Shown here piece by piece: positions 1 to 64,000 of a stretch of DNA of 64,000 nt. A model generated the notes under the pieces. It saw only the letters and a program-made list of their open reading frames with translations. It was not told the DNA's origin and searched no databases. The translations under genes were made by a program, and so were the position numbers. Within the stretch, counting starts at the first letter, position 1, and each line of letters starts with the position of its first letter. Source of the DNA: Asparagopsis taxiformis. Taxonomy: Eukaryota; Rhodophyta; Florideophyceae; Bonnemaisoniales; Bonnemaisoniaceae. The DNA is taken from assembly GCA_030407315.1 (NCBI GenBank), contig JALQPE010000020.1, positions 39,312 through 103,311 of the forward strand. Direction: 5' to 3'.

Positions 1-417
1 CTCCTTTTCCCTTCGTAGTTTCTCCTTGAGCTCCTTACGCTTGGCCGCCTTCCTCGCCGCATCCTTCCGACGCGCTTCCGTGCGCTGTTCATCTGTGAGA
101 TTCATCCTCTGTTCGCGCTTGCGGCGCGCATCGAGTTGCTGTCTCTTCTCGCGCTGCTCTGCGGTGAGACTCTTGCGCCACTGTCGCTTCTTCTCCGACT
201 GCGACTGACGACGCAGGTCGGTGGCGGCGGACGGCACTGGCGGACTGCATTTGGCATCTGCAAAAGTCGGCATGCCAACGGCGGCATGCGTGTGCAGTGT
301 TGACGCATGATTACTGCTCGACGGCGTTGTCACTGCAGCAGCGGCGTGATGCGGCGGCGCATTGGGCGCGGCGGATTGCGGTGCCGATGGTTGGTTTATG
401 AGACTGGAAATGTTCAT
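1..417 (-). CDS. N-terminal part of a basic coiled-coil protein, off the left edge
   Basis: This minus-strand frame opens with ATG at 417-415 (MNISSLINQPSAP...) and is still open at base 1, so 139 residues are visible. The first 80 or so residues are rich in Ala, Pro, Ser and His. The rest is extremely charged, with repeated blocks such as TAEQREKRQQ and TDEQRTEARR followed by Lys/Arg/Glu runs, which predicts a long charged helix or coiled coil. The frame is also open upstream of the ATG, but that stretch reads through simple repeats, so I chose the first ATG after them. No domain is recognised. A nuclear or RNA-associated role would fit the composition but is only inference. Confidence 0.55.
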   Translation of the reverse strand, partial: MNISSLINQPSAPQSAAPNAPPHHAAAAVTTPSSSNHASTLHTHAAVGMPTFADAKCSPPVPSAATDLRRQSQSEKKRQWRKSLTAEQREKRQQLDARRKREQRMNLTDEQRTEARRKDAARKAAKRKELKEKLRREKE

Positions 418-506
418 TGTGGACGATGGTGTTGATCGTTGCGCATGGTATGGCAGGCTGCTAGTGGGCGTGAGCGGCGGATAAAGCGCTCCAAGTTGAG
501 TTGAAC

Positions 507-664
507 GGATGGATAGATGGATGGGGTGGTTGGTTGGTCGACTGAACTGGCTAGATGGTCGGTTGGCTGACTGACTGACTGGCTGGTGGCGTTGCGGTCG
601 GTCAAGTGTGGGTTGGCGAGGAAACGGTGGCGACGAGTAGGTAGGTAGGTAGGTAGGCAGGCAG
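507..664. repeat. GATG/GGTT/GACT and GTAG simple repeats
   Basis: Tetranucleotide runs are visible at 507-592 (GGAT, GGTT and GACT registers in succession) and at 637-664 (GTAG passing into GCAG). They look like an interrupted compound microsatellite. Confidence 0.8.
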
Positions 665-1035
665 ACGGGTGTGCAGGTAAGCAACTGGAGCTGCGCAGAG
701 CACAGCAGTTATGTCACATAAGTTATGTGTACAGTGCGTTGATTTGGCGGGAGTATGATGCGGTGATCAATGGATTGTGATCACACGTCTATAATAAATG
801 GAGCGATTTAAAAACATGTTATTTTACCTGTGGCAGCATCTCAAGTGGCAAGTTGTGGCAATGCGGACAGGCGGCGGGGCGGGATATACTGGAAACGTGT
901 GAATGGGCCGGGACCGCGCACAGGCCGAATGGGCCGGTGCGAATCGCGACGGCCCAGTACAAATGGGCGTAATGCAACGGTGGCGGTCGTGTTGGAGCCG
1001 CATGTCCACTCGTCAATCTCCAGGCTGGACGGACT

Positions 1036-1103
1036 CGTACTGTACTGTACTGTACGGTCGGTCAGTCAGTCAGTCACCCAGTCAGTCACTCTGTACTGTA
1101 CGG
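1036..1103. repeat. TGTAC and CAGT simple repeat
   Basis: Repeated TGTAC units at 1038-1055 pass into repeated CAGT units up to about 1088, then TGTAC returns. It is a compound microsatellite of the same general type as the one 400 bp to the left. Confidence 0.75.
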
Positions 1104-2421
1104 TTGCGCTGTGCGGTGCAAAACTCGCTCGACTGTTTCGTGTCGTGCTGTGCTGTGCTGCCCTGCACTGCTCAACTCGGCCCAGCTTTTTCCGTCGGGC
1201 AACGCACAGCACGTGCCCATTTCATTGTTGTCATCGCATCTAACTGACTCGCCAGCCACAACACTCTGCGCTTACTACCTACTACCAACACTCCCAAAAA
1301 CGCATTCCCGGACGCATTCGCCCGCGCACGCAAACTGACCACCGCACATTCCGCACCTCTTCAACGCACACATTCCAACTTTTCATTGGACAGCCTGTAA
1401 TGCTTCTCCAGCTTTCCAGATGGGACGACCAACACGCAATCTAAAATCATGCGCTGCGGGCCATTGCGTTGTCGAAATTAATTCGCCGTCGACGCGCACA
1501 CCTGCGCACCGCGTTTTCCCCGCAGGATCATACGCATCTTCCACTGCAGCTGTCATCACAGCAATGCAATCCCCACCGACGTTGTTCATATACGATTGGT
1601 AGTTGCATTACGTTTGTATCATATTCTGCTCACAACCCATGTCCGCTCCCCATTGGTCAACTCGCAATGTCACCGTTCGCATCGCTCGGTGTAAGTCCCC
1701 GCCTCTGCCGCCGCTCTTCCTCAATGCGCTGCACTTCTCGACAATTCACAATTACATCGCCGCCACGATCAACAACAACACAGAGCCCAGCCCTACACAT
1801 TCTTACGTCTCGTGTCTCACGAAAGCAAGGCAAATGATATTAACTTGGTTTACCACCCTTGTCCCCTACTCCAATTTAGACCGCCATCGTGTCTTTGTCC
1901 ACTCACTTGCATTCTTCAAACTGCAAGAGTGTAAATGCCCTTCTATCCTCAATTCATACCCATCGTCTCTATGAAAACAATTACCGTTTCTGTCCGTCGA
2001 CGTGTGACTACCTGTGCTCTCATCTGCTTGTTGCAACAAGGAGCACCTCCCTAGCAACGATGCAATGAGAAACAAACAAGCAACTTTCAAACCACACATT
2101 CAATTGATATCCATCCGTCTTTGTCACACAACATGTAAGTTGTCTGAATCCTGAAATCAACAAACATTCAAATCTTTTAAAAATGACCCACACGTATGCC
2201 ACGTATCTGTCCCATACTCATCGTCCCGTAATTTCTTTCTTTCAATGTTAAAATAAACATTGGCCGTTTTTTTCGCTCTCACTTACTGAGCGTCGGTGGA
2301 AGGAATGCATTTGTTCGTTCGACTATCCCGTTAACGCCGCAGCTCACCGCCACCGCTCTTGCATTCCTCTTTCGAGCATTGCGTAGCATTCGCATGCTAC
2401 GTTTCTCGTGTCTCTAGAACA

Positions 2422-5100
2422 ATGCCAAACTTCCGTTACTTCCAACACGACCGCGACCGCGATGCTCCCCGAAGAACAGACCGTTCCACCTTTAGGGGTG
2501 GTTTCAACCACATGTTTGGTCCCAGCTCCGACCGACGTTGGAGAGAACGTCATGGTGCTGCTAAACGCCGCACTCCTGATTATCATTATACAGACCAAGA
2601 TTTGGCTCAACGCGACGAACAAATAGAACGACAACGCCAAAGCAGAAATAGAAATTGGCAATCTCCTCCATCATTCCCAGAAAATAGCTCTTCATTTGAC
2701 GGCTTTGGCGGTATCAACTCAAATCGCTACCCCGCTAGTGAACAACCTCATCACAATCCCCAGCATGCCTATCAACGTCAGCAACAACCATATCACCATC
2801 GACGCGACAATGATTCATACAATCATCCCGCATACAATGATAGATCTGCACCCAATGCTTATGCCGGTACTTCATCCCAGCGCCCATACCATAGTGCCCG
2901 AAGGGGACATCGTGCCTCGTACACAAACTTGATGCCCGAGGATGAAATCGCCAGACCTCGCTCTCCCCCGCCACAGTTCGATAGTCCAACCCCTAGAACA
3001 CCAGTAGACGATAGTCATGCCGCCACCGCCACCGCCACCGCCGCCACACCTACGCAAGACGAAGAAGCGTCGCCGCGAGCGCCAAGAGTTGAACTCCGAA
3101 AAACCGGTGCTTTGGTCAATCAAGTAATGAATACCGGTTTCCACAACTCAGAAAATAGGCGATCGCCAAAGCGGAAGAAGCACGTGCCCGGCGGTCGTAT
3201 TCCAAAGTATTTGAAAGCCCAAGAATACGACGCAGCAAACCTGTATTGCGACTATTGTGAACTACCGTTCTACGACATCAATGCAAAGGCATTGCACGAC
3301 AAGAGCCGTAAGCACCAACGCGAAGTGCAGTTTAGTCGAGCAGAGGCTAGCGCCAAAGCCGCTGATGATGCAAGAAATGAACGCAAATTTTCGCAAGAAA
3401 CTGTTGAAACCAGAGCCGAAGCCGTTTCCAAAGCTTCCGGCGCTGAAAACCTAGCGCGCATCTTTGCTACCAGCAAGGATGTGGACATCAAGAATCTACC
3501 AAAGTCGTTCAAGGAATGGGCAGCACGCTCTCTTCGTGAAGCAAAGAAGACTGCTGATGAAGAGGGGGACCCGTCTATCTTGCAAGCAGTAAGAAAGGAA
3601 ATTGTCGTGGAATGTCAGTACCATACAAAGAACTTCACCATTTTGCAGGAAAGTTGGGATCGACGAGATCTGGCCACAGGAATTCTGTACAGGCCATCGG
3701 TTCAGATCCCACGAGATATTGTTATATCTAAGGAACAAGCGAAGGCAGCATTGGCACCAAAGCCTCCTATGCGTGATGATCAAACTGCAACTGAAGGTAT
3801 GGACCAGGAGCCAGCTGCGCCAAGTTCCAACAGTCAACCTTTACCAGAAACAAATGAAAACCGATGGGTTTCGGGTGGTACTGAAGGAGAACTCAGTGTC
3901 CGAGAGGTGGAAAGGAATAGGTCCCCGAATATTGCTGAAGAGCATGAACGGGAGCTCACCAACTCGAATGGCATGGGCAGCCATAATGAGGATGGGGAAT
4001 CATCGGATTCGGATAGGAGCGATATGGAGGAGACTCCCGAGTATCCGGAAATGAAGGATTCCTTTAGGATTCCACATCAAGCAATGTACATGTACTACTC
4101 TTCTCCCCCCGTTGGTTTCAAAGATACTTATCGCAAGCTGTTCTCATCTAGGTTTGAGGAGTTGAAGAAGGCGGCGCGGAAAAATAATCGTAAGCAGAAA
4201 TCATCTATTGAGCCTCTCATGGAAGAATTCCAACAATTGAGCAAGTCCTATCAAGATGGTTTGTATGAATTTGCAAACTTCCGGCAAAAACTTCTAGAAC
4301 TCATCGAGAAATTTGAACAACGAGGAACGCGTATTGGCACTTTGCAGCGTTGTCTAGAGATGCTGATTTGCTCGACCATAGATGAAGGGAAGTTCGAGGC
4401 CTGCAATGAACCATGTGAGAAATTGATGAAACTATATCCACAGCGTGGAAATGTCAATGAAGCAGACGCAGAGTTTATCGCATATTGGGTCATTTCACTG
4501 TTGTTCCGGAGTGATGCTAAAGGTGATACAGCTGCATCGAGAAAGCGGCTAAATGGGTCACGAATTGTTGAACTTCAGGGCAAGTTTAGAGATATACCAA
4601 GGGGAGCATGCCGTTTCGAGCAAGTACGCACAGCTATTCATGTCGTACGTGCGGTGATGAGCAATGATTATATTTCATTCTTCAAGATTCGGAATAGAAC
4701 AGATCTACATGAGAAGGCAAACGGCCGAAGTCGATATATCATGGATGGTCTAGTATCATTCGTGCGGGAACGGGCACTAGTTTCTATGACTCGTAAAGGG
4801 AAACTAGCAACAAACCTAGTGTTTGGAAATCCAAACCACGTGCCCATGGCCAAGTTATTCTCAAATCTTGAGTTCTCAACGGATGATGTAGAAGACGGCA
4901 ATGAAGAAGCGATGAAGGAAGCTAGGGAGTTCATTGACAACCTTCCTGGTAGCTACATAATTTGTAATCGAGACGGAGAAGAAGTAATACCTTGCGAATC
5001 TCGATTCACCCCAATACAAAATAGTGTAACAGTGGATGCAGAGGCTGTCTCTGGATGGAATCGAAACGCATGGGGCGAACTGCTACAAGCAAGAAAATAG
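2422..5100 (+). CDS. U1-type zinc finger protein with SAC3/GANP-like C-terminal region
   Basis: A single-exon frame of 892 residues from the ATG at 2422; the frame is open a little further upstream but has no earlier ATG. Residues 1-200 are low-complexity, rich in Arg, Asp, His and Gln. A C2H2 finger of the U1/matrin type lies at C276, C279, H292 and H298 (CX2CX12HX5H), a type usually found in RNA-binding proteins. The middle is acidic and disordered. From about residue 560 the protein is helical; segments such as GTLQRCLEML, YISFFKIRN and FVRERAL resemble the helical SAC3/GANP/PCI region used in mRNA processing and export complexes. The zinc finger is clear from the residues. The SAC3 relationship is a resemblance by eye and the least certain part of this call. 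Confidence 0.55.
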   Translation: MPNFRYFQHDRDRDAPRRTDRSTFRGGFNHMFGPSSDRRWRERHGAAKRRTPDYHYTDQDLAQRDEQIERQRQSRNRNWQSPPSFPENSSSFDGFGGINSNRYPASEQPHHNPQHAYQRQQQPYHHRRDNDSYNHPAYNDRSAPNAYAGTSSQRPYHSARRGHRASYTNLMPEDEIARPRSPPPQFDSPTPRTPVDDSHAATATATAATPTQDEEASPRAPRVELRKTGALVNQVMNTGFHNSENRRSPKRKKHVPGGRIPKYLKAQEYDAANLYCDYCELPFYDINAKALHDKSRKHQREVQFSRAEASAKAADDARNERKFSQETVETRAEAVSKASGAENLARIFATSKDVDIKNLPKSFKEWAARSLREAKKTADEEGDPSILQAVRKEIVVECQYHTKNFTILQESWDRRDLATGILYRPSVQIPRDIVISKEQAKAALAPKPPMRDDQTATEGMDQEPAAPSSNSQPLPETNENRWVSGGTEGELSVREVERNRSPNIAEEHERELTNSNGMGSHNEDGESSDSDRSDMEETPEYPEMKDSFRIPHQAMYMYYSSPPVGFKDTYRKLFSSRFEELKKAARKNNRKQKSSIEPLMEEFQQLSKSYQDGLYEFANFRQKLLELIEKFEQRGTRIGTLQRCLEMLICSTIDEGKFEACNEPCEKLMKLYPQRGNVNEADAEFIAYWVISLLFRSDAKGDTAASRKRLNGSRIVELQGKFRDIPRGACRFEQVRTAIHVVRAVMSNDYISFFKIRNRTDLHEKANGRSRYIMDGLVSFVRERALVSMTRKGKLATNLVFGNPNHVPMAKLFSNLEFSTDDVEDGNEEAMKEAREFIDNLPGSYIICNRDGEEVIPCESRFTPIQNSVTVDAEAVSGWNRNAWGELLQARK

Positions 5101-6261
5101 TGTTTAGCTGTTGTATGTAGGATACAAAATGGAACTAGTCTATGGGCATCCTAGATTGATAGTAGTAGAACACATGAAAGGTTAGTTTTTTGAAGAACAA
5201 GCTTTTGTAAGAGTATGTCAGGTTGGAAGTGAGTCGTGAATCTGAATAAAAACATAACAAGTTTGAGTTCACGCGCTCAGAATATTGTGAGTAGAATACA
5301 CCAGATCAGTGGCGGGGACTAGGGCGTTATGTGACGAAATGGCCGCAGCAAATACGTAGTGAAGAGAAGTCTTGTCTGCAATCTCATTTCAAAGAGGAAT
5401 GAAATAGTTGAGTTGTTGAGGACTAAGCAGGTCTCGGAAAGGGCTGAAAAAAGGAGCTCGTTATTCTGACGTTGCATGACAATACGGAGATAAGAAAAGG
5501 GTAGCGGGTAGGGTATTTGTGTTGGGTCTCAAGAGGTTGACCTCTCTGTTGCAATCGTGCTAAAGGTGATGGTAGAAATGTTTGAATAACATTGCATAGA
5601 GAGATGAACAAGTGCGACGACTTTTGTCACGTCGAGCGATGTTTTGGTGTTAGTGTCCAGTTTCTGCATGTCAATTGTTTACATGGAACATACGAATTAG
5701 ATGAAGAGAGTAGTTTTGCAAAGAAAAATACAGTTGAAAGCGGACTGCTGGCGAAAGAGTGGTGTGTAGAAGAAAAGAACGAGGCTCGAGAGTGTCAGCG
5801 AACCAAGGGGAGTGTAGTTGTTTTACAAGTGAATGGTAATGTGTTCATGGATCGATGCTGCTTGTAGATTGGGTGTAACTAGCGATGCCGGAAGGACAGG
5901 GGGGAGGAGTGAAAATATGAGATAGAAGGGTTAAGTAACGGTACCATCGAGCATATATGAAAAAGAGTCGTGTGAAGGGCAGCTTTATAAATTTGTGCTC
6001 ATAGAAACTAACACGAGGCGCTGTGCGGCATGGTGTGAAAGTAGTGGACCGTTCGGTACTCCATTAGCGACATTGCTGGTCGCCACCACAACTGTTTCTG
6101 ATTGGCTGGTGCAAAATGGCAAATTACAGTTACCAACATTACAGTCGTCCTGCCAATTCCAACTCACCGCTCGCTTGTCGATGCATCTTTCCCCCGCTGC
6201 GCCACATTGCTCCAGACTTTCTCTTGCGCTTCTTGCAACTCCATGACGCAATATACACGTG
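5101..6261. other. Intergenic region
   Basis: About 1.16 kb between two co-oriented genes. It contains only short reading frames without recognisable similarity. It must hold the 3' end of the upstream gene and the promoter of the DOP1 gene; no clear motif could be assigned. Confidence 0.5.
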
Positions 6262-9200
6262 ATGGATTCCGATGAAGAAGGTAATCTGAGCCATGTGCAA
6301 TCTAAGCAGTATGCTCTGTTGCGTTCAGACCTTTCCGCTGCTCTGGCTGCATTTGATCGCGCTCAAGATTGGGCAGATCTCATTCACGATCTGCAGCGCG
6401 TCAATCGGGTGCTAAACAAGCATTCTTCTTCATCATTCCTACCGGAGAAGCCCCTTCTCGCTAAGCGTCTCGCCCAGTGTCTTATCACTTCAATTCTCCC
6501 ATCAGGCGTTCACCTCAAAGCTCTAGAAACATATAACCTCGTTTTCACCCGAATAGGCCCGGCTAGGCTTGCCAGAGATCTGCCCTTTTATGCTGGTGGC
6601 CTGTTCCCGCTTTTATCCCATTGCTCCACGTCTTTGAAGCCCCCATTACTGTCCTTGTATGAAAACCACTTCATTCCATTGGGCGTTGCATTGGCCCCTG
6701 TCCTGGACGGCTTTGTTCTTGCAATCCTCCCTGGCGTAGAGGATGAAAGCTCCGATTTTTATACCCGATCGCGAAACTTACTCGATTCTCTGGAAGTTGC
6801 TGTGGCAGATACAGCGATATTTGCACGCGCCCTCTGGCGAGCTCTCCTGCTTTCTCCGCCGAGCAGGCTTTCCGCCGCAAACTACCTCCGCTCCAAATTA
6901 TCCGTCGGTAATGATGCATTACGCGCAGAGATGGTTAGTGATATGCCTCTCGTCGCTTATGCTATCACTGCTGCGCTTTCCGACAACAACGCACTTACCC
7001 AACGCTCTGTTCTGGACCTTTTGCTCGGCGAACTCGCTCTCGATTCAAAGTTTTTCTCCTGCGAAGGTGAACAACATCAAAATGCTGCAGTCGCGCTAGT
7101 CGGTGGTGTCTTTGTTGCCCTTATCCGCCGCGACATGAGCCTTACCAAGCGTGTTCATGCCTGGCTATTGGGCGGTAAGGACGCCGAGAACGGTAAAGAA
7201 TTTTGTCACAAGCATTCCGAACACCTCGTCCTTGCAGCTTTTGATCGTGAATTTGCTACCGTTCTTGCCGGCCTCTCAGGTTCACAGGTTTCATTTGCGA
7301 CGCGCCCATGTAAGATCGCTGCTGCGCTTATGGACCGCCCTGAGCTTTCTAACTGTCTCGGTCATCATTTTGCAATGCGTATTCTCAAATACGGGAGGGC
7401 AGCCATTGCAAGTAACTCTGAACATGAGCGTGAGATCCGCCTATCAATTGCTGACGTACTACAGGATCTTGGGGTGGCACCTGTCTTTGCAGAACTGGAG
7501 CGAATGCTTGCAAGTGGCGAATCAAAGAGTCATGAACATTTTGAAGTTCTCACATTTGCACTCTCTCTCTTCCCTATCAGAAATGAAATTGTTCGCACAA
7601 AACATCTTCCGGAACTTTTGCGTGTGGCTATTGACTCTCTGGATGCTGTCTCCACCGATGCTTTAACTCTTGAAAAAGCAGTTTCATTCTGTAGCAAGGC
7701 GCTTCTTTCTATGGGTTTATCACTTAAAGATGGTGATGTTAATCAGAAAGTAAGTACAGATATTCAGGCCGCTGTTGCTTCATTCGCTTCTTTCTTTGTG
7801 GCATGGCTTGCCCATGCAGTTGAAACTGCGCCAGCCGAACTGCGAAGGGCATATAGCGATGTTACTGCAGTGGATGAGTACGCTGCAGAGCAACGCATGG
7901 CTGCTGTTTGTGAAGGTAGAGAGGAATATATCAGCATAGCCAAAGGTGCATGCTCGTTTTTTGTTTCAGCCGCTTCTTCAGGTATTGGTGCGGAGAAAAC
8001 AATTCATGTTTGCCTTCAGGCAACTGCAAAGTGTGCAAATACTGCTGATGTTCGTATATCTTTAGCAGGTGCACGGGCTTTCGCTGAAGTATCTGCGTTC
8101 GGTGCTATGGGAGCCATGGAAGGTTATGACACCGATGATCAAGCTCTCTGCGTTATTCGTCGTTGCTGGCGTCAACTACATCCATCACTACGAACTGCAA
8201 CTCCACAGAGCGCACAAGTGCTTTTGGGGCTGCAGCGTCGTTTCCCGGAGCAGGTCAAAATAGTTATTGCGGATGGTATTCTTTCAACAGATTTATCCCG
8301 TCGGCTACGAAATCTGGAGCGTTTTGCATGCCTTTGGCGTCTTGCAGTCGAACATCGTATTATGCCGCTACCAGCAGACAATGGGTTGTTCCTTATGTTT
8401 GATGCACTGACAGATGATGAATGGGCCCCGAAAATGCTTGCGCGATCTTGGCTTTCGAATGCTCTTGAACTAGACGTGGCAGCAGTAATTGATGCGCCTC
8501 TGAGACTGCTTTTAACAGCGGAATCTCGTACAACTGGTCCAGGACATCAGTTTGCAGCTATTTATGACGCTCCAAGGGCATTGTATGGTTTTCAGGTGTT
8601 GAGGAGCATTCTTGAAAGTTGCCGCAATGCTGTTGGCGCAGGGGCGCAACAAGGTTTTACCATGGCTTTGAGTAGTCAGGATTCTGGAAGAGATGGTAAG
8701 AGAGGTAAGATTGGCATACGGGCGCTGGGTGTGACATCACCTTCACCACGAACTGTCCAGGCACTTGCTGCAGTATTTTCTGTAAATGGTTCGGCCGTGA
8801 GTGGTAGGTCGAATACTGCAGCGGTGGAAGAAACTTCAACAGGGGAAGTTATTGCTCTTGACCAACTCTTGCCTGCCCGGAATTACATTGAAGCATTGAC
8901 TCTAGCATGTTTGGGATACCTTCGTGGACAAGTTCCAGAGAAATATTCTGCCAAGGTTCATAGCTCCGGAATAAGCGGTATCTCTGAAGATAGGGTTCGC
9001 ACTGCGGATAATCAGAATGATGACCTCCAGTGGATATTCGCTGGCCTTGGCTTCAAATCGCTTTCTGAACTACACGCTGGGGTCAGTGTGGCTGCGGCGG
9101 AGTGTCTTGCGACATTGCTAACTGCTATTCCAGCTCCAAGTCAGATGAGTGCGATCATGGCAAATTTGTTTGCTGAGCCAATTTTGGCGCTGCTGCAGAG

Positions 9201-12200
9201 TAGCACTGCCAATGCCGACCCTGTCCTCCAACTGCATTATTTGAACGCTGTGGGCTTTCTAGTTACAGCCAATGGACCGTCATACTCATCCTCAATGGAT
9301 GGGCGCCTTGCATTCATGAAATCAGGCATCAGACGATCTCAACTCCCCATTACCGAAAGTCTAAGCCAGTTCCAAAATCTAAGTTCATCGGATCAGAAAG
9401 CGAAGGGAATTCTTATTGGGTCCGTAGATGGAAAGAAACAGTTTCTTCCATGGTTTCTGAATGGGGTTGCAAGAACTTGCCGGCCTTCCCAGATTGAACG
9501 AGACACTGGTTCACTTGAAGTACTCGGAATTCGTCGAAAGTGGATACAATTTATGGACACCGTCATGATGAACATAGGGGTTTCGCTTCCCATTTTCACG
9601 GAAGGACTCCTGTTAGTCTTATCCAAATCGCTAAAGAGTCATAACTCCTTACTTGAAATGCCGTTATATTCTGGAGACAACGAGTTTTCCCGCATTGATG
9701 AACGGCTCATTCTTCTTGAAGGCTTGACTGTGGTCGTGTCAAATGTTCTCTGGTCTTTTGAATATGCGCTATCAAATGGAGATCTGAAAGACGATGCGAA
9801 TGGCTCTAATACTTTACAATCAGCAAGTGCTCCAACAGCAGATCACAATGGCATCGCCTCGTCAGAACTGAACAATTCTAGTAACGGAGGCACGCGCCCT
9901 TCCGTCGTTGAGAGCGGCGCGGAGCCTGCACGCAGCAGCTCTCGGCCTGACAGTTTCATTTTCGGAGGTGGGGTAACACCTGGTCCTTCGGATAAGTCTA
10001 ACAATGTTACTGCAGCTACTGCTGCAATGATGAATGCCATGAATCCTTTGCGAATGATCAACGATTTTGTGAAAGACGTTTTGAGTGGCAGTACGTCTGA
10101 AGGGAGCCATAGGAATTTCGACCCTCGGCGCTCTGGAGCGCGTGTTCTTTTTAATTTGTTACCTGATATTCTTGAACATATCGCCAAAGTCTGGGGGCCT
10201 GCAACTGATGCTCTCGTTATAGAGACTCGAACTACCGAGGCCTTGCGCTCAGAAGAACCAAACTCGCCTCGACTCTCGACAGAAATTCCTAGGGAGCGAA
10301 GGCAAGCACAAAGAGCGGCAGTCATCTCGATTCTGGAACCTGTATTTAACTTGAGACCAACAGATATGGTCGCTTCAGTAATTTCCCTGTTTTACAATGA
10401 CCATGATGAGTTTGGGAGATTGAAGCAGACTGAATCAGGAGATACAATCTCCAGTATGGGAGCTGATATTCTCCACTCCCTAGCTGGTGCTGCGCCAGGA
10501 GTAGTTGTGTCATGCACGAAAACAATTATTGAGCAATGTGCAAAGTGGGACTCGACGAGTGTGGAAGCTGCAGAGGGAGCAGCTCAAGCTGAGCTGCGCA
10601 AAAAAGCACTCCGAGTTTGCGAACGAATTATTGAATCCAACGAGGATCAGATCGATCGCGAAGATTACAAGGTCATTGGCCGTATGGCGACGGGGGATTT
10701 TTCATCTGCTCTCGCGGGGGGAACAAGCGGTTTTGATCTGAGCCAGACAGGACAAGCCGGGTCGAGCAGCGTGAAATCCGCTCATCAAGATTTGTTCCAT
10801 GCAGGAGATCTGTTTGCTTCATATTCTCCAGGCACTATGGAAACTGCATGCTTGACATTCTTGGAGCACTACTTTGGAATATGTAAGGAACAGGATGACA
10901 TCCAGAGTATATGGCCAACATTTCACGCTCTTCTCAAGGACGCTCTGGCGGGGAGTAAAAGAAAGGCTAGCATACCAGCACTACTCAAGGTGGTTGGGGC
11001 GTTTATATCCAGTTCGCCGTCTCCGTATCCAGACCGTCGTTACAGACGAGAGATCTCATCCACAGCAGCTTCAATCATTGCATACTGTAGTTCTATTGCA
11101 GCTGGAACGGTTGACATATCCAACGACGAGCTGCGCGGAACTGCAAAGGATTTCAAGAAGCATCTATCGGTTATGGCGTTGAAAGCAATGGCAGCAACTG
11201 TACCTTCTATTATTGACTCCACATTTCTAGACGACAAACCACAGCTAACAAATTCCATTACAATCTGCCTGTCGCCGGCTGTTGCAACTTTGAAACGAAC
11301 AGCAGCACGCGCATCTGCCATACAAGTGGCTGCAGAGAGTTCAAAACGTTTGCGATCAACAGAACAATCTGCTAGACAAAAATCTGAAAGTATTCTTGAA
11401 ACAACGGCGTCCAAAGCGGCAGCCGAAGTGATTCTCAACATTAGCAAGAGAGACTGGGGTGTGAAGTTTTCGCGGCGAGAAGTTCTTGCGTTAATCGAGG
11501 ATCCAAACTTTTTCTACGGCAAAGAAGGAGGAGTGTTGGAACAAATATCGGGGATTGTACGAGAAGTTGTAGCAGGAGGAGGTGCCACCTCACTGCTTTC
11601 CTCGATTGGTTCAACGAATTCGAATGGGCCTCCCGGAATTCCAGGTTTGTTCGCAGGGAGAGATTCTGAAACGGTTCTGAGAGCACGAGCAATCAGGAGA
11701 GTTGCATTCTGTGTATTCGTAGCCGAGCCTGACTTTTATGCACCGCAATTGCCAACTGTCCTGGAACGGATACGAGACGCGCTGAGAATGTCGGAGTCAT
11801 CCCTAGTTGTGGAATGCCTGTTGTGCTTTCGTGCACTGCTTGTTCGAACTGGAGCGACATCAATTTCTGCATTCCGAGCAACCACGCTTTCGGAGATGTT
11901 CCACATTGCTTCCAATCCTACCGAAGATCTCAAGGCGACATTTGCGGCACTCAAATTTCTCGATGTGATAACGCTTTTATCACCGCCAGACTACGGTTTT
12001 GAACGATGTTTTTTCTTCGGAGAACGAGACCTGCCTGAAGTTGTGCCGGGTAGTTCACTGAAGCCGTTCAAACCACTCGCTTCTAAGATTGTTCTTTTGT
12101 GGCGCGGAAACTATGAAAATGTCGATGAAGTTTTTGCAGCACCTTTCCGACTAAAACGAGGTCAAACGGCATTCGCTGGAGGTGTTCCACAGGATGTAAC

Positions 12201-12324
12201 TGCGGAATTTGTCGGAAGATATGCAGCTGCACTCATGCTGCGAAATTCGATGCCATGGACGGAGGCGGCCGATGTTGATATGAACAGTATTTGTCAGGAG
12301 CTGGAGCAGGAATTTGTTTGTTAA
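6262..12324 (+). CDS. DOP1: DOP1 (Dopey) family membrane-trafficking protein
   Basis: One uninterrupted exon of 2020 residues from the ATG at 6262. The first 300 residues match the Dopey N-terminal domain closely: WADLIHDL, LLAKRLAQCL, ILPSGVHLKALETY, GPARLARDLP and LLSLYENHFIPL occur in the family order. Dopey proteins are large helical-repeat proteins (about 1700 residues in yeast, about 2400 in animals). Together with Mon2 they act at Golgi and endosomal membranes in recycling and organelle positioning. The rest shows long helical stretches and serine-rich linkers (for example near residues 1170-1260) without another domain. Its tail faces the complex I subunit gene 116 bp away. The lack of introns across 6 kb fits a very intron-poor genome. 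Confidence 0.95.
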   Translation: MDSDEEGNLSHVQSKQYALLRSDLSAALAAFDRAQDWADLIHDLQRVNRVLNKHSSSSFLPEKPLLAKRLAQCLITSILPSGVHLKALETYNLVFTRIGPARLARDLPFYAGGLFPLLSHCSTSLKPPLLSLYENHFIPLGVALAPVLDGFVLAILPGVEDESSDFYTRSRNLLDSLEVAVADTAIFARALWRALLLSPPSRLSAANYLRSKLSVGNDALRAEMVSDMPLVAYAITAALSDNNALTQRSVLDLLLGELALDSKFFSCEGEQHQNAAVALVGGVFVALIRRDMSLTKRVHAWLLGGKDAENGKEFCHKHSEHLVLAAFDREFATVLAGLSGSQVSFATRPCKIAAALMDRPELSNCLGHHFAMRILKYGRAAIASNSEHEREIRLSIADVLQDLGVAPVFAELERMLASGESKSHEHFEVLTFALSLFPIRNEIVRTKHLPELLRVAIDSLDAVSTDALTLEKAVSFCSKALLSMGLSLKDGDVNQKVSTDIQAAVASFASFFVAWLAHAVETAPAELRRAYSDVTAVDEYAAEQRMAAVCEGREEYISIAKGACSFFVSAASSGIGAEKTIHVCLQATAKCANTADVRISLAGARAFAEVSAFGAMGAMEGYDTDDQALCVIRRCWRQLHPSLRTATPQSAQVLLGLQRRFPEQVKIVIADGILSTDLSRRLRNLERFACLWRLAVEHRIMPLPADNGLFLMFDALTDDEWAPKMLARSWLSNALELDVAAVIDAPLRLLLTAESRTTGPGHQFAAIYDAPRALYGFQVLRSILESCRNAVGAGAQQGFTMALSSQDSGRDGKRGKIGIRALGVTSPSPRTVQALAAVFSVNGSAVSGRSNTAAVEETSTGEVIALDQLLPARNYIEALTLACLGYLRGQVPEKYSAKVHSSGISGISEDRVRTADNQNDDLQWIFAGLGFKSLSELHAGVSVAAAECLATLLTAIPAPSQMSAIMANLFAEPILALLQSSTANADPVLQLHYLNAVGFLVTANGPSYSSSMDGRLAFMKSGIRRSQLPITESLSQFQNLSSSDQKAKGILIGSVDGKKQFLPWFLNGVARTCRPSQIERDTGSLEVLGIRRKWIQFMDTVMMNIGVSLPIFTEGLLLVLSKSLKSHNSLLEMPLYSGDNEFSRIDERLILLEGLTVVVSNVLWSFEYALSNGDLKDDANGSNTLQSASAPTADHNGIASSELNNSSNGGTRPSVVESGAEPARSSSRPDSFIFGGGVTPGPSDKSNNVTAATAAMMNAMNPLRMINDFVKDVLSGSTSEGSHRNFDPRRSGARVLFNLLPDILEHIAKVWGPATDALVIETRTTEALRSEEPNSPRLSTEIPRERRQAQRAAVISILEPVFNLRPTDMVASVISLFYNDHDEFGRLKQTESGDTISSMGADILHSLAGAAPGVVVSCTKTIIEQCAKWDSTSVEAAEGAAQAELRKKALRVCERIIESNEDQIDREDYKVIGRMATGDFSSALAGGTSGFDLSQTGQAGSSSVKSAHQDLFHAGDLFASYSPGTMETACLTFLEHYFGICKEQDDIQSIWPTFHALLKDALAGSKRKASIPALLKVVGAFISSSPSPYPDRRYRREISSTAASIIAYCSSIAAGTVDISNDELRGTAKDFKKHLSVMALKAMAATVPSIIDSTFLDDKPQLTNSITICLSPAVATLKRTAARASAIQVAAESSKRLRSTEQSARQKSESILETTASKAAAEVILNISKRDWGVKFSRREVLALIEDPNFFYGKEGGVLEQISGIVREVVAGGGATSLLSSIGSTNSNGPPGIPGLFAGRDSETVLRARAIRRVAFCVFVAEPDFYAPQLPTVLERIRDALRMSESSLVVECLLCFRALLVRTGATSISAFRATTLSEMFHIASNPTEDLKATFAALKFLDVITLLSPPDYGFERCFFFGERDLPEVVPGSSLKPFKPLASKIVLLWRGNYENVDEVFAAPFRLKRGQTAFAGGVPQDVTAEFVGRYAAALMLRNSMPWTEAADVDMNSICQELEQEFVC

Positions 12325-12440
12325 GTATGAAGCGTTGGAATGGAGCGTACGAGAGAATTAAAGGTTAACAATGTATATCAGAAGAAAGTTTCTAGTTGAG
12401 ACGTTTGTTTTACAAATGGATAGGTAGTTGGAATATTAGT

Positions 12441-12855
12441 TTATGAAGAGGCATTGGCTGTCGTGGAAGATTCCGCTGCTACAGAGTACTTTTTCAACTC
12501 TTCAGTATTCTCCATATAGCCAGTAAGGCGGGCGAAGGAGTTTTGACCACCGAGAAATACTCCGAAAGTAGCACCGAAAAACGCGGACATCATCATGGAT
12601 GGTCTCATAAGGACGGGTCTACCTGTTTGCGCAGAGCGATTCATGAAGAGTTAGTGACGATGATCAAATGGATGGAGTTGGCGGTGTCGTGAAAATGATC
12701 GATCGCATACCTATAGCATAGCCGAATGGCATTGAGAGAATTGTTGCGAGCGCCACATTGCGATAGTCTGATGTGCGCAAAGAAGACATAACTTTGCCAA
12801 GAGACGGATCGCGGTCGATGACGGGGAATGTCGGCTTATTGGTCGGGTAGCCCAT
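12441..12855 (-). CDS. Mitochondrial complex I 21-kDa-type subunit, two exons
   Basis: Exon 1 is 12855-12711 and exon 2 is 12622-12441. The 88-nt intron (12710-12623) starts GTATGC, ends CAAACAG and has CACTAAC as a branch-point-like sequence. Splicing gives 108 residues. The N-terminus (PTFPVIDRDPSLGKVMSSL then TSDY) matches the complex I 21-kDa/20.9-kDa subunit family of fungi and plants, where the hallmark is PVxDRxP...KV...F...D. Two hydrophobic segments follow, and the second half keeps RPSMM, GG and QNSFARLTGY. The protein is an accessory subunit of NADH:ubiquinone oxidoreductase in the inner membrane. Neither exon alone looks like a gene; joining them at these sites restores the whole family pattern. 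Confidence 0.85.
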
Positions 12856-13342
12856 TTTGTAGGGGGAATTTGGTTGATGGGCGGAGCAAAGAGAGAAGGT
12901 TGGTGAAGCGGATCTGAATAGGTCCGATGGAGTAAAGGTCTAATGAGGAGTTCCCTCCGGGAGTAAAATGTAATTGTAGGAACAATTTGGAATTATTGTT
13001 TTCAATTTAATTGGACATGTGTCACCTCGCTTGGAAAATAGCTTTAGTTTCGGGAGGGCCGTTGTAGCGCCATATTGTGTGTACATACGTTACTATGTTC
13101 GGAGGAGCATGTGTCGGTGCGACGGGAGACGCAGACGGAGCACAACCGTAGCATTTGACGTCAGTGGCTGCGAATCACGACCAGACAGCAAAGTTGATAT
13201 ATGGGTATTGTCCAATTGCAACGACGGACATGGTAACGCCCATTTGTGACGCATCACAATAATTCGCAAATGTAACGTGACCAAGTTGACATGTCTTGTT
13301 TATAAATATGCAAGTCATCATGTTGTGTCAGGTTGTGCATCG
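12856..13342. promoter_or_regulatory. Shared divergent promoter region
   Basis: 487 bp between two head-to-head genes (complex I subunit on minus, DUF1295 protein on plus). Both promoters must lie here. No conserved element could be named with confidence. Confidence 0.4.
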
Positions 13343-14254
13343 ATGAGTTTAGAACCGAACATGGGAGACGTTATCGACTCGCGTCTACTCGCACTGACAG
13401 CCATTGTAACTGTTGGCTTTCAATTATTCTTTTTCCTCATCACCTACGCATTTCGATTTGACAAACTAACGGATTTTGCAGGTTCCACCAACTTTGTGCT
13501 ACTCGCAATCATCACCTTGACGGTTGGTGGCCACTACAACGCGCGGCAAATTATCGTTAGCACGTGCATATTCGCCTGGGGCACGCGTCTATGTGCCTTT
13601 CTGTTCTACCGCATCATTCTATGGGGCGAGGATAGAAGGTTTGATGATAAGAGGAACAACCTGCTCAACCTGTCTATTTTCTGGATTCTGCAGGCGATTT
13701 GGGTATGGACTGTGTCGCTGCCGACCACCATCCTCAATTCCAAAGCGCTAAATCCGGATTTGAACGCGCTGGATTACGTGGGATGGGGTGTGTTTGGGAT
13801 TGGAGCTATGTTGGAAGCGGTTGCGGACCAGCAGAAGCTGGTGTACAAGAAAAAGGAGGAAAGTCGTGGTCGATGGACGGACGTGGGCGTTTGGTCGTAC
13901 TCGAGGCATCCCAACTACTTTGGGGAAATCATTTTGTGGTGGGGACTGTATCTTTCGGCGGTGAACGTACTGCGCGGAGGTGAGCATGCGGCGGTTGTCG
14001 GGCCGATATTTATCACATTACTACTGATGTTTGTGAGTGGGATTCCGATCCTGGAGAAGACAGCAGACGAGAAGCACGGCAAGAAAGCGGAATATGTGGA
14101 ATACAAGAAACGAACAAGCGTTTTGATTCCGATGCCGCCCGCGTTGTACCAACGATTGCCGTTGTGGATGAAGAAGACATTGCTGCTCGACTTTAAGCTT
14201 TACAATCGCGGAGTCGAACAAGTGGCCAGTAACGAAACAACAGGTTTGGTTTGA
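13343..14254 (+). CDS. DUF1295 / steroid 5-alpha-reductase-like membrane protein
   Basis: A 303-residue single-exon frame. The in-frame ATG at 13343 is the first available; the frame upstream has only non-ATG codons. At least six hydrophobic helices are visible. The diagnostic motif VWSYSRHPNYFGEIILWWG lies near residues 183-201, preceded by a basic loop (KKKEESRGRW) as in the DUF1295 family. The family belongs to the steroid-reductase/isoprenylcysteine-methyltransferase fold, whose members use a nucleotide cofactor on the membrane. Most DUF1295 proteins have no proven substrate, so the exact reaction is unknown. Length agrees with the family (about 260-310). Confidence 0.88.
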   Translation: MSLEPNMGDVIDSRLLALTAIVTVGFQLFFFLITYAFRFDKLTDFAGSTNFVLLAIITLTVGGHYNARQIIVSTCIFAWGTRLCAFLFYRIILWGEDRRFDDKRNNLLNLSIFWILQAIWVWTVSLPTTILNSKALNPDLNALDYVGWGVFGIGAMLEAVADQQKLVYKKKEESRGRWTDVGVWSYSRHPNYFGEIILWWGLYLSAVNVLRGGEHAAVVGPIFITLLLMFVSGIPILEKTADEKHGKKAEYVEYKKRTSVLIPMPPALYQRLPLWMKKTLLLDFKLYNRGVEQVASNETTGLV

Positions 14255-14492
14255 TTAGAATAGAAATATTAATTTTGGGATCACAGTGTGTATGATAAAT
14301 GTGCATCGTAGCGACAATAGAAGCGGACAGCGTTCTGAAGCTTGTAGACGGCATATCTGATGAGACAGCGCATGGTATGGCATGACATGACATGGCTATG
14401 AATGCTGCGTCGCACTATTCAACACTCGATCTTGAAACACCTCACCTCCCCGATCCACCGCCTTCCACTTCCCCTTTTGACTTGCACTAACC

Positions 14493-17400
14493 ATGACCTC
14501 CACTAACGACCCATCCCCCAATGGATTCGCCTCCTTTCCCACAGACCTGGCCGGCGTCGAACGCATGTGCGAGCAGCTCTACACAGCGCAAGACCCCGCC
14601 ATTCGCAAGCGTGCCGAAAGCACTCTGCTTTCCCTCTCGGCCAGTCCTCGTCATCTCTCCCAATGCACCATGATTCTAGAAAACTCAAAGGTACGTGCTC
14701 CTTCGTCGCCACCCCCGTCATTCCTGTCCCGACCGTCGCCCTAACCGATCTCTCCGCCGTTGCCCTCGCCCGATCGTCCCGTCCCCCCAGGCACCCTACG
14801 CCCAGAAATTCGCCGCTTGGGTGCTCACCAAACTCGTCACCTCGTATTGGTCCCAAATCAGACGCGAGGAACGCGTCCAGTTGCGCAACTATGTGCTCAA
14901 CTATCTCGCCAATAACGGCCCCCAGCTCGAGTCCTACGTCTGTCTCGAGCTCAGTACCCTGCTCTGTCGCGTCACAAAACTCGGCTGGTCTGACGGAGAC
15001 ACCCATCGCACCATTGTGGACGATGTCGGTCGCTTTCTCGACGCTTCGGAACTCCATTGCACAATCGGGCTCAACATCCTAACCAGACTCGTTTCAGAGA
15101 TGAACAGCACTGCCTCCCCAATCCGTCGCACTTTTACACAGTCCCATTCCAGAAAAGTAGCCCTCTCATTCCGCGATCTCCTCCTCCTCAAGATCTTTAA
15201 CATTTCCCTCGCAACTCTCAACAAACTTTCTCCGCCTCCGGCACACAGCAAGCTACGCTCCCATGCGCTTTCCCTCGCTCTTGCTTGCCTCTCCTTCGAT
15301 TTTGTCGGCAGCAGTCTCGACGAAAGCAACGAAGACATTGGAACCCTGCATCCGCCCATCGCTTGGCATACCGTCGTGGAAGATCCAAACACGGTCAAGC
15401 TCTTCATCGACATCTATCGCGCCCTCTGCGTCTCGGATAGTACTCAATCCGCTCGCGCCCTCGAATGTCTCGTTCAACTCGCCAGCATGCGCAGGACCCT
15501 CTTCGCATCTGATGAACTTCGCGTTCTCAATATTCATCGTCATATGAGCGGCACCCTTGAAATCCTTAGTACACGCGCAGGTCTGGAGGATCACCAGAAT
15601 TATCATCATTTCTGTCGTTGGCTCGCGCGATTGAAAGTCAACTATCAACTCGACGAGATTATTAGTCTGGATGTCTATCCGCGATGGATTGAACTCGTCT
15701 CCAGTTTCACCCTGCAATCGCTCGCTTCTGATTGGAGCTGGGTTAGCGATAGCCTTTTCTATCTGCTCTCATTATGGTCAAGGCTCATCGCATCCAAACC
15801 ATATTTGAAAACAGGCAAGGAAGCTTTCCTCGATGGATACGTCGCCAAGATAGTGGAACAATATGTTACAGCACGCCTCATGGCCCTGTCCCAGCTCGAT
15901 GATAATGATGACGACGAAGACTTTTCCGAGCATTTGGAGGCCATTCCCCTTATCTTCCGTCTGCAGTATGAAAAATCAGCAGCTTTCATTACATCTGTCA
16001 TGGATCCGATGTTGGATAACTACAAAGTTTTTGCAGCCAGCGGCGGCGTGGGCGCAAACCCGGTAGAAGTCTCCAAGCTGGAGCGCGAACTTGCTTGGCT
16101 TTCGCGTGTAATTGGTGCAGTCGTGAGCGGCAGACTCAATGCGTCCAGTTCAGAGTCTCAGGAAGAAACAGACGGTGAACTCAGCTCTCGTGTGTTCCAA
16201 TTGATGATTCACACTGTTTCTGCAGATACAGCGTCCAGACAGAGGCCAGGTGTTACAGCTGCCGCATTAGCAACTCCAGCAGGAAGAGCTCGTAATACCA
16301 AGGGTGCATTGGCTCTGGATACAGCGATTGTTGATTTTACACAGTCCTTCAGAAGGGCTTACATCGGCGAAGAGGCCGTTGCAACAAGCAAAGTTTACAC
16401 TAAAATGGCAGAGCGATTGGGCATGAGCGATCACATGATTGTGCTCGATGTGGTTGCATCCAAAATTGCGTGCAACCTTCGCAACTATGGGGTCGTAGAC
16501 GGCCTGCAGATTATAGCTAAATCGCTGTCGCTACTTCAAGATCTAGCGTCTGGTTATAGCAGCAGTCGACTCTTATGCAAGCTGGTGACTATTCGTGAAA
16601 TGATTTCCAATCACGACGAAGAAAGCTTTCCCTTTATGAAAGGACCAGATGCCCGAATGGGACGCCATCGCACCACGTTTTATCAAACGCTTTTGCGCAT
16701 ACTATTTGCAAGCGGGGGAGCCAATTTCGATTCGGAACTTGAGTTTACACGCTTCATGGAACCGTTGCGACGAAAGTTGGAACTATTGGCAGGTTTACCG
16801 AACAAAGACGCATTCCGTAGCGACCCGTCAGTTACAAGTGCTGTCATAGGCGTATTGCGAGATTTGAGAGGTGTTATTTCCACTATGTCGAACAGGAAAA
16901 CGTACTCGCTATTCTTCGACTGGCTGTACCCCGCGCACACACCCGTCCTTTTGAAGATTTGTGAAGTATTTTCAGAAGCTGGTGTACCTGAGATCACCAA
17001 CGTCCTACTCAAGTTTTACGCAGAATTTGTGTTCAACAAATCTCAGAGGATTGTGTTTGATAGCTCGTCGCCAAACGGCATTTTACTGTTCCGGGAGACA
17101 TCGAAAATCCTGGTCACTTACGGCAATCATACTTTGCAAAATTGGGAAAGGGTTGGAGGAGCTGCAGTGGTTGAAAAGAATGCTTCCTCATCTGATGCGT
17201 ATCGTATGATGTACAAGGGTGCCTGGGTGTCTCTTCTGATGTTTGCACGCGCGTTGGGAGGCAATTATGTGAACTTTGGGGTTTTTGCGTTGTACGGTGA
17301 CCCGGCGCTGAAAGATGCAATGTCAGTTTGTTTCCGTCTCATGCTCGCAATACCAATTGACCAACTACTTGCGTATCCAAAGGTGGCGAAAGCGCACTTT

Positions 17401-17946
17401 GGATTGGTGGAAATTCTGTGTACAAACCATCCAAAGGATATTGCTGAGCTTGACCATGGCACTTTCATTCGTATTGTTGAATCACTGCGGGAGGGCCTCC
17501 AATCTCATGAAGTCTGGATGAGTTCACAAGCCGCCTCTGCCATTGACCAATTGTCTGCGTTCAGGTTTAAGCAAACTCTGAAAGCCAGTGAACATGGACG
17601 AATGGTGCAAGCTCATGTGGAACAAGCACCTGAACTATTCCCGAGCTGCCTTGATATTATCTTCAACATGATTATTCACATTGACTGCACGAACCAATGG
17701 AGTTTGTCAAGGCCTTTGCTAGGACTGATATTAACAAATGAGGAGGCGTTTGTGCGTATCAAGACCCAAACGATCCAAGCTCAACCGCCAGAGAGACAAG
17801 CCGCAATCAGTGCTGCATTTGACAAACTGATGTCTGAAATTTTACCAAACTTGGAGAGCAAGAACCGAGACCGCTTTACGCAGCAGGTGACGCAGTTCCG
17901 TCTGGCGCTGAGGGCGCAAGGTGTAACAGATCGGTTGACGACGTGA
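14493..17946 (+). CDS. XPO7: Exportin 7 (RanBP16-type) nuclear transport receptor, two exons
   Basis: Exon 1 is 14493-14690 (66 codons) and exon 2 is 14791-17946. The 100-nt intron starts GTACGT and ends in a pyrimidine tract and CAG. The joined protein has 1117 residues, close to exportin 7 of animals (about 1090). The N-terminus follows the family: CEQLYTAQDPAIRKRAE, then PYAQKFAAWVLTKLVTSYW, then RNYVLNYLAN and RVTKLGWSDGD. The splice falls inside the conserved helix pair (ENSK/APYA), which supports the exon choice. The remainder is HEAT-like helical repeats. Exportin 7 binds Ran-GTP and carries folded cargo across nuclear pores. The gene ends 96 bp from the tail of the HEMK2 gene. Confidence 0.93.
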
Positions 17947-18042
17947 TGCAGCGAGTTTGGCGACTAGTACGGATTGGGAACCGGGGGGAAGAGCATTTGG
18001 AAGACACGTTAATTTACCAAGTATGCGTAAAGATCACATGGT

Positions 18043-18761
18043 CTATGCGTATCCAGACGCTTTCTGAAAGCGCAAAATGTACAGTTGTTCAATACCAGCC
18101 TTGCGTTTCAACACTGTTGTGGCAGATAATCCGAACACATGGGCGCTAGTTTCAAGTTGAGCAGGATCATTAAACTCAACGACTACAAGATATGCAACTC
18201 CTCGATTGGATAGAAAGCTGCCAACTGATTGCAAGAACCTGTCAATGACTTGTCTCCCATCCTTGCCACCCGCCCACGACGCCGATATATCCCTCGTTTG
18301 CAACGCTCGCTCGAGCTCGTCGTCGCCTGTCGGGACGTACGGTGGATTGAACACGATGACGTCGAACTTGCATTCCGCTTTGAATGCAGTGAACAGGTCG
18401 CCCAGCATGACATCCACGTTGCCAATTGCGCGCTCCTTCGTTAGACCGACAGTTTTCGTCGCTGCAAGCTTGTTGACATCGCTCGCAAAACAGGCGCTAT
18501 GTGGCAACAGAGTAGCGAGTGCTTGAGAGACTTCGCCAGATCCAGACCTGGTGTGAAAATGCGTTATGAACAATCATTTGTTATTAGTTGGCTATATCGA
18601 TAACATGTCCAACACTATCTAACTATAAACACATACCCGACCTCCAAGCAAAGGCCACATCCATCAGTTGCGTGGTTCAGCAGTTCGATCTCGTTCGATA
18701 GAGCGTCTATGAGCAAAAATGTATCTTCGGATGAGGGGTAGACCCCATCTGCGCCGTCCAT
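18043..18761 (-). CDS. N6AMT1: HEMK2/N6AMT1-type glutamine methyltransferase, two exons
   Basis: Exon 1 is 18761-18637 and exon 2 is 18547-18043, separated by an 89-nt intron (GTATGT...CACCAG) with CTAATAA upstream of the acceptor. The protein is 209 residues, as in eukaryotic HEMK2/Mtq2. It has VYPSSEDTFLLIDAL at the start, the SAM-binding motif LEVGSGSGEVS (residues 39-49, created by the splice) and the catalytic NPPYVPTG with NPPY at 109-112. HEMK2 with its partner TRMT112 methylates the GGQ glutamine of release factor eRF1, and other substrates have been reported. The NPPY motif marks a methyl acceptor nitrogen next to an amide or planar group. Head-to-head with the prefoldin gene. Confidence 0.93.
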
Positions 18762-19329
18762 TGGTGTAGCCGAGTTATATACAAACTATGGATAAACACA
18801 GCGAGTCACAAAGCGGGAAATGGAAGAAGGGTTAGTTGTGGTCATTCGTGATGCTGGCTCAGACAGTGGCTCAGTCTCAGTAAGTTGTTGCAAATTTAGA
18901 TCGTCACGCATCCGTAAATGCACTACGAAACGCCTTTGGCAAATTTTTCTTCATCATTGAATAAGCAATCGCTGCAATGTAGAAGGCTGAAGGAACGAAC
19001 CTTTTGAGATAGTACCACAACATTCAGACTATGGAAACATAGTATCGAACGGTACCGAGATGCAGGCTGCGCATGCGAGCCTGTGATATGAATGATGCGA
19101 CCTAGGAGAAGTGGGAGCGATGGGCAGTTGGCATTTATAGTCGACGACGTCGGGGATCGTCGCCGATGTTTAGCGCCGATTGAAAATGATATCGGAAAAT
19201 TGAAAATTTTAGTCTTTGCGGTGAACAGATGTCCGAAAGTCAAACACCAACTTCGACTTGTGGTAGGGATCACCGTCGGAGTTGGCGATCACCCAAACAC
19301 ATCATTCTTTTTATTTGACGTCCCTCAAC
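18762..19329. promoter_or_regulatory. Shared divergent promoter region
   Basis: 568 bp between the starts of the HEMK2 gene (minus) and the prefoldin gene (plus). Only short meaningless frames occur. Both promoters are expected here. Confidence 0.4.
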
Positions 19330-19704
19330 ATGTCGAAAAAACAAATTGATCAACTATGGGACCTGCAAGGAAGGCAGGCCGAGCTACGACGGCACGTCAT
19401 GCAGCTCACGTCGCAGATCAATCTCGCCGAGAAAGAGCGAACTATTGTAGACGTCACCGTACGTGAGTTGGATGCAATGCCCGATGAAACCAAAGTCTAC
19501 AAGGCGGTCGGCAAGATGTTTGTCCTGAAACCCAAAGAGGAGCTACGCTCGGAACTGAAACAGTCCAAAGAAGAATCTGTCAAGAAAGAAGACGGCCGTA
19601 AAACTCTGCGCGAACAATTTATGAAAAAGCTGCAGGAAAGCGAAGTGCGGATTGACGAAGTCGCTGGTCAGATTGATGCTACACGAGCAAAGGCTTCTTC
19701 TTAA
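19330..19704 (+). CDS. PFDN1: Prefoldin subunit 1
   Basis: A 124-residue single-exon frame from the ATG at 19330; the in-frame sequence upstream is not needed for the family alignment. It is two long amphipathic helices around a short beta hairpin. The order QLTSQINLAEKERTI, then MPDETKVYKAVGKMFVLKP, then a charged C-terminal helix is that of beta-type prefoldin subunit 1 (human 122 residues). Prefoldin is a hexameric cytosolic chaperone that delivers actin and tubulin to the CCT chaperonin. This is the last recognisable host gene before the mobile-element island. Confidence 0.92.
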   Translation: MSKKQIDQLWDLQGRQAELRRHVMQLTSQINLAEKERTIVDVTVRELDAMPDETKVYKAVGKMFVLKPKEELRSELKQSKEESVKKEDGRKTLREQFMKKLQESEVRIDEVAGQIDATRAKASS

Positions 19705-20561
19705 CGAGCGAGATGCGTTGCACTCGAATACTATGTGCAGTTGCGCTATTTGCTTGCGTACCAACCGGTTGTGTAGTATAGTTGCGGAGTATCAGTGACA
19801 TTATCAAACATTACTTGTAGCGCTGTCGCTGTTTCCATGGGGAAAAGTATGTTTCTCCAGCTCGTTTCAGTACCACATGTTGTGTTCCGAACCAGAAGAA
19901 CGGCAGCCTTTAGATTTGTCTCTGGATGCTTCCTTAACGAAAAGTTGCCTTAAACAGTGCAAGTCTTCCTGTCCCTGTATCAACATGTGTTATTGCAGTG
20001 TGGTGCAAATGGTTTCTTTAGTTTTCGCTGGGAAGTTATCATGAAATGTCAGCGCAACAAAATTTCCATCTATTCAGTTCATTCGCTTCAATTGCTCGTA
20101 TCTATGTCGATGATTATCTACGGTAGTAATGATGGTCATTGTTCCTGACCGAACAAGTAGAAACAAACCCTTCCTTGATCATCACAAGCAGGGGTACTGT
20201 TAACCACGGTGTGGACAACAATATAGAGTAGGATACCATGGAGAAGCCAGCACGTATAATAACCGTTGCTCCCATAACCTGCAACACCATTCCAAACCTG
20301 CAGTATTGAAAAATCAATATATTGAGTACATTCAGAAATTCACCACTCGACTTCTTTTGAGCCAATGATTGTACAACGAAAGTAGTTGGATGTCTTTTAC
20401 TTTGAACGAGTAGTTGTCTAGTGCGCTCCTTACACCCCAACGCTCGTAATAAAATGAAGTCATACATTGGAAAACAGGCTGTCCTTCCCGGTATGCGGGC
20501 CATAGTCTGAACAAAAAGGGGTCCGTCCTACTATGAATCGAACATTTCCACCTTGTTGAGG
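19705..20561. other. Boundary region without genes
   Basis: About 860 bp of AT-rich sequence with no supportable reading frame or repeat. It marks the passage from the host gene island to the mobile-element island. Confidence 0.5.
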
Positions 20562-20738
20562 ATGGATTCCGATACGTTAGACGAGGTGTGCCTTGCAGTT
20601 GCATATGCATCGTTGGCGATTGCAATAGTTGCACAGCGAAAAGATAGACGCCGTCGAAAACGGAACAGGCAAGTACATCCACGCTATTTGCAACCAGCGC
20701 GTCTCCGCTCCGTTGATGATTGGAGTACAACACAGTGA
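20562..20738 (+). pseudogene. Possible PIF/Harbinger transposase N-terminal fragment
   Basis: 58 residues from ATG to a stop. An acidic start (MDSDTLDE) is followed by a hydrophobic stretch, a run of Arg/Lys (RKDRRRRKRNR) and then VHPRYLQPARL. The order of a short helix, a basic run and a tryptophan- or histidine-Pro motif is reminiscent of the N-terminus of Harbinger-type DDE nucleases, in which an arginine run precedes WVRP or VHP. The catalytic part is absent. The call is weak and rests on this pattern alone. Confidence 0.3.
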
Positions 20739-21746
20739 GGAAGACTGCTCAGAAACGGTTTGTAGGATTTATTTCTCGCTGCGAAGCGATAGAATTCTCC
20801 GGAAACGGAGTAGCGCAAGTGACAACGAGGAAAGCCCCAATCCAGCGAGTACGCTGTAGAAATGATTTCCATTCGGCGGTGATCAGCCGGATTCCGAAAG
20901 AAGGAAAATGAGTAATACTCGAGGATCGAATCCTGCAAAGGCCTTCGACTAAGAAGACGGTAGAGTGGTAGAGCGGGTCTTCCACGAGATTCCTCCGACC
21001 AGGAGTATTTCGGTCTGCCATCAACAACCTACTTAAAGGTTAGCTGGGCTCGTGAATCCTCCGAACGGAGTATCTCCTTGTGCGAGTCGGACCGGATGGG
21101 GTGTGCGACTACCAGCACCGGATCTGGTCTTACTACCTCGCGGTAGGAGTCTCCTGCACAGCCGTGACTCGGCGTCACGGCGCTTCGCGGTGTGTTGTTC
21201 GGTTCAAGGGCGACGAACCTCGATTAGGAATCGTAGATCTATTCTCGCGAGAGAGGTTGCGCGCTGAAGAGCGTTTGTAAGGCGCTTTCCAGTTCAATAT
21301 GATGTAACCCACAATAGTACTGACTTTATTGTAACGGTTGCGGTGAGTCACCGTACGAAATACGTTAAAGTCGGATCTCGGTTGGCCAGGACCGATGATC
21401 CCGGCCAACCAGTGGGGTGGAGCTTGTGGTCCCTACAAATTCCCCATTACACTGACACTTTTTGTGTACTTCTACTACAGTAAACTAATATTGACACTAT
21501 AGCTAAAAGTGTCGTTACCAATGTAGAATGACGTGTACGTGCGCCGGCGTACACGTGTGGAAAGGCTTGTGTCCCTGCTGTCGCTCCGCACTACTACACG
21601 TGTCCCTGAATTCAAGCTACGATTGGCGCCGAACCTTTGTGATCCATCGCTCGCTGCGCCCATTACCTTAATTCCCGGCCCTTCAGCCACGTCCGTACGC
21701 ACTCGCGACCGCTCAGCGAACTACCCCAGCTCGTTAGCTGTTTTCA
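20739..21746. other. Unassigned mobile-element debris
   Basis: About 1 kb with small hairpins (for example around 21160-21190) and no coding frame I can support. It lies between two transposon fragments and may include part of a long terminal repeat, but I could not find its partner copy. Confidence 0.3.
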
Positions 21747-22301
21747 TTGCAAATTAGTTTGCATTCGCGCCTCCCTGCAAGGCGCAGTGTCCCAGAAAAA
21801 CCGTTTGTTTTTGTCAACAAAATAGGCGCTGATGTCTTCTTCGGCGCAACATACATTGACGAACATGTCGACGCAATACAACCTCAGCACCAGCGCGTGG
21901 TGCTAGCGAACGATGACGTTGAACCGATCTCACGACGGCCAGCCCGTGTACCGAAGAAGAAAAGAAGCCCACAGCAGCCAAGAATGCTCGTGAAAAAGAA
22001 ACAGGATGGGAAAATACGTGTGGCCGAAACTATCACGCTCCCCGGCCACACAGAGACTAACGTCTTGGTCCAAACTGATGTTACAGGGCTTCATTTTATG
22101 GAAAACAGTCCAAAATTGTATACAGAACGACAAGTCGCACTGAGTAATGGAGTCATCGATTTGCAGAAGCAAGTAGCTCGCGTCGTGCATGTCGTAAAAT
22201 TCTCAAATGCGCCGCAAAGACTATCGAAAGGGCAAGTCACCGGCACAGCTACTAGCTGTGCCAGTGACTTGACTAGAAAATTTTTTCTGGTGCTGGGATA
22301 G
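21747..22301 (+). pseudogene. Ty3/gypsy pol fragment: protease end and linker
   Basis: The frame is open without an ATG start. It contains IGADVFFGATYIDEHVDAI followed by a basic linker (RRPARVPKKKR), which matches the end of the retropepsin region that precedes reverse transcriptase in Ty3/gypsy polyproteins. The frame then runs into a pair of palindromes at 22233-22326 and ends. No gag, no LTR and no complete protease were found, so this is a remnant. Confidence 0.6.
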
Positions 22302-22326
22302 TATCCCAGAACCAGAAAAAAATTTC
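22233..22326. repeat. Two neighbouring palindromes with one-base centres
   Basis: The first has 19-nt arms (22233-22251 and 22253-22271, one mismatch) around a single C. The second has 25-nt arms (22276-22300 and 22302-22326, two mismatches) around a single G. They interrupt the gypsy remnant and do not code. Confidence 0.85.
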
Positions 22327-22486
22327 ACGATTAATATGGCTACTAATGCACTGTTGCCGTCTGATGGTGCGAACTAACCGCGAATGCACTACACGTGTAG
22401 ACTGTCTCCGTGACAACCAGTCAATCTTTGAGCGTTGATAGAATGTGGCAGCAATGATACCAGTTGGTTGTGAACTGGTTATTACC

Positions 22487-22522
22487 AGCAAGTTTAATGC
22501 AAACGTTTGCATTAAACTTGCT
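22487..22522. repeat. Perfect 36-nt palindrome
   Basis: Arms of 18 nt without a spacer: AGCAAGTTTAATGCAAAC followed directly by its reverse complement. A smaller imperfect inverted repeat (ACCAGTT...AACTGGT) lies just to the left at about 22459-22480. Confidence 0.9.
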
Positions 22523-22753
22523 CTTCTAGATGATCCCTACTGATCCTCCCTTGCAGCCTTCAGCATTCTCTATCTAATATACTATCTTGTAATCTAGCTG
22601 TTCACTATTGTTGTGTGCTACTCTGAGGTTCACATCTATTGTGAGCCATTAATGTATAAACGTATTAAATTGTTCAAAGTCTTAATTATTTCAACGTTAA
22701 TGTTATCGAACGTTTCAGGTTGAAGATAGTATCAGCTCGATTTTCGGCTGAGT

Positions 22754-23322
22754 TTGCACCAAGACATTTCCACATCGCTTGAAGTGCTCGAATGTCTACA
22801 CACGGAAGTGCCCGAGACTATTGGGAACGACCGGGAGTCCTGCCCCTCTGCCGAGAAACGGCAAGGTAGTTCTGTCTGCACTGGAGCAGACAAGGAGACT
22901 AGCGCTGTTTCGATACATGGAATGGCGACAGCCAGCGGTTCTACGGAAACCCTGCTAACGGAAGATCCCTCGGGGAAATGCGAATAGGCCGCCAAAGTGG
23001 AAGACGTCGATCTGGATCATTTACCGAGTGAATCACAATCGAAAGTGCGGGCTATGCTGGCGAAATATGCGACTATGTGGCAGGGTTAGCTGGGTGAGAT
23101 TAGCATCAGTGAGCATCGAATACAGCTCAAGGAGGGAGTAAAACCAGTGTTTTATCAGCCGTACAGAGCTCGCCCACGGGAAAGAGGGGCGGAACGGAAA
23201 CAAGTGGACGACATGTTGGCAAGTGGGGTGATCGAATCTGCTGCTACAGTATGGGCATCGCCAGTGGTTCTGGTGCCGAAACAAGACGGATCACTTCGTT
23301 TTTGCGTGGATTACACAGCATG
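22754..23322 (+). pseudogene. Ty3/gypsy reverse transcriptase N-terminal fragment
   Basis: In one frame with stops at about 22985 and 23085, the translation shows LDHLPSESQSKVRAML, LGEISISEHRIQL, QPYRARPRERGAERKQVDDML, then SGVIESAATVWASPVVLV and DGSLRFCVDY. This is the start of the gypsy reverse transcriptase domain in the right order. The frame breaks at a TGA right after FCVDY, before the catalytic YxDD box, and unrelated sequence follows. It is clearly dead, and probably belongs to the same element as the protease fragment to its left. Confidence 0.88.
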
Positions 23323-23329
23323 AGCAAAA

Positions 23330-23885
23330 ATGGCTATTTTTCCAGCCCAGAATTTAGTTCGTACAGTGGTGAAAAACCAGGACATGTCGCTGGTTAAAAC
23401 GATCCCCAACCTCTGGATAAGCCCCATCGAATATTTTAGTAAATTTGCTGGTGAAATTCCAGTGCTTGTACAGTACGAGTGGCCTGGTTGAAAACCAGTG
23501 GTTTGGATGGTTTGGTCAGGGGGTACTGGTTTGCACGAGGCCACGGCGGTGGGTCGGACAGTGGTTATGATCCAGCATTCTGTGCTGGATAATTTTAGGA
23601 GGTCTGGATTTAGACCAGCCAATGGAGTGGAGTATACCAGTGTTGGTGATGGAATATGACCAGAGGGTAGGCTGGTTGTAGGCACAGTGAGTGCTGGTTG
23701 GAAACCAGAACATCAGCTGGTTTGAAGCAGTCGAAAGACTGGAATAATTCCATAGTCTGAAGTAGATTCTACCAGTGTATACACAAGTTTTTCCATCATA
23801 TTGTATGGATTTTTGTTGCAGTGTAATGGTTGTAAACCAGCAGTATAGGTGGATTGTAGTACTGATTTGACTGGTATAGTACCAT
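23330..23885. repeat. CCAG/CTGG-rich segment
   Basis: Within 550 bp the motif CCAG or its complement CTGG occurs more than twenty times, often paired as CTGGTT-short spacer-AACCAG (for example about 23483-23498 and 23694-23709). It does not code. It resembles the subterminal repeat regions bound by transposases of some DNA transposons, though the element it belongs to is not identified. Confidence 0.55.
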
Positions 23886-24936
23886 CAAAGAAGGTGGTTG
23901 AAGGGCGGAAAGGACAGGAAATTTACCACCGGACGGGACGGAATGAATAGGGTGGGACGCTGGCTTTCGGCGGATGGGAGACCCCACTATTCTAATCATA
24001 GGATCTTTAGGATGGGAAGGGTAGGACACATAAGAACTGAAAATATGACCGAATGGTCATTTCGACCAGAATTGCATCTTCTTCCTGGTAGGGAAGGAGA
24101 CAGAAAGTTTATTTTGAAAGAGCTCTGAATTAAACAATTGATAGTGCTACCATTACTAATCTACAGAACTGCTGTCTGTGTACTAATAACTATGAAAAAC
24201 TAAGGCCTATATCCTACTTCGGAGTAGAGTAGAGACGAAATGAAGTATGGAAATGATCAAGAGAGGAAAAGTTAGGAATTGAAATGAACCCAAAGCGGTT
24301 GAAGAGGACTTGAAAATACGTACCGAAAGGGGAGCGGAAGGGGAGAATGAGAAGAAAGAACCGAAATATGGGAGAGAGAAAGTCTGTTAGTATTTTTTGT
24401 AGCGTCTAGGTCAGAGTAGAGATGGAGAACTTACATGGGAAGGGGGAGGGAATTGAGAAAGCAGAAGGGGATCCCCTAACTATGCTGATAACAGTGAAAT
24501 ACGCGCGATCGTTCTTTGTATTCCATAGAATGCGAAGCACATTATCACCCATGTTTGCCGTTCTCTACTGACAGGATAGTAGAAAACGGCAAAACTGGGT
24601 GATAACGTGAGAGAGTGACGAGAAGAGTGGAAAAGAGTGGAAAAGAGTGACGGTAGGCTCTGAAATGTCAACAGAAGGTGCCCGTGGTGGTCAGAAAAGA
24701 CGCTTGGCATGACACTTTGCGAAACCAAAGCGCGCACTTTTGCTATTTCAAAAAATGGCGGACAATTGTGCCGCACAGCAGATGAAGACGTCGAAGATGG
24801 TCACAAATCTTACAGCGCACCATGCGCCGTGAGTACAGTGAAAGAACAAAGATGTTCAGAGAATGAGAATAAAATCAGAAGGATGAAGTCAAAAGGACGC
24901 GGTATGGAATATGTGTAAAGAGGGATGTACAAGTAG
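23886..24936. other. Purine-rich region without genes
   Basis: About 1 kb, purine-rich on the plus strand (notably 24240-24480), with no supportable reading frame. It contains one imperfect fold-back (24542-24605). Confidence 0.45.
24542..24605. repeat. Imperfect fold-back hairpin
   Basis: Arms of 28 nt (24542-24569 and 24578-24605) match with about three mismatches around an 8-nt loop. It lies in non-coding DNA. Confidence 0.8.
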
Positions 24937-27082
24937 GTCACAGCATAAGCAATTTTTTGAAAAACCGGTAAATGTTATGGTCTGGACAATTAGAAATTAG
25001 TGGAATGACAAACAATCAAACCCTATAAGAAAATGAATATGTACCCGTGATATACCTCAGATGAACCTATGATGTACGTGATATCTGTACTGTGTGCAAG
25101 AGATACTTCGATGATGTCCGAAAGATGAGCGTAAAGACATCTCAGGTCCATCTTTGGTGTATCGCTATGCGGCCATCAGCTGAAGAGCGAGTGTTCCTTA
25201 TCGGTACATCAGAGGAGCATCATGTATGTCATATGTTCATCGTACGGCCATCATTGGTACATCTTCAAGTCTTACTGGGAAAAAAATCCCAGAAATTACC
25301 GGCGCCGTGCCATAGATAAGTAGTGGAAATACCGTAAAGAATATAGTGGAATGAAACTGCACCGTGGGAGTGTGTATAAGCACCGTGACATGGTGTAATT
25401 TTCCACTACTGTACGGAAAAATAACAATGGAAAGGACAAGGACACGTCGCGTCGGTCATGACGGTGACCGGAGGTGGCATATTCCACGATTTTTATAATT
25501 TCCATACTGGAATGACGGAACGGGGGAACCATATGTGTGACAGTACCATGTTGGACTCGAACCATGAACTTGGATGGTTACGCCGGTCTGTAGTACAGAT
25601 GCCAGTCGTAGCAGTGTAGTGAGGCTAGAGGGATGGACTGGTACTGACTGTTCCAACGCGCCATAACCTTCGATGAAGTCTCGTTTTGGCCGTCCATGGG
25701 GAATATGATATCATATGGAAGAAGCGAAATGCAGAGTGTATGACGTTAACTAGCTAATCTCGGTATGGCCATTGTTGTACCATAGGTAGGGTATGGTGGA
25801 AAGAATAGACAATTGTACTTGAGTTTAGTTTTTCTAGTATTACTTAGTACAAAATGGAACCATCTATATTGATTTTTAGCACAGATACTACGGCATAGTT
25901 ATTATCGAAGTCGCTAAATTTTTGAATGAAGTCACTCTCCGCATACATAGGATTGACCGGAAGAGTGAGTTTCGCCCTGGCTTTAAGCGTGACTAGTATC
26001 TTGAACGCAATAGTAGTTTGTTTGACAACTTGTATGGCAGTAGGGAACATGGTAGTGATTTCGTATCATACTATAAAAATGAAAAAATTGGACGTCACAG
26101 ATATGGGTGAAGTAGTATCTAGTGAAGAAGTCGACGAAGACTTGTCCTAAACAAAATTGTAGATAGTGCGTTGTAGTATCTTTATTTCGTGGGGCAACTA
26201 TGACTAGGCGTGAATCATTGTGAATTAGGCGACAGAGCGGAAAAGCGAAAGCTGGCCGTGAGCGTGAGCGAGCAGCGACCGTAGATGCACTTCCCTGTGT
26301 CGGAACGCAAATAGACGTATGGTACCAAGTTGGTGATGACGCAATATGGTGGAAGGCTAATGTTATGGAAATCAAACTTCCTGAGCAGTATCCTGACTGC
26401 AGTGGTAAGCCGTCAGTGGGAGACCGCATCGATGTAGACAGAGGAGATGGCGTGTACACGCCTGGTGTGGTGGAGCACAATGGACAGGATGTGGGTGATG
26501 CAATTGTGAGGTTGAAGACGGAGGAAAAGGATATTGCAGTGATGGAAGTATCAAAATGGCGGTATTCGGATGCTGTGAAGCCAAGGCACGATGAAATGGT
26601 GGATGCGGAAGGCGGATTGTTATATGATGCTATCCCTGAAAGGAATTACCCTTGTGTTTCCTACGAACATGTAAAATTTCTGATGGCAAGTAAGTTAATG
26701 TCCGGGGGTCAACCACCGACACAGTGGCGAAGGAGCAACAGAGAGGTTGTGGACTACGAAGCGGTGGGAGTAGAATTTCATGAACAATCAGATGGAGAAT
26801 CTGAAGCGATATCACTGCAAAGGAAGAAGCAAAAAGTGGAATCAGCACTTGACGCCAACACATACGGTGGTATGGAGAGAGGGCTGAGAACACTAGAAAA
26901 TATAATGCTTTCTGGAAATGGTAGCGAGTGTCGGCTTGGTTGAAGCGGAACGGTTCGAAATTGTGGATGAACAGTATTAGCTGGTACGGTTTTATTGATG
27001 CTCTGACAGCGTGCGGTAGAGAAAGTTGTGGAACAGGTTAATCGAAGCACTTTGTCAAACTCAGGTGGCGGCTACCCACATA
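24937..27082 (+). mobile_element. Repeat unit R, copy 1 (right end truncated)
   Basis: This stretch matches 37874-39747 in the same orientation. The match begins at GTCACAG and runs through the non-coding leader and the gene to GGCTACCCACAT. Copy 1 has about 270 bp (roughly 25010-25280) that copy 2 lacks. On the right the match stops at 27081, exactly where a pair of palindromes joins it to the ParB module. The family is repeated and partly decayed, so I call it a mobile element of unknown class. No terminal inverted repeat was found. Confidence 0.75.
26200..27072 (+). pseudogene. Element-R gene, copy 1, nonsense mutations
   Basis: The gene starts at the ATG at 26200 (MTRRESL...) but meets TGA at the eighth codon, where copy 2 has CGA. 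The frame then continues in register through IDVWYQVGDDAIWWKANVM, and the largest open part is 26365-26943. It stops at a second TGA where copy 2 has TGG. The start has a basic helix followed by a motif with paired Trp (VWYQVGDDAIWW) that recalls Tudor/Agenet-type beta barrels; that is a resemblance only. Both lesions are C-to-T or G-to-A changes. The function is not recognised. Confidence 0.6.
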
Positions 27083-29063
27083 CTATGTGGGTATGCTTCG
27101 CATGATGCGAAGCAGGCTCATGTTCGACATTCCGCTGCTTCTTATGAGTGAGTCTCACATTGGCAGCAGAAGGGCGGCGTTTGCGTCGAGCCTTAGTCTT
27201 CTTCTTCAATGTCGGATTGAAAAACTCTTTCAAGTTCGTTTCCAAATCCTGTAAACGCGTGGTTCTCCGTCGCATTCGAACCTCACTGCTCCGGTCGTCC
27301 CCTCTATACATTGCAATGGCATTGGTGAGATGCCATTGCAACTCCTTCGGCTGCTTAACCGACCCAATTGCCATCTCTGTGCTCAGAAATGACTTGCGCA
27401 TAATACTCTTTGGGCGCCCATACGCAGCGTACAGAGAATTTGCTATTGCAGTCACGCGACGGACGTATGTATAGAAGTCGTTCACGTCAAAGCGTCCATC
27501 CGGACGTCCACCATGAGCAGGGTTCAAGTACTCCGAAAGACCACGCAAGACGAAGACAAAGTTTTCTTCCAGCAACTCGCGCACTATCTTGTGGTCCAGG
27601 TGCGTTATCCCAATCTCGTTGCGGCGCTCGGAATTGTTCAGCTCACGCAACACGTCGTCGAGAACAGGATGCTTCAGCGTTGCTATAGCCAAACGCGTCC
27701 ACCGCCGGGCCGTGTTCGTTGAATTCATCATCCCCATGAACTGCGCCTCGAACAATGTTCGGATGACATCAGACTCACGCAAGTCGCCAGCGTTTTCCAC
27801 GTTATTTGCAACAGCAATCGTACGGATGAACTGCTGGATGGACGACAAGATTCGAACCAGGGAGCGCTCCGTCAGTTGCGTCCCAGTCGTATGGTTCGAC
27901 TCTGCACTCTTGTGGATGATCTCATGAGGCTGAAGATCACTGTTGTCCTTGCGGCGAAGGTAGTACACATCCAGAGGCTGAGTAACCCAGCGCAAGCGGT
28001 TTGCGTCCTGTGGCAGCTTGGTTCTGTGCATACGGGTGAGGCGAGTGAAGTCATCGGCAATGCTATGCATAGCATTGAGACGATGCAGTCCGTCGATCAC
28101 GGTCACGTTCGCATTGGCATGGAATTTGCCATTCTGGAACAGACGCGTGTCGGCGGGCAGATGCGTGTTCTGCGACCTCAGCACCGTCACAGTGATACGC
28201 GAAGAGCTCACATACCCCACAGCCAACATATTGTTGCGCAGGTCCTCCAAGTGGTCTTCTTTCACATCCCGAAGGGTCACGGCCGGTTCCACTAGCTGCC
28301 TCACCAACACAGTCGCTCCTTCTCCGACGTAATCCGACGTCACAAACTTGGGCACCGTAATTTGCGTCCCCTGCTGCTCACGAATGCTCTCTGCCACCTC
28401 CGGTTCGTCGTCCACCTCGGTTACGTCCTGCGTAGTAGCTTCGGTGACGTTGGAGCGAGCAGGGTGCTTCGTGCCTCCACTGGAGGCTCTGGCAGAGCGA
28501 GCAGGGCGCTTCGTGCCTCCCGAAACCGGAGTGGAGCGTGCTGGATGCTTCGTACCCCCCGAACCAGTGATTTCGCCTGCCGGACCGGTACTGGGCATCC
28601 GTCCCGAGCTGGCCTGGTTCGTCGCTGCGTTGAAGTTTGACGCTGCAGCAGGGGTACGAATGTCGCTAGGGCCATCCTCCGCAGCGGGGCGCATCATCCG
28701 AGTATCCCAAGGGTAAAACGCCGCGGCGTATGCTCCACCCATCGTCTCCGGCGGTCCCTCGGCGCCATCAAACATGTACGGGAACGGGAGGTCCTTGAAC
28801 TTGTCCTTAGTCGCAATGTTGCGCACGACGATATAGTCCGCCTCGTCGGTTTCCGGCAGCTGGTGGTTGTGCAGCGTGCGCGGAAGGCCAACATCGCCAC
28901 CAGCAGTGCTCACCGAAGCCGTCCCAATATGCACGGCCGCACCGTCCACGTCCGCAAACAAATTGACATCGACGCCGCGCTTGAGTCCGCGCGACTCCGC
29001 TGACGCGCTCACTTGATCGCCGCAAACCGTTGAAAACAAACTGCTGAAATGCGTATCCGCCAT
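27072..29063 (-). CDS. ParB/sulfiredoxin-fold protein, copy 1, C-terminus truncated
   Basis: 663 residues from the ATG at 29063 (MADTHFSSLFS...). Residues 160-210 hold three tandem SGGTK(H/R)PARS repeats. The core motif VTVIDGLHRLNAMHSI, with D324-G-L-H-R, is that of the ParB/sulfiredoxin superfamily, in which this loop binds nucleotide or phosphate. The C-terminal half is helical, ending in a basic tail (LKKKTKARRKRRPSA). Compared with copy 2 the last ~100 residues are lost at base 27105 and replaced by eleven residues read through the palindromic junction. Bacterial ParB proteins bind DNA sites and hydrolyse CTP; some relatives are nucleases or phosphotransferases. Which of these applies is unknown. 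A repeat array follows its 5' end. Confidence 0.75.
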   Translation of the reverse strand: MADTHFSSLFSTVCGDQVSASAESRGLKRGVDVNLFADVDGAAVHIGTASVSTAGGDVGLPRTLHNHQLPETDEADYIVVRNIATKDKFKDLPFPYMFDGAEGPPETMGGAYAAAFYPWDTRMMRPAAEDGPSDIRTPAAASNFNAATNQASSGRMPSTGPAGEITGSGGTKHPARSTPVSGGTKRPARSARASSGGTKHPARSNVTEATTQDVTEVDDEPEVAESIREQQGTQITVPKFVTSDYVGEGATVLVRQLVEPAVTLRDVKEDHLEDLRNNMLAVGYVSSSRITVTVLRSQNTHLPADTRLFQNGKFHANANVTVIDGLHRLNAMHSIADDFTRLTRMHRTKLPQDANRLRWVTQPLDVYYLRRKDNSDLQPHEIIHKSAESNHTTGTQLTERSLVRILSSIQQFIRTIAVANNVENAGDLRESDVIRTLFEAQFMGMMNSTNTARRWTRLAIATLKHPVLDDVLRELNNSERRNEIGITHLDHKIVRELLEENFVFVLRGLSEYLNPAHGGRPDGRFDVNDFYTYVRRVTAIANSLYAAYGRPKSIMRKSFLSTEMAIGSVKQPKELQWHLTNAIAMYRGDDRSSEVRMRRRTTRLQDLETNLKEFFNPTLKKKTKARRKRRPSAANVRLTHKKQRNVEHEPASHHAKHTHIVCG
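27073..27114. repeat. Two abutting 21-nt palindromes at an element junction
   Basis: Palindrome 1 (27073-27093) is TACCCACATA, one C, and the reverse complement. Palindrome 2 (27094-27114) is TGCTTCGCAT, one G, and the reverse complement. The first arm of palindrome 1 is the end of element R; the last arm of palindrome 2 is the start of the ParB-module homology. The 22 bases between are inverted copies of the two flanks. Confidence 0.95.
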
Positions 29064-29404
29064 GGTTGTTGAGTTGGAAAGGAAAAGAGATGGTTGACGT
29101 TGACGTATTGGAGTGATGTGGATGGTAGGTTTCACGTTGCTTGAAGAATGGTCGTGAACGCCAATCGCTGGAAATAATAACACAATACAACCGAAATTTT
29201 GTTAGGTACACACCTATCGTGACCGCTGGAATGCAAGACAGGCAATCGAGATGTGAGTGTCCGTTCGGAACGGGCCCGAGTCGGGCTCTCGAAACCTGAC
29301 GAGGTGGCGTGAAGCAGGCAGTGTCCTTGATGTGTAATGTGTTAAAATTACAGCTGTCAAGCTAGGCGGCTTTTGGGGCGGCTGCGAGCACCCCTTTATC
29401 CGGG
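29064..29404 (-). promoter_or_regulatory. Upstream region of ParB gene, copy 1
   Basis: It is nearly identical to 59167-59506, upstream of ParB copy 2, including a stretch around 29226-29320. Conservation of this 340-bp segment in both copies, between the ATG and the repeat array, suggests promoter and 5' UTR, but it could equally reflect recent duplication. Confidence 0.5.
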
Positions 29405-30125
29405 GAACACCCTGATTTGAGTTAAAATTTGGGCTATTCTCAAAAACATGCACATTTGAACATGTTTTTGAGATGGGGGTGTGCCGTACGGCACAATCGA
29501 CCCGCCCAAATCGTTGATTTTTGCAAGATTTTTTGTGCCCGAAATTTTAGAATTTCTGGGCTGGCCAGCAGTGCATCTGAGCTGGACATCCACCGGACGT
29601 CCATTTCAGGTTGGTCGTGTGCTGCCTACATCCACGCATTGCAGCAACTAAACAGGCGGGTTCACTACTACTATAAAGTGCACGGAATATGAGTAACGTG
29701 ATGGGTGAGTAGTGTTTGTGTTGAGGGAGTAAGGCGGGACCATTATGAAACACGGAAGAAGATGCCTACCTAGCATAACTTAGGCTTGAAGCCTGGAATC
29801 GACCCATCTTTCGGCGCCATTTAGCCTCACAGTTAGTGCTTACAGAAGCCAGTGATGACCCCGCTCGGGGCGGCGGCTCCGGTTCCTGGGGCCGTTGTGG
29901 CCAAATTAGACACCCTGATTTGAATTAAAATTTGGGCTATTCTCAAAAACATGCACATGTGAACATGTTTTTGAGATGGGGATGTGCCGTACGGCAGAAT
30001 CGACCGCCGAAATGGATGTTTTTTTGCAATATTTTTTCTGCCCGAAATTGTAGAATTTCTGGTCTGGCCAGCAATGCATCTGAGCTGGACATCCCCATGT
30101 CCAGTGGCCGTCCAGATGTCGCTCA
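29405..30125 (+). repeat. Palindrome-rich tandem array 1 (two units)
   Basis: Unit A starts at 29405 and unit B at 29901, so the period is about 496 bp. Each unit begins with a ~215-bp core: CCCTGATTTGA(A/G)TTAAAAT, a fold-back (CTCAAAAACATG...CATGTTTTTGAG), the perfect palindrome GTGCCGTACGGCAC (one base changed in unit B), GAAATT...AATTTC and TGGACATCC...GGACGTCCA. A less conserved spacer with AGGCTTGAAGCCT follows. Unit B passes directly into the leader of the methyltransferase-SET gene. Confidence 0.9.
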
Positions 30126-30444
30126 CCTGGTAAGCGTGATGCACCTGTGACAACCTATGTGACTGCAGTCACAGCCGCCATGGCGGCCGTGCAGTACAAC
30201 ACTCAAAGACAGGGAATCACAATCTTTTAAAAATTTTTCTCTACCACGTATCCGTCACAACTTATTACCTACACCGGTTACGGGTTTCAAGACCTTTCCA
30301 GTGCTGTGTACCCGTATACTCTGTTCCGTTCGATATCAACCAGTGTTCCTCACGAAAGAGTGCAAACGTCACGAGATACGTCGTCAAATTTGACTGTCTC
30401 GCCGAGCGGTCGCCATCCTGTACCGAATTTCCACTCATTCCATT
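30126..30444 (+). promoter_or_regulatory. Leader of methyltransferase-SET gene
   Basis: 319 bp between the last repeat core and the ATG at 30445. It has no reading frame of note and should contain promoter and 5' UTR. No specific element is assigned. Confidence 0.4.
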
Positions 30445-33400
30445 ATGACGAATAAGCGCAGGCGCAACAGCAATCCGATCGTTGACGACGCAACCGTGCC
30501 AATTCTGCGCGAACCCGCTAGCCCTTGGGAGGATTCTAGTGACATGGGTACACGTCGAAACGTAGGTCGCGCCGCCCGCGAAACTACTCTCGCTGGCAAA
30601 GACTTCCTCCGCCTCTTGCTGGATTTATTCGCCCACTCAAGTTTCGCAGACTTGACGGACAAGCCGGGAGGTTTCACATACGCGGACCTTGGCGCTTGGG
30701 TTGCGCAGGGCACGGAAGAACAATTTGCGGCGCTGCAAGGTCGACTCAGCATGGCCTTCAGCGGTCGTTCGAAGAATGCTGGAGTCGAGGCGGATGTTGC
30801 CGAAATCGTCATGGCAGAGATGAACGTTGAGCGAGCCAAGCAGATTGTTCGTCTGGCATTACCGATTGCCGAGTTTTCAAGACAGGATGAGCGTATCGGG
30901 CAATGGGTTGAGCACTGCATCCTTTCTGGGATCGTGCCGCAGACCTTCCTTATTGGATGTAACATGCTTCCTTCGCCACTACAGGCGCCGCAGCGCGGGG
31001 AACCAAGCGCCTTCGTTCTTGCTCCACCGGAAACGTTCGAGGTATTGATGTATTTCCAAGCGTTGTCTATCATCCGAAATCACAACAAGAACCTGCCGCG
31101 TCGCCGAATAGGCGACGCGGCCGAGGAGGGGAACGAAGCCGCACGCGTCCCAGCCCATCGGAAAAGCACTAATCGAGCTTGTTACGTGGTTCAAGTTTTA
31201 TACCATGCTTGGACCGATGTGGCCTTCGCCGCAAAGTTTTCCAGCTTCGAAGAGTTGATGGCGCCGTACATCATTTTCGACAGCAGTGAGCATTGGTTTG
31301 ACGTGCTCGATGAAGGTCTATTCGCACCGATGGAGCAGAAGCTAGATCTCTACCACGACAAAGCTCCCCTATCTCATCCTGATGGATATGGTGGAAAAGT
31401 AGAGACAAGAACCAGTGCGCAGCACAGTGCATTTAGGTACCTTGTGAGGAAGTTCTTCGACCGGTTGCAGTTTCTTATCGTCAACCCGGACCTGTACACC
31501 TGGCCGGAGTCCGACCGCTGGGGGGCGCTGGAAATATACTTGTCAAGCGGAAATCCGGACAAGCTGCCAGCGTACTTTGACACCCTCGACGAAGACGTTA
31601 TGGCTGTCCTCCGCCCGGCACCACAAGCCGCGGACGCAGAAAAGGTCCCCAAGCCGGTTGATGACACTACCACTCGTCGCAACACAGGAGGGAGAGGTTT
31701 GGTTCCGTCGACAAGACACACAACCAGGCTTCAACTTGGACCTGGGAGGACCAGTCTTACTGCCCAAGGGCCGTCTCCCCCGTCACCGTCACCCCATGCG
31801 ACAGAAGAGCAGGAAAGTGAAGGGCAGGCTCTCGCAAAGGACTTTCTTTCGAAAATGAGTCAGTATTGCCGGGTGTACGACGTCCCTTTCGAAGATTTGG
31901 TCAGTGCCGACGAGAGCCGAGAACACGTGCCCATCACGGGCAACGTTCAGCTCATTCTGACTGATCCGCCCTACAATGTTCGTCGTAAGAGGAACGATTC
32001 CAACTCTTCGTACGACAGGCTAACTGCAGAAGATATGCAGGCTAGCATCGAAGTGTTTGACGAGCTGTTGCGCCCCGGTGGCCACGGCATCGTGTTCTGC
32101 TCCGTTTTGCAGTTCTACGAATGGTTCCATTACTTGGAAACGTACAAAGGACCGCAGTCAGAAGGCCCAACCGATGCTGCTGCCAGTGATGACGGGTCGG
32201 ATGAAGAAGAGGTTACGTCCATGAATTCGGACTCCGAAGCATCGCAGCACAGTGGCGAAGAAAGTGCGGATGAGGAGGAGGAGGAGGACGAGGAGGAGGA
32301 GGACGTCGTTCGGAATTCAGTTTTCTTCGTTGACGAGGTACCTCTGTTGTTTGTCCGACTACCTGGGCACCTCTATCAAATGCCGGGGCGGAAGAGGTAC
32401 CAACGCATGAACATGGCAGAGGTCGCTATCCACTTCTGGAAGCGAGGTGTTCCGTTCAAGACTGGAAGCGAGATGGTGGCCTATAGGAACCACGGATACA
32501 TGGACGGCACGTACCCGGCGTGGTGCAACGTCACCATCAATATGCCCGCCATCGATTCGAATGAGATGGTGTGGCGAACAAGGAGCACAACCGGTGCTAC
32601 GGTCAGAGTTCGTGCAGAGCAGAAGAGCGTCGCTCTCATGATGGAGTTGATCAGCCAGCATTCACAGCCTGGTGATATTGTTGTCGATCCATTCTCTGGC
32701 ACTTTCGCAACGGGAAAAGCAGCTATGAGCTTGCCTGAGCACCGTGTTTTCGTTGGCAGTGACATGGACAAATTGTGTGTGGCACGATCGCTTCCAAAGC
32801 TGTGTGCAGTCATGTCACGTGTAATTCTTTCAAACAACACTGACATGAGGGTCACGACAGAAGCGAAACAGAGTGCTGAGAAGTTCTTGGCGTCCCCCTC
32901 TGTCACGATGCGTACGCAGAGGGAACGCAGGATCATCGAACCCCCACCTGGCCTTCCCCTGTACCAGAGGTTCCCGAAATATATTCGGCAGTACCTCTGG
33001 CAGCTGTGCCCAGAGTCGATTGCGTCGCACGAGCACATGGAAAAACCGGTACAATATTGGCCACCTTCCCTGCGCCGCTGGTTGCAAACTGAAAACCCTC
33101 GCGTGATGCGGGCACACGATTGTGTTGCGAAAAAATTGAGCGTTCGACCATCGCTGATTAAGCATCCAAATGCAGGAAGAGGGCTCTTCGCTGAACAGAC
33201 ATTTAATGTTGGCGACGAAGTATGTGCATACTACGGAACTGTTGTGTACTCTGATATGAGCAAGGAGTCGATGAGGTTCGCGTACGGAGAGGGTCACATG
33301 GCGATAACGAAGGAAACATTCTTGATGTATGCCATCAAGCTGTATGCAACAGCGGAGGACGACGAAAACATCGAGCATCCAATTTGGATTGTTCCGGCTC

Positions 33401-33648
33401 CGTTCTGTTCGGCGCAGTTCATCAACGACCCGCGGTATTTGCGAGGTGAGGACACTCCGGCGGAAGACACCAGGCGGATGGCCAACGTCGAGTTTGTCGA
33501 GAACTACAGCAGCGGTTCGACGGGGAAGAAGCTCAAGGCGAAGGACCTAGAAAATCCGAAGATCATTGTAGTACGTGCAATCCGCGATATCCGTCCGGGG
33601 CAGGAGCTCTACGTTCATTATGGGACAGCGTTTAGAGCATGGAATTAG
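30445..33648 (+). CDS. Fused DNA methyltransferase and SET-domain protein, intact
   Basis: An uninterrupted ATG-to-TAG frame of 1067 residues. Residues 1-480 are of unknown function. LILTDPPYNVRRKR, with DPPY at 507-510, is catalytic motif IV of DNA amino-methyltransferases. An acidic Glu/Asp run lies near residues 600-630, then the variable region, and DPFSGTFATG starting at 748 is the SAM-binding motif. The order motif IV, recognition region, motif I defines the bacterial beta class (N6_N4_Mtase); DPPY rather than SPPY favours adenine N6. From about 893 to 1065 there is a SET domain: NAGRGLFA, GDEVCAYYGTVV, FINDPRY (in place of the usual NHS), ANVEFVEN and DIRPGQELYVHYG. SET proteins methylate lysines, typically of histones. 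I infer a nuclear enzyme that marks both DNA and chromatin. It is flanked by repeat cores in opposite orientation (29901-30125 and 33868-34080). Confidence 0.9.
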   Translation: MTNKRRRNSNPIVDDATVPILREPASPWEDSSDMGTRRNVGRAARETTLAGKDFLRLLLDLFAHSSFADLTDKPGGFTYADLGAWVAQGTEEQFAALQGRLSMAFSGRSKNAGVEADVAEIVMAEMNVERAKQIVRLALPIAEFSRQDERIGQWVEHCILSGIVPQTFLIGCNMLPSPLQAPQRGEPSAFVLAPPETFEVLMYFQALSIIRNHNKNLPRRRIGDAAEEGNEAARVPAHRKSTNRACYVVQVLYHAWTDVAFAAKFSSFEELMAPYIIFDSSEHWFDVLDEGLFAPMEQKLDLYHDKAPLSHPDGYGGKVETRTSAQHSAFRYLVRKFFDRLQFLIVNPDLYTWPESDRWGALEIYLSSGNPDKLPAYFDTLDEDVMAVLRPAPQAADAEKVPKPVDDTTTRRNTGGRGLVPSTRHTTRLQLGPGRTSLTAQGPSPPSPSPHATEEQESEGQALAKDFLSKMSQYCRVYDVPFEDLVSADESREHVPITGNVQLILTDPPYNVRRKRNDSNSSYDRLTAEDMQASIEVFDELLRPGGHGIVFCSVLQFYEWFHYLETYKGPQSEGPTDAAASDDGSDEEEVTSMNSDSEASQHSGEESADEEEEEDEEEEDVVRNSVFFVDEVPLLFVRLPGHLYQMPGRKRYQRMNMAEVAIHFWKRGVPFKTGSEMVAYRNHGYMDGTYPAWCNVTINMPAIDSNEMVWRTRSTTGATVRVRAEQKSVALMMELISQHSQPGDIVVDPFSGTFATGKAAMSLPEHRVFVGSDMDKLCVARSLPKLCAVMSRVILSNNTDMRVTTEAKQSAEKFLASPSVTMRTQRERRIIEPPPGLPLYQRFPKYIRQYLWQLCPESIASHEHMEKPVQYWPPSLRRWLQTENPRVMRAHDCVAKKLSVRPSLIKHPNAGRGLFAEQTFNVGDEVCAYYGTVVYSDMSKESMRFAYGEGHMAITKETFLMYAIKLYATAEDDENIEHPIWIVPAPFCSAQFINDPRYLRGEDTPAEDTRRMANVEFVENYSSGSTGKKLKAKDLENPKIIVVRAIRDIRPGQELYVHYGTAFRAWN

Positions 33649-33867
33649 GGTCACGAAAGATGTTTTCATTTCGACTACAAATAAAGCTACGTTCCAGAGT
33701 TGAAGTATATCATATAATGCAGCATGTCCAGCCACCATTACTCCAGGGTGAAACCTATTGAGCAGTACTCGCCTGTCAAAAACCAATCGTTCACACTCTA
33801 GATGCACTTCGTCCGAGCAGTGAACCTGACTGCTTGGATGCTGTTATGCGTGCAGATGCAAAATACA

Positions 33868-34080
33868 CGACCAAGTTGAAATGGACGCCCGGTGGATGTC
33901 CAGCTCAGTTGCATTGCTGTCCGGCCCAGAAATTCTACAATTCAGGGCAGAAAAAAATATTGCAAAAAACATCGATTTGGGCGGTCGAAAGTGCCGTACG
34001 GCACACCCCCATCTCAAAAACATGTTCACATGTGCATGTTTTTGAGAATAGCCCAAATTTTAATTCAAATCAGGATGTCT
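33868..34080 (-). repeat. Single inverted repeat core right of methyltransferase-SET gene
   Basis: The ~213-bp array core in reverse orientation, ending at 34080 with the complement of AGACATCCTGATTTG. Its variants (GGACAGCAATGCAACTGAGC, GGGCGTCC, CCCTGAATTG) match the unit at 60387-60607 beside the 3' end of the second gene copy, not the unit at 29901. With unit B it forms inverted repeats around a 4.2-kb cassette. Confidence 0.9.
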
Positions 34081-34307
34081 TCCGGACATAGGGGTGCTCG
34101 CGGCCTAGCTCTACAGCTGTAATTGTACCTCATTAAATACTGTTGATGACTGCCTACCGTATACAATCTGGGCTGTTGGCGTATTATCCGGTACTTGACC
34201 TGACCTGAACGTTCATCGCAGACCGTTGTGGTTACCGACACTATACAGCAATCTTTTTTGTATCTCGTGCAACTCAATCGTTCCATCGCTTCCGGGAAAG
34301 CTTCATT

Positions 34308-36593
34308 ATGCCGCCGCGTATTGCGAAGAAAGCTCCAAAGCCTCCGGGCCTCCAGAAAACCCGGTCAGCAGCTGCTGTATCGAGTGCCCGACAATCCCGT
34401 GCGAAGAAGCGGTCTGGGCCTACCGGCAGCATTGAACCGCGGTCCGGTAGTCGCAAGACGGACCGGCGCAGAACTGGGGATCCGCAGCGAGAAAGTGAGG
34501 AAGGAGGAACGGCGCGGAGAGAGATGGGGCTTGACCGAGGCAAGCGTGCTCGCAGGGACAGTGAACATCATGATGATGACATGATAGTGGCTCAAAACAT
34601 GTTGGAATTGCGGCAGAGTGCTATGGCAAAGGTAGTTCCTCCCGGGTTGGCAGATGCGGAGGTGCTGCAGACGGAGTCCCAGCCGGGGGCTTCCGACACA
34701 CTGGAGGCTGTGACCCCCACTGCGCCAACTATGCCGAGTACATCAGCCCCAGCAGGTAATGCAGTCAGGGACCCGAGGATAGCGGCAAGGGATGTTGTTT
34801 CTGAGCAACGTTCACAGGATGCCAACTATCATCGGGTGGTCAGGTGGTACTGAGGGGAGAGAGCAGCCGGAGTGCGGGCCTCGTCACAACAGACTGTCAT
34901 TGGTGCCAAATATGCGCGTAACGCCCCCGCGACGTCAGGCTATTGCCGATGGAGGACATCATAATCCCGATAGCGTGCGAGATGGGGGGACGGTGAGGGC
35001 AGAGAGGTTGCATCCGCCGGAATCCATCGATTTAATGGCGAGTCGCATCAATGCGCAGAAGAAGAAGATCGCGGAGCTGGAAAAAAAGTGTTTAGCCAGG
35101 ACATAGCAAACAAGGCGCTCACCACGGAGATAGTTGCGTTGGAGGCTAAGGTGAAGACTCTGCAGGCGGAAAATGCCAGCCTTACTGCAATTGCGAGAAC
35201 AGGTAGAATCAGTGATCACGGTGGCGGTAAGTCGAAAATACAGAAAGCCATTCCTGTGAAATACCTTGGAGTTCTTAGGGCGGTTGAGGAAAACCTGACA
35301 AAGTGGTGCAAGAACGAGACTATGGAGCTGGACCCTATAGCGGAACAAACGCAGAGACGTTGGACTGGACGTACCATCGAGGTAGAGCCGGTAGAAGGGA
35401 CACTTTGGAGCGAAAACGGTGTAGGATATATTGCTACCCCTCCGGGCTATATCATCAAGAATCTGCAGTGGTATACACCTTCGTACAGAGACGAAAGTGA
35501 TCTGCTGAATGACTTGGTGCGACACGTACTGCGTCAAAGTCCGTGGTGTGATGTGTTTTCCGATGAGGAGCAGGGTGTGTGCTGTCAAGAGGCTGTGGCG
35601 GGGAGCAAGGAATTGAAAGTGAAGGTGACGCAGAAACTGTCCGACGTGATGAGTGCACGGAAGCGTAATGCGAGGGACAGATTGTTCGGTTCGCTGGGGT
35701 ACACGAAATTAATGTCTAGATGCACGATGCTGACGACGCGAGCTGAGATGGACGAGCGAGAGGATCAAAAGCGCGAAGCGTCTGAGAAGCTTTTGAAACG
35801 GGAAAGCAACGGTGATTTGGATATGGGGAGGTGGCGAACGGCACCGTTCTCAGAGCTGCGATACAGCAAAGGCTTGGTTCCTGACAGCTTCGAAATGGAA
35901 GTGAATGGTGATGCATGGTTTAACAACCGAGTAGCTGTGAATGTGCTGGACATCTTCAGGGGTTATTCGATACGACCAGAACAAGTAATGGACATAGAGA
36001 CGAGCATACTAACGCTGGCGCGCCTGGATGCTTGGCTAGTGACTACTGTGGAGTGTTTGGATGAACCGAAGGGGAAAGGAGGTGCACGGCAGAAGGAGTT
36101 TACAAGGCGGTACAGTCAATATGTGGGGGTAGCTTTTCAGCAATTAGTTGGTATGGTGGTGTACTGCATGTCTTGTCTCCAAGGCTCGCAAGCAAGGGAA
36201 GAAACGGACGTTGTCGAGAGCGAACAGCGGACTAATGCACAGTCACGGCATGTGTTTGCAAGCCGTACTGTGACGAGAGAGGCTGTTGAAGTGTGGCAAA
36301 GCGGAGAGGGGTCTGGAATTGTTCATGTCGTTGATGATGTAAACCGCTGCTCATCACTTGTTCTAGTGTCCGAGGATTGGATTCAATCGCATATTACGTC
36401 AAACCTCGGTGCTGTAATGGATTGTGTGATTGCGCAAGGACTAATTGGCGCAGAACTTTTCGTCGTTGACCCATATGCTGGACACCTGAGTGCAAACCTG
36501 AATGTCGAAATCAATGCCCCACAGTATGGGGGCATGGAGCGGCGCCATGCAGCCACTGCTGATAACGGTTTTGGCGTAATGGAGGATGGTTGA
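34308..36593 (+). pseudogene. Unrecognised coiled-coil protein of a mobile element, two frameshifts
   Basis: The frame opens at ATG 34308 (MPPRIAKKAPKPP...) with a basic, disordered N-terminus and stops at 34853. It is continued in the next frame by about 34,792-35,106 (ending IAELEKK) and then in the original frame from 35,088 to 36,593 (QDIANKALTTEIVALEAKV...), giving one coiled coil across the second break. The second break is at seven A at 35081-35087. The last 500 residues are globular with no recognised motif. It faces the transposase fragment tail-to-tail (77 bp apart), which suggests they belong to one element. The function is unknown. Confidence 0.55.
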
Positions 36594-36670
36594 AATTAGT
36601 GCAGTAAATGTGACGTTGACTAGAAGGTTTATCATGTAGTACATTATCAATAGAGTGCTGCGATTTAGAT

Positions 36671-37873
36671 TTATTCTTCTTCATTATCATCTGTGAACTG
36701 GTAATCAGTGTTGGTGTAGAAGCGTTTGAGATAGAAACGGTGGTCCGAACAGTGCATTTGTTTCGTAAATGGCTTGACTGGAAAGTTACTTCGTACGATG
36801 TGCACGGTGCCAGATATAGTAGATGCAGGAATGAGGTCAAACCAAGGACCACCTGCACTGTGGGATGCAGTGTCATTGATGTCAACGGATCCGTTGTCCG
36901 GGTCCCATGTGGACCACTTTAAACAAATGCACCCAAGTGATTTTTCCACAGCGGTTTTTGGGGCAAAGCAGGTCATATACTGAACGAAAGCGAGTTCTAC
37001 AGGTTGAAACAGGTTTGGAGACTGCAGGCGTACCAGTGCCAGGACGCGCCCTACCCATATGGTTCTGTAGTCATCGGCAGTTCCGGAGATGACGACAAAG
37101 GAGTACTGCGATCTCTTTGCGGAGCCGAACGATGAAGTTGCAAAGACACGCTGCTGCTTGTGCCTCGACACGTTTGTGGGGCGAAGCATGCCACTGTGCG
37201 GGTCAAAGTCGTCGGCATCTGGGACGTACCCTCCCATGACGTAGGCGGACTTTACCACGGTGACGGAAATGTCCATGTCATGTATTGGAGGGCCTTCTGC
37301 CGTGGCGCGCAGTCTAGCGAGGGTGAGGAACGCTTGTGCAGCTGTGTCACCGAGTTGCTGGAATAGTGTTATGGTGCCAGACAGGAACGAGGAGTTGTGC
37401 AGAGGCAAAAGAGTGGCAGGATCGGGCTGTCCGTCGATATCTGCAACGAGGAGGGTTGCATCGGGCAGCAGGGAGGCAAAGTCGTGCAGTGCAACGGTGA
37501 ATCCGTCGCGAACGAGTACTGCACCGTCTGTGGGAGATATCATGCGTGGGTTTCCCAATGTGTTCGATGGGGTGTGACCAGTTGGAGTGGCCAAGGAGAA
37601 TTCCATGCGGCGAATTGTCTCTTCCATGGCTGTGGAGCGCCTTCGAGAGGTTTTCCTATAACTCTGTTTGAACAGAAGATGCGAGTGTTCGTAGGGGCCT
37701 GCATCGATGTGTTCCAGGGCGCCATATCTCTGCAAGCCACCGGGAAGATGGTCTAGAAGATGGAACTTGAAAGTTTTGAGACCTGTGGTGTGGAATGGAC
37801 CGAGGGTGGAGAGCATTGATTGTTTGAAATAGGAAATGGAGTTCTGGAGGCTTTGTAGTTCGGCGGCAGTCCA
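36671..37873 (-). pseudogene. CACTA/Plavaka-like transposase, C-terminal part only
   Basis: About 400 residues in one frame. The segment TTGLKTFKFHLLDHLPG, then QRYGALEHIDAGPYEHSHLLFKQ, resembles the region near the end of CACTA/Plavaka-type transposases, where K.H.L.H.P...R.G...E..N is conserved. The catalytic acidic residues would lie upstream and are missing, because repeat unit R2 begins at 37874 and cuts the gene. The C-terminal 200 residues show no known domain. Acidic tail DDNEEE before the stop at 36671. The family assignment is by resemblance. Confidence 0.45.
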
Positions 37874-39747
37874 GTCACAGGAAAAGCAATGTTTTGAAAA
37901 ACCAGTAAATTTTATGGTCTGGACCATTAGAAATTAGTGGAATGGCAAACCATAAAAAATCGCAGAAATTACCGGCGCCGTGCCATAGATAAGTAGTGGA
38001 AATACCGTAAAGAATAGAGTGGAATGAAACTGCGCCGTGGGAGTGGGTATAAGCACCGTGACATGGTGGAATTTTCCACTACTGTACGGAAAAATAACAT
38101 TGGAAAGGACAAGGACACGTCGCGTTGGTCATGACGGTGACCGGAGGTGCCATATTCCATTATTTTTAGAATTTACTTGCTGGAATCACGAGACGAGGGA
38201 ACCATATGTATGACAGTACCATGTTGGACTCGAACCATGAACATTGATGGTCACGCCGGTCTGAGGTACTGGTGGTAGTCGTAGCAATGTAGTGATGGTA
38301 GAGGGATGGAGTGGTACTGACTGTTCCAACGCGCCATACGCTTCGATGACGTCACGTTTTGGACGTCCATGCAGAATCATATGAAAGAGGCGAGATACAG
38401 AGTGTATGACGTGAACTAGCTAATCTCGTTATGGTCATTGTTCTACCATAGGTAGGGTACGGTCGAAAGAGTAGATAATTGTACTTGAGTTTAGTTTCTG
38501 TAGTATTACTTAGTAAAGAATGGCACCATCTATGTTGATTTTTAGCACAGATACTACGGCATAGTTACTGTCGAAGTCGCAAAATTTTGTAATAAAGTCA
38601 CTCCCGCATACACAAGATTGACCTGAATAGTGAGTTCCGCCCTGGCTTTAAGCGTTACTAGTATCTTAAACGCAGTATTAGTGGATTTGAAAACTTGTGC
38701 GGCAGTAGGGAACAAGGTAGTTAATTCGTATCATACGATAAAAATGAAAAATTGGACGTTACAGACATGGGTGAAGTAGTATCTAGTGAAGAAGTCGACG
38801 AAGACTTGTCCTAAACAAAATTGCAGATAGTGCGTTGTAGTATCTTTATTTCGTGGAGGAACTATGACTAGGCGTGAATCATTGCGAATTAGGCGACAGA
38901 GCGAAAAAGCGAAAGCTGGTCGTGAGCGTGAGCGGGCAGCTGCCGTAGATGCACTCCCATGTGTCGGAACGGAAATAGACGTATGGTTCCAAGTTGGCGA
39001 TGACGCAATATGGTGGAAGGCTACGTTGTGGAAATGAAACTTCCTGAGCAGTATCCTATCTGCAGTGGTAAGCCGTCAGTGGGAGACCGCATCGACGTAG
39101 ACAGAGGAGATGGAATGTACACGCCTGGTGTGGTGGAGCAGAATGGAAAGGATGTGGATGATGCAATCGTGAGGTTGACGAGGGAGGAAAAGGAGATATC
39201 AGTCTTGGAAGTCACTACGTGGCGGCATTCGAACGCTGTGAAGCCGAGTCATAATGAAATGGCAGTGGCAGAAGGCAGATTGTTATACAATGCTATTCCT
39301 GAAATGAATTATCCTTGTGTCGCCTACGAAAACGTAAAGTTTCTGCTCGGAAATAAGTTGATGTCGGGGGGCCAGCCCCCGACACCGTGGCGAACGAGCA
39401 ATGGAGAGGCTGTGGATTACGAAGCGGAGAGAGTAGAATGTCATGACCAATCAGATGGAGAATCTGAAGCGATATCACCGCAGAGGAAGAAGCCAAAAGT
39501 AGAATCAGCACTTGACGTCAAAACATACAGTGGTATGGAGACAAGGCTGAGAACACTAGAACATATAATGCTTTCTGGAAATGCTAGCGAGATTCGGCTT
39601 GGTTGGAACGAAAGGGTTCTAAATTGTGCATCAACAGTATCGGCTGGTAAGATTTTGTTAATGCTCTTGCAGCGTGCGGTAGAGAAAGTTGTGGAACAGG
39701 TTAATCGAAGCACTTTGTCAACCCCAGGGGGTGGCTACCCACATGGT
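37874..39747 (+). mobile_element. Repeat unit R, copy 2
   Basis: Homologous to 24937-27082 in direct orientation; this interval is the part shared with copy 1. The element continues to the right past the point where copy 1 is cut, at least to the end of its gene at 40317. The true right end is unknown. It interrupts the transposase gene at 37874. Confidence 0.75.
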
Positions 39748-40317
39748 GAGATTGACGGTGCATGCACGAGTGGAACGGCTATTAGCGGACCTGTCCAGAT
39801 TCCAATCTCATTGAGCACTGAGCTATTCCGGGAAATGCTAAAGGGAACAGCAGAAACCTATCGAGGGGGGTATTACAAAGTGTACCCAGGGCTTCACGCG
39901 GCAGTGGCTGGAAATGGCGGAGAAGCTGTGAACATTACGTGTTCCAGTTTTTCCACACTATCGGATCTGCTAGGATTGGGGCACAGATGGCGAACTGAGT
40001 CTCTGGTTTATAGGCGTAACATAAGCAACTCGGAAGGGGAGGAGAATGAAGAGTGTAGTGACATGAACGGAACAGCGAGGCCATGTGCTCTGCGGTTGTT
40101 TGGTACGATATTGTGCTCGGAAACGATGGAAGCACAGTCGACATCTGTTGCAATTGGCAGTAGCTCGTTCTGCATTGCCGGATCTAAATCGAACGTATGG
40201 TGTCTGGCTCGCAACGGTAGTGCTGTAGTCCAAGGTGAATATGTGAACGGAATGGAGCTGCAGGAATGTCCCTCGATATGTGGCGTGCACGGGGGGTTCG
40301 ATGGTGACGGGGTCTAG
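38864..40317 (+). pseudogene. Element-R gene, copy 2, one frameshift
   Basis: The gene starts at ATG 38864 (MTRRESLRIRRQ...) and reads IDVWFQVGDDAIWWKA. A one-base deletion relative to copy 1 near 39022 shifts the frame, and the rest is open from 39010 to 40317 (KLPEQYP...FDGDGV). This copy shows the C-terminal half missing from copy 1. The N-terminus is basic, followed by a Trp-rich segment that may be a small beta barrel, a KRK-type basic patch (RKKPKVESAL), and a C-terminal part with scattered Cys and no recognised motif. It is not recognised. It converges on the gene at 40683-42356. Confidence 0.55.
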
Positions 40318-40682
40318 AAGGGTGGAGAAGCGAAAGAAAGAAATGTTTCCGCATTGAATGGGAACCTACGACGCAAAGGAAAAGAGGAAGGGCTGGTGAC
40401 ATGTTGTGGGGAACATTGAGAGTGCATATGCCGTATGTCATATTCCGTGGTGTGGAAGAACCATGTAGAATAGGCAAGTTAATATCGGAAGATGTGGTCA
40501 ATGATGTGGTGGGGTATAGTGTGTCAGAGAAAAGGGCAGAGGAGTACATAAAATGATACAGGTAGTGAGATGAACATGGAAGAACTAGTTTAATTATTCT
40601 GAAGCATACATTGCGGAGCAGAGGCAAGCAATGGGAACTACTACAGTCACATGAAGACGGCGGTGTTCCAGCTAGAACAGTT

Positions 40683-42356
40683 CTACATGCCAATTAAAGA
40701 AATACCAAGTTCATCATCCTCCTCGAGAGGTACACAATCATGATTGGAAACTGGTCTGTTTGCTGGGTTATCTTCTGAGCGCTCAGTATGTCTGACGCCT
40801 GGAACGAAACGGACAGACTCGTATTCTTGTGCTGTTAGGTTTCTCTTCTTTCTAATGATCCCCGTGAGGCAGTCACCTCCCATGAGGTAGTCCCGGAGCT
40901 CAAGATGTCCCCATGTAACGCGCAAGGGGAATCCATCCTTCCCAAAATGAGATGTAGGCTGTTGTTTCAGGGCTTCGTTAAATAAACCTTGGAGGCATAT
41001 TTCAATCTTATAACATGCTTGAATAGCATGAGGTTCATGACAGAGCATCTCCAGTTGTGTACATTGGCAAAAACTGCATAACAATATCATAGCTAGAGTA
41101 AGAAAGGAGAATGAACAGACAGCCAACTTCTCCACTCGCGTACTCGCAATGTTTTCACCATCGATATCACCGCTCACCTGAACTATGTAAGTAACCTGAA
41201 TGTGAAGCTCAGGACGGCTCAGAATGAAATTTGAGAAGATGGAATCATTTTTTGAATACACTTCGAGAGCTTCTTCTCCTGTTCCGTAAGCTCTCGAAGT
41301 TGTCGGAATAGAGTCAGGTGGACACATTTCTGTTGTGGAAACAGCATGGGCAGGAGAAACATCCACAGTTGACTTCATATCTCGGTGGATGAGGAAGAAT
41401 GCTTGTTTGACCAATTCCATTTTCATCTGTTTCCGGGAAGTGTTGAAGAACTGTGTAAGCTGCCGTAGTGCAGAGGTAATAATCGGAATAGACTGTAAGT
41501 CAGACGGAGAAAGGTTGGATACAGCGGAAGAAGATGAAGAGGATGTACCAGTACGGCGTGCTTCTTTCGAACCAGACAGTCGGCGACGCTTTGAAAGAGT
41601 AACCTGCAAATGCGTAGACTGTTCCACGTTTCGTTCTGCCTCCGTGGGCATCGAAATATCCATGGCATGGAAAAGAGCTCGTTGGGAAATGTGCAGCCAA
41701 GACGGCTTTTCGATGGGCACTACTGTAGCATTGCGTAGTGCATAGTCTCGAGATAGAGTATTGCTGTTCAAGTCCTCATCCTCCCCAGGATCGAGGACCC
41801 CAGCATTCCTGCTCGTCGAGTCCTTCCATCGCACAATTCTGTCATTTGCCATTGAAATAAACGCAGTTCCGATAATAGAGCGTTTTAAGAACACATGTCG
41901 TTTACCTACTGCCGTTCCGATAAGAGATCTCTTAGATTGCCTTACCTCAGAATTTGAACTTGAAGTCTGCGAAAACGACAGGGCAGCAAGAAGCAACGTT
42001 GTGCAGGAATCCACCTGTGGTGATGTTGCAGACCTCGAATTACAATTGTTGAGCAAATTGGCGTCAACAAAGGTTTGAACAAGCTCTGCAACAGTTCTGA
42101 AAGCGACGAATCGAGATGTCACCTGCCTGTTGTTGAACAGAGAAGACACCAGCGTGGCAATTTGACCTGCTTTTCTTGATCTCTCATCCAGAACAACTGA
42201 AGGGACTGTGTTTGTTCCGGCAGCAGCGGAAGCCATGTATCGAATACACGCCAGCTCCAATTGAATAGACGAAAGGGAATCGCGCATGTACTGTTCGAGG
42301 GATGCGAACCGTTCTTCGAACTTTGCAAACCTAGTCAAAGAAAAATCATCTCTCAT
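40683..42356 (-). CDS. Unrecognised 557-residue protein of the mobile island
   Basis: A full-length frame from ATG 42356 to TAG. It begins with an amphipathic helix (FAKFEERFASLEQYM). The middle is Ser/Thr-rich with a basic patch (SKRRRLSGSKEARR). A hydrophobic stretch (CSFSFLTLAMILLCSFC) near residue 420 may be a membrane segment or an unspliced 104-nt GT-AG intron (41177-41074), but removing that intron breaks the frame, so I kept one exon. The end is acidic (EEDDELG). It lies tail-to-tail with the element-R gene, 365 bp apart. No function can be assigned. Confidence 0.5.
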   Translation of the reverse strand: MRDDFSLTRFAKFEERFASLEQYMRDSLSSIQLELACIRYMASAAAGTNTVPSVVLDERSRKAGQIATLVSSLFNNRQVTSRFVAFRTVAELVQTFVDANLLNNCNSRSATSPQVDSCTTLLLAALSFSQTSSSNSEVRQSKRSLIGTAVGKRHVFLKRSIIGTAFISMANDRIVRWKDSTSRNAGVLDPGEDEDLNSNTLSRDYALRNATVVPIEKPSWLHISQRALFHAMDISMPTEAERNVEQSTHLQVTLSKRRRLSGSKEARRTGTSSSSSSAVSNLSPSDLQSIPIITSALRQLTQFFNTSRKQMKMELVKQAFFLIHRDMKSTVDVSPAHAVSTTEMCPPDSIPTTSRAYGTGEEALEVYSKNDSIFSNFILSRPELHIQVTYIVQVSGDIDGENIASTRVEKLAVCSFSFLTLAMILLCSFCQCTQLEMLCHEPHAIQACYKIEICLQGLFNEALKQQPTSHFGKDGFPLRVTWGHLELRDYLMGGDCLTGIIRKKRNLTAQEYESVRFVPGVRHTERSEDNPANRPVSNHDCVPLEEDDELGISLIGM

Positions 42357-42647
42357 TTTTGCTGGAAACCGTTGAACGGTTCACGCCCAGGATAGAGTAC
42401 TTGAGTAGAACTGGAAACGTTGCTGAGGAGAAGGGAAGGATAAGTAGAAGAGACCAGGGGGAAACTTGTCTCGAGCATGGACGGAAGATGTAACGGATAA
42501 GGACATTGGTACGGCCGTTACAAAAGCTGCGGGCAGTAACGGTCCTGGGCATACCCAAAAGCAATGGAGCCAGCAATGCAATCAGCCAGAGAAGTTATTT
42601 TGGTTACATCTCTATGTGTTTGCAGAACGTAGGCTAAGGTATATTCG

Positions 42648-42780
42648 GGGCAAGGAAATTGGTAATCTTTTTTGCGCTGAAATTGCTGCAGTAAAGAGTG
42701 ATCTACCCAAGTGCATTTAGGTAGATCAGTTTTTACTGCAGTAATTTCATAGCTAGAAAAATTACCGAAATTTAATCTCA
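42648..42780. repeat. Degenerate fold-back MITE
   Basis: An imperfect inverted repeat whose arms contain ATTGGTAAT, CTGCAGTAAA and GATCTACC and meet near a short GTGCA-containing loop. It is a diverged relative of the hairpin at 43161-43286, 500 bp away. Confidence 0.75.
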
Positions 42781-43160
42781 GCACTATGTAAGCAGCACTA
42801 GCTGACTATGTAGATGACCACGGCTCAGTTTGTTCTTCCGGGCTGTTTTGTTGCTAGGAGCGTTAACGCTATAATTATAGAAGCGTTAAACTTCATACCA
42901 CATAGAATGTACATTGAGCAGCTTTTCCTGCGTGTGGTACATGCATGATGTACGAAATGCGAGAATGGATGTACAATGTACAAGACAGTTGTGGTACCTG
43001 CATTTCTCTCTACATTGTCATTGTGCTGAAAAACAAGCGGAGACCGTCCGCATGTGGAACAAGGCAAACAACTAAGAACGGCTGGTATCCAAACCTCAGC
43101 CTTCGACATGCCATGTAGGGTTGTGTGGTGCCCGTGGGTATGCCAGAACACATACAAGGG

Positions 43161-43286
43161 CGTAAAATTTGGTAATTTTTTGGGCTCTAAAATTACTGCA
43201 GTAAAAACTGATCTAGCAAAGTGCACTCGGGTAGATCAGTTTTTACTGCAGTAATTTTTGAGCCCAAAAAATTACCAAATTTTACG
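43161..43286. repeat. Fold-back MITE, 55-bp arms
   Basis: Left arm 43161-43215 and right arm 43232-43286 are reverse complements with one mismatch, around a 16-nt loop. The arms contain the palindrome CTGCAG. No coding capacity. With 42648-42780 it forms a two-member family of non-autonomous hairpin elements. Confidence 0.9.
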
Positions 43287-43473
43287 CACAGAATATACCT
43301 TGTCCAACCTTATGCAGACCCATTACGTACCAAACGGGAAATTCTTCTACGCATTGCTTGCTTGGGGGGAAAGAGTACATTACGATAAAAATAAATTGAA
43401 TGTATGGGAAACAGAGTGAAAACATTAATGGAGAACGATTTACTAGTGAAATTTGACTGTGAGAGGGTAACAG

Positions 43474-45732
43474 CTAGACAGTGAAGTAATCATGACCGTA
43501 TTCGATAAACAGCTCGGATCCAGCTGAGATAGCCTCGTTAGCAGTAACACATACAACTTGGTAGCTAGGCACAGAGCTCTCACTGATGAGTTCTTGTACA
43601 GGGGAGGAGAAACTAACATTAGCAGTTCGCGACGGGCGATCGGTTCCCTCTGCTGGATCCACGAACGTTGGGTCGTTGATTTTCGAAGCAGCGCAATACT
43701 CGAATGGAACAATGAAGATGGGGCGGCTAGACGTAGACGGAAGCAAGCAGGTGATATTTGGGTCCTTGATTTGAACTGCGTACTTCCGGAAGCGCTCAAT
43801 CGAGAACGAAGTCGGACCCGTACCAAACGTCTTCAGTTTTGCTTGGTAGAGATCCTTGTAAACCACTGCCCCAAAATATATTTCCCTGATATCGTCGGGT
43901 ACTATAGTACCCGACGATATCTCCTGGATCAATATCAACTCTTGCGAAGAGTCCATCACCAGCTGCAGGTATAGTTGAAGTTGCAACGTATACATTGTGT
44001 GCCATTGTATCAATTGATAGCAGAGTTTTACTATCCATGGTGGACAACAAGCCCAGCAGTGATTGTGGCCATTTGTGAATAGGAAGGTCTATCAAGTCAT
44101 TGTGCTGGTCTGGGATGCACCAAATGGCGGTCAGAAAGCTGATGAGGTGGGGTGGTAGTTGTGTCGAACTTGGTAAACTGGAGGGGTTCTTCGAGTGGGA
44201 ATCGTCATCGGAAGTTCCGAGTTGAGAAGTGGCCAGCTGCTGCAGGGCGGGCGTGGACTGTTGAGCAAAGTTCCCAATAGAGACCTGCTGCAGAAATGCA
44301 AGATTGACTCTAGGAAGGGATAGTTCAAAGCAGTCCGTGAACTTCTCACACCCCACAAACCTCCTGTACTGACCGTGGTGCATAGTAAGGCATGGAACTG
44401 CAGTAGAGAAAGTGCCAGCAAACATGTACACGACCAAGTCTCCCTGGTTTGAGAAACGTCCAATGAGCTCTTGCATGAGAGCTACGGTCTTCTGCTCGGG
44501 GCGCAACGTAACCTTTTCTTGTCCTTGTCCAAATATTTCACTGTCTCCGATGCTGTGATGCGCGGGATGTTGTCGATGACATTTGTCCAAGCCTTGAACC
44601 TAGAAGGGATGTATCCTGCATTTCGGTAGTTCACCATCCCCCAGCCTTCTTTACCCTTACCCAGCTTCGTAGCATGTACAACCAGCTCGACCATATTTAA
44701 CAAACTGGTTGTAATCCTATATGGAGGCGAAGTAAAATGGGTGGGGCTCCGAGTACAGACGATAGGCTGCGAATCAACCGCGAACATAGGACTACCCGTA
44801 GAGTATTTCACTTTGCGAAGCTCGTATACCCAATTGTAGAACAGAGCAGCAGATGTGAATATGAGAACATGACCACCCTTGCGCGTCACCTTGGAAATTT
44901 CAGCTACCGTGTCTTCGATTTCTTCCTGACGGAGGACATCGTAACCAGAGTTTCCTCTGCCAGACATACGCCTAGTATTGTACGGCGGGTCAGTGAGTAC
45001 CAACTGAGCACCTTCCCGGATTTGCGGCTTTCGAGGATTGTCAATAGCGTCATAGTTCTTCAAAAGGTCTCTGAAGCTGCAGTTGAAAGTATGCAGGACA
45101 GATCCTTTCATGTTGTCCATTTCTGGAGGAATCAACACTTCATCTTCTGCACGCATGGATTTTATATCAGCTCTGGCCGCTTCGACGGTACCGCTGTTAC
45201 CGCTATTCCTGCTCGAGCTTCCTGCACCAGAAGGGCTTTCATCTAGACGTCTGCGTTTAGCATTCGGGCTCGTTCCGTTCCCGCCGGGCGGAGAATCCCG
45301 TACTGGAGAAGCTGTTCTCTCAGTGTCTCCGAACAGCTCCTCATTAGGGTCGGGCGTTGATTGTGGCTCTTCTGTGAGGCTGAATGCCGTGAGTTGCCTT
45401 TCAACCATACCCAGAGACCGAATAGTCGTAAACCTCCCAGCATCTGGGGAACCAGTCGACGCCTGGAAGCCCTGTAGGAAAGGTATTGCTCGCGGTGAAG
45501 AAACGGTTTGGTCGAACAATTCTTTGTGCCGAAAGATCGTCATTATGTGCTCCCAGAAGGACGTTGCGCAGAGGCGCATCTGAGCATCTTGCAGCAGCGT
45601 ACGATGGACAGCCGCACTCGAGATGCTTGCCGAGTGCTGCACTCTTCGAACAGCTCCTCTGCTGTGCAACAAAGTCTTCAGCTCTCGAAGCGGTGCGAAG
45701 CCCCTATTTTCCGAGTCCAGGACGTGGTACAC
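43474..45732 (-). pseudogene. Third methyltransferase-SET gene, diverged and broken
   Basis: The minus-strand frame from 45732 lacks an ATG at its start. It reads LVLTDPPYNTRR (motif IV kept) and then GMVNYRNAGYIPSRFKAW, aligned with the intact gene. A frameshift near 44515 (KDKKxVTLRPEQKTVALMQEL) separates it from the next part. The SAM motif has decayed: VYMFAGTF in place of VDPFSGTF. The SET half reads AAGDGLFA and GDIVGYY, is interrupted by an inserted inverted copy at 43888-43921, and resumes with FGAVVYKDL, KINDPTFV, TANVSF and AGSELFIEYGHDYF. Relative to the copy at 30445 it is an old paralogue, with identity confined to motifs. Its 5' end abuts a cluster of GACAGT palindromes. Confidence 0.85.
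43888..43921. repeat. Perfect 34-nt palindrome inside the SET pseudogene
   Basis: GATATCGTCGGGTACTA followed by its exact reverse complement, with no spacer. The second half adds codons absent from related SET domains and shifts the frame, so it looks like a templated inverted insertion. Confidence 0.95.
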
Positions 45733-45754
45733 TACGGTGTTGAGAATGAAAAAA

Positions 45755-45958
45755 GACAGTAAATTTACTGTCTGAGACAGTAAAAATTACTGTCTGGCCA
45801 AGACAGTGCGCGGAGACAGTAAAATTTACTGTCTGGAAATTTCAGAATACTGCTGCAGCAGTAAACTGGCACGAAATCTGCACTACGGTGTTGAAAAGGG
45901 GGCCTCAGACAGTACTGCGAGACAGTGATTTTTACTGTCTGAGACAGTAAAAATCACT
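45755..45958. repeat. Cluster of GACAGTAA...TTACTGTC palindromes
   Basis: Perfect or near-perfect palindromes at 45755-45772, 45776-45794, 45815-45833 and 45924-45958 share the half-site GACAGTAA. Single half-sites lie between and after them. CACTACGGTGTTGA occurs before the first and the last palindrome group (about 45730 and 45881), so the cluster may be a duplicated unit. It sits at the 5' end of the third methyltransferase-SET gene. Confidence 0.9.
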
Positions 45959-45999
45959 ATGCGGCAAATGAAAATTAATGCCACACTTGGAGACAGTGA

Positions 46000-47263
46000 T
46001 TTGTGTGGAACCACGTTAGTTCTAGAAGTAGCTGGTACGAGCCAGTGGACATGCTGTCCTTACGAAACGAAACGAAACGAGCAGTCCACCCGCTGGTGTT
46101 TTGACTGTATGTTAGGTAGGACGGTAGAGATAGGTTAGCGAGTAGACACGAGCGTCACGACGCAACAATCCACGCGAGGATTACGTTAGCAAACGAGGTG
46201 GTACGTCACCGGAGGCGCTCTCAACCAAGCCCGGAGGCACTACACGCAATCAGCCTTACGTGCGGCGATGGGTAGGGAGTACGCAGCTCGACGGAGACGA
46301 AGCCTCGCTAGGCAAAACGTAAACGTAAACGTAGAAGTCAGTCGTAGACTAGAGCCGTTGCTCGATCGTTGTCTTGTCCCCTTTCCCTCCCGGCACGATG
46401 CCAATACCTATATGGCCACGATGGCATCGCTTTACAGTGTAAACACTGCTCGTAACGTCCCCGAATGGGAAAGGACCTTGTGGGTCACACGTAGGGACCC
46501 GTTGGTCCGTTGGCCGTTGCCAATACGTTCGTTGCACACGTGTGCCGGTTGCGCGCGCGCATGCGCCAGCAATGTTCGTGCATTGCTGTCGCCGGTCGTA
46601 TCCGCCGAAATTCGAATTCCGCGGAAAACGTAAATATTTGCAATTTCGGAATTGCCACGTATACTACACAGCCCCACCCCCACACGTGGACGTCCCGGCC
46701 ACGCGAGGCCCGTCAGGACGCGCCTGAGACACGGGGCCGTGGCGCCTTTTCGGGTACAACTGCGGACGTGGCAGTTGTCCCGAAAAATCTCGTTGAAACG
46801 TACATGGCCCGGTTGGCTGATCGAATCGCCACGGCGCCGGAGCGCGCGCGTGCGCTCCGGCTCTTTCGTAATCATCGCGGCCCGCCCGTTGGCGTCGTAC
46901 GTCAATGCCTCGCTTAGGCGTTTTCCTGCAACGGATGCAGTGTCCAATTCCACCACGCGGGTGTGCGTCAATTCAGCGCGATACGAGCGCAGGCCGCGGC
47001 CTTTTCGTGAATCTGCCAGCGGGCGTGTCGACAACGGTCGTCCGAAGGATATTTAAGCGGCGGCTTAACGTGATAGCGATCGTCGCTCACCCTTCCTCTC
47101 ACCATCGTCATCCAGGCCGTTGCCTTTCGTTCTCCCTTATCCTCTTCCCCCGCTGGGTACTACTATCTCCGTTCCTTTCGTTCTCTTGTTCCGTTTAGCC
47201 CGCGTGGCTCTCGTCGTCGTGCTCGTTGCACTCGTCGTAATTATCGTGTACAGCGTAACCACG
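46000..47263. other. Leader of GC-rich island, no gene assigned
   Basis: The composition changes here to high GC with very frequent ACG and CGT. Frames that appear open are short and arise from the composition. The stretch leads into the Gag-like ORF and could be an LTR plus leader, but no matching second LTR was found. A small AACGA repeat lies near 46060-46080. Confidence 0.4.
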
Positions 47264-49492
47264 ATGGTTACGACTCGTAGTACCGATGCTAACACCCCGC
47301 GGCCCGCCGGCTCTGCTGGAGGTGGAGCGAGAACCCCTTCGCAGGGCGCTCCCTCCCTCGTCGGGGCCGGTGCGCCGCCAGCGACGGAAGCGTCCGTCGC
47401 GCCCGCCCCATCCGTTAGGGCGGGCGAAGCCGTTGCTTCTCAGGCCGTCGCCTCTTCGTCTCGCCCCATGGCTCCGTCTCGCCTGGTGGCTTCCGTGACG
47501 CCTGCCGAGGCTGCTAGGGCCGTCGCCCCACGTGATGATGACGCAACGGCGTCCGACTCGGGGAATTCGTCACCCGTCATTCCGGATGCCGCGGCCCCGT
47601 CGACGGGTGTAGCCGCGATGGCAGCGGCCGCTCGTTCGCGTCGTGCTGTGGCGGCGGCCCGCACGGGCGTGCCTCGTCGTGATGGCTCGCCGCGTTCTCC
47701 TCGCCAGGACCCCTCGCCGGAGGGTGGTGACCCCGTTGGGACAGTCGGCACCGCCTCACGTGGCGGTGCGGCGCTAAACGTAGGCGTCCTGACCCACGCG
47801 TGGGCTGCGTTGCCCCGCGTGGGTATCACGGATGACGATCTCGCCACGTTGGCCAGAGATCGTCTGGACGCCCGCGCGGTCGTCGACTACATGCGTTCCG
47901 CCGAGGATACGTGGAGGCGGGCAGCCGGGCGTCGTTTCGCCAACGGGCCGCCGGGATCGGAACGTTACCAGATCCCGGCGTCGATACGTTGCGACCGCTC
48001 GTGGTTGCGTGACGTCAACGACGCGATCTACGTCGACCGTATGGACGCATACTTATGGAAGGGGACGCCCGAGGAACCGCCGTTCATCTCGGTGGCGTCC
48101 GTATTCGTATGTCCGCGGACACTTTCCGAAAGGCAACGTGCCGAATGGAAGACTGCTCTTTCGTTGAGCGTCATCTCCAAAAGCGTCGTGTCGTACGATG
48201 ACCACTTCGCTCTCCGCCACGTGAACGCGGACGACTATCGTGTGTCGCACGCGTCAGCTCCGTGGGTCGTCCCGAGCGAGCTCTACTTCCCGCCGTTGCC
48301 GGAAGTAGTCGAGGAGTTTCCGTACCCCCGTGGGTCGTCCACGTTATTACCACGCGTGGTACATTATTTCACCGATGCCGTGAAGGACGCGCCTGCCCCC
48401 GTGAAGGAACGTTTCCTTATGGCCGTGGACATCGAACACGCAGCGATGCTCGCGTGCTCGCTATTCGTGGAACGTCGTGTGTTCGGGCGCGCGTGCCTAC
48501 TGCCGGAGTCCACGTTGGACTTCCTGGCCGATTACGAGATGCTTCGTGCAATCCCGGTTGACGGTTCCGACACGTTTGTCTCCGTCACCAGCGCGTTGGC
48601 TGAGGTTCGCGGCGCCCTTGCGTTGGGGCCGGAGTATCGGGTTATACGTCCCGATTACGCAAGCGGCGATAACCAGGAGTTCGTCTCCGTTCGTAGCGAT
48701 GGGGCTTACGTGCCGCGGGTCGCTTCCCGTTCCGAACGCCGTCGTGGCAATCGTGCCGGTTATTTCGGCGGCCTCGGGGGCAACGAGCGCCCCCGAGGGA
48801 CGCGTTCTGGCCGTCGTGGCCATCAGAACGAAGCGCCGCGTGCGCCGGATCCTCGAGAGGTCGTGCCACGCGAGGCTACGGGAGGGGGCAACGTTGCCCA
48901 GGTCGGTCGTCCGAGTGTGGCCACGCCGGCCGAACGCACGCCACGCTTCGTTAGCCTGGACGACCGCGTATCCGATGAGGATGCCCGTCGGCTTCTCGGT
49001 ACGTCGATGTCCGCTCCGCCTCGTGCGGACGGCTGGGTTATCCGTTCCCTCATCTCGTCCGTGGCTCGCGCAGCCGAAGAGTTCAGGGCCCAGACGTTGG
49101 ACCTGACTGCCCGCTTGGCAACGGAACGCGCGATTTCGGAGCGTCTCGCCGCGGCGACTCGTAGTTACGCGCCGCCCGTTGGCGTTCGTAATGAACCTTA
49201 CGGTTACGCGAGTGGCGGCGGCTTCGGCGACCCCGTCGGGTATGGTCACGCGGCGGCGTACCTGCCACGCGACCCCGCTCCGGCGCGCCCTTCGGATACG
49301 CGCAGTCACGGGACTGCGGATCCTTACGCTAGGGATCCCGCGTCTCGTCGCGAGCGAGCCCCCGTGGTCACGCAGACCGTCGATCCGTACGCACCGGGCT
49401 TCGTTCAGCCCAGTCGCAGCCGCAGCCACGATAGCCGCGGCGAAGGCCCTGGTCCGTATGACCCTGCGGGCAAGCGTTCTCGTCGCTACTAG
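47264..49492 (+). CDS. 742-residue Gag-like ORF of a GC-rich element
   Basis: An open frame from ATG 47264 (MVTTRSTDANTPRPAG...) to TAG. The frame is open further upstream but without ATG. Residues 1-210 are Ala/Pro/Arg-rich and disordered. A folded middle part (about 220-480) is rich in Trp, Tyr and Val. Then comes an Arg/Gly-rich segment, a predicted helix (AEEFRAQTLDLTARLATERA) and a Tyr/Pro/Arg-rich tail ending RSRRY. The order of disordered head, helical or compact core and basic RGG-like tail is like retrotransposon Gag proteins, but no zinc knuckle or major homology region is visible. Codon choice strongly prefers CGT for Arg and G or C at the third position, unlike the host genes. Confidence 0.5.
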   Translation: MVTTRSTDANTPRPAGSAGGGARTPSQGAPSLVGAGAPPATEASVAPAPSVRAGEAVASQAVASSSRPMAPSRLVASVTPAEAARAVAPRDDDATASDSGNSSPVIPDAAAPSTGVAAMAAAARSRRAVAAARTGVPRRDGSPRSPRQDPSPEGGDPVGTVGTASRGGAALNVGVLTHAWAALPRVGITDDDLATLARDRLDARAVVDYMRSAEDTWRRAAGRRFANGPPGSERYQIPASIRCDRSWLRDVNDAIYVDRMDAYLWKGTPEEPPFISVASVFVCPRTLSERQRAEWKTALSLSVISKSVVSYDDHFALRHVNADDYRVSHASAPWVVPSELYFPPLPEVVEEFPYPRGSSTLLPRVVHYFTDAVKDAPAPVKERFLMAVDIEHAAMLACSLFVERRVFGRACLLPESTLDFLADYEMLRAIPVDGSDTFVSVTSALAEVRGALALGPEYRVIRPDYASGDNQEFVSVRSDGAYVPRVASRSERRRGNRAGYFGGLGGNERPRGTRSGRRGHQNEAPRAPDPREVVPREATGGGNVAQVGRPSVATPAERTPRFVSLDDRVSDEDARRLLGTSMSAPPRADGWVIRSLISSVARAAEEFRAQTLDLTARLATERAISERLAAATRSYAPPVGVRNEPYGYASGGGFGDPVGYGHAAAYLPRDPAPARPSDTRSHGTADPYARDPASRRERAPVVTQTVDPYAPGFVQPSRSRSHDSRGEGPGPYDPAGKRSRRY

Positions 49493-49851
49493 GTCGTTCC
49501 TAGGTTAGTTCGTAGGCCACGTCGGCTCTAGCATCGTGTTGCTTCGTAAACTTCGTCTTGTTTCTTTGCGTAATCGCATGGCTCCGTTGAGCTTCGTAAT
49601 TTGCGTTTGGCAGGTCGTCTGCAGAAGAGGAGGGGTTTAGCGTTAAGCCCCTCCCCACAATTTTTTGTTGTGGCGTCTACCCCGTCGGGTGTCGTATGGC
49701 TTACGTAGCCCGTGCTTCGAGTTCGCGGCGGCGCGTGCCCGTTGGCAGGTTCGTATCACACGCAATTATTCGGCAAAGCGGCGGCGCGTAGCGGCGGCTT
49801 TTCACTGCGAGTGGTACGTTAACCTCGATCATAGAGCCCGTTGGCGTGCGT
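49493..49851. other. GC-rich spacer
   Basis: Downstream of the Gag-like ORF. It contains two early appearances of the CCCGTCGGGTGTCG motif found in the tandem repeat to the right. No gene. Confidence 0.4.
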
Positions 49852-50550
49852 ATCATTTAGTAACTAACTCGAAAATCGTTTCCGCCGTCGTTTCTCGTTC
49901 GGATAACCCCGTCGGGTGTCGAATTTCGTTGAGCATTCGAGCTCCTTAGCGCGTAGCACATCGGTGCCAATTTTAATTTTGCTCCGATGAGCTTGGCGGA
50001 AAATTCGTCGAACATCAGACCGACGCGCACGTGAGTCGGTTTGACGTTCTACGCCGTGGCGTGTACGCGGCGGCGCGTCGCAGTACGTTGCGGTTTCGTT
50101 GACGACGTGGTGGCCGGCGGGCTTGGCTTTTCGTATAGCCGTTGACGTTATTAGCGCCGTCGCGCTTCGCGTTTGCCGCGGCTTCACGTTGGCCAGTGGC
50201 GTTATCATTTTGTAACTATCTCGGAATTCGTTTCCGCCGTCGTCCCTCGTGCGGATAACCCCGTCGGGTGTCGAATTCCGTTGAGCATTCGAGCTCTCTG
50301 GCACGTAGCACGTCGGTGCCAATTTAATTCGCTCCGGTGAGCCGGACGGAAAATTCGCTAAGCGTCAGGCCGACTCGCGCGTGAGTTGGCTTGACGTTTC
50401 ACGCCGTTGCGTGTACGCGGCAGTGCGTCGTGGTGCGTCGCGGTTCCGTAGACAACGTTTTTGCCGGCGGGCTTGGCTTTTCGTATAGCCGTTAACACCG
50501 TTAGCGCCGTCGCGCTTCACGTTCCCGCGGCTTCACGTTAGCCGGTGGCG
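49852..50550 (+). repeat. Tandem duplication, unit about 350 bp
   Basis: Two diverged direct copies (about 49852-50202 and 50203-50550). Both share TATCATTT, CGTTTCCGCCGTCG, GGATAACCCCGTCGGG, GAGCATTCGAGCTC, CGGGCTTGGCTTTTCG and GCGGCTTCACGTT in the same order. Fragments of a third copy may precede them. Non-coding. Confidence 0.85.
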
Positions 50551-51995
50551 CAATCGTTGCGATAGTCCACTTCGCGTGGTAGCGTCGTTCGCTGCGGCGT
50601 CCGAGGAGCGTTTCGTTAGCTCATTCGTTATGTGGTGTGACGTGCACCTGGGCATACGTAATGCTCGCCCTCTACGCCGTTGCGTAATTTCGTTTATTCG
50701 ACTTGCGAACCCGACGGGGACGCGATTGACGAAGTCGTTTCGCATGCCCGCGGGCGTTTGAGGCTTTTACGTGAGCCAGTTTTTCGTCGGCTCGTTGCCT
50801 TCAGCCGTGCCGTTTTACGTTGGCTACCAGCTTGTACGCCGTCGCGTATTCGTATTTTCGTTTCGCGGGGTCGACCCGTTGAGGTACGTCGTTATCGTTA
50901 CGACGTCCGCGTACGCGCTCGTATCCTGGCCAACGTGGCTGGTGGCGCGTGCGCCTTCGAATGCGTACGAGATTGCAGCTTCGTTAGCTTTTACGGTTCT
51001 GACGCGGACGTGTGCGTCTTCGTCTACGTGACCGTACGTGGTCACCCCGCCTTTCGGGTTTGTTCGTGCGTTACGACTAGCCGGCGGGCCTTTCGCTTTC
51101 GCGCGTCGTTCGTTATGCCCGCGTGGCAGGACACCGTTGTGTCGTTCCGTGGTTGCCGTACGTGGCTGCCGTGTTCGGCGTCGTGCCTCACGATGGCGAT
51201 TCGGTTCGCCGTCCGTCGTCGCGGCCTCGTTGGCTCGTCGTTCGCACGCTTTACTCGCGCGCTTCGTGCGCTGAGACCCGTTGGTCTAATTCGTCGGCTA
51301 ACGTATAGCTTCGTTCCGCTTCGTGCGGGAAGTTTCGTAATGAGGCCGTTGCCATCTTCGTTGGGGACGCGTCCGTCCTACGTCGTTTCTCCGCCTTCCG
51401 GCGTCACGTTGCCGTTAGCTCGCGAGCTGTTTGGCGTTGACCTCGTTGGTCGATGCGACTCGTTGTCAGCGGCTGTCCATGGGGACGTACGATGGCTCAC
51501 GTGACGTGCCAAAATTACGAAATTTTCGGGGCACGCGCGTCCCGAGATGTGGCCGGGCTAGCGCACTGTAATCGGCCCGATTTTTCGCACCGTGCGTCCA
51601 TGGCCCGCTGGCCCACGTATAATTTTCCGCGCGAAAAATCTGACGTGTTGTCCGTCCGTGGCCCGTGGTGTCGTCACCTTTGCCCGTGGGACGGTCAACG
51701 CTGTCGAGCCAGTCGTGGCTCTTCACATCGTGTGAATTGTCCGCGCGTGGACTCGTCGTCCAATCTTTCGTTGGCGCTCGTGCCTCCACCAGCGTATGGT
51801 GTCGAAAACGAAAAGAGCGACGGCTCTAGCACGCATCGCGCCCCCCCAACGCAAGGGTGGACGTCCCGGCCACTCTTTGTGCCTTCGCTTCTCGTTCGTG
51901 CGGCTCGTCGCCTTCGTTTGTTGCATCGTGCAACGTCGCGCACGCGTGCGCTTAACCCGACGCTCGCGTGCGTTTTCGGGGGCCGTCGTGGCCTT
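50551..51995. other. GC-rich sequence without supported gene
   Basis: Open frames of up to 274 residues are present but are Arg/Val/Ser-rich in a way explained by the CGT-rich composition, and several frames overlap. I see no motif. The right part may be the LTR of the gypsy fragment that follows on the minus strand. Confidence 0.4.
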
Positions 51996-52343
51996 TCACG
52001 TTGTTGCTCGTCGCACGCGTGCGAAGTATCGAGAGACGCTCTCCTCAGATACGTTCCGGCGGGGCTCCCACGTAGGGGTACGATACCCGACCCACTTCAC
52101 GAGGAAGTCCAGGGTGCCGTCATCGTTTACGCGATGGTTCAGTAGATCGTCTACTACATACGCCGGACCATCGCGGTTCTTGTCGAGGTCTGCCTCGGTG
52201 GCATCGTATGGCTCCGGGGGGGGGGGCGCGTTCGCCGGCGTTGGCGCGTACGCAACGCGGTCCGAGTTGACACGTTCAACTACGTCTCCTCGTTGGATGA
52301 CGAACGTTCGTACGTCGTTACGTAGTACGCGGAACGGTCCCAA
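51996..52343 (-). pseudogene. Ty3/gypsy integrase C-terminus with chromodomain
   Basis: About 115 residues. LGPFRVLRNDVRTFVIQ and then VVERVNSDRVAYA are the GPF/Y-type end of a gypsy integrase. After an acidic Pro linker comes a chromodomain: AYVVDDLLNHRVNDDG, then LDFLVKWVGYRTPTWEP and VSRYFA. Chromodomains on integrases (chromoviruses) tether insertion to modified histone H3. The upstream integrase, RNase H and reverse transcriptase are missing; repeats begin directly at about 52344. It shares the GC-rich, CGT/ACG-rich composition of the island. Confidence 0.88.
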
Positions 52344-52575
52344 CGCGTGGTTCCTCTGTGTTCTCGGAAATGGACGCGGACGTCCACAACCTCTAGTACA
52401 CCTAGTATTACTAGGCGGACGTCCATGTTCTCCAGTATTTTTGGATGTCCGCCTAGAACCGGACGTCCATGCGGTCTAGTACGTCTAGTATTACTAGGGC
52501 GACATTCATTGTTTCTAGTACCACGGATGTCCCCCTCGGGATGGACTTCCGCCATGTCTATGTCCACCTAGGACG
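52344..52575. repeat. CTAGTA / GGACGTCC repeat patch
   Basis: About 230 bp with three copies of the palindrome GGACGTCC (52378, 52417, 52461), its variants GGATGTCC, and repeated CTAGTATTACTAG-like units. It adjoins the 5' break of the chromodomain fragment. Non-coding. Confidence 0.8.
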
Positions 52576-52689
52576 GGCGCCGGTTCAGAAATTCAAAAAT
52601 TTCGACCCCAGAAATTTCTGCCGCCGTGCTCGACATGGATGTCCGCATCCATCACGGCGACCACTCTATTTTTCCTTGTCGGTCGACTC

Positions 52690-53690
52690 CAATTTCGTCT
52701 TTAATTTTTTCATCCTCTCGCTCACACCCCCTTCCTGTTGGTGCTCACCTCCCCCGTACTGTACCTCAAACACCCCCAATACCACTCTAGCACGCATTTT
52801 CAGATACCTATCCCCGCTTCCACGGTGCACACCTCCATTCCATACCTACTTTTCTGCTCTACCGTACAGATTTCGTATAACCAGTCCTCATACTACCTCA
52901 GAATAGGGCAAAACACCCCCTATCTCCTCGACCATGCTCTCCCCCATCACCTTTGAAACGTATTGTTCTTCAGTACCCTCTCTCCTCTACCCTCAACCCC
53001 TCTCCTTCGCCCTCTACACAAACTTCCCCTGCAGCTTACTCTTCCAAAACCTCTCACTCCCCATCCCGTACCCGACCTGCTCCACCCCTCCCTCCCTCAG
53101 CTGCTCCATGCCCCCACGCCATCCGCATCTTCGATACCGTATACACCACCACCACCGGCCCACGCTCCCGCACTGCGGGGTGGCTCCCCCGCCGTATCCC
53201 CAGAAACCTCCCCGCTCTGAAACACATATCAACCCCCCACTTCGCACCCTTCCTCCCACTCCCCTCCCTCCCCAAATACAATAACCCCCTTCTTCTCCAT
53301 CACATCCCCACTCACCACAGCCAGAACAGACGCCACCCCCTCCCCTTCTTTCTCCTCACTTTCCTAAAAACCCCTCCTCTCGGCGCCTTCAACCGCACCC
53401 TCCTACGGTCCCACCTAAACACCTCCTCCGCCCTCACTACCCAACACCCCGCAGCGTCTCCCCAATCCCCATAATATGCTTGTCGGCACTCCTCTCCGAA
53501 TCACAATCCATTCTAAACCCGCACTCCGTACATTTCCACCTCCCCCTGTACCATCCCAAGATTCCATCCCCCCACAGAACACATCCTCATACCACAGAAG
53601 AATTTTCTTCCTCTCATACCTCATCCTTAAAACCTCCATCAGCTCCATGTAAATTTCGATGAAAATATTTTCTCTACTATGCAATCTCAA
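52690..53690 (+). other. 1-kb pyrimidine-rich, G-poor tract
   Basis: The plus strand is dominated by C, T and A, with only a few G per 60 bases across the whole kilobase. Pro/Ser/Thr-rich frames on plus and Gly/Arg-rich frames on minus follow from this and are not genes. No simple repeat unit is visible. The bias ends sharply before 53700. Confidence 0.75.
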
Positions 53691-53984
53691 ACATGTATGA
53701 GCCTATGCCTTTCCGCTTTGTCAACCCTGAATATTGGTACTCATGTATTCATAAAATAGGGCCACCCACATCCCTATCCCGTTCTGCAAGCTTTACAAAC
53801 CACTAGACGCATACTCCACAACTATACAACAAACACTACTCGCTATTTCAGACGACGCGGTACACAAGTAGCGTAGTGTCAACCTTCCGTGACGCCTTCC
53901 CTGATGCGTACAAGTGGGAAACACGTCTAGACGTATATCAGAACTGAGTGCGGGAATTTTCGGCACAGGAGATGCTGGGCCACC
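53691..53984. other. Spacer before array 3
   Basis: Ordinary AT-rich sequence with no feature seen; the array homology starts near 53985. Confidence 0.4.
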
Positions 53985-54968
53985 AAATTGATTTTTCGGA
54001 AATTTTAGAATTTCTGGGCTGGCCAGCAATGCAATCGAGCTGGACATCCACCGGACGTCCATTTCAGGTTGGTCGTGAGAGAGCGGGGCGGGACCATGAT
54101 GGAACAAGGACCAAGACCTGTCCCTGGCGTATTGAGCCTGAAATTGACCCTTCGTCAGACGCCATTTAGCCTTACAGTTGGTGCTTACAGAAGCCAGTGA
54201 TAGCCCCGATCGGGGCCGGTGGCCGGTGCCTGGGGCCGTTGTGGCCAAATTAGACACCCTGATTTGAATTAAAATTTGGGCTATTCTCAAAAACATGCAC
54301 ATGTGAACATGTTTTTGAGATGGGGGTGTGCCGTACGGCACAATCGACCCGCCCAAATCGTTGATTTTTGCAAGATTTTTTGTGCCCGAAATTGTAGAAT
54401 TTCTGGGCTGGCCAGCAGTGCATCTGAGATGGACATCCACCGGACGTCCATTTCAGGTTGGTCGTGTGCTGCCTACATCCACGCATTGCAGCAACTAAGC
54501 AGGCGAGTTCACTACTCATACAAAGTGCACGGAATACGAGTAACGTGATGGGTGAGTAGTGTTTGTCGTGGAGGAGTAAGGCAGGACCATGATGGAACAG
54601 GGGAAACGATGTCACCCTAGCATAACTTAGGCTTGAAGCCTGGAATCGACCCATCGTTAGGCGCCATTTAGCCTTACAGTTAGTGCTTACAGAAGCCAGT
54701 GATGACCCCGCTCGGGGCGGCGGTTCCGGTGCCTGGGGCCGTTGTGGCCAAATTAGACACCCTGATTTGAATTAAATTTGGGCTATTCTCAAAAACATGC
54801 ACATGTGAACATGTTTTTGAGATGGGGGTGTGCCGTACGGCACAATCGACCGCCCAAATCGATGTTTTTTGCAATATTTTTTTGTGCCCGAAATTGTAGA
54901 ATTTCTGGGCCGGCCAGGAATGCATCTGAGTTGGACATCCACCGGACGTCCATTTCAGGTGATCGTGT
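53985..54968 (+). repeat. Palindrome-rich tandem array 3 (three units)
   Basis: Unit D (53985-54243) lacks the left half of the core. Unit E starts at 54244 and unit F at 54748, a ~504-bp period. D has the same short spacer type as unit H at 60001 (GAGCCTGAAATTGACCC); E has the long type seen at 29405 and 59507. Unit F passes into the 3' flank of the dioxygenase gene. Cores carry the fold-back, GTGCCGTACGGCAC and GGACGTCCA. Confidence 0.9.
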
Positions 54969-55234
54969 ATCGTGCACGTCCAGCCATTACCAGAAGCAAG
55001 TTGGCGATGAAGCACGTATAAACCCAATTGTTCTGCTATTTCTAGCATAGACCATCGAGTCTAGAGATGTGAGGGAATCGTCCTGGAATCATGCTCCAAC
55101 CCACTAGGGAATGGACAATCTAGTTTGAAAGCATGGAACGGAAGTGCATTATAGTAGGTTCATAGATTGAAAGTGATAAAGGAGATGATTATATTCTCGA
55201 TAATTGTTTGCTAAAGTAGTTGTTGTTAAGATAT

Positions 55235-56880
55235 CTAGCCGTCGGAAAACTGTTCTTCCTCTTCGTCCTCACTATGATAGTGAACTAGATATCCAGGTTG
55301 TCCCGGCAGAAGAGGCACTACCGGGGCCACACTCGGTGTGTGCATTACATCCTTGCGAGGTTCTGTCGTCTTCATCCGCATCATTCGGAGCTGCCCTGTC
55401 TTCGGCCTACCATCTTTCTTGACCGGGATGGGAACAACTGTCTTGTGGCGAACATTGACAGGTGCCGGTTGACTTTGCCTTGCAGACCGGCGCGGAGCAT
55501 TGGCGATGACTTCTTCTTCGAATCCCAACCGCCTGATGAAACCAAACGAAACATTGTCGGGAATCGGATACGACGCATTCCTGAAATACGTGTGATACCT
55601 CGTTGTCGTGTGTGACACAACTCTGTCGACATGCCCTGCCCCGGCATGTTGTACATGGCCGTGACGATGAAGACTGAACGTGGCGGAACGATTACCTTCT
55701 TCAGCTTCATCGTCTTGGCGTACATATCTAATTCCAGCGCTTTGGAAAAGACGTACTTGTGGGACCCTGGACACACCCAGATAGGGAATGGGTCATCTCC
55801 GTTGGCAATAACAAAGTAACCCGGAAGTTGATCTTTGCGGTCGCGAGGAGGAACAGGGAAATCATTGTGTGGGACCTGCCGAGGACACCCCTTTCCCGTT
55901 ATCAAAAACCGTCCCCCAGATGCCGGCATGACAAGTTTTTCTCCCGGTAAACCGCACTCCTCCAGCCCTGTCAGCCGGACAAGGATTCCCAACCACACAT
56001 CCAGCAGGGCTCGCCGCGTCACAAACTTGAACCGGTCGATATGCGTCTCATCGTTCTCGGCATAGTCAACCAGGCAGTGGCGCGTAGACGTGAAGCGAGC
56101 CCTCCCCTCATTCCGGTTCTTCTCGTCTGTTTCATCGTCCCCCGTATTGACAATGGGACTCCACAGCTGCCGGTTCCCAGGGTCCTTGTGCACCTGCTCC
56201 CCCTCCCACGTTCCCAAAAAGTACCGAAACAATTCCTGGTTAGGAATTTCTTCCATGAGACCCAAGTCAAATGGGAACTTGTCCGACGCATCTAGGTAGC
56301 TTACATCCGCGAAATTGTGCATCACCGTATACCCTCGCTCGTTGATTTCCGTTCGGCAATTGTGGAAGTACGCCATACCAGTGCCGGCCTCATACGAATC
56401 CTTCCAGCTTGTAGACATTCGCGCAACCTGAGCGAAGTCCAGCCTCGAGGGTAGAAACGTCGATGTAGGCTCACACATCGCCTTGGCAGCCATCTTCCAC
56501 GCTGCGAAGAACATCGGATAGACGTGATCGATTTCGAATAGCACACGAGCCCGATGTTCTTCCGGAATATGCAGCCCCTCAAACACAGGGTCCATCGCCA
56601 CTTGCTTCAAATACCTCACCTCTCTGCCCTCCTCATCGATTTCCACACTCTCCAATAACAACCTGAGCTCAATCGGGGGCAGACAGCCAACCCTCACCGA
56701 TGCGATGACATCCGCGGGACGCTGCGCCAGATGATGCCCTTCGGCTCGGTCTTCGAAATCGTCAGGAAGAGACGGCATACGGTCGTCGAAGAGGAGGTCG
56801 TCTTCAGAAGGAGAGTCACGAACGATGTAACCGTCTTCATCGACTTCCACTCCTTCCGGAACAGTGAATGTAATTGTCAC
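55235..56880 (-). pseudogene. 2-oxoglutarate/Fe(II) dioxygenase, one frameshift
   Basis: About 550 residues. The frame opens at 56880 with GTG, overlapping the ParB stop by four bases, and has no ATG nearby, so it may have been the second half of one protein. QVPHNDFPV gives the iron-binding HxD (H338, D340). The strand VIVPPRSVFIVTA leads to a one-base shift near 55650. In the next frame comes HAGAGHVDRVV (distal His) followed by TTTRYHTYF (the Arg that binds 2-oxoglutarate), then NASYPIPDN, and an acidic tail (HSEDEEEEQ) before the stop at 55235. The HxD...H...R order is that of the phytanoyl-hydroxylase/AlkB-like superfamily. Substrate unknown; a demethylase role is only suggested by the neighbours. 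Confidence 0.75.
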
Positions 56881-59166
56881 TTCGCGGACCCCCCTGCTTT
56901 CGACTTGGCCCTCGTCTGCACCTGTTTGTCTTCCTCGTCCGAAGCGGTATGGACAGATTCTTGGTTGGAGGGAGTCGCACCAGCACGTTGGTTATCTTGG
57001 GGGACAATCTCAACGGCAGAATCGGGGGAACGGGCGGAGTCTTCGTCAACCTCATCACCGGAAGCAGTGGCTTGTTGTTGATCGGTGGGTTTATCAACAA
57101 CGGCCTGCTCTTCTTCCCCGGCGGATTGTTGTACCACAACCGGCTCTTCTTCCTCGAGGCGTGTGCTCCCCGTCGAGCGAAGTCGCTGTGAACGGCGGCG
57201 GATGCCATGCGAAGCAGGCTCATGTTCGACATTCCGCTGCTTCTTGTGAGTGAGTCTCACATTGGCAGCAGAAGGGCGGCGTTTGCGTCGAGCCTTAGTC
57301 TTCTTCTTCAATGTCGGATTGAAAAACTCTTTCAAGTTCGTTTCCAAATCCTGTAAACGCGTGGTTCTCCGTCGCATTCGAACCTCACTGCTCCGGTCGT
57401 CCCCTCTATACATTGCAATGGCATTGGTGAGATGCCATTGCAACTCCTTCGGCTGCTTAACCGACCCAATTGCCATCTCTGTGCTCAGAAATGACTTGCG
57501 CATAATACTCTTTGGGCGCCCAAACGCAGCGTACAGAGAATTTGCTATTGCAGTCACGCGACGGACGTATGTATAAAAGTCGTTCACGTCAAAGCGTCCA
57601 TCCGGACGTCCGCCATGAGCAGGGTTCAAGTACTCCGAAAGACCACGCAAGACGAAGACAAAGTTTTCTTCCAGCAACTCGCGCACTATCTTGTGGTCCA
57701 GGTGCGTTATCCCAATCTCGTTGCGGCGCTCGGAATTGTTCAGCTCACGCAACACGTCGTCGAGAACAGGATGCTTCAGCGTTGCTATAGCCAAACGCGT
57801 CCACCGCCGAGCCGTGTTCGTCGAATTCATCATCCCCATGAACTGCGCCTCGAACAATGTTCGGATGACATCAGACTCACGCAAGTCGCCAGCGTTTTCC
57901 ACGTTGTTTGCAACAGCAATCGTACGGATGAACTGCTGGATGGACGACAAGATTCGAACCAGGGAGCGCTCCGTCAGTTGCGTCCCAGTCGTATGGTTCG
58001 ACTCTGCACTCTTGTGGATGATCTCATGAGGCTGGAGATCACTGTCGTCCTTGCGGCGAAGGTAGTACACATCCAGAGGCTGAGTAACCCAGCGCAAGCG
58101 GTTTGCCTCCTGTGGCAGCTTGGTTCTGTGCATACGGGTGAGGCGCGTGAAGTCATCCGCAATGCTATGCATAGCATTGAGACGATGCAGTCCGTCGATC
58201 ACGGTCACGTTCGCATTGGCATGGAATTTGCCATTCTGGAACAGACGCGTGTCGGCGGACAAATGCGTGTTCTGCGACCTCAGCACCGTCACAGTGATAC
58301 GCGAAGAGCTCACATACCCCACCGCCAACATATTGTTGCGCAGGTCCTCCACGTGGTCTTCTTTGACATCGCGAAGGGTCACGGCCGGTTCCACTAGCTG
58401 CCTCACCAACACAGTCGCTCCTTCTCCGACGTAATCCGACGTCACAAACTTGGGCACCATAATTTGCGTCCCCTGCTGCTCACGAATGCTTTCCGCCACC
58501 TCCGGTTCGTCGTCCACCTCGGTTACGTCCTGCGTAGTAGCTTCGGTGACGTTGGAGCGAGCAGGGTGCTTCGTGCCTCCACTGGAGGCTCTGGCAGAGC
58601 GAGCAGGGCGCTTCGTGCCTCCCGAAACCGGGACGGAGCGTGCTGGATGCTTCGTACCCCCCGAACCAGTGATTTCGCCTGCTGGACCGGTACTGGGCAT
58701 CCGTCCCGAGCTGGCCTGGTTCGTCGCTGCGTTGAAGTTTGACGCTGCAGCAGGGGTACGAATGTCGCTAGAGCCATCCTCCGCAGCGGGGCGCATCATC
58801 CGAGTATCCCAAGGGTAAAACGCCGCGGCGTATGCTCCACCCATCGTCTCCGGCGGTCCCTCGGCGCCATCAAACATGTACGGGAAACGGGAGGTCCTTG
58901 AACTTGTCCTTAGTCGCAATGTTGCGCACGACGATATAGTCGGCCTCGTCGGTTTCCGGCAGCTTGTGGTTGTGCAGCGTGCGCGGAAGGCCAACATCGC
59001 CACCAGCAGTGCTCACCGAAGCCGTCCCAATATGCACAGCCGCACCGTCCACGTCCGCAAACAAGTCGACATCGACGCCGCGCTTGAGTCCGCGCGACTC
59101 CGCTGACGCGCTCACTTGATCGCCGCAAACCGTTGAAAACAAACTGCTGAAATGCGTATCCGCCAT
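56877..59166 (-). pseudogene. ParB/sulfiredoxin-fold protein, copy 2, one frameshift
   Basis: The ATG is at 59166 (MADTHFSSL...). One extra A at about 58885 relative to copy 1 shifts the frame; the remainder reads on to a TGA at 56879-56877. It is otherwise nearly identical to copy 1, with the three SGGTK(H/R)PARS repeats and IDGLHRLNAM. It shows the C-terminus lost from copy 1: about 100 acidic, Gln/Glu-rich residues (EEEEPVVVQQ, DSAVEIVPQ, TASDEEDKQ) ending KSKAGGSAK. Six G just before the stop would, with one more base, join this frame to the dioxygenase. The gene lies between arrays 3 and 2. Confidence 0.8.
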
Positions 59167-59506
59167 GGTTGTTGAGTTGGAAAGGAAAAGAGATGGTTGA
59201 CGTTGACGTATTCGAGTGATGTGGATGGTATGTTCACGTTAAGTTGAAGAATGGTCGTGAACGCCAATCGCTGGAAATAATAACACAATACAACCGAAAT
59301 TTTGTTAGGTACACACCTATCGTGACCGCTGGAATGCAAGACAGGCAATCGAGATGTGAGTGTCCGTTCAGAACGGGCCCGAGTCGGGCTCTCGAAACCT
59401 GACGAGGTGGCGTGAAGCAGGCAGTGTCCTTGATGTGTAATGTGTTAAAATTACAGCTGTCAAGCTAGGCGGCTTTTGGGGCGGCTGCGAGCACCCCTTT
59501 ATCCGG
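59167..59506 (-). promoter_or_regulatory. Upstream region of ParB gene, copy 2
   Basis: Counterpart of 29064-29404, with few differences. It links the ParB start to the first unit of array 2, so the ParB module and the array were copied together. Confidence 0.5.
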
Positions 59507-60607
59507 GAACACCCTGATTTGAGTTAAAATTTGGGCTATTCTCAAAAACATGCACATGTGAACATGTTTTTGAGATGGGGGTGTGCCGTACGGCACAATC
59601 GACCCGCCCAAATCGTTGATTTTTGCAAGATTTTTTGTGCCCGAAATTTTAGAATTTCTGGGCTGGCCAGCAGTGCATCTGAGATGGACATCCACCGGAC
59701 GTCCATTTCAGGTTGGTCGTGTGCTGCCTACATCCACGCATTGCAGCAACTAAGCAGGCGGGTTCACTACTAATATAAAGTGCACGGAATATGAGTAACG
59801 TGATGGGTGAGTAGTGTTTCTGTTGAGGGAGTAAGGCGGGACCATGATGAAACACGGAAGAAGATTTCTCCCTAGCATAACTTAGGCTTGAAGCCTGCAA
59901 TCGGCCCATCTTCCGGCGCCATTTAGCCTCACAGTTAGTGCTTACAGAAGCCAGTGATGACCCCGCTCGGGGCGGCGGCCGGTTCCTGGGGCCGTTGTGG
60001 CCAAATTAGACACCCTGATTTGAATTAAAATTTGGGCTATTCTCAAAACATGCACATGTGAACATGTTTTTGAAATGGGGGTGTGCCGTACGGCACAAAC
60101 GACCCGCTGAAATCGTTGATTTTTTACAATTTTTTTGTGCCCGAAATTTTAGAATTTCGGGCTGGCCAGCAGTGCAATCGAGCTGGACATCCACCGGACG
60201 TGCATTTCAGGTTGGTCGTGAGAGAGTGGGGTGGGACCATGATGGAACAAGGACCAAGACCTGTCCCTGGCGTATTGAGCCTGAAATTGACCCTTTGTCA
60301 GACGCCATTTAGCCTTACAGTTAGTGCTTACAGAAGCCAGTGACAACCCCACTCGGGGCGGCGGTCGGTTCCTGGGGCCGTTGTGGCCAAATTAGACACC
60401 CTGATTTGAATTAAAATTTGGGCTATTCTCAAAAACATGCACATGTGAACATGTTTTTGAGATGGGGGTGTGCCGTACGGCACAATCGACCCGCTGAAAT
60501 CGATGTTTTTTGCAATATTTTTTCTGCCCTGAATTGTAGAATTTCTGGGCTGGACAGCAATGCAACTGAGCTGGACATCCACCGGGCGTCCATTTCAACT
60601 TGGTCTT
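59507..60607 (+). repeat. Palindrome-rich tandem array 2 (three units)
   Basis: Unit G starts at 59507 (long type), H at 60001 (short type, 386 bp) and I at 60387. Unit G and its spacer match unit A of array 1. Unit I carries the variants of the inverted core at 33868-34080 and continues into the 3' flank of the methyltransferase-SET gene, the reverse of the arrangement in copy 1. Confidence 0.9.
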
Positions 60608-60825
60608 GTATTTTGCATCTGCACGCATAACAGCAACCAAGCAGTCAGGTTCACTGCTCGGACGAAGTGCACCTAGAGTGTGAACGATTGGTTTTTGACA
60701 GGCGAGTACTGCCGAATAGGTTTCACCCTGGACTAATGGTGGCTGGACATTCTGCATTATATGATATACTTCAACTCTGGAACGTAGCTTTATTTGTAGT
60801 CGAAATGAAAACATCTTTCGTGACC

Positions 60826-63800
60826 CTAATTCCATGCTCTAAACGCTGTCCCATAATGAACGTAGAGCTCCTGCCCCGGACGGATATCGCGGATTGCACG
60901 TACTACAATGATCTTCGGATTTTCTAGGTCCTTCGCCTTGAGCTTCTTCCCCGTCGAACCGCTGCTGTAGTTCTCGACAAACTCGACGTTGGCCATCCGC
61001 CTGGTGTCTTCCGCCGGAGTGTCCTCACCTCGCAAATACCGCGGGTCGTTGATGAACTGCGCCGAACAGAACGGAGCCGGAACAATCCAAATTGGATGCT
61101 CGATGTTTTCGTCGTCCTCCGCTGTTGCATACAGCTTGATAGCATACATCAAGAATGTTTCCTTCGTTATCGCCATGTGACCCTCTCCGTACGCGAACCT
61201 CATCGACTCCTTGCTCATATCAGAGTACACAACAGTTCCGTAGTATGCACATACTTCGTCACCAACATTAAATGTCTGTTCAGCGAAGAGCCCTCTTCCT
61301 GCATTTGGATGCTTAATCAGCGATGGTCGAACGCTCAATTTTTTCGCAACACAATCGTGTGCCCGCATCACGCGAGGGTTTTCAGTTTGCAACCAGCGGC
61401 GCAGGGAAGGTGGCCAATAATGTACCGGTTTCTCCATGTGCTCGCGCGACGCAATCGACTCTGGGCACAGCTGCCAGAGGTACTGCCGAATATATTTCGG
61501 GAACCTCTGGTACAGGGGAAGGCCAGGTGGGGTTCGATGATCCTGCGTTCCCTCTGCGTACGCATCGTGACAGAGGGGGACGCCAAGAACTTCTCAGCAC
61601 TCTGTTTCGCTTCTGTCGTGACCCTCATGTCAGTGTTGTTTGAAAGAATTACACGTGACATGACTGCACACAGCTTTGGAAGCGATCGTACCACACACAA
61701 TTTGTCCATGTCACTGCCGACGAAAACACGGTGCTCAGGCAAGCTCATAGCTGCTTTTCCCGTTGCGAAAGTGCCAGAGAATGGATCGACAACAATATCA
61801 CCAGGCTGTGAATGCTGGCTGATCAACTCCATCATGAGAGCGACGCTCTTCTGCTCTGCACGAACTCTGACCGTAGCACCGGTTGTGCTCCTTGTTCGCC
61901 ACACCATCTCATTCGAATCGATGGCGGGCATATTGATGGTGACGTTGCACCACGCCGGGTACGTGCCGTCCATGTATCCGTGGTTCCTATAGGCCACCAT
62001 CTCGCTTCCGGTCTTGAACGGAACACCTCGCTTCCAGAAGTGGATAGCGACCTCTGCCATGTTCATGCGTTGGTACCTCTTCCGCCCCGGCATTTGATAG
62101 AGGTGCCCAGGTAGTCGGACAAACAACAGAGGTACCTCGTCAACGAAGAAAACTGAATTCCGAACGACGTCCTCCTCCTCCTCGTCCTCCTCCTCATCCG
62201 CACTTTCTTCGCCACTGTGCTGCGATGCTTCGGAGTCCGAATTCATGGACGTAACCTCTTCTTCATCCGACCCGTCATCACTGGCAGCAGTATCGGTTGG
62301 GCCTTCTGACTGCGGTCCTTTGTACGTTTCCAAGTAATGGAACCATTCGTAGAACTGCAAAACCGAGCAGAACACGATGCCGTGGCCACCGGGGCGCAAC
62401 AGCTCGTCAAACACTTCGATGCTAGCCTGCATATCTTCTGCAGTTAGCCTGTCGTACGAAGAGTTGGAATCGTTCCTCTTACGACGAACATTGTAGGGCG
62501 GATCAGTCAGAATGAGCTGAACGTTGCCCGTGATGGGCACGTGTTCTCGGCTCTCGTCGGCACTGACCAAATCTTCGAAAGGGACGTCGTACACCCGGCA
62601 ATACTGACTCATTTTCGAAAGAAAGTCCTTTGCGAGAGCCTGCCCTTCACTTTCCTGCTCTTCTGTCGCATGGGGTGACGGTGACGGGGGAGACGGCCCT
62701 TGGGCAGTAAGACTGGTCCTCCCAGGTCCAAGTTGAAGCCTGGTTGTGTGTCTTGTCGACGGAACCAAACCTCTCCCTCCTGTGTTGCGACGAGTGGGAG
62801 TGTCATCAACCGGCTTGGGGACCTTTTCTGCGTCCGCGGCTTGTGGTGCCGGGCGGAGGACAGCCATAACGTCTTCGTCGAGGGTGTCAAAATACGCTGG
62901 CAGCTTGTCCGGATTTCCGCTTGAGAAGTATATTTCCAGTGCCCCCCAGCGGTCGGACTCCGGCCAGGTGTACAGGTCCGGGTTGACGATAAGAAACTGC
63001 AACCGGTCGAAGAACTTCCTCACAAGGTCCCTAAATGCACTGTGCTGCGCACTGGTTCTTGTCTCTACTTTTCCACCATATCCATCAGGATGAGATAGGG
63101 GAGCTTTGTTGTGGTAGAGATCTAGCTTCTGCTCCATCGGTGCGAATAGACCTTCATCGAGCACGTCAAACCAATGCTCACTGCTGTCGAAAATGATGTA
63201 CGGCGCCATCAACTCTCTGAAGCTGGAAAACTTTGCGGCGTAGGCCACATCGGTCCAAGCATGGTATAAAACTTGAACCACGTAACAAGCTCGATTAGTG
63301 CTTTTCCGATGGGCTGGGACGCGTGCGGCTTCGTTCCCCTCTTCGGCCGCATCTCCTATTCGGCGACGCGGCAGGTTCTTGTTGTGATTTCGGATGATAG
63401 ACAACGCTTGGAAATACATCAATACCTCGAACGTTTCCGGTGGAGCAAGAACGAAGGCGCTTGGTTCCCCGCGCTGCGGCGCCTGTAGTGGCGAAGGAAG
63501 CATGTTACATCCAATAAGGAAGGTCTGCGGCACGATCCCAGAAAGGATGCAGTGCTCAACCCATTGCCCGATACGCTCATCCTGTCTTGAAAACTCGGCA
63601 ATGGGTAATGCCAGACGAACAATCTGCTTGGCTCGCTCAACGTTCATCTCTGCCATGACGATTTCGGCAACATCCGCCTCGACTCCAGCATTCTTCGAAC
63701 GACCGCTGAAGGACATGCTGAGTCGACCTTGCAGCGCCACAAATTGTTCTTCGTGCCCTGCGCAACCCAAGCGCCAAGGTCCGCGTATGTGAAACCTCCC

Positions 63801-64000
63801 GGCTTGTCCGTCAAGTCTGCGAAACTTGAGTGGGCGAATAAATCCAGCAAGAGGCGGAGGAAGTCTTTGCCAGCGAGAGTAGTTTCGCGGGCGGCGCGAC
63901 CTACGTTTCGACGTGTACCCATGTCACTAGAATCCTCCCAAGGGCTAGCGGGTTCGCGCAGAATTGGCACGGTTGCGTCGTCAACGATCGGATTGCTGTT
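60826..64000 (-). pseudogene. Methyltransferase-SET gene, copy 2, two frameshifts, cut by window end
   Basis: Nearly identical to the intact gene at 30445 but on the opposite strand. The stop is at 60826-60828, and base 64000 corresponds to about codon 7, so the ATG lies just outside. One G is missing near 63755 (after GAWVAQG) and one C is missing near 61530 (five C become four), just before the SET half. The DPPYN and FSGTFATG motifs and the SET motifs remain readable in separate frames. The acidic run is a few residues shorter. It is adjacent to unit I of array 2. Confidence 0.93.

Follow-up and report, generated by a model that had tools for sequence, protein, structure and literature searches.

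The 64-kb window analyzed here, that is, the whole stretch of DNA with its 64,000 nucleotides, was found to contain an intact gene, P0001, in which a bacterial-type DNA amino-methyltransferase (MTase) is joined to a SET domain. As judged from sequence comparisons, this MTase-SET fusion is real, conserved, and unusual, and its family is unnamed so far. No account of such a fusion was found in the literature searched, which covered few subscription papers. The reading frame is uninterrupted over its 1,067 codons, and the features that accompany it in the window are compiled in Table 1.

Table 1. Features of the window that are related to the MTase-SET gene, in order of position
Feature	Position	Strand	Basis or remark
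Gene A (P0051), divergent from MTase-SET copy 1	27072..29063	-	ParB-like motif DGLHRLNA
Repeat R, between gene A and MTase-SET copy 1	29380..30094	+	
MTase-SET fusion gene P0001 (copy 1), intact	30445..33648	+	1,067 aa; Pfam, family alignment
N-terminal conserved region of P0001	residues ~60-470	+	
MTase domain of P0001, residues 501-776	31945..32772	+	Pfam PF01555, E 2.9e-15; PHROG phrog_67, E 5e-17
SET domain of P0001, residues 911-1060	33175..33624	+	Pfam PF00856, E 9.7e-7; structure-profile matches
Partial copy of R, inverted, 3' of MTase-SET copy 1	33803..34105	-	
MTase-SET copy 3, divergent, eroded	43474..45762	-	ORFs 44482-45579, 43796-44476, 43474-43995; tblastn of P0001
R repeats, beyond ORF 55381-56778	53999..54976	+	
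ORF P0053, 465 aa, adjoins second gene A copy	55381..56778	-	dioxygenase-like motifs by eye
Gene A second copy (P0052), oriented as MTase-SET copy 2	56877..58997	-	
R repeats, between second copies of gene A and MTase-SET	59483..60672	+	
MTase-SET copy 2, broken, runs past window end	60826..64000	-	MTase ORF 61368-63716, SET ORF 60826-61437

Both halves of P0001 matched Pfam above the curated cut-offs, N6_N4_Mtase (PF01555) with 57.2 bits against a cut-off of 26.7, and SET (PF00856) with 29.6 bits against 22.4. This agrees with the first-pass annotation, which had proposed a beta-type amino-methyltransferase and a SET domain in a single intact frame; both halves were recognized by the profile search, so that the result that would have refuted the proposal, one half being neither a methyltransferase nor a SET domain, did not arise. 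The MTase motifs are located at the positions given to them at that time, DPPY at residues 507-510 and DPFSGTFATG from residue 748, and the SET span of residues 893-1065 proposed then encloses the Pfam domain. Motif IV (DPPY) is therefore placed N-terminal of the AdoMet-binding motif I (DPFSGT), which is the permuted order of beta-type enzymes, and in motif I a phenylalanine stands at the last glycine of FxGxG. Among the PHROGs, P0001 matched phrog_67, a DNA methyltransferase, whereas the NCBIfam matches were MTase-like but all below cut-off, together with a weak match in the SET region.

The fusion is not confined to this gene. A protein search with residues 470-1067 of P0001, in which 7,989 candidates were scored, retrieved at least 49 relatives at E ≤ 0.001; these relatives come from other DNA samples, and the family alignment comprises 50 rows. 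Among the matches listed, P0002 is 99% identical to P0001 and the remaining relatives are at most 37% identical; lengths range from 592 to 1,491 aa (813 to 1,491 aa in 46 of 49), and the precomputed Pfam annotation of the source assigns both domains to 23 of the 49. When 48 of the 50 rows were scanned at E ≤ 0.01, PF01555 was detected in all 48 and PF00856 in 38. The columns of the N-terminal, MTase, and SET regions are all filled in 46 of the 50 alignment rows, and the N-terminal region (residues ~60-470), for which no Pfam match was obtained, is kept across the family. The domain order is identical in relatives that share 21-35% identity, and the recurrence of the architecture across the family argues against two mis-joined genes. 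The relatives represent clusters, of which that of P0002 holds 13 member sequences and others hold 14 and 32, although the members of a cluster may derive from several samples. Given that about fifty related proteins were found in other DNA samples, the MTase-SET family is old.

The two halves appear to differ in their origin. When a profile built from the 50 rows was compared with solved structures, its MTase part gave the best match to 5hek (E 6.8e-16) and a further one to CcrM (E 2.3e-8), both of which are adenine-specific, whereas the match to the structure of a cytosine-N4 enzyme was weak (E 0.0024). Because the motif is DPPY rather than SPPY, we infer that the MTase half favors 6mA over 4mC. 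The SET structures matched by the same profile were those of SETD8 (E 1.8e-5), KMT2C (E 2.1e-5), and EZH2 (E 2.9e-5). At 58 prokaryote loci the match was confined to the MTase region, and the same was observed for the 2, 1, 11, and 0 loci obtained in four scans of viral contigs. These 58 prokaryote loci, 14 loci from virus collections (with ORFs listed for 3 of the 14), and one phage region form a set of 73 loci, all of which matched the family's MTase segments at a threshold of 1e-3, whereas none matched any of the 48 SET segments. For this reason the MTase-SET fusion looks eukaryotic, in the relatives by extension. An origin of the whole fusion from a giant virus or a phage was considered and rejected, since viral and prokaryote matches lie in the MTase region only. 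In direct tblastn searches against phages, P0001 and P0050 gave no match at 1e-5; P0011 matched 440 phage records, which cover part of the MTase at most, and P0047 matched 87 plasmid records. The genome that hosts P0001 is eukaryotic, as Dopey and exportin-7 genes were identified by Pfam in the window.

The window was initially described as harboring three copies of the gene. Three are present, but a single one is intact within the window, copy 2 being frame-broken and copy 3 eroded. Copy 2 is 98.7% identical to copy 1 over 3,616 nt, and over the 3,175 aligned positions of the gene there are 25 mismatches and one 6-base gap; the frame is broken by two further gaps of one base each. Codons with a single change comprise 12 synonymous and 11 nonsynonymous changes, as compared to 714 and 2,454 sites, respectively; the total of 23 changes is small, and one codon that carried two changes was omitted. 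The nonsynonymous changes are fewer than expected under neutrality (P 0.0018), and because they are so few, the codon comparison indicates that selection acted before or between copies 1 and 2. The protein of copy 3, at 43495-45762, is 24-31% identical to P0001 in three tblastn pieces that are spread over three ORFs, and no tblastn match to the first 270 residues of P0001 was detected. Its pieces are nearest to different family members (35-40%), and copy 3 therefore belongs to another lineage and did not arise by recent decay of copy 1.

Copies 1 and 2 lie beside a repeat, termed R, whose eight cores show a mean identity of 90% in alignment. R contains a perfect palindrome of 14 bp and a dyad of 34 nt. 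The sequence GTGCCGTACGGCAC occurs 8 times with at most one mismatch (7 times exactly), always within R and in none of 100 shuffles, but these occurrences are not independent since R is one repeat family. The stretch of dyad and palindrome has 51 invariant columns of 56, as compared to 102 of 142 elsewhere (Fisher P 0.004, for a stretch picked after viewing the alignment). Palindromes beside copy 3 were considered as counterparts of R, but they were judged to be small repeats of a separate kind. Relative to gene A, the MTase-SET segment has opposite orientations in the two copies; recombination between the R repeats that flank copy 1 in inverted orientation could produce such a flip. Pfam detected no transposase, reverse transcriptase, or integrase in 20 of the 34 ORFs of at least 150 aa in the window, and no target-site duplication was recognized beside the inverted R of copy 1; the right end of copy 2 lies beyond the window. 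Since the copies differ in age, are accompanied by repeats and a co-duplicated neighbor, and have multi-member clusters elsewhere, the MTase-SET element is likely to be mobile. The earlier reading as a mobile element is thus upheld as to the presence, next to repeats, of three copies that differ in age, to which the 13-member cluster of P0002 is added, but not as to the hallmarks of transposition, as neither transposase nor reverse transcriptase nor target-site duplication was found.

The neighboring gene A was duplicated together with its upstream repeats, and the two copies of this unit are 97.5% identical over 2,993 nt. The C terminus of P0051 is truncated, its match to the other copy stopping at about position 27105, and in P0052 the initial residues lie in another frame than those of P0051; neither copy of gene A is clearly full length. 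Neither P0051 nor P0052 matched a ParB model in Pfam, NCBIfam, or PHROG, and a database search with P0052, in which 8,000 candidates were scored, returned no relatives. A lead came from two distant relatives, the family member P0050 and P0054 (954 aa), in which the MTase is fused to a ParB-like N-terminal segment with DGAHR instead of the SET domain; gene A has DGLHR. P0054 was recovered in a search with residues 1-640 of P0050, which otherwise matched P0050 itself only, and it matched phrog_67 with an E of 3.9e-27. P0050 matched a PHROG ParB model weakly (E 0.0014), and no Pfam ParB match was obtained for P0050 or P0054. P0052 shares 26 of 79 residues with P0050 (BLASTP, E 4e-4) and 11 of 33 with P0054 (E 0.002). 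The score of the gene A core was 72 against residues 1-200 of P0050 and 58 against P0054, values reached by none of 300 shuffles in either case, whereas for full-length gene A against P0054, 3 of 100 shuffles scored as high, and this match does not stand out. Among viral sequences, the family matched L063 from IMG/VR best (ORF 6972-8222; 43% identity over 73 residues); this protein is composed of ParB_N (E 4.7e-5, below cut-off), an HTH, and an MTase. The scores of its ParB segment against P0050 and P0054 were reached by 79 and 55 of 500 shuffles, respectively, and do not stand out; that against gene A was reached by 3 of 500, which is modest. Gene A was hence not accepted as a proven ParB, since no ParB model matched and the shuffle tests were mixed, and the evidence for a functional link between gene A and the MTase is suggestive. 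The ORF P0053 was likewise not accepted as a 2-oxoglutarate dioxygenase, its motifs having been seen by eye without a family or structure match, and it stays a lead.

Information on the catalytic capacity of the family can be drawn from the 50 alignment rows. In motif IV, D507 is present in 47 rows, P508 and P509 in all 50, and an aromatic residue at position 510 in 46 (Y in 40, F in 6), whereas D748, G752, and T753 of motif I are present in every row. The corresponding counts for the SET domain are 44 for G911, 46 for G913, 48 for Y935, and 45 for N994, followed in the C-terminal part by 49 for N1014, 45 for E1054, and 43 for Y1059. SET enzymes usually carry a histidine after the asparagine, but position 995 is an aspartate in 42 of the 50 rows, and because of this replacement the SET half may depart from the usual type or lack activity. 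Five rows have an altered motif IV (P0005, P0008, P0016, P0021, and P0031, with YPPY, DPPQ, SPPR, APPQ, and DPPL found among them), and their readable SET residues look normal; P0005 stops short of the last SET residue. In six further rows (P0038, P0039, P0042, P0044, P0047, and P0050), the key SET residues are degraded or the domain is absent, while the MTase is kept with a normal DPPY. Most members look capable of both reactions, one of which seems to have disappeared in some lineages. Given these five and six rows, the alignment indicates that the MTase and SET halves are not strictly coupled across the family and that their coupling is dispensable in some lineages.

The reading that we favor, and to which we would give about even chances, is that of a writer borne by an element, composed of a prokaryotic or phage MTase and a eukaryotic SET domain, that marks its own DNA and a lysine. 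As the most likely origin, a prokaryotic or phage amino-methyltransferase would have gained a eukaryotic SET domain, and the fused gene would now reside in a genetic element that is repeated and probably mobile. The MTase half would methylate adenine at N6, or less likely cytosine at N4, in DNA near the element, the SET half would methylate a lysine, with a histone as the most likely substrate, and the element would thereby set its own chromatin state. One guess is that an element marked in this way stays active or escapes silencing. We infer the catalysis, the histone substrate, and the self-targeting from the sequences compared, and a single protein that may couple a DNA mark and a histone mark is a good hypothesis. 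A more elaborate version is unlikely. In it, a selfish eukaryotic element would hold a full self-marking system, with a putative ParB-like gene A product that binds parS-like palindromes of R and recruits the MTase-SET protein, so that a bacterial-type DNA mark and a histone mark would be set in one act to control the chromatin of the element.

It is somewhat unlikely that the gene belongs instead to a family of host chromatin writers that was duplicated by local rearrangement, with one duplicate left intact and no element involved. Such an origin would be in line with the missing transposase, reverse transcriptase, and target-site duplication, with a single intact copy that bears a signal of purifying selection, and with the ordinary eukaryotic genes (Dopey and exportin-7) of the same window, but it does not readily account for three copies of very different age within 64 kb, two of them decaying, for the shared repeats and the neighbor co-duplicated at 97.5% over 2,993 nt, or for the clusters from other samples, which hold up to 32 near-identical members. 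A different objection concerns the activity of the protein, of which the MTase half might be a DNA-binding or RNA-acting relic while SET alone works, or the reverse, so that the fusion serves as a tether. The rows in which one half is altered and the other looks normal, in either direction, are compatible with this; P0001 and most other rows, however, carry both sets of motifs, and the five residues P508, P509, D748, G752, and T753 are invariant in all 50, which renders a mere tether improbable. That gene fragments were fused by assembly or by chance, without biological unity, has nothing in its favor other than the broken state of copies 2 and 3, and its probability is practically nil, as it is refuted by a family that retains the same domain order at 21-35% identity.

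Clear parallels as well as differences emerge when P0001 is compared with known systems. The MTase half resembles the N6_N4 methyltransferases of phages and bacteria, including phrog_67 and ParB-MTase fusions such as L063, but these enzymes lack the SET domain and the N-terminal region of P0001. The FxGxG-like motif of P0001 in turn has another residue in place of its third glycine (DPFSGTF). The SET half resembles KMT5A/SETD8, KMT2, and EZH2, as reflected in weak but consistent profile matches and in the conservation of G-x-G, N994, N1014, and Y1059; it differs from them in D995 in place of the histidine, in an INDPRY stretch, and in that pre-SET and post-SET regions were not recognized. Another group for comparison are the transposon-borne DNA methyltransferases of eukaryotes, reportedly treated by Iyer et al. 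in 2011 and de Mendoza et al. in 2018. The known examples comprise 5mC DNMTs and adenine enzymes of the Dam type, including the Dam domains of DIRS-type elements, and, like them, the MTase-SET element would carry its own DNA methyltransferase. To our knowledge, no SET fusion has been described among them, although earlier work may mention such fusions. A close parallel in its features is N4CMT of bdelloid rotifers, a bacterial-type N6_N4_Mtase with a permuted motif order and a chromodomain (PMC8885841), and thus, like P0001, a permuted PF01555 enzyme joined to a chromatin-related domain in a eukaryote. N4CMT combines a chromodomain, a reader, with SPPY (PMC11065753) and is a single host gene, whereas P0001 combines a SET domain, a writer, with DPPY and occurs in repeated copies. 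P0001 falls outside the definition of the N4CMT family, as it has DPPY and SET instead of SPPY and a C-terminal chromodomain. A bacterial-type DNA methyltransferase with a chromatin domain in a eukaryote is thus already known, and MTase-SET is another version.

The link between DNA and histone marks is usually made by readers and by complexes that are recruited. With a bacterial-type writer of DNA bases and a writer of lysine marks in one polypeptide, MTase-SET would be a natural fused two-mark writer, and it was found in a family of elements and not as an isolated gene of a host. The family also bears on the claim, made in the N4CMT paper, that N4CMT is without eukaryotic homologs and absent from other sequenced eukaryotes (PMC8885841). 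Given the old family and the repeat-rich stretch in which it lies, MTase-SET may serve a selfish element as its own writer of two chromatin marks. If active, it would make it possible to ask directly whether such an element is able to set the state of its own chromatin, and whether 6mA is deposited together with a histone mark.

Members of the repeat family R lie beside the first two copies of the MTase-SET gene and beside the copies of gene A, which encodes a ParB-like motif (table). Two elements within R, a perfect palindrome of 14 nt and an imperfect dyad of 34 nt, are more highly conserved than the remainder of the repeat. Palindromic sequences lie on both sides of the divergent, eroded third copy of the MTase-SET gene.

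Positions of repeats, palindromes and the 742-aa ORF in the window
Feature	Position	Remark
Repeat family R	29380-30094, 33803-34105, 53999-54976, 59483-60672	Units of ~500 nt
Two long palindromes of related sequence	42656-42773 and 43160-43287	Shortly downstream of the third MTase-SET copy
Short-palindrome cluster around GACAGTAAA/TTTACTGTC	45754-46009	Expected place of the third copy's absent start
742-aa ORF	47264-49492	Inside the G+C-rich block 46001-52000

The stretches 25281-27081 and 37954-39744 form a repeat pair with 88.6% identity over 1801 nt. This repeat contains the 5' part of a gene that is found in its full-length version at 39010-40317; the match to the latter ends at 27081, and the gene A match starts shortly after, at 27105.

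The block at 46001-52000 has a G+C content of 0.60-0.62, compared with ~0.43-0.55 in other parts of the window, and a Pfam scan of its 742-aa ORF returned zero family matches. A Pfam scan likewise gave zero matches for the ORF at 36671-37927 (-), which may resemble the C-terminal part of KDZ/Plavaka-type transposases. Another ORF (18043-18408, -) contains NPPYVPT and could correspond in appearance to the terminal part of an N6AMT1/HemK2-type methyltransferase of the host. Adjoining the second copy of gene A, a 465-aa ORF (55381-56778, -) has HND and PGSH stretches that, by eye, resemble 2-oxoglutarate dioxygenases, a likeness that found no support in Pfam, NCBIfam, PHROG or PDB.

P0050 and P0054, distant relatives of the MTase-SET protein P0001, are related to each other and lack the SET domain; in both, a ParB-like N-terminal segment is followed by a long middle region and then by the methyltransferase.
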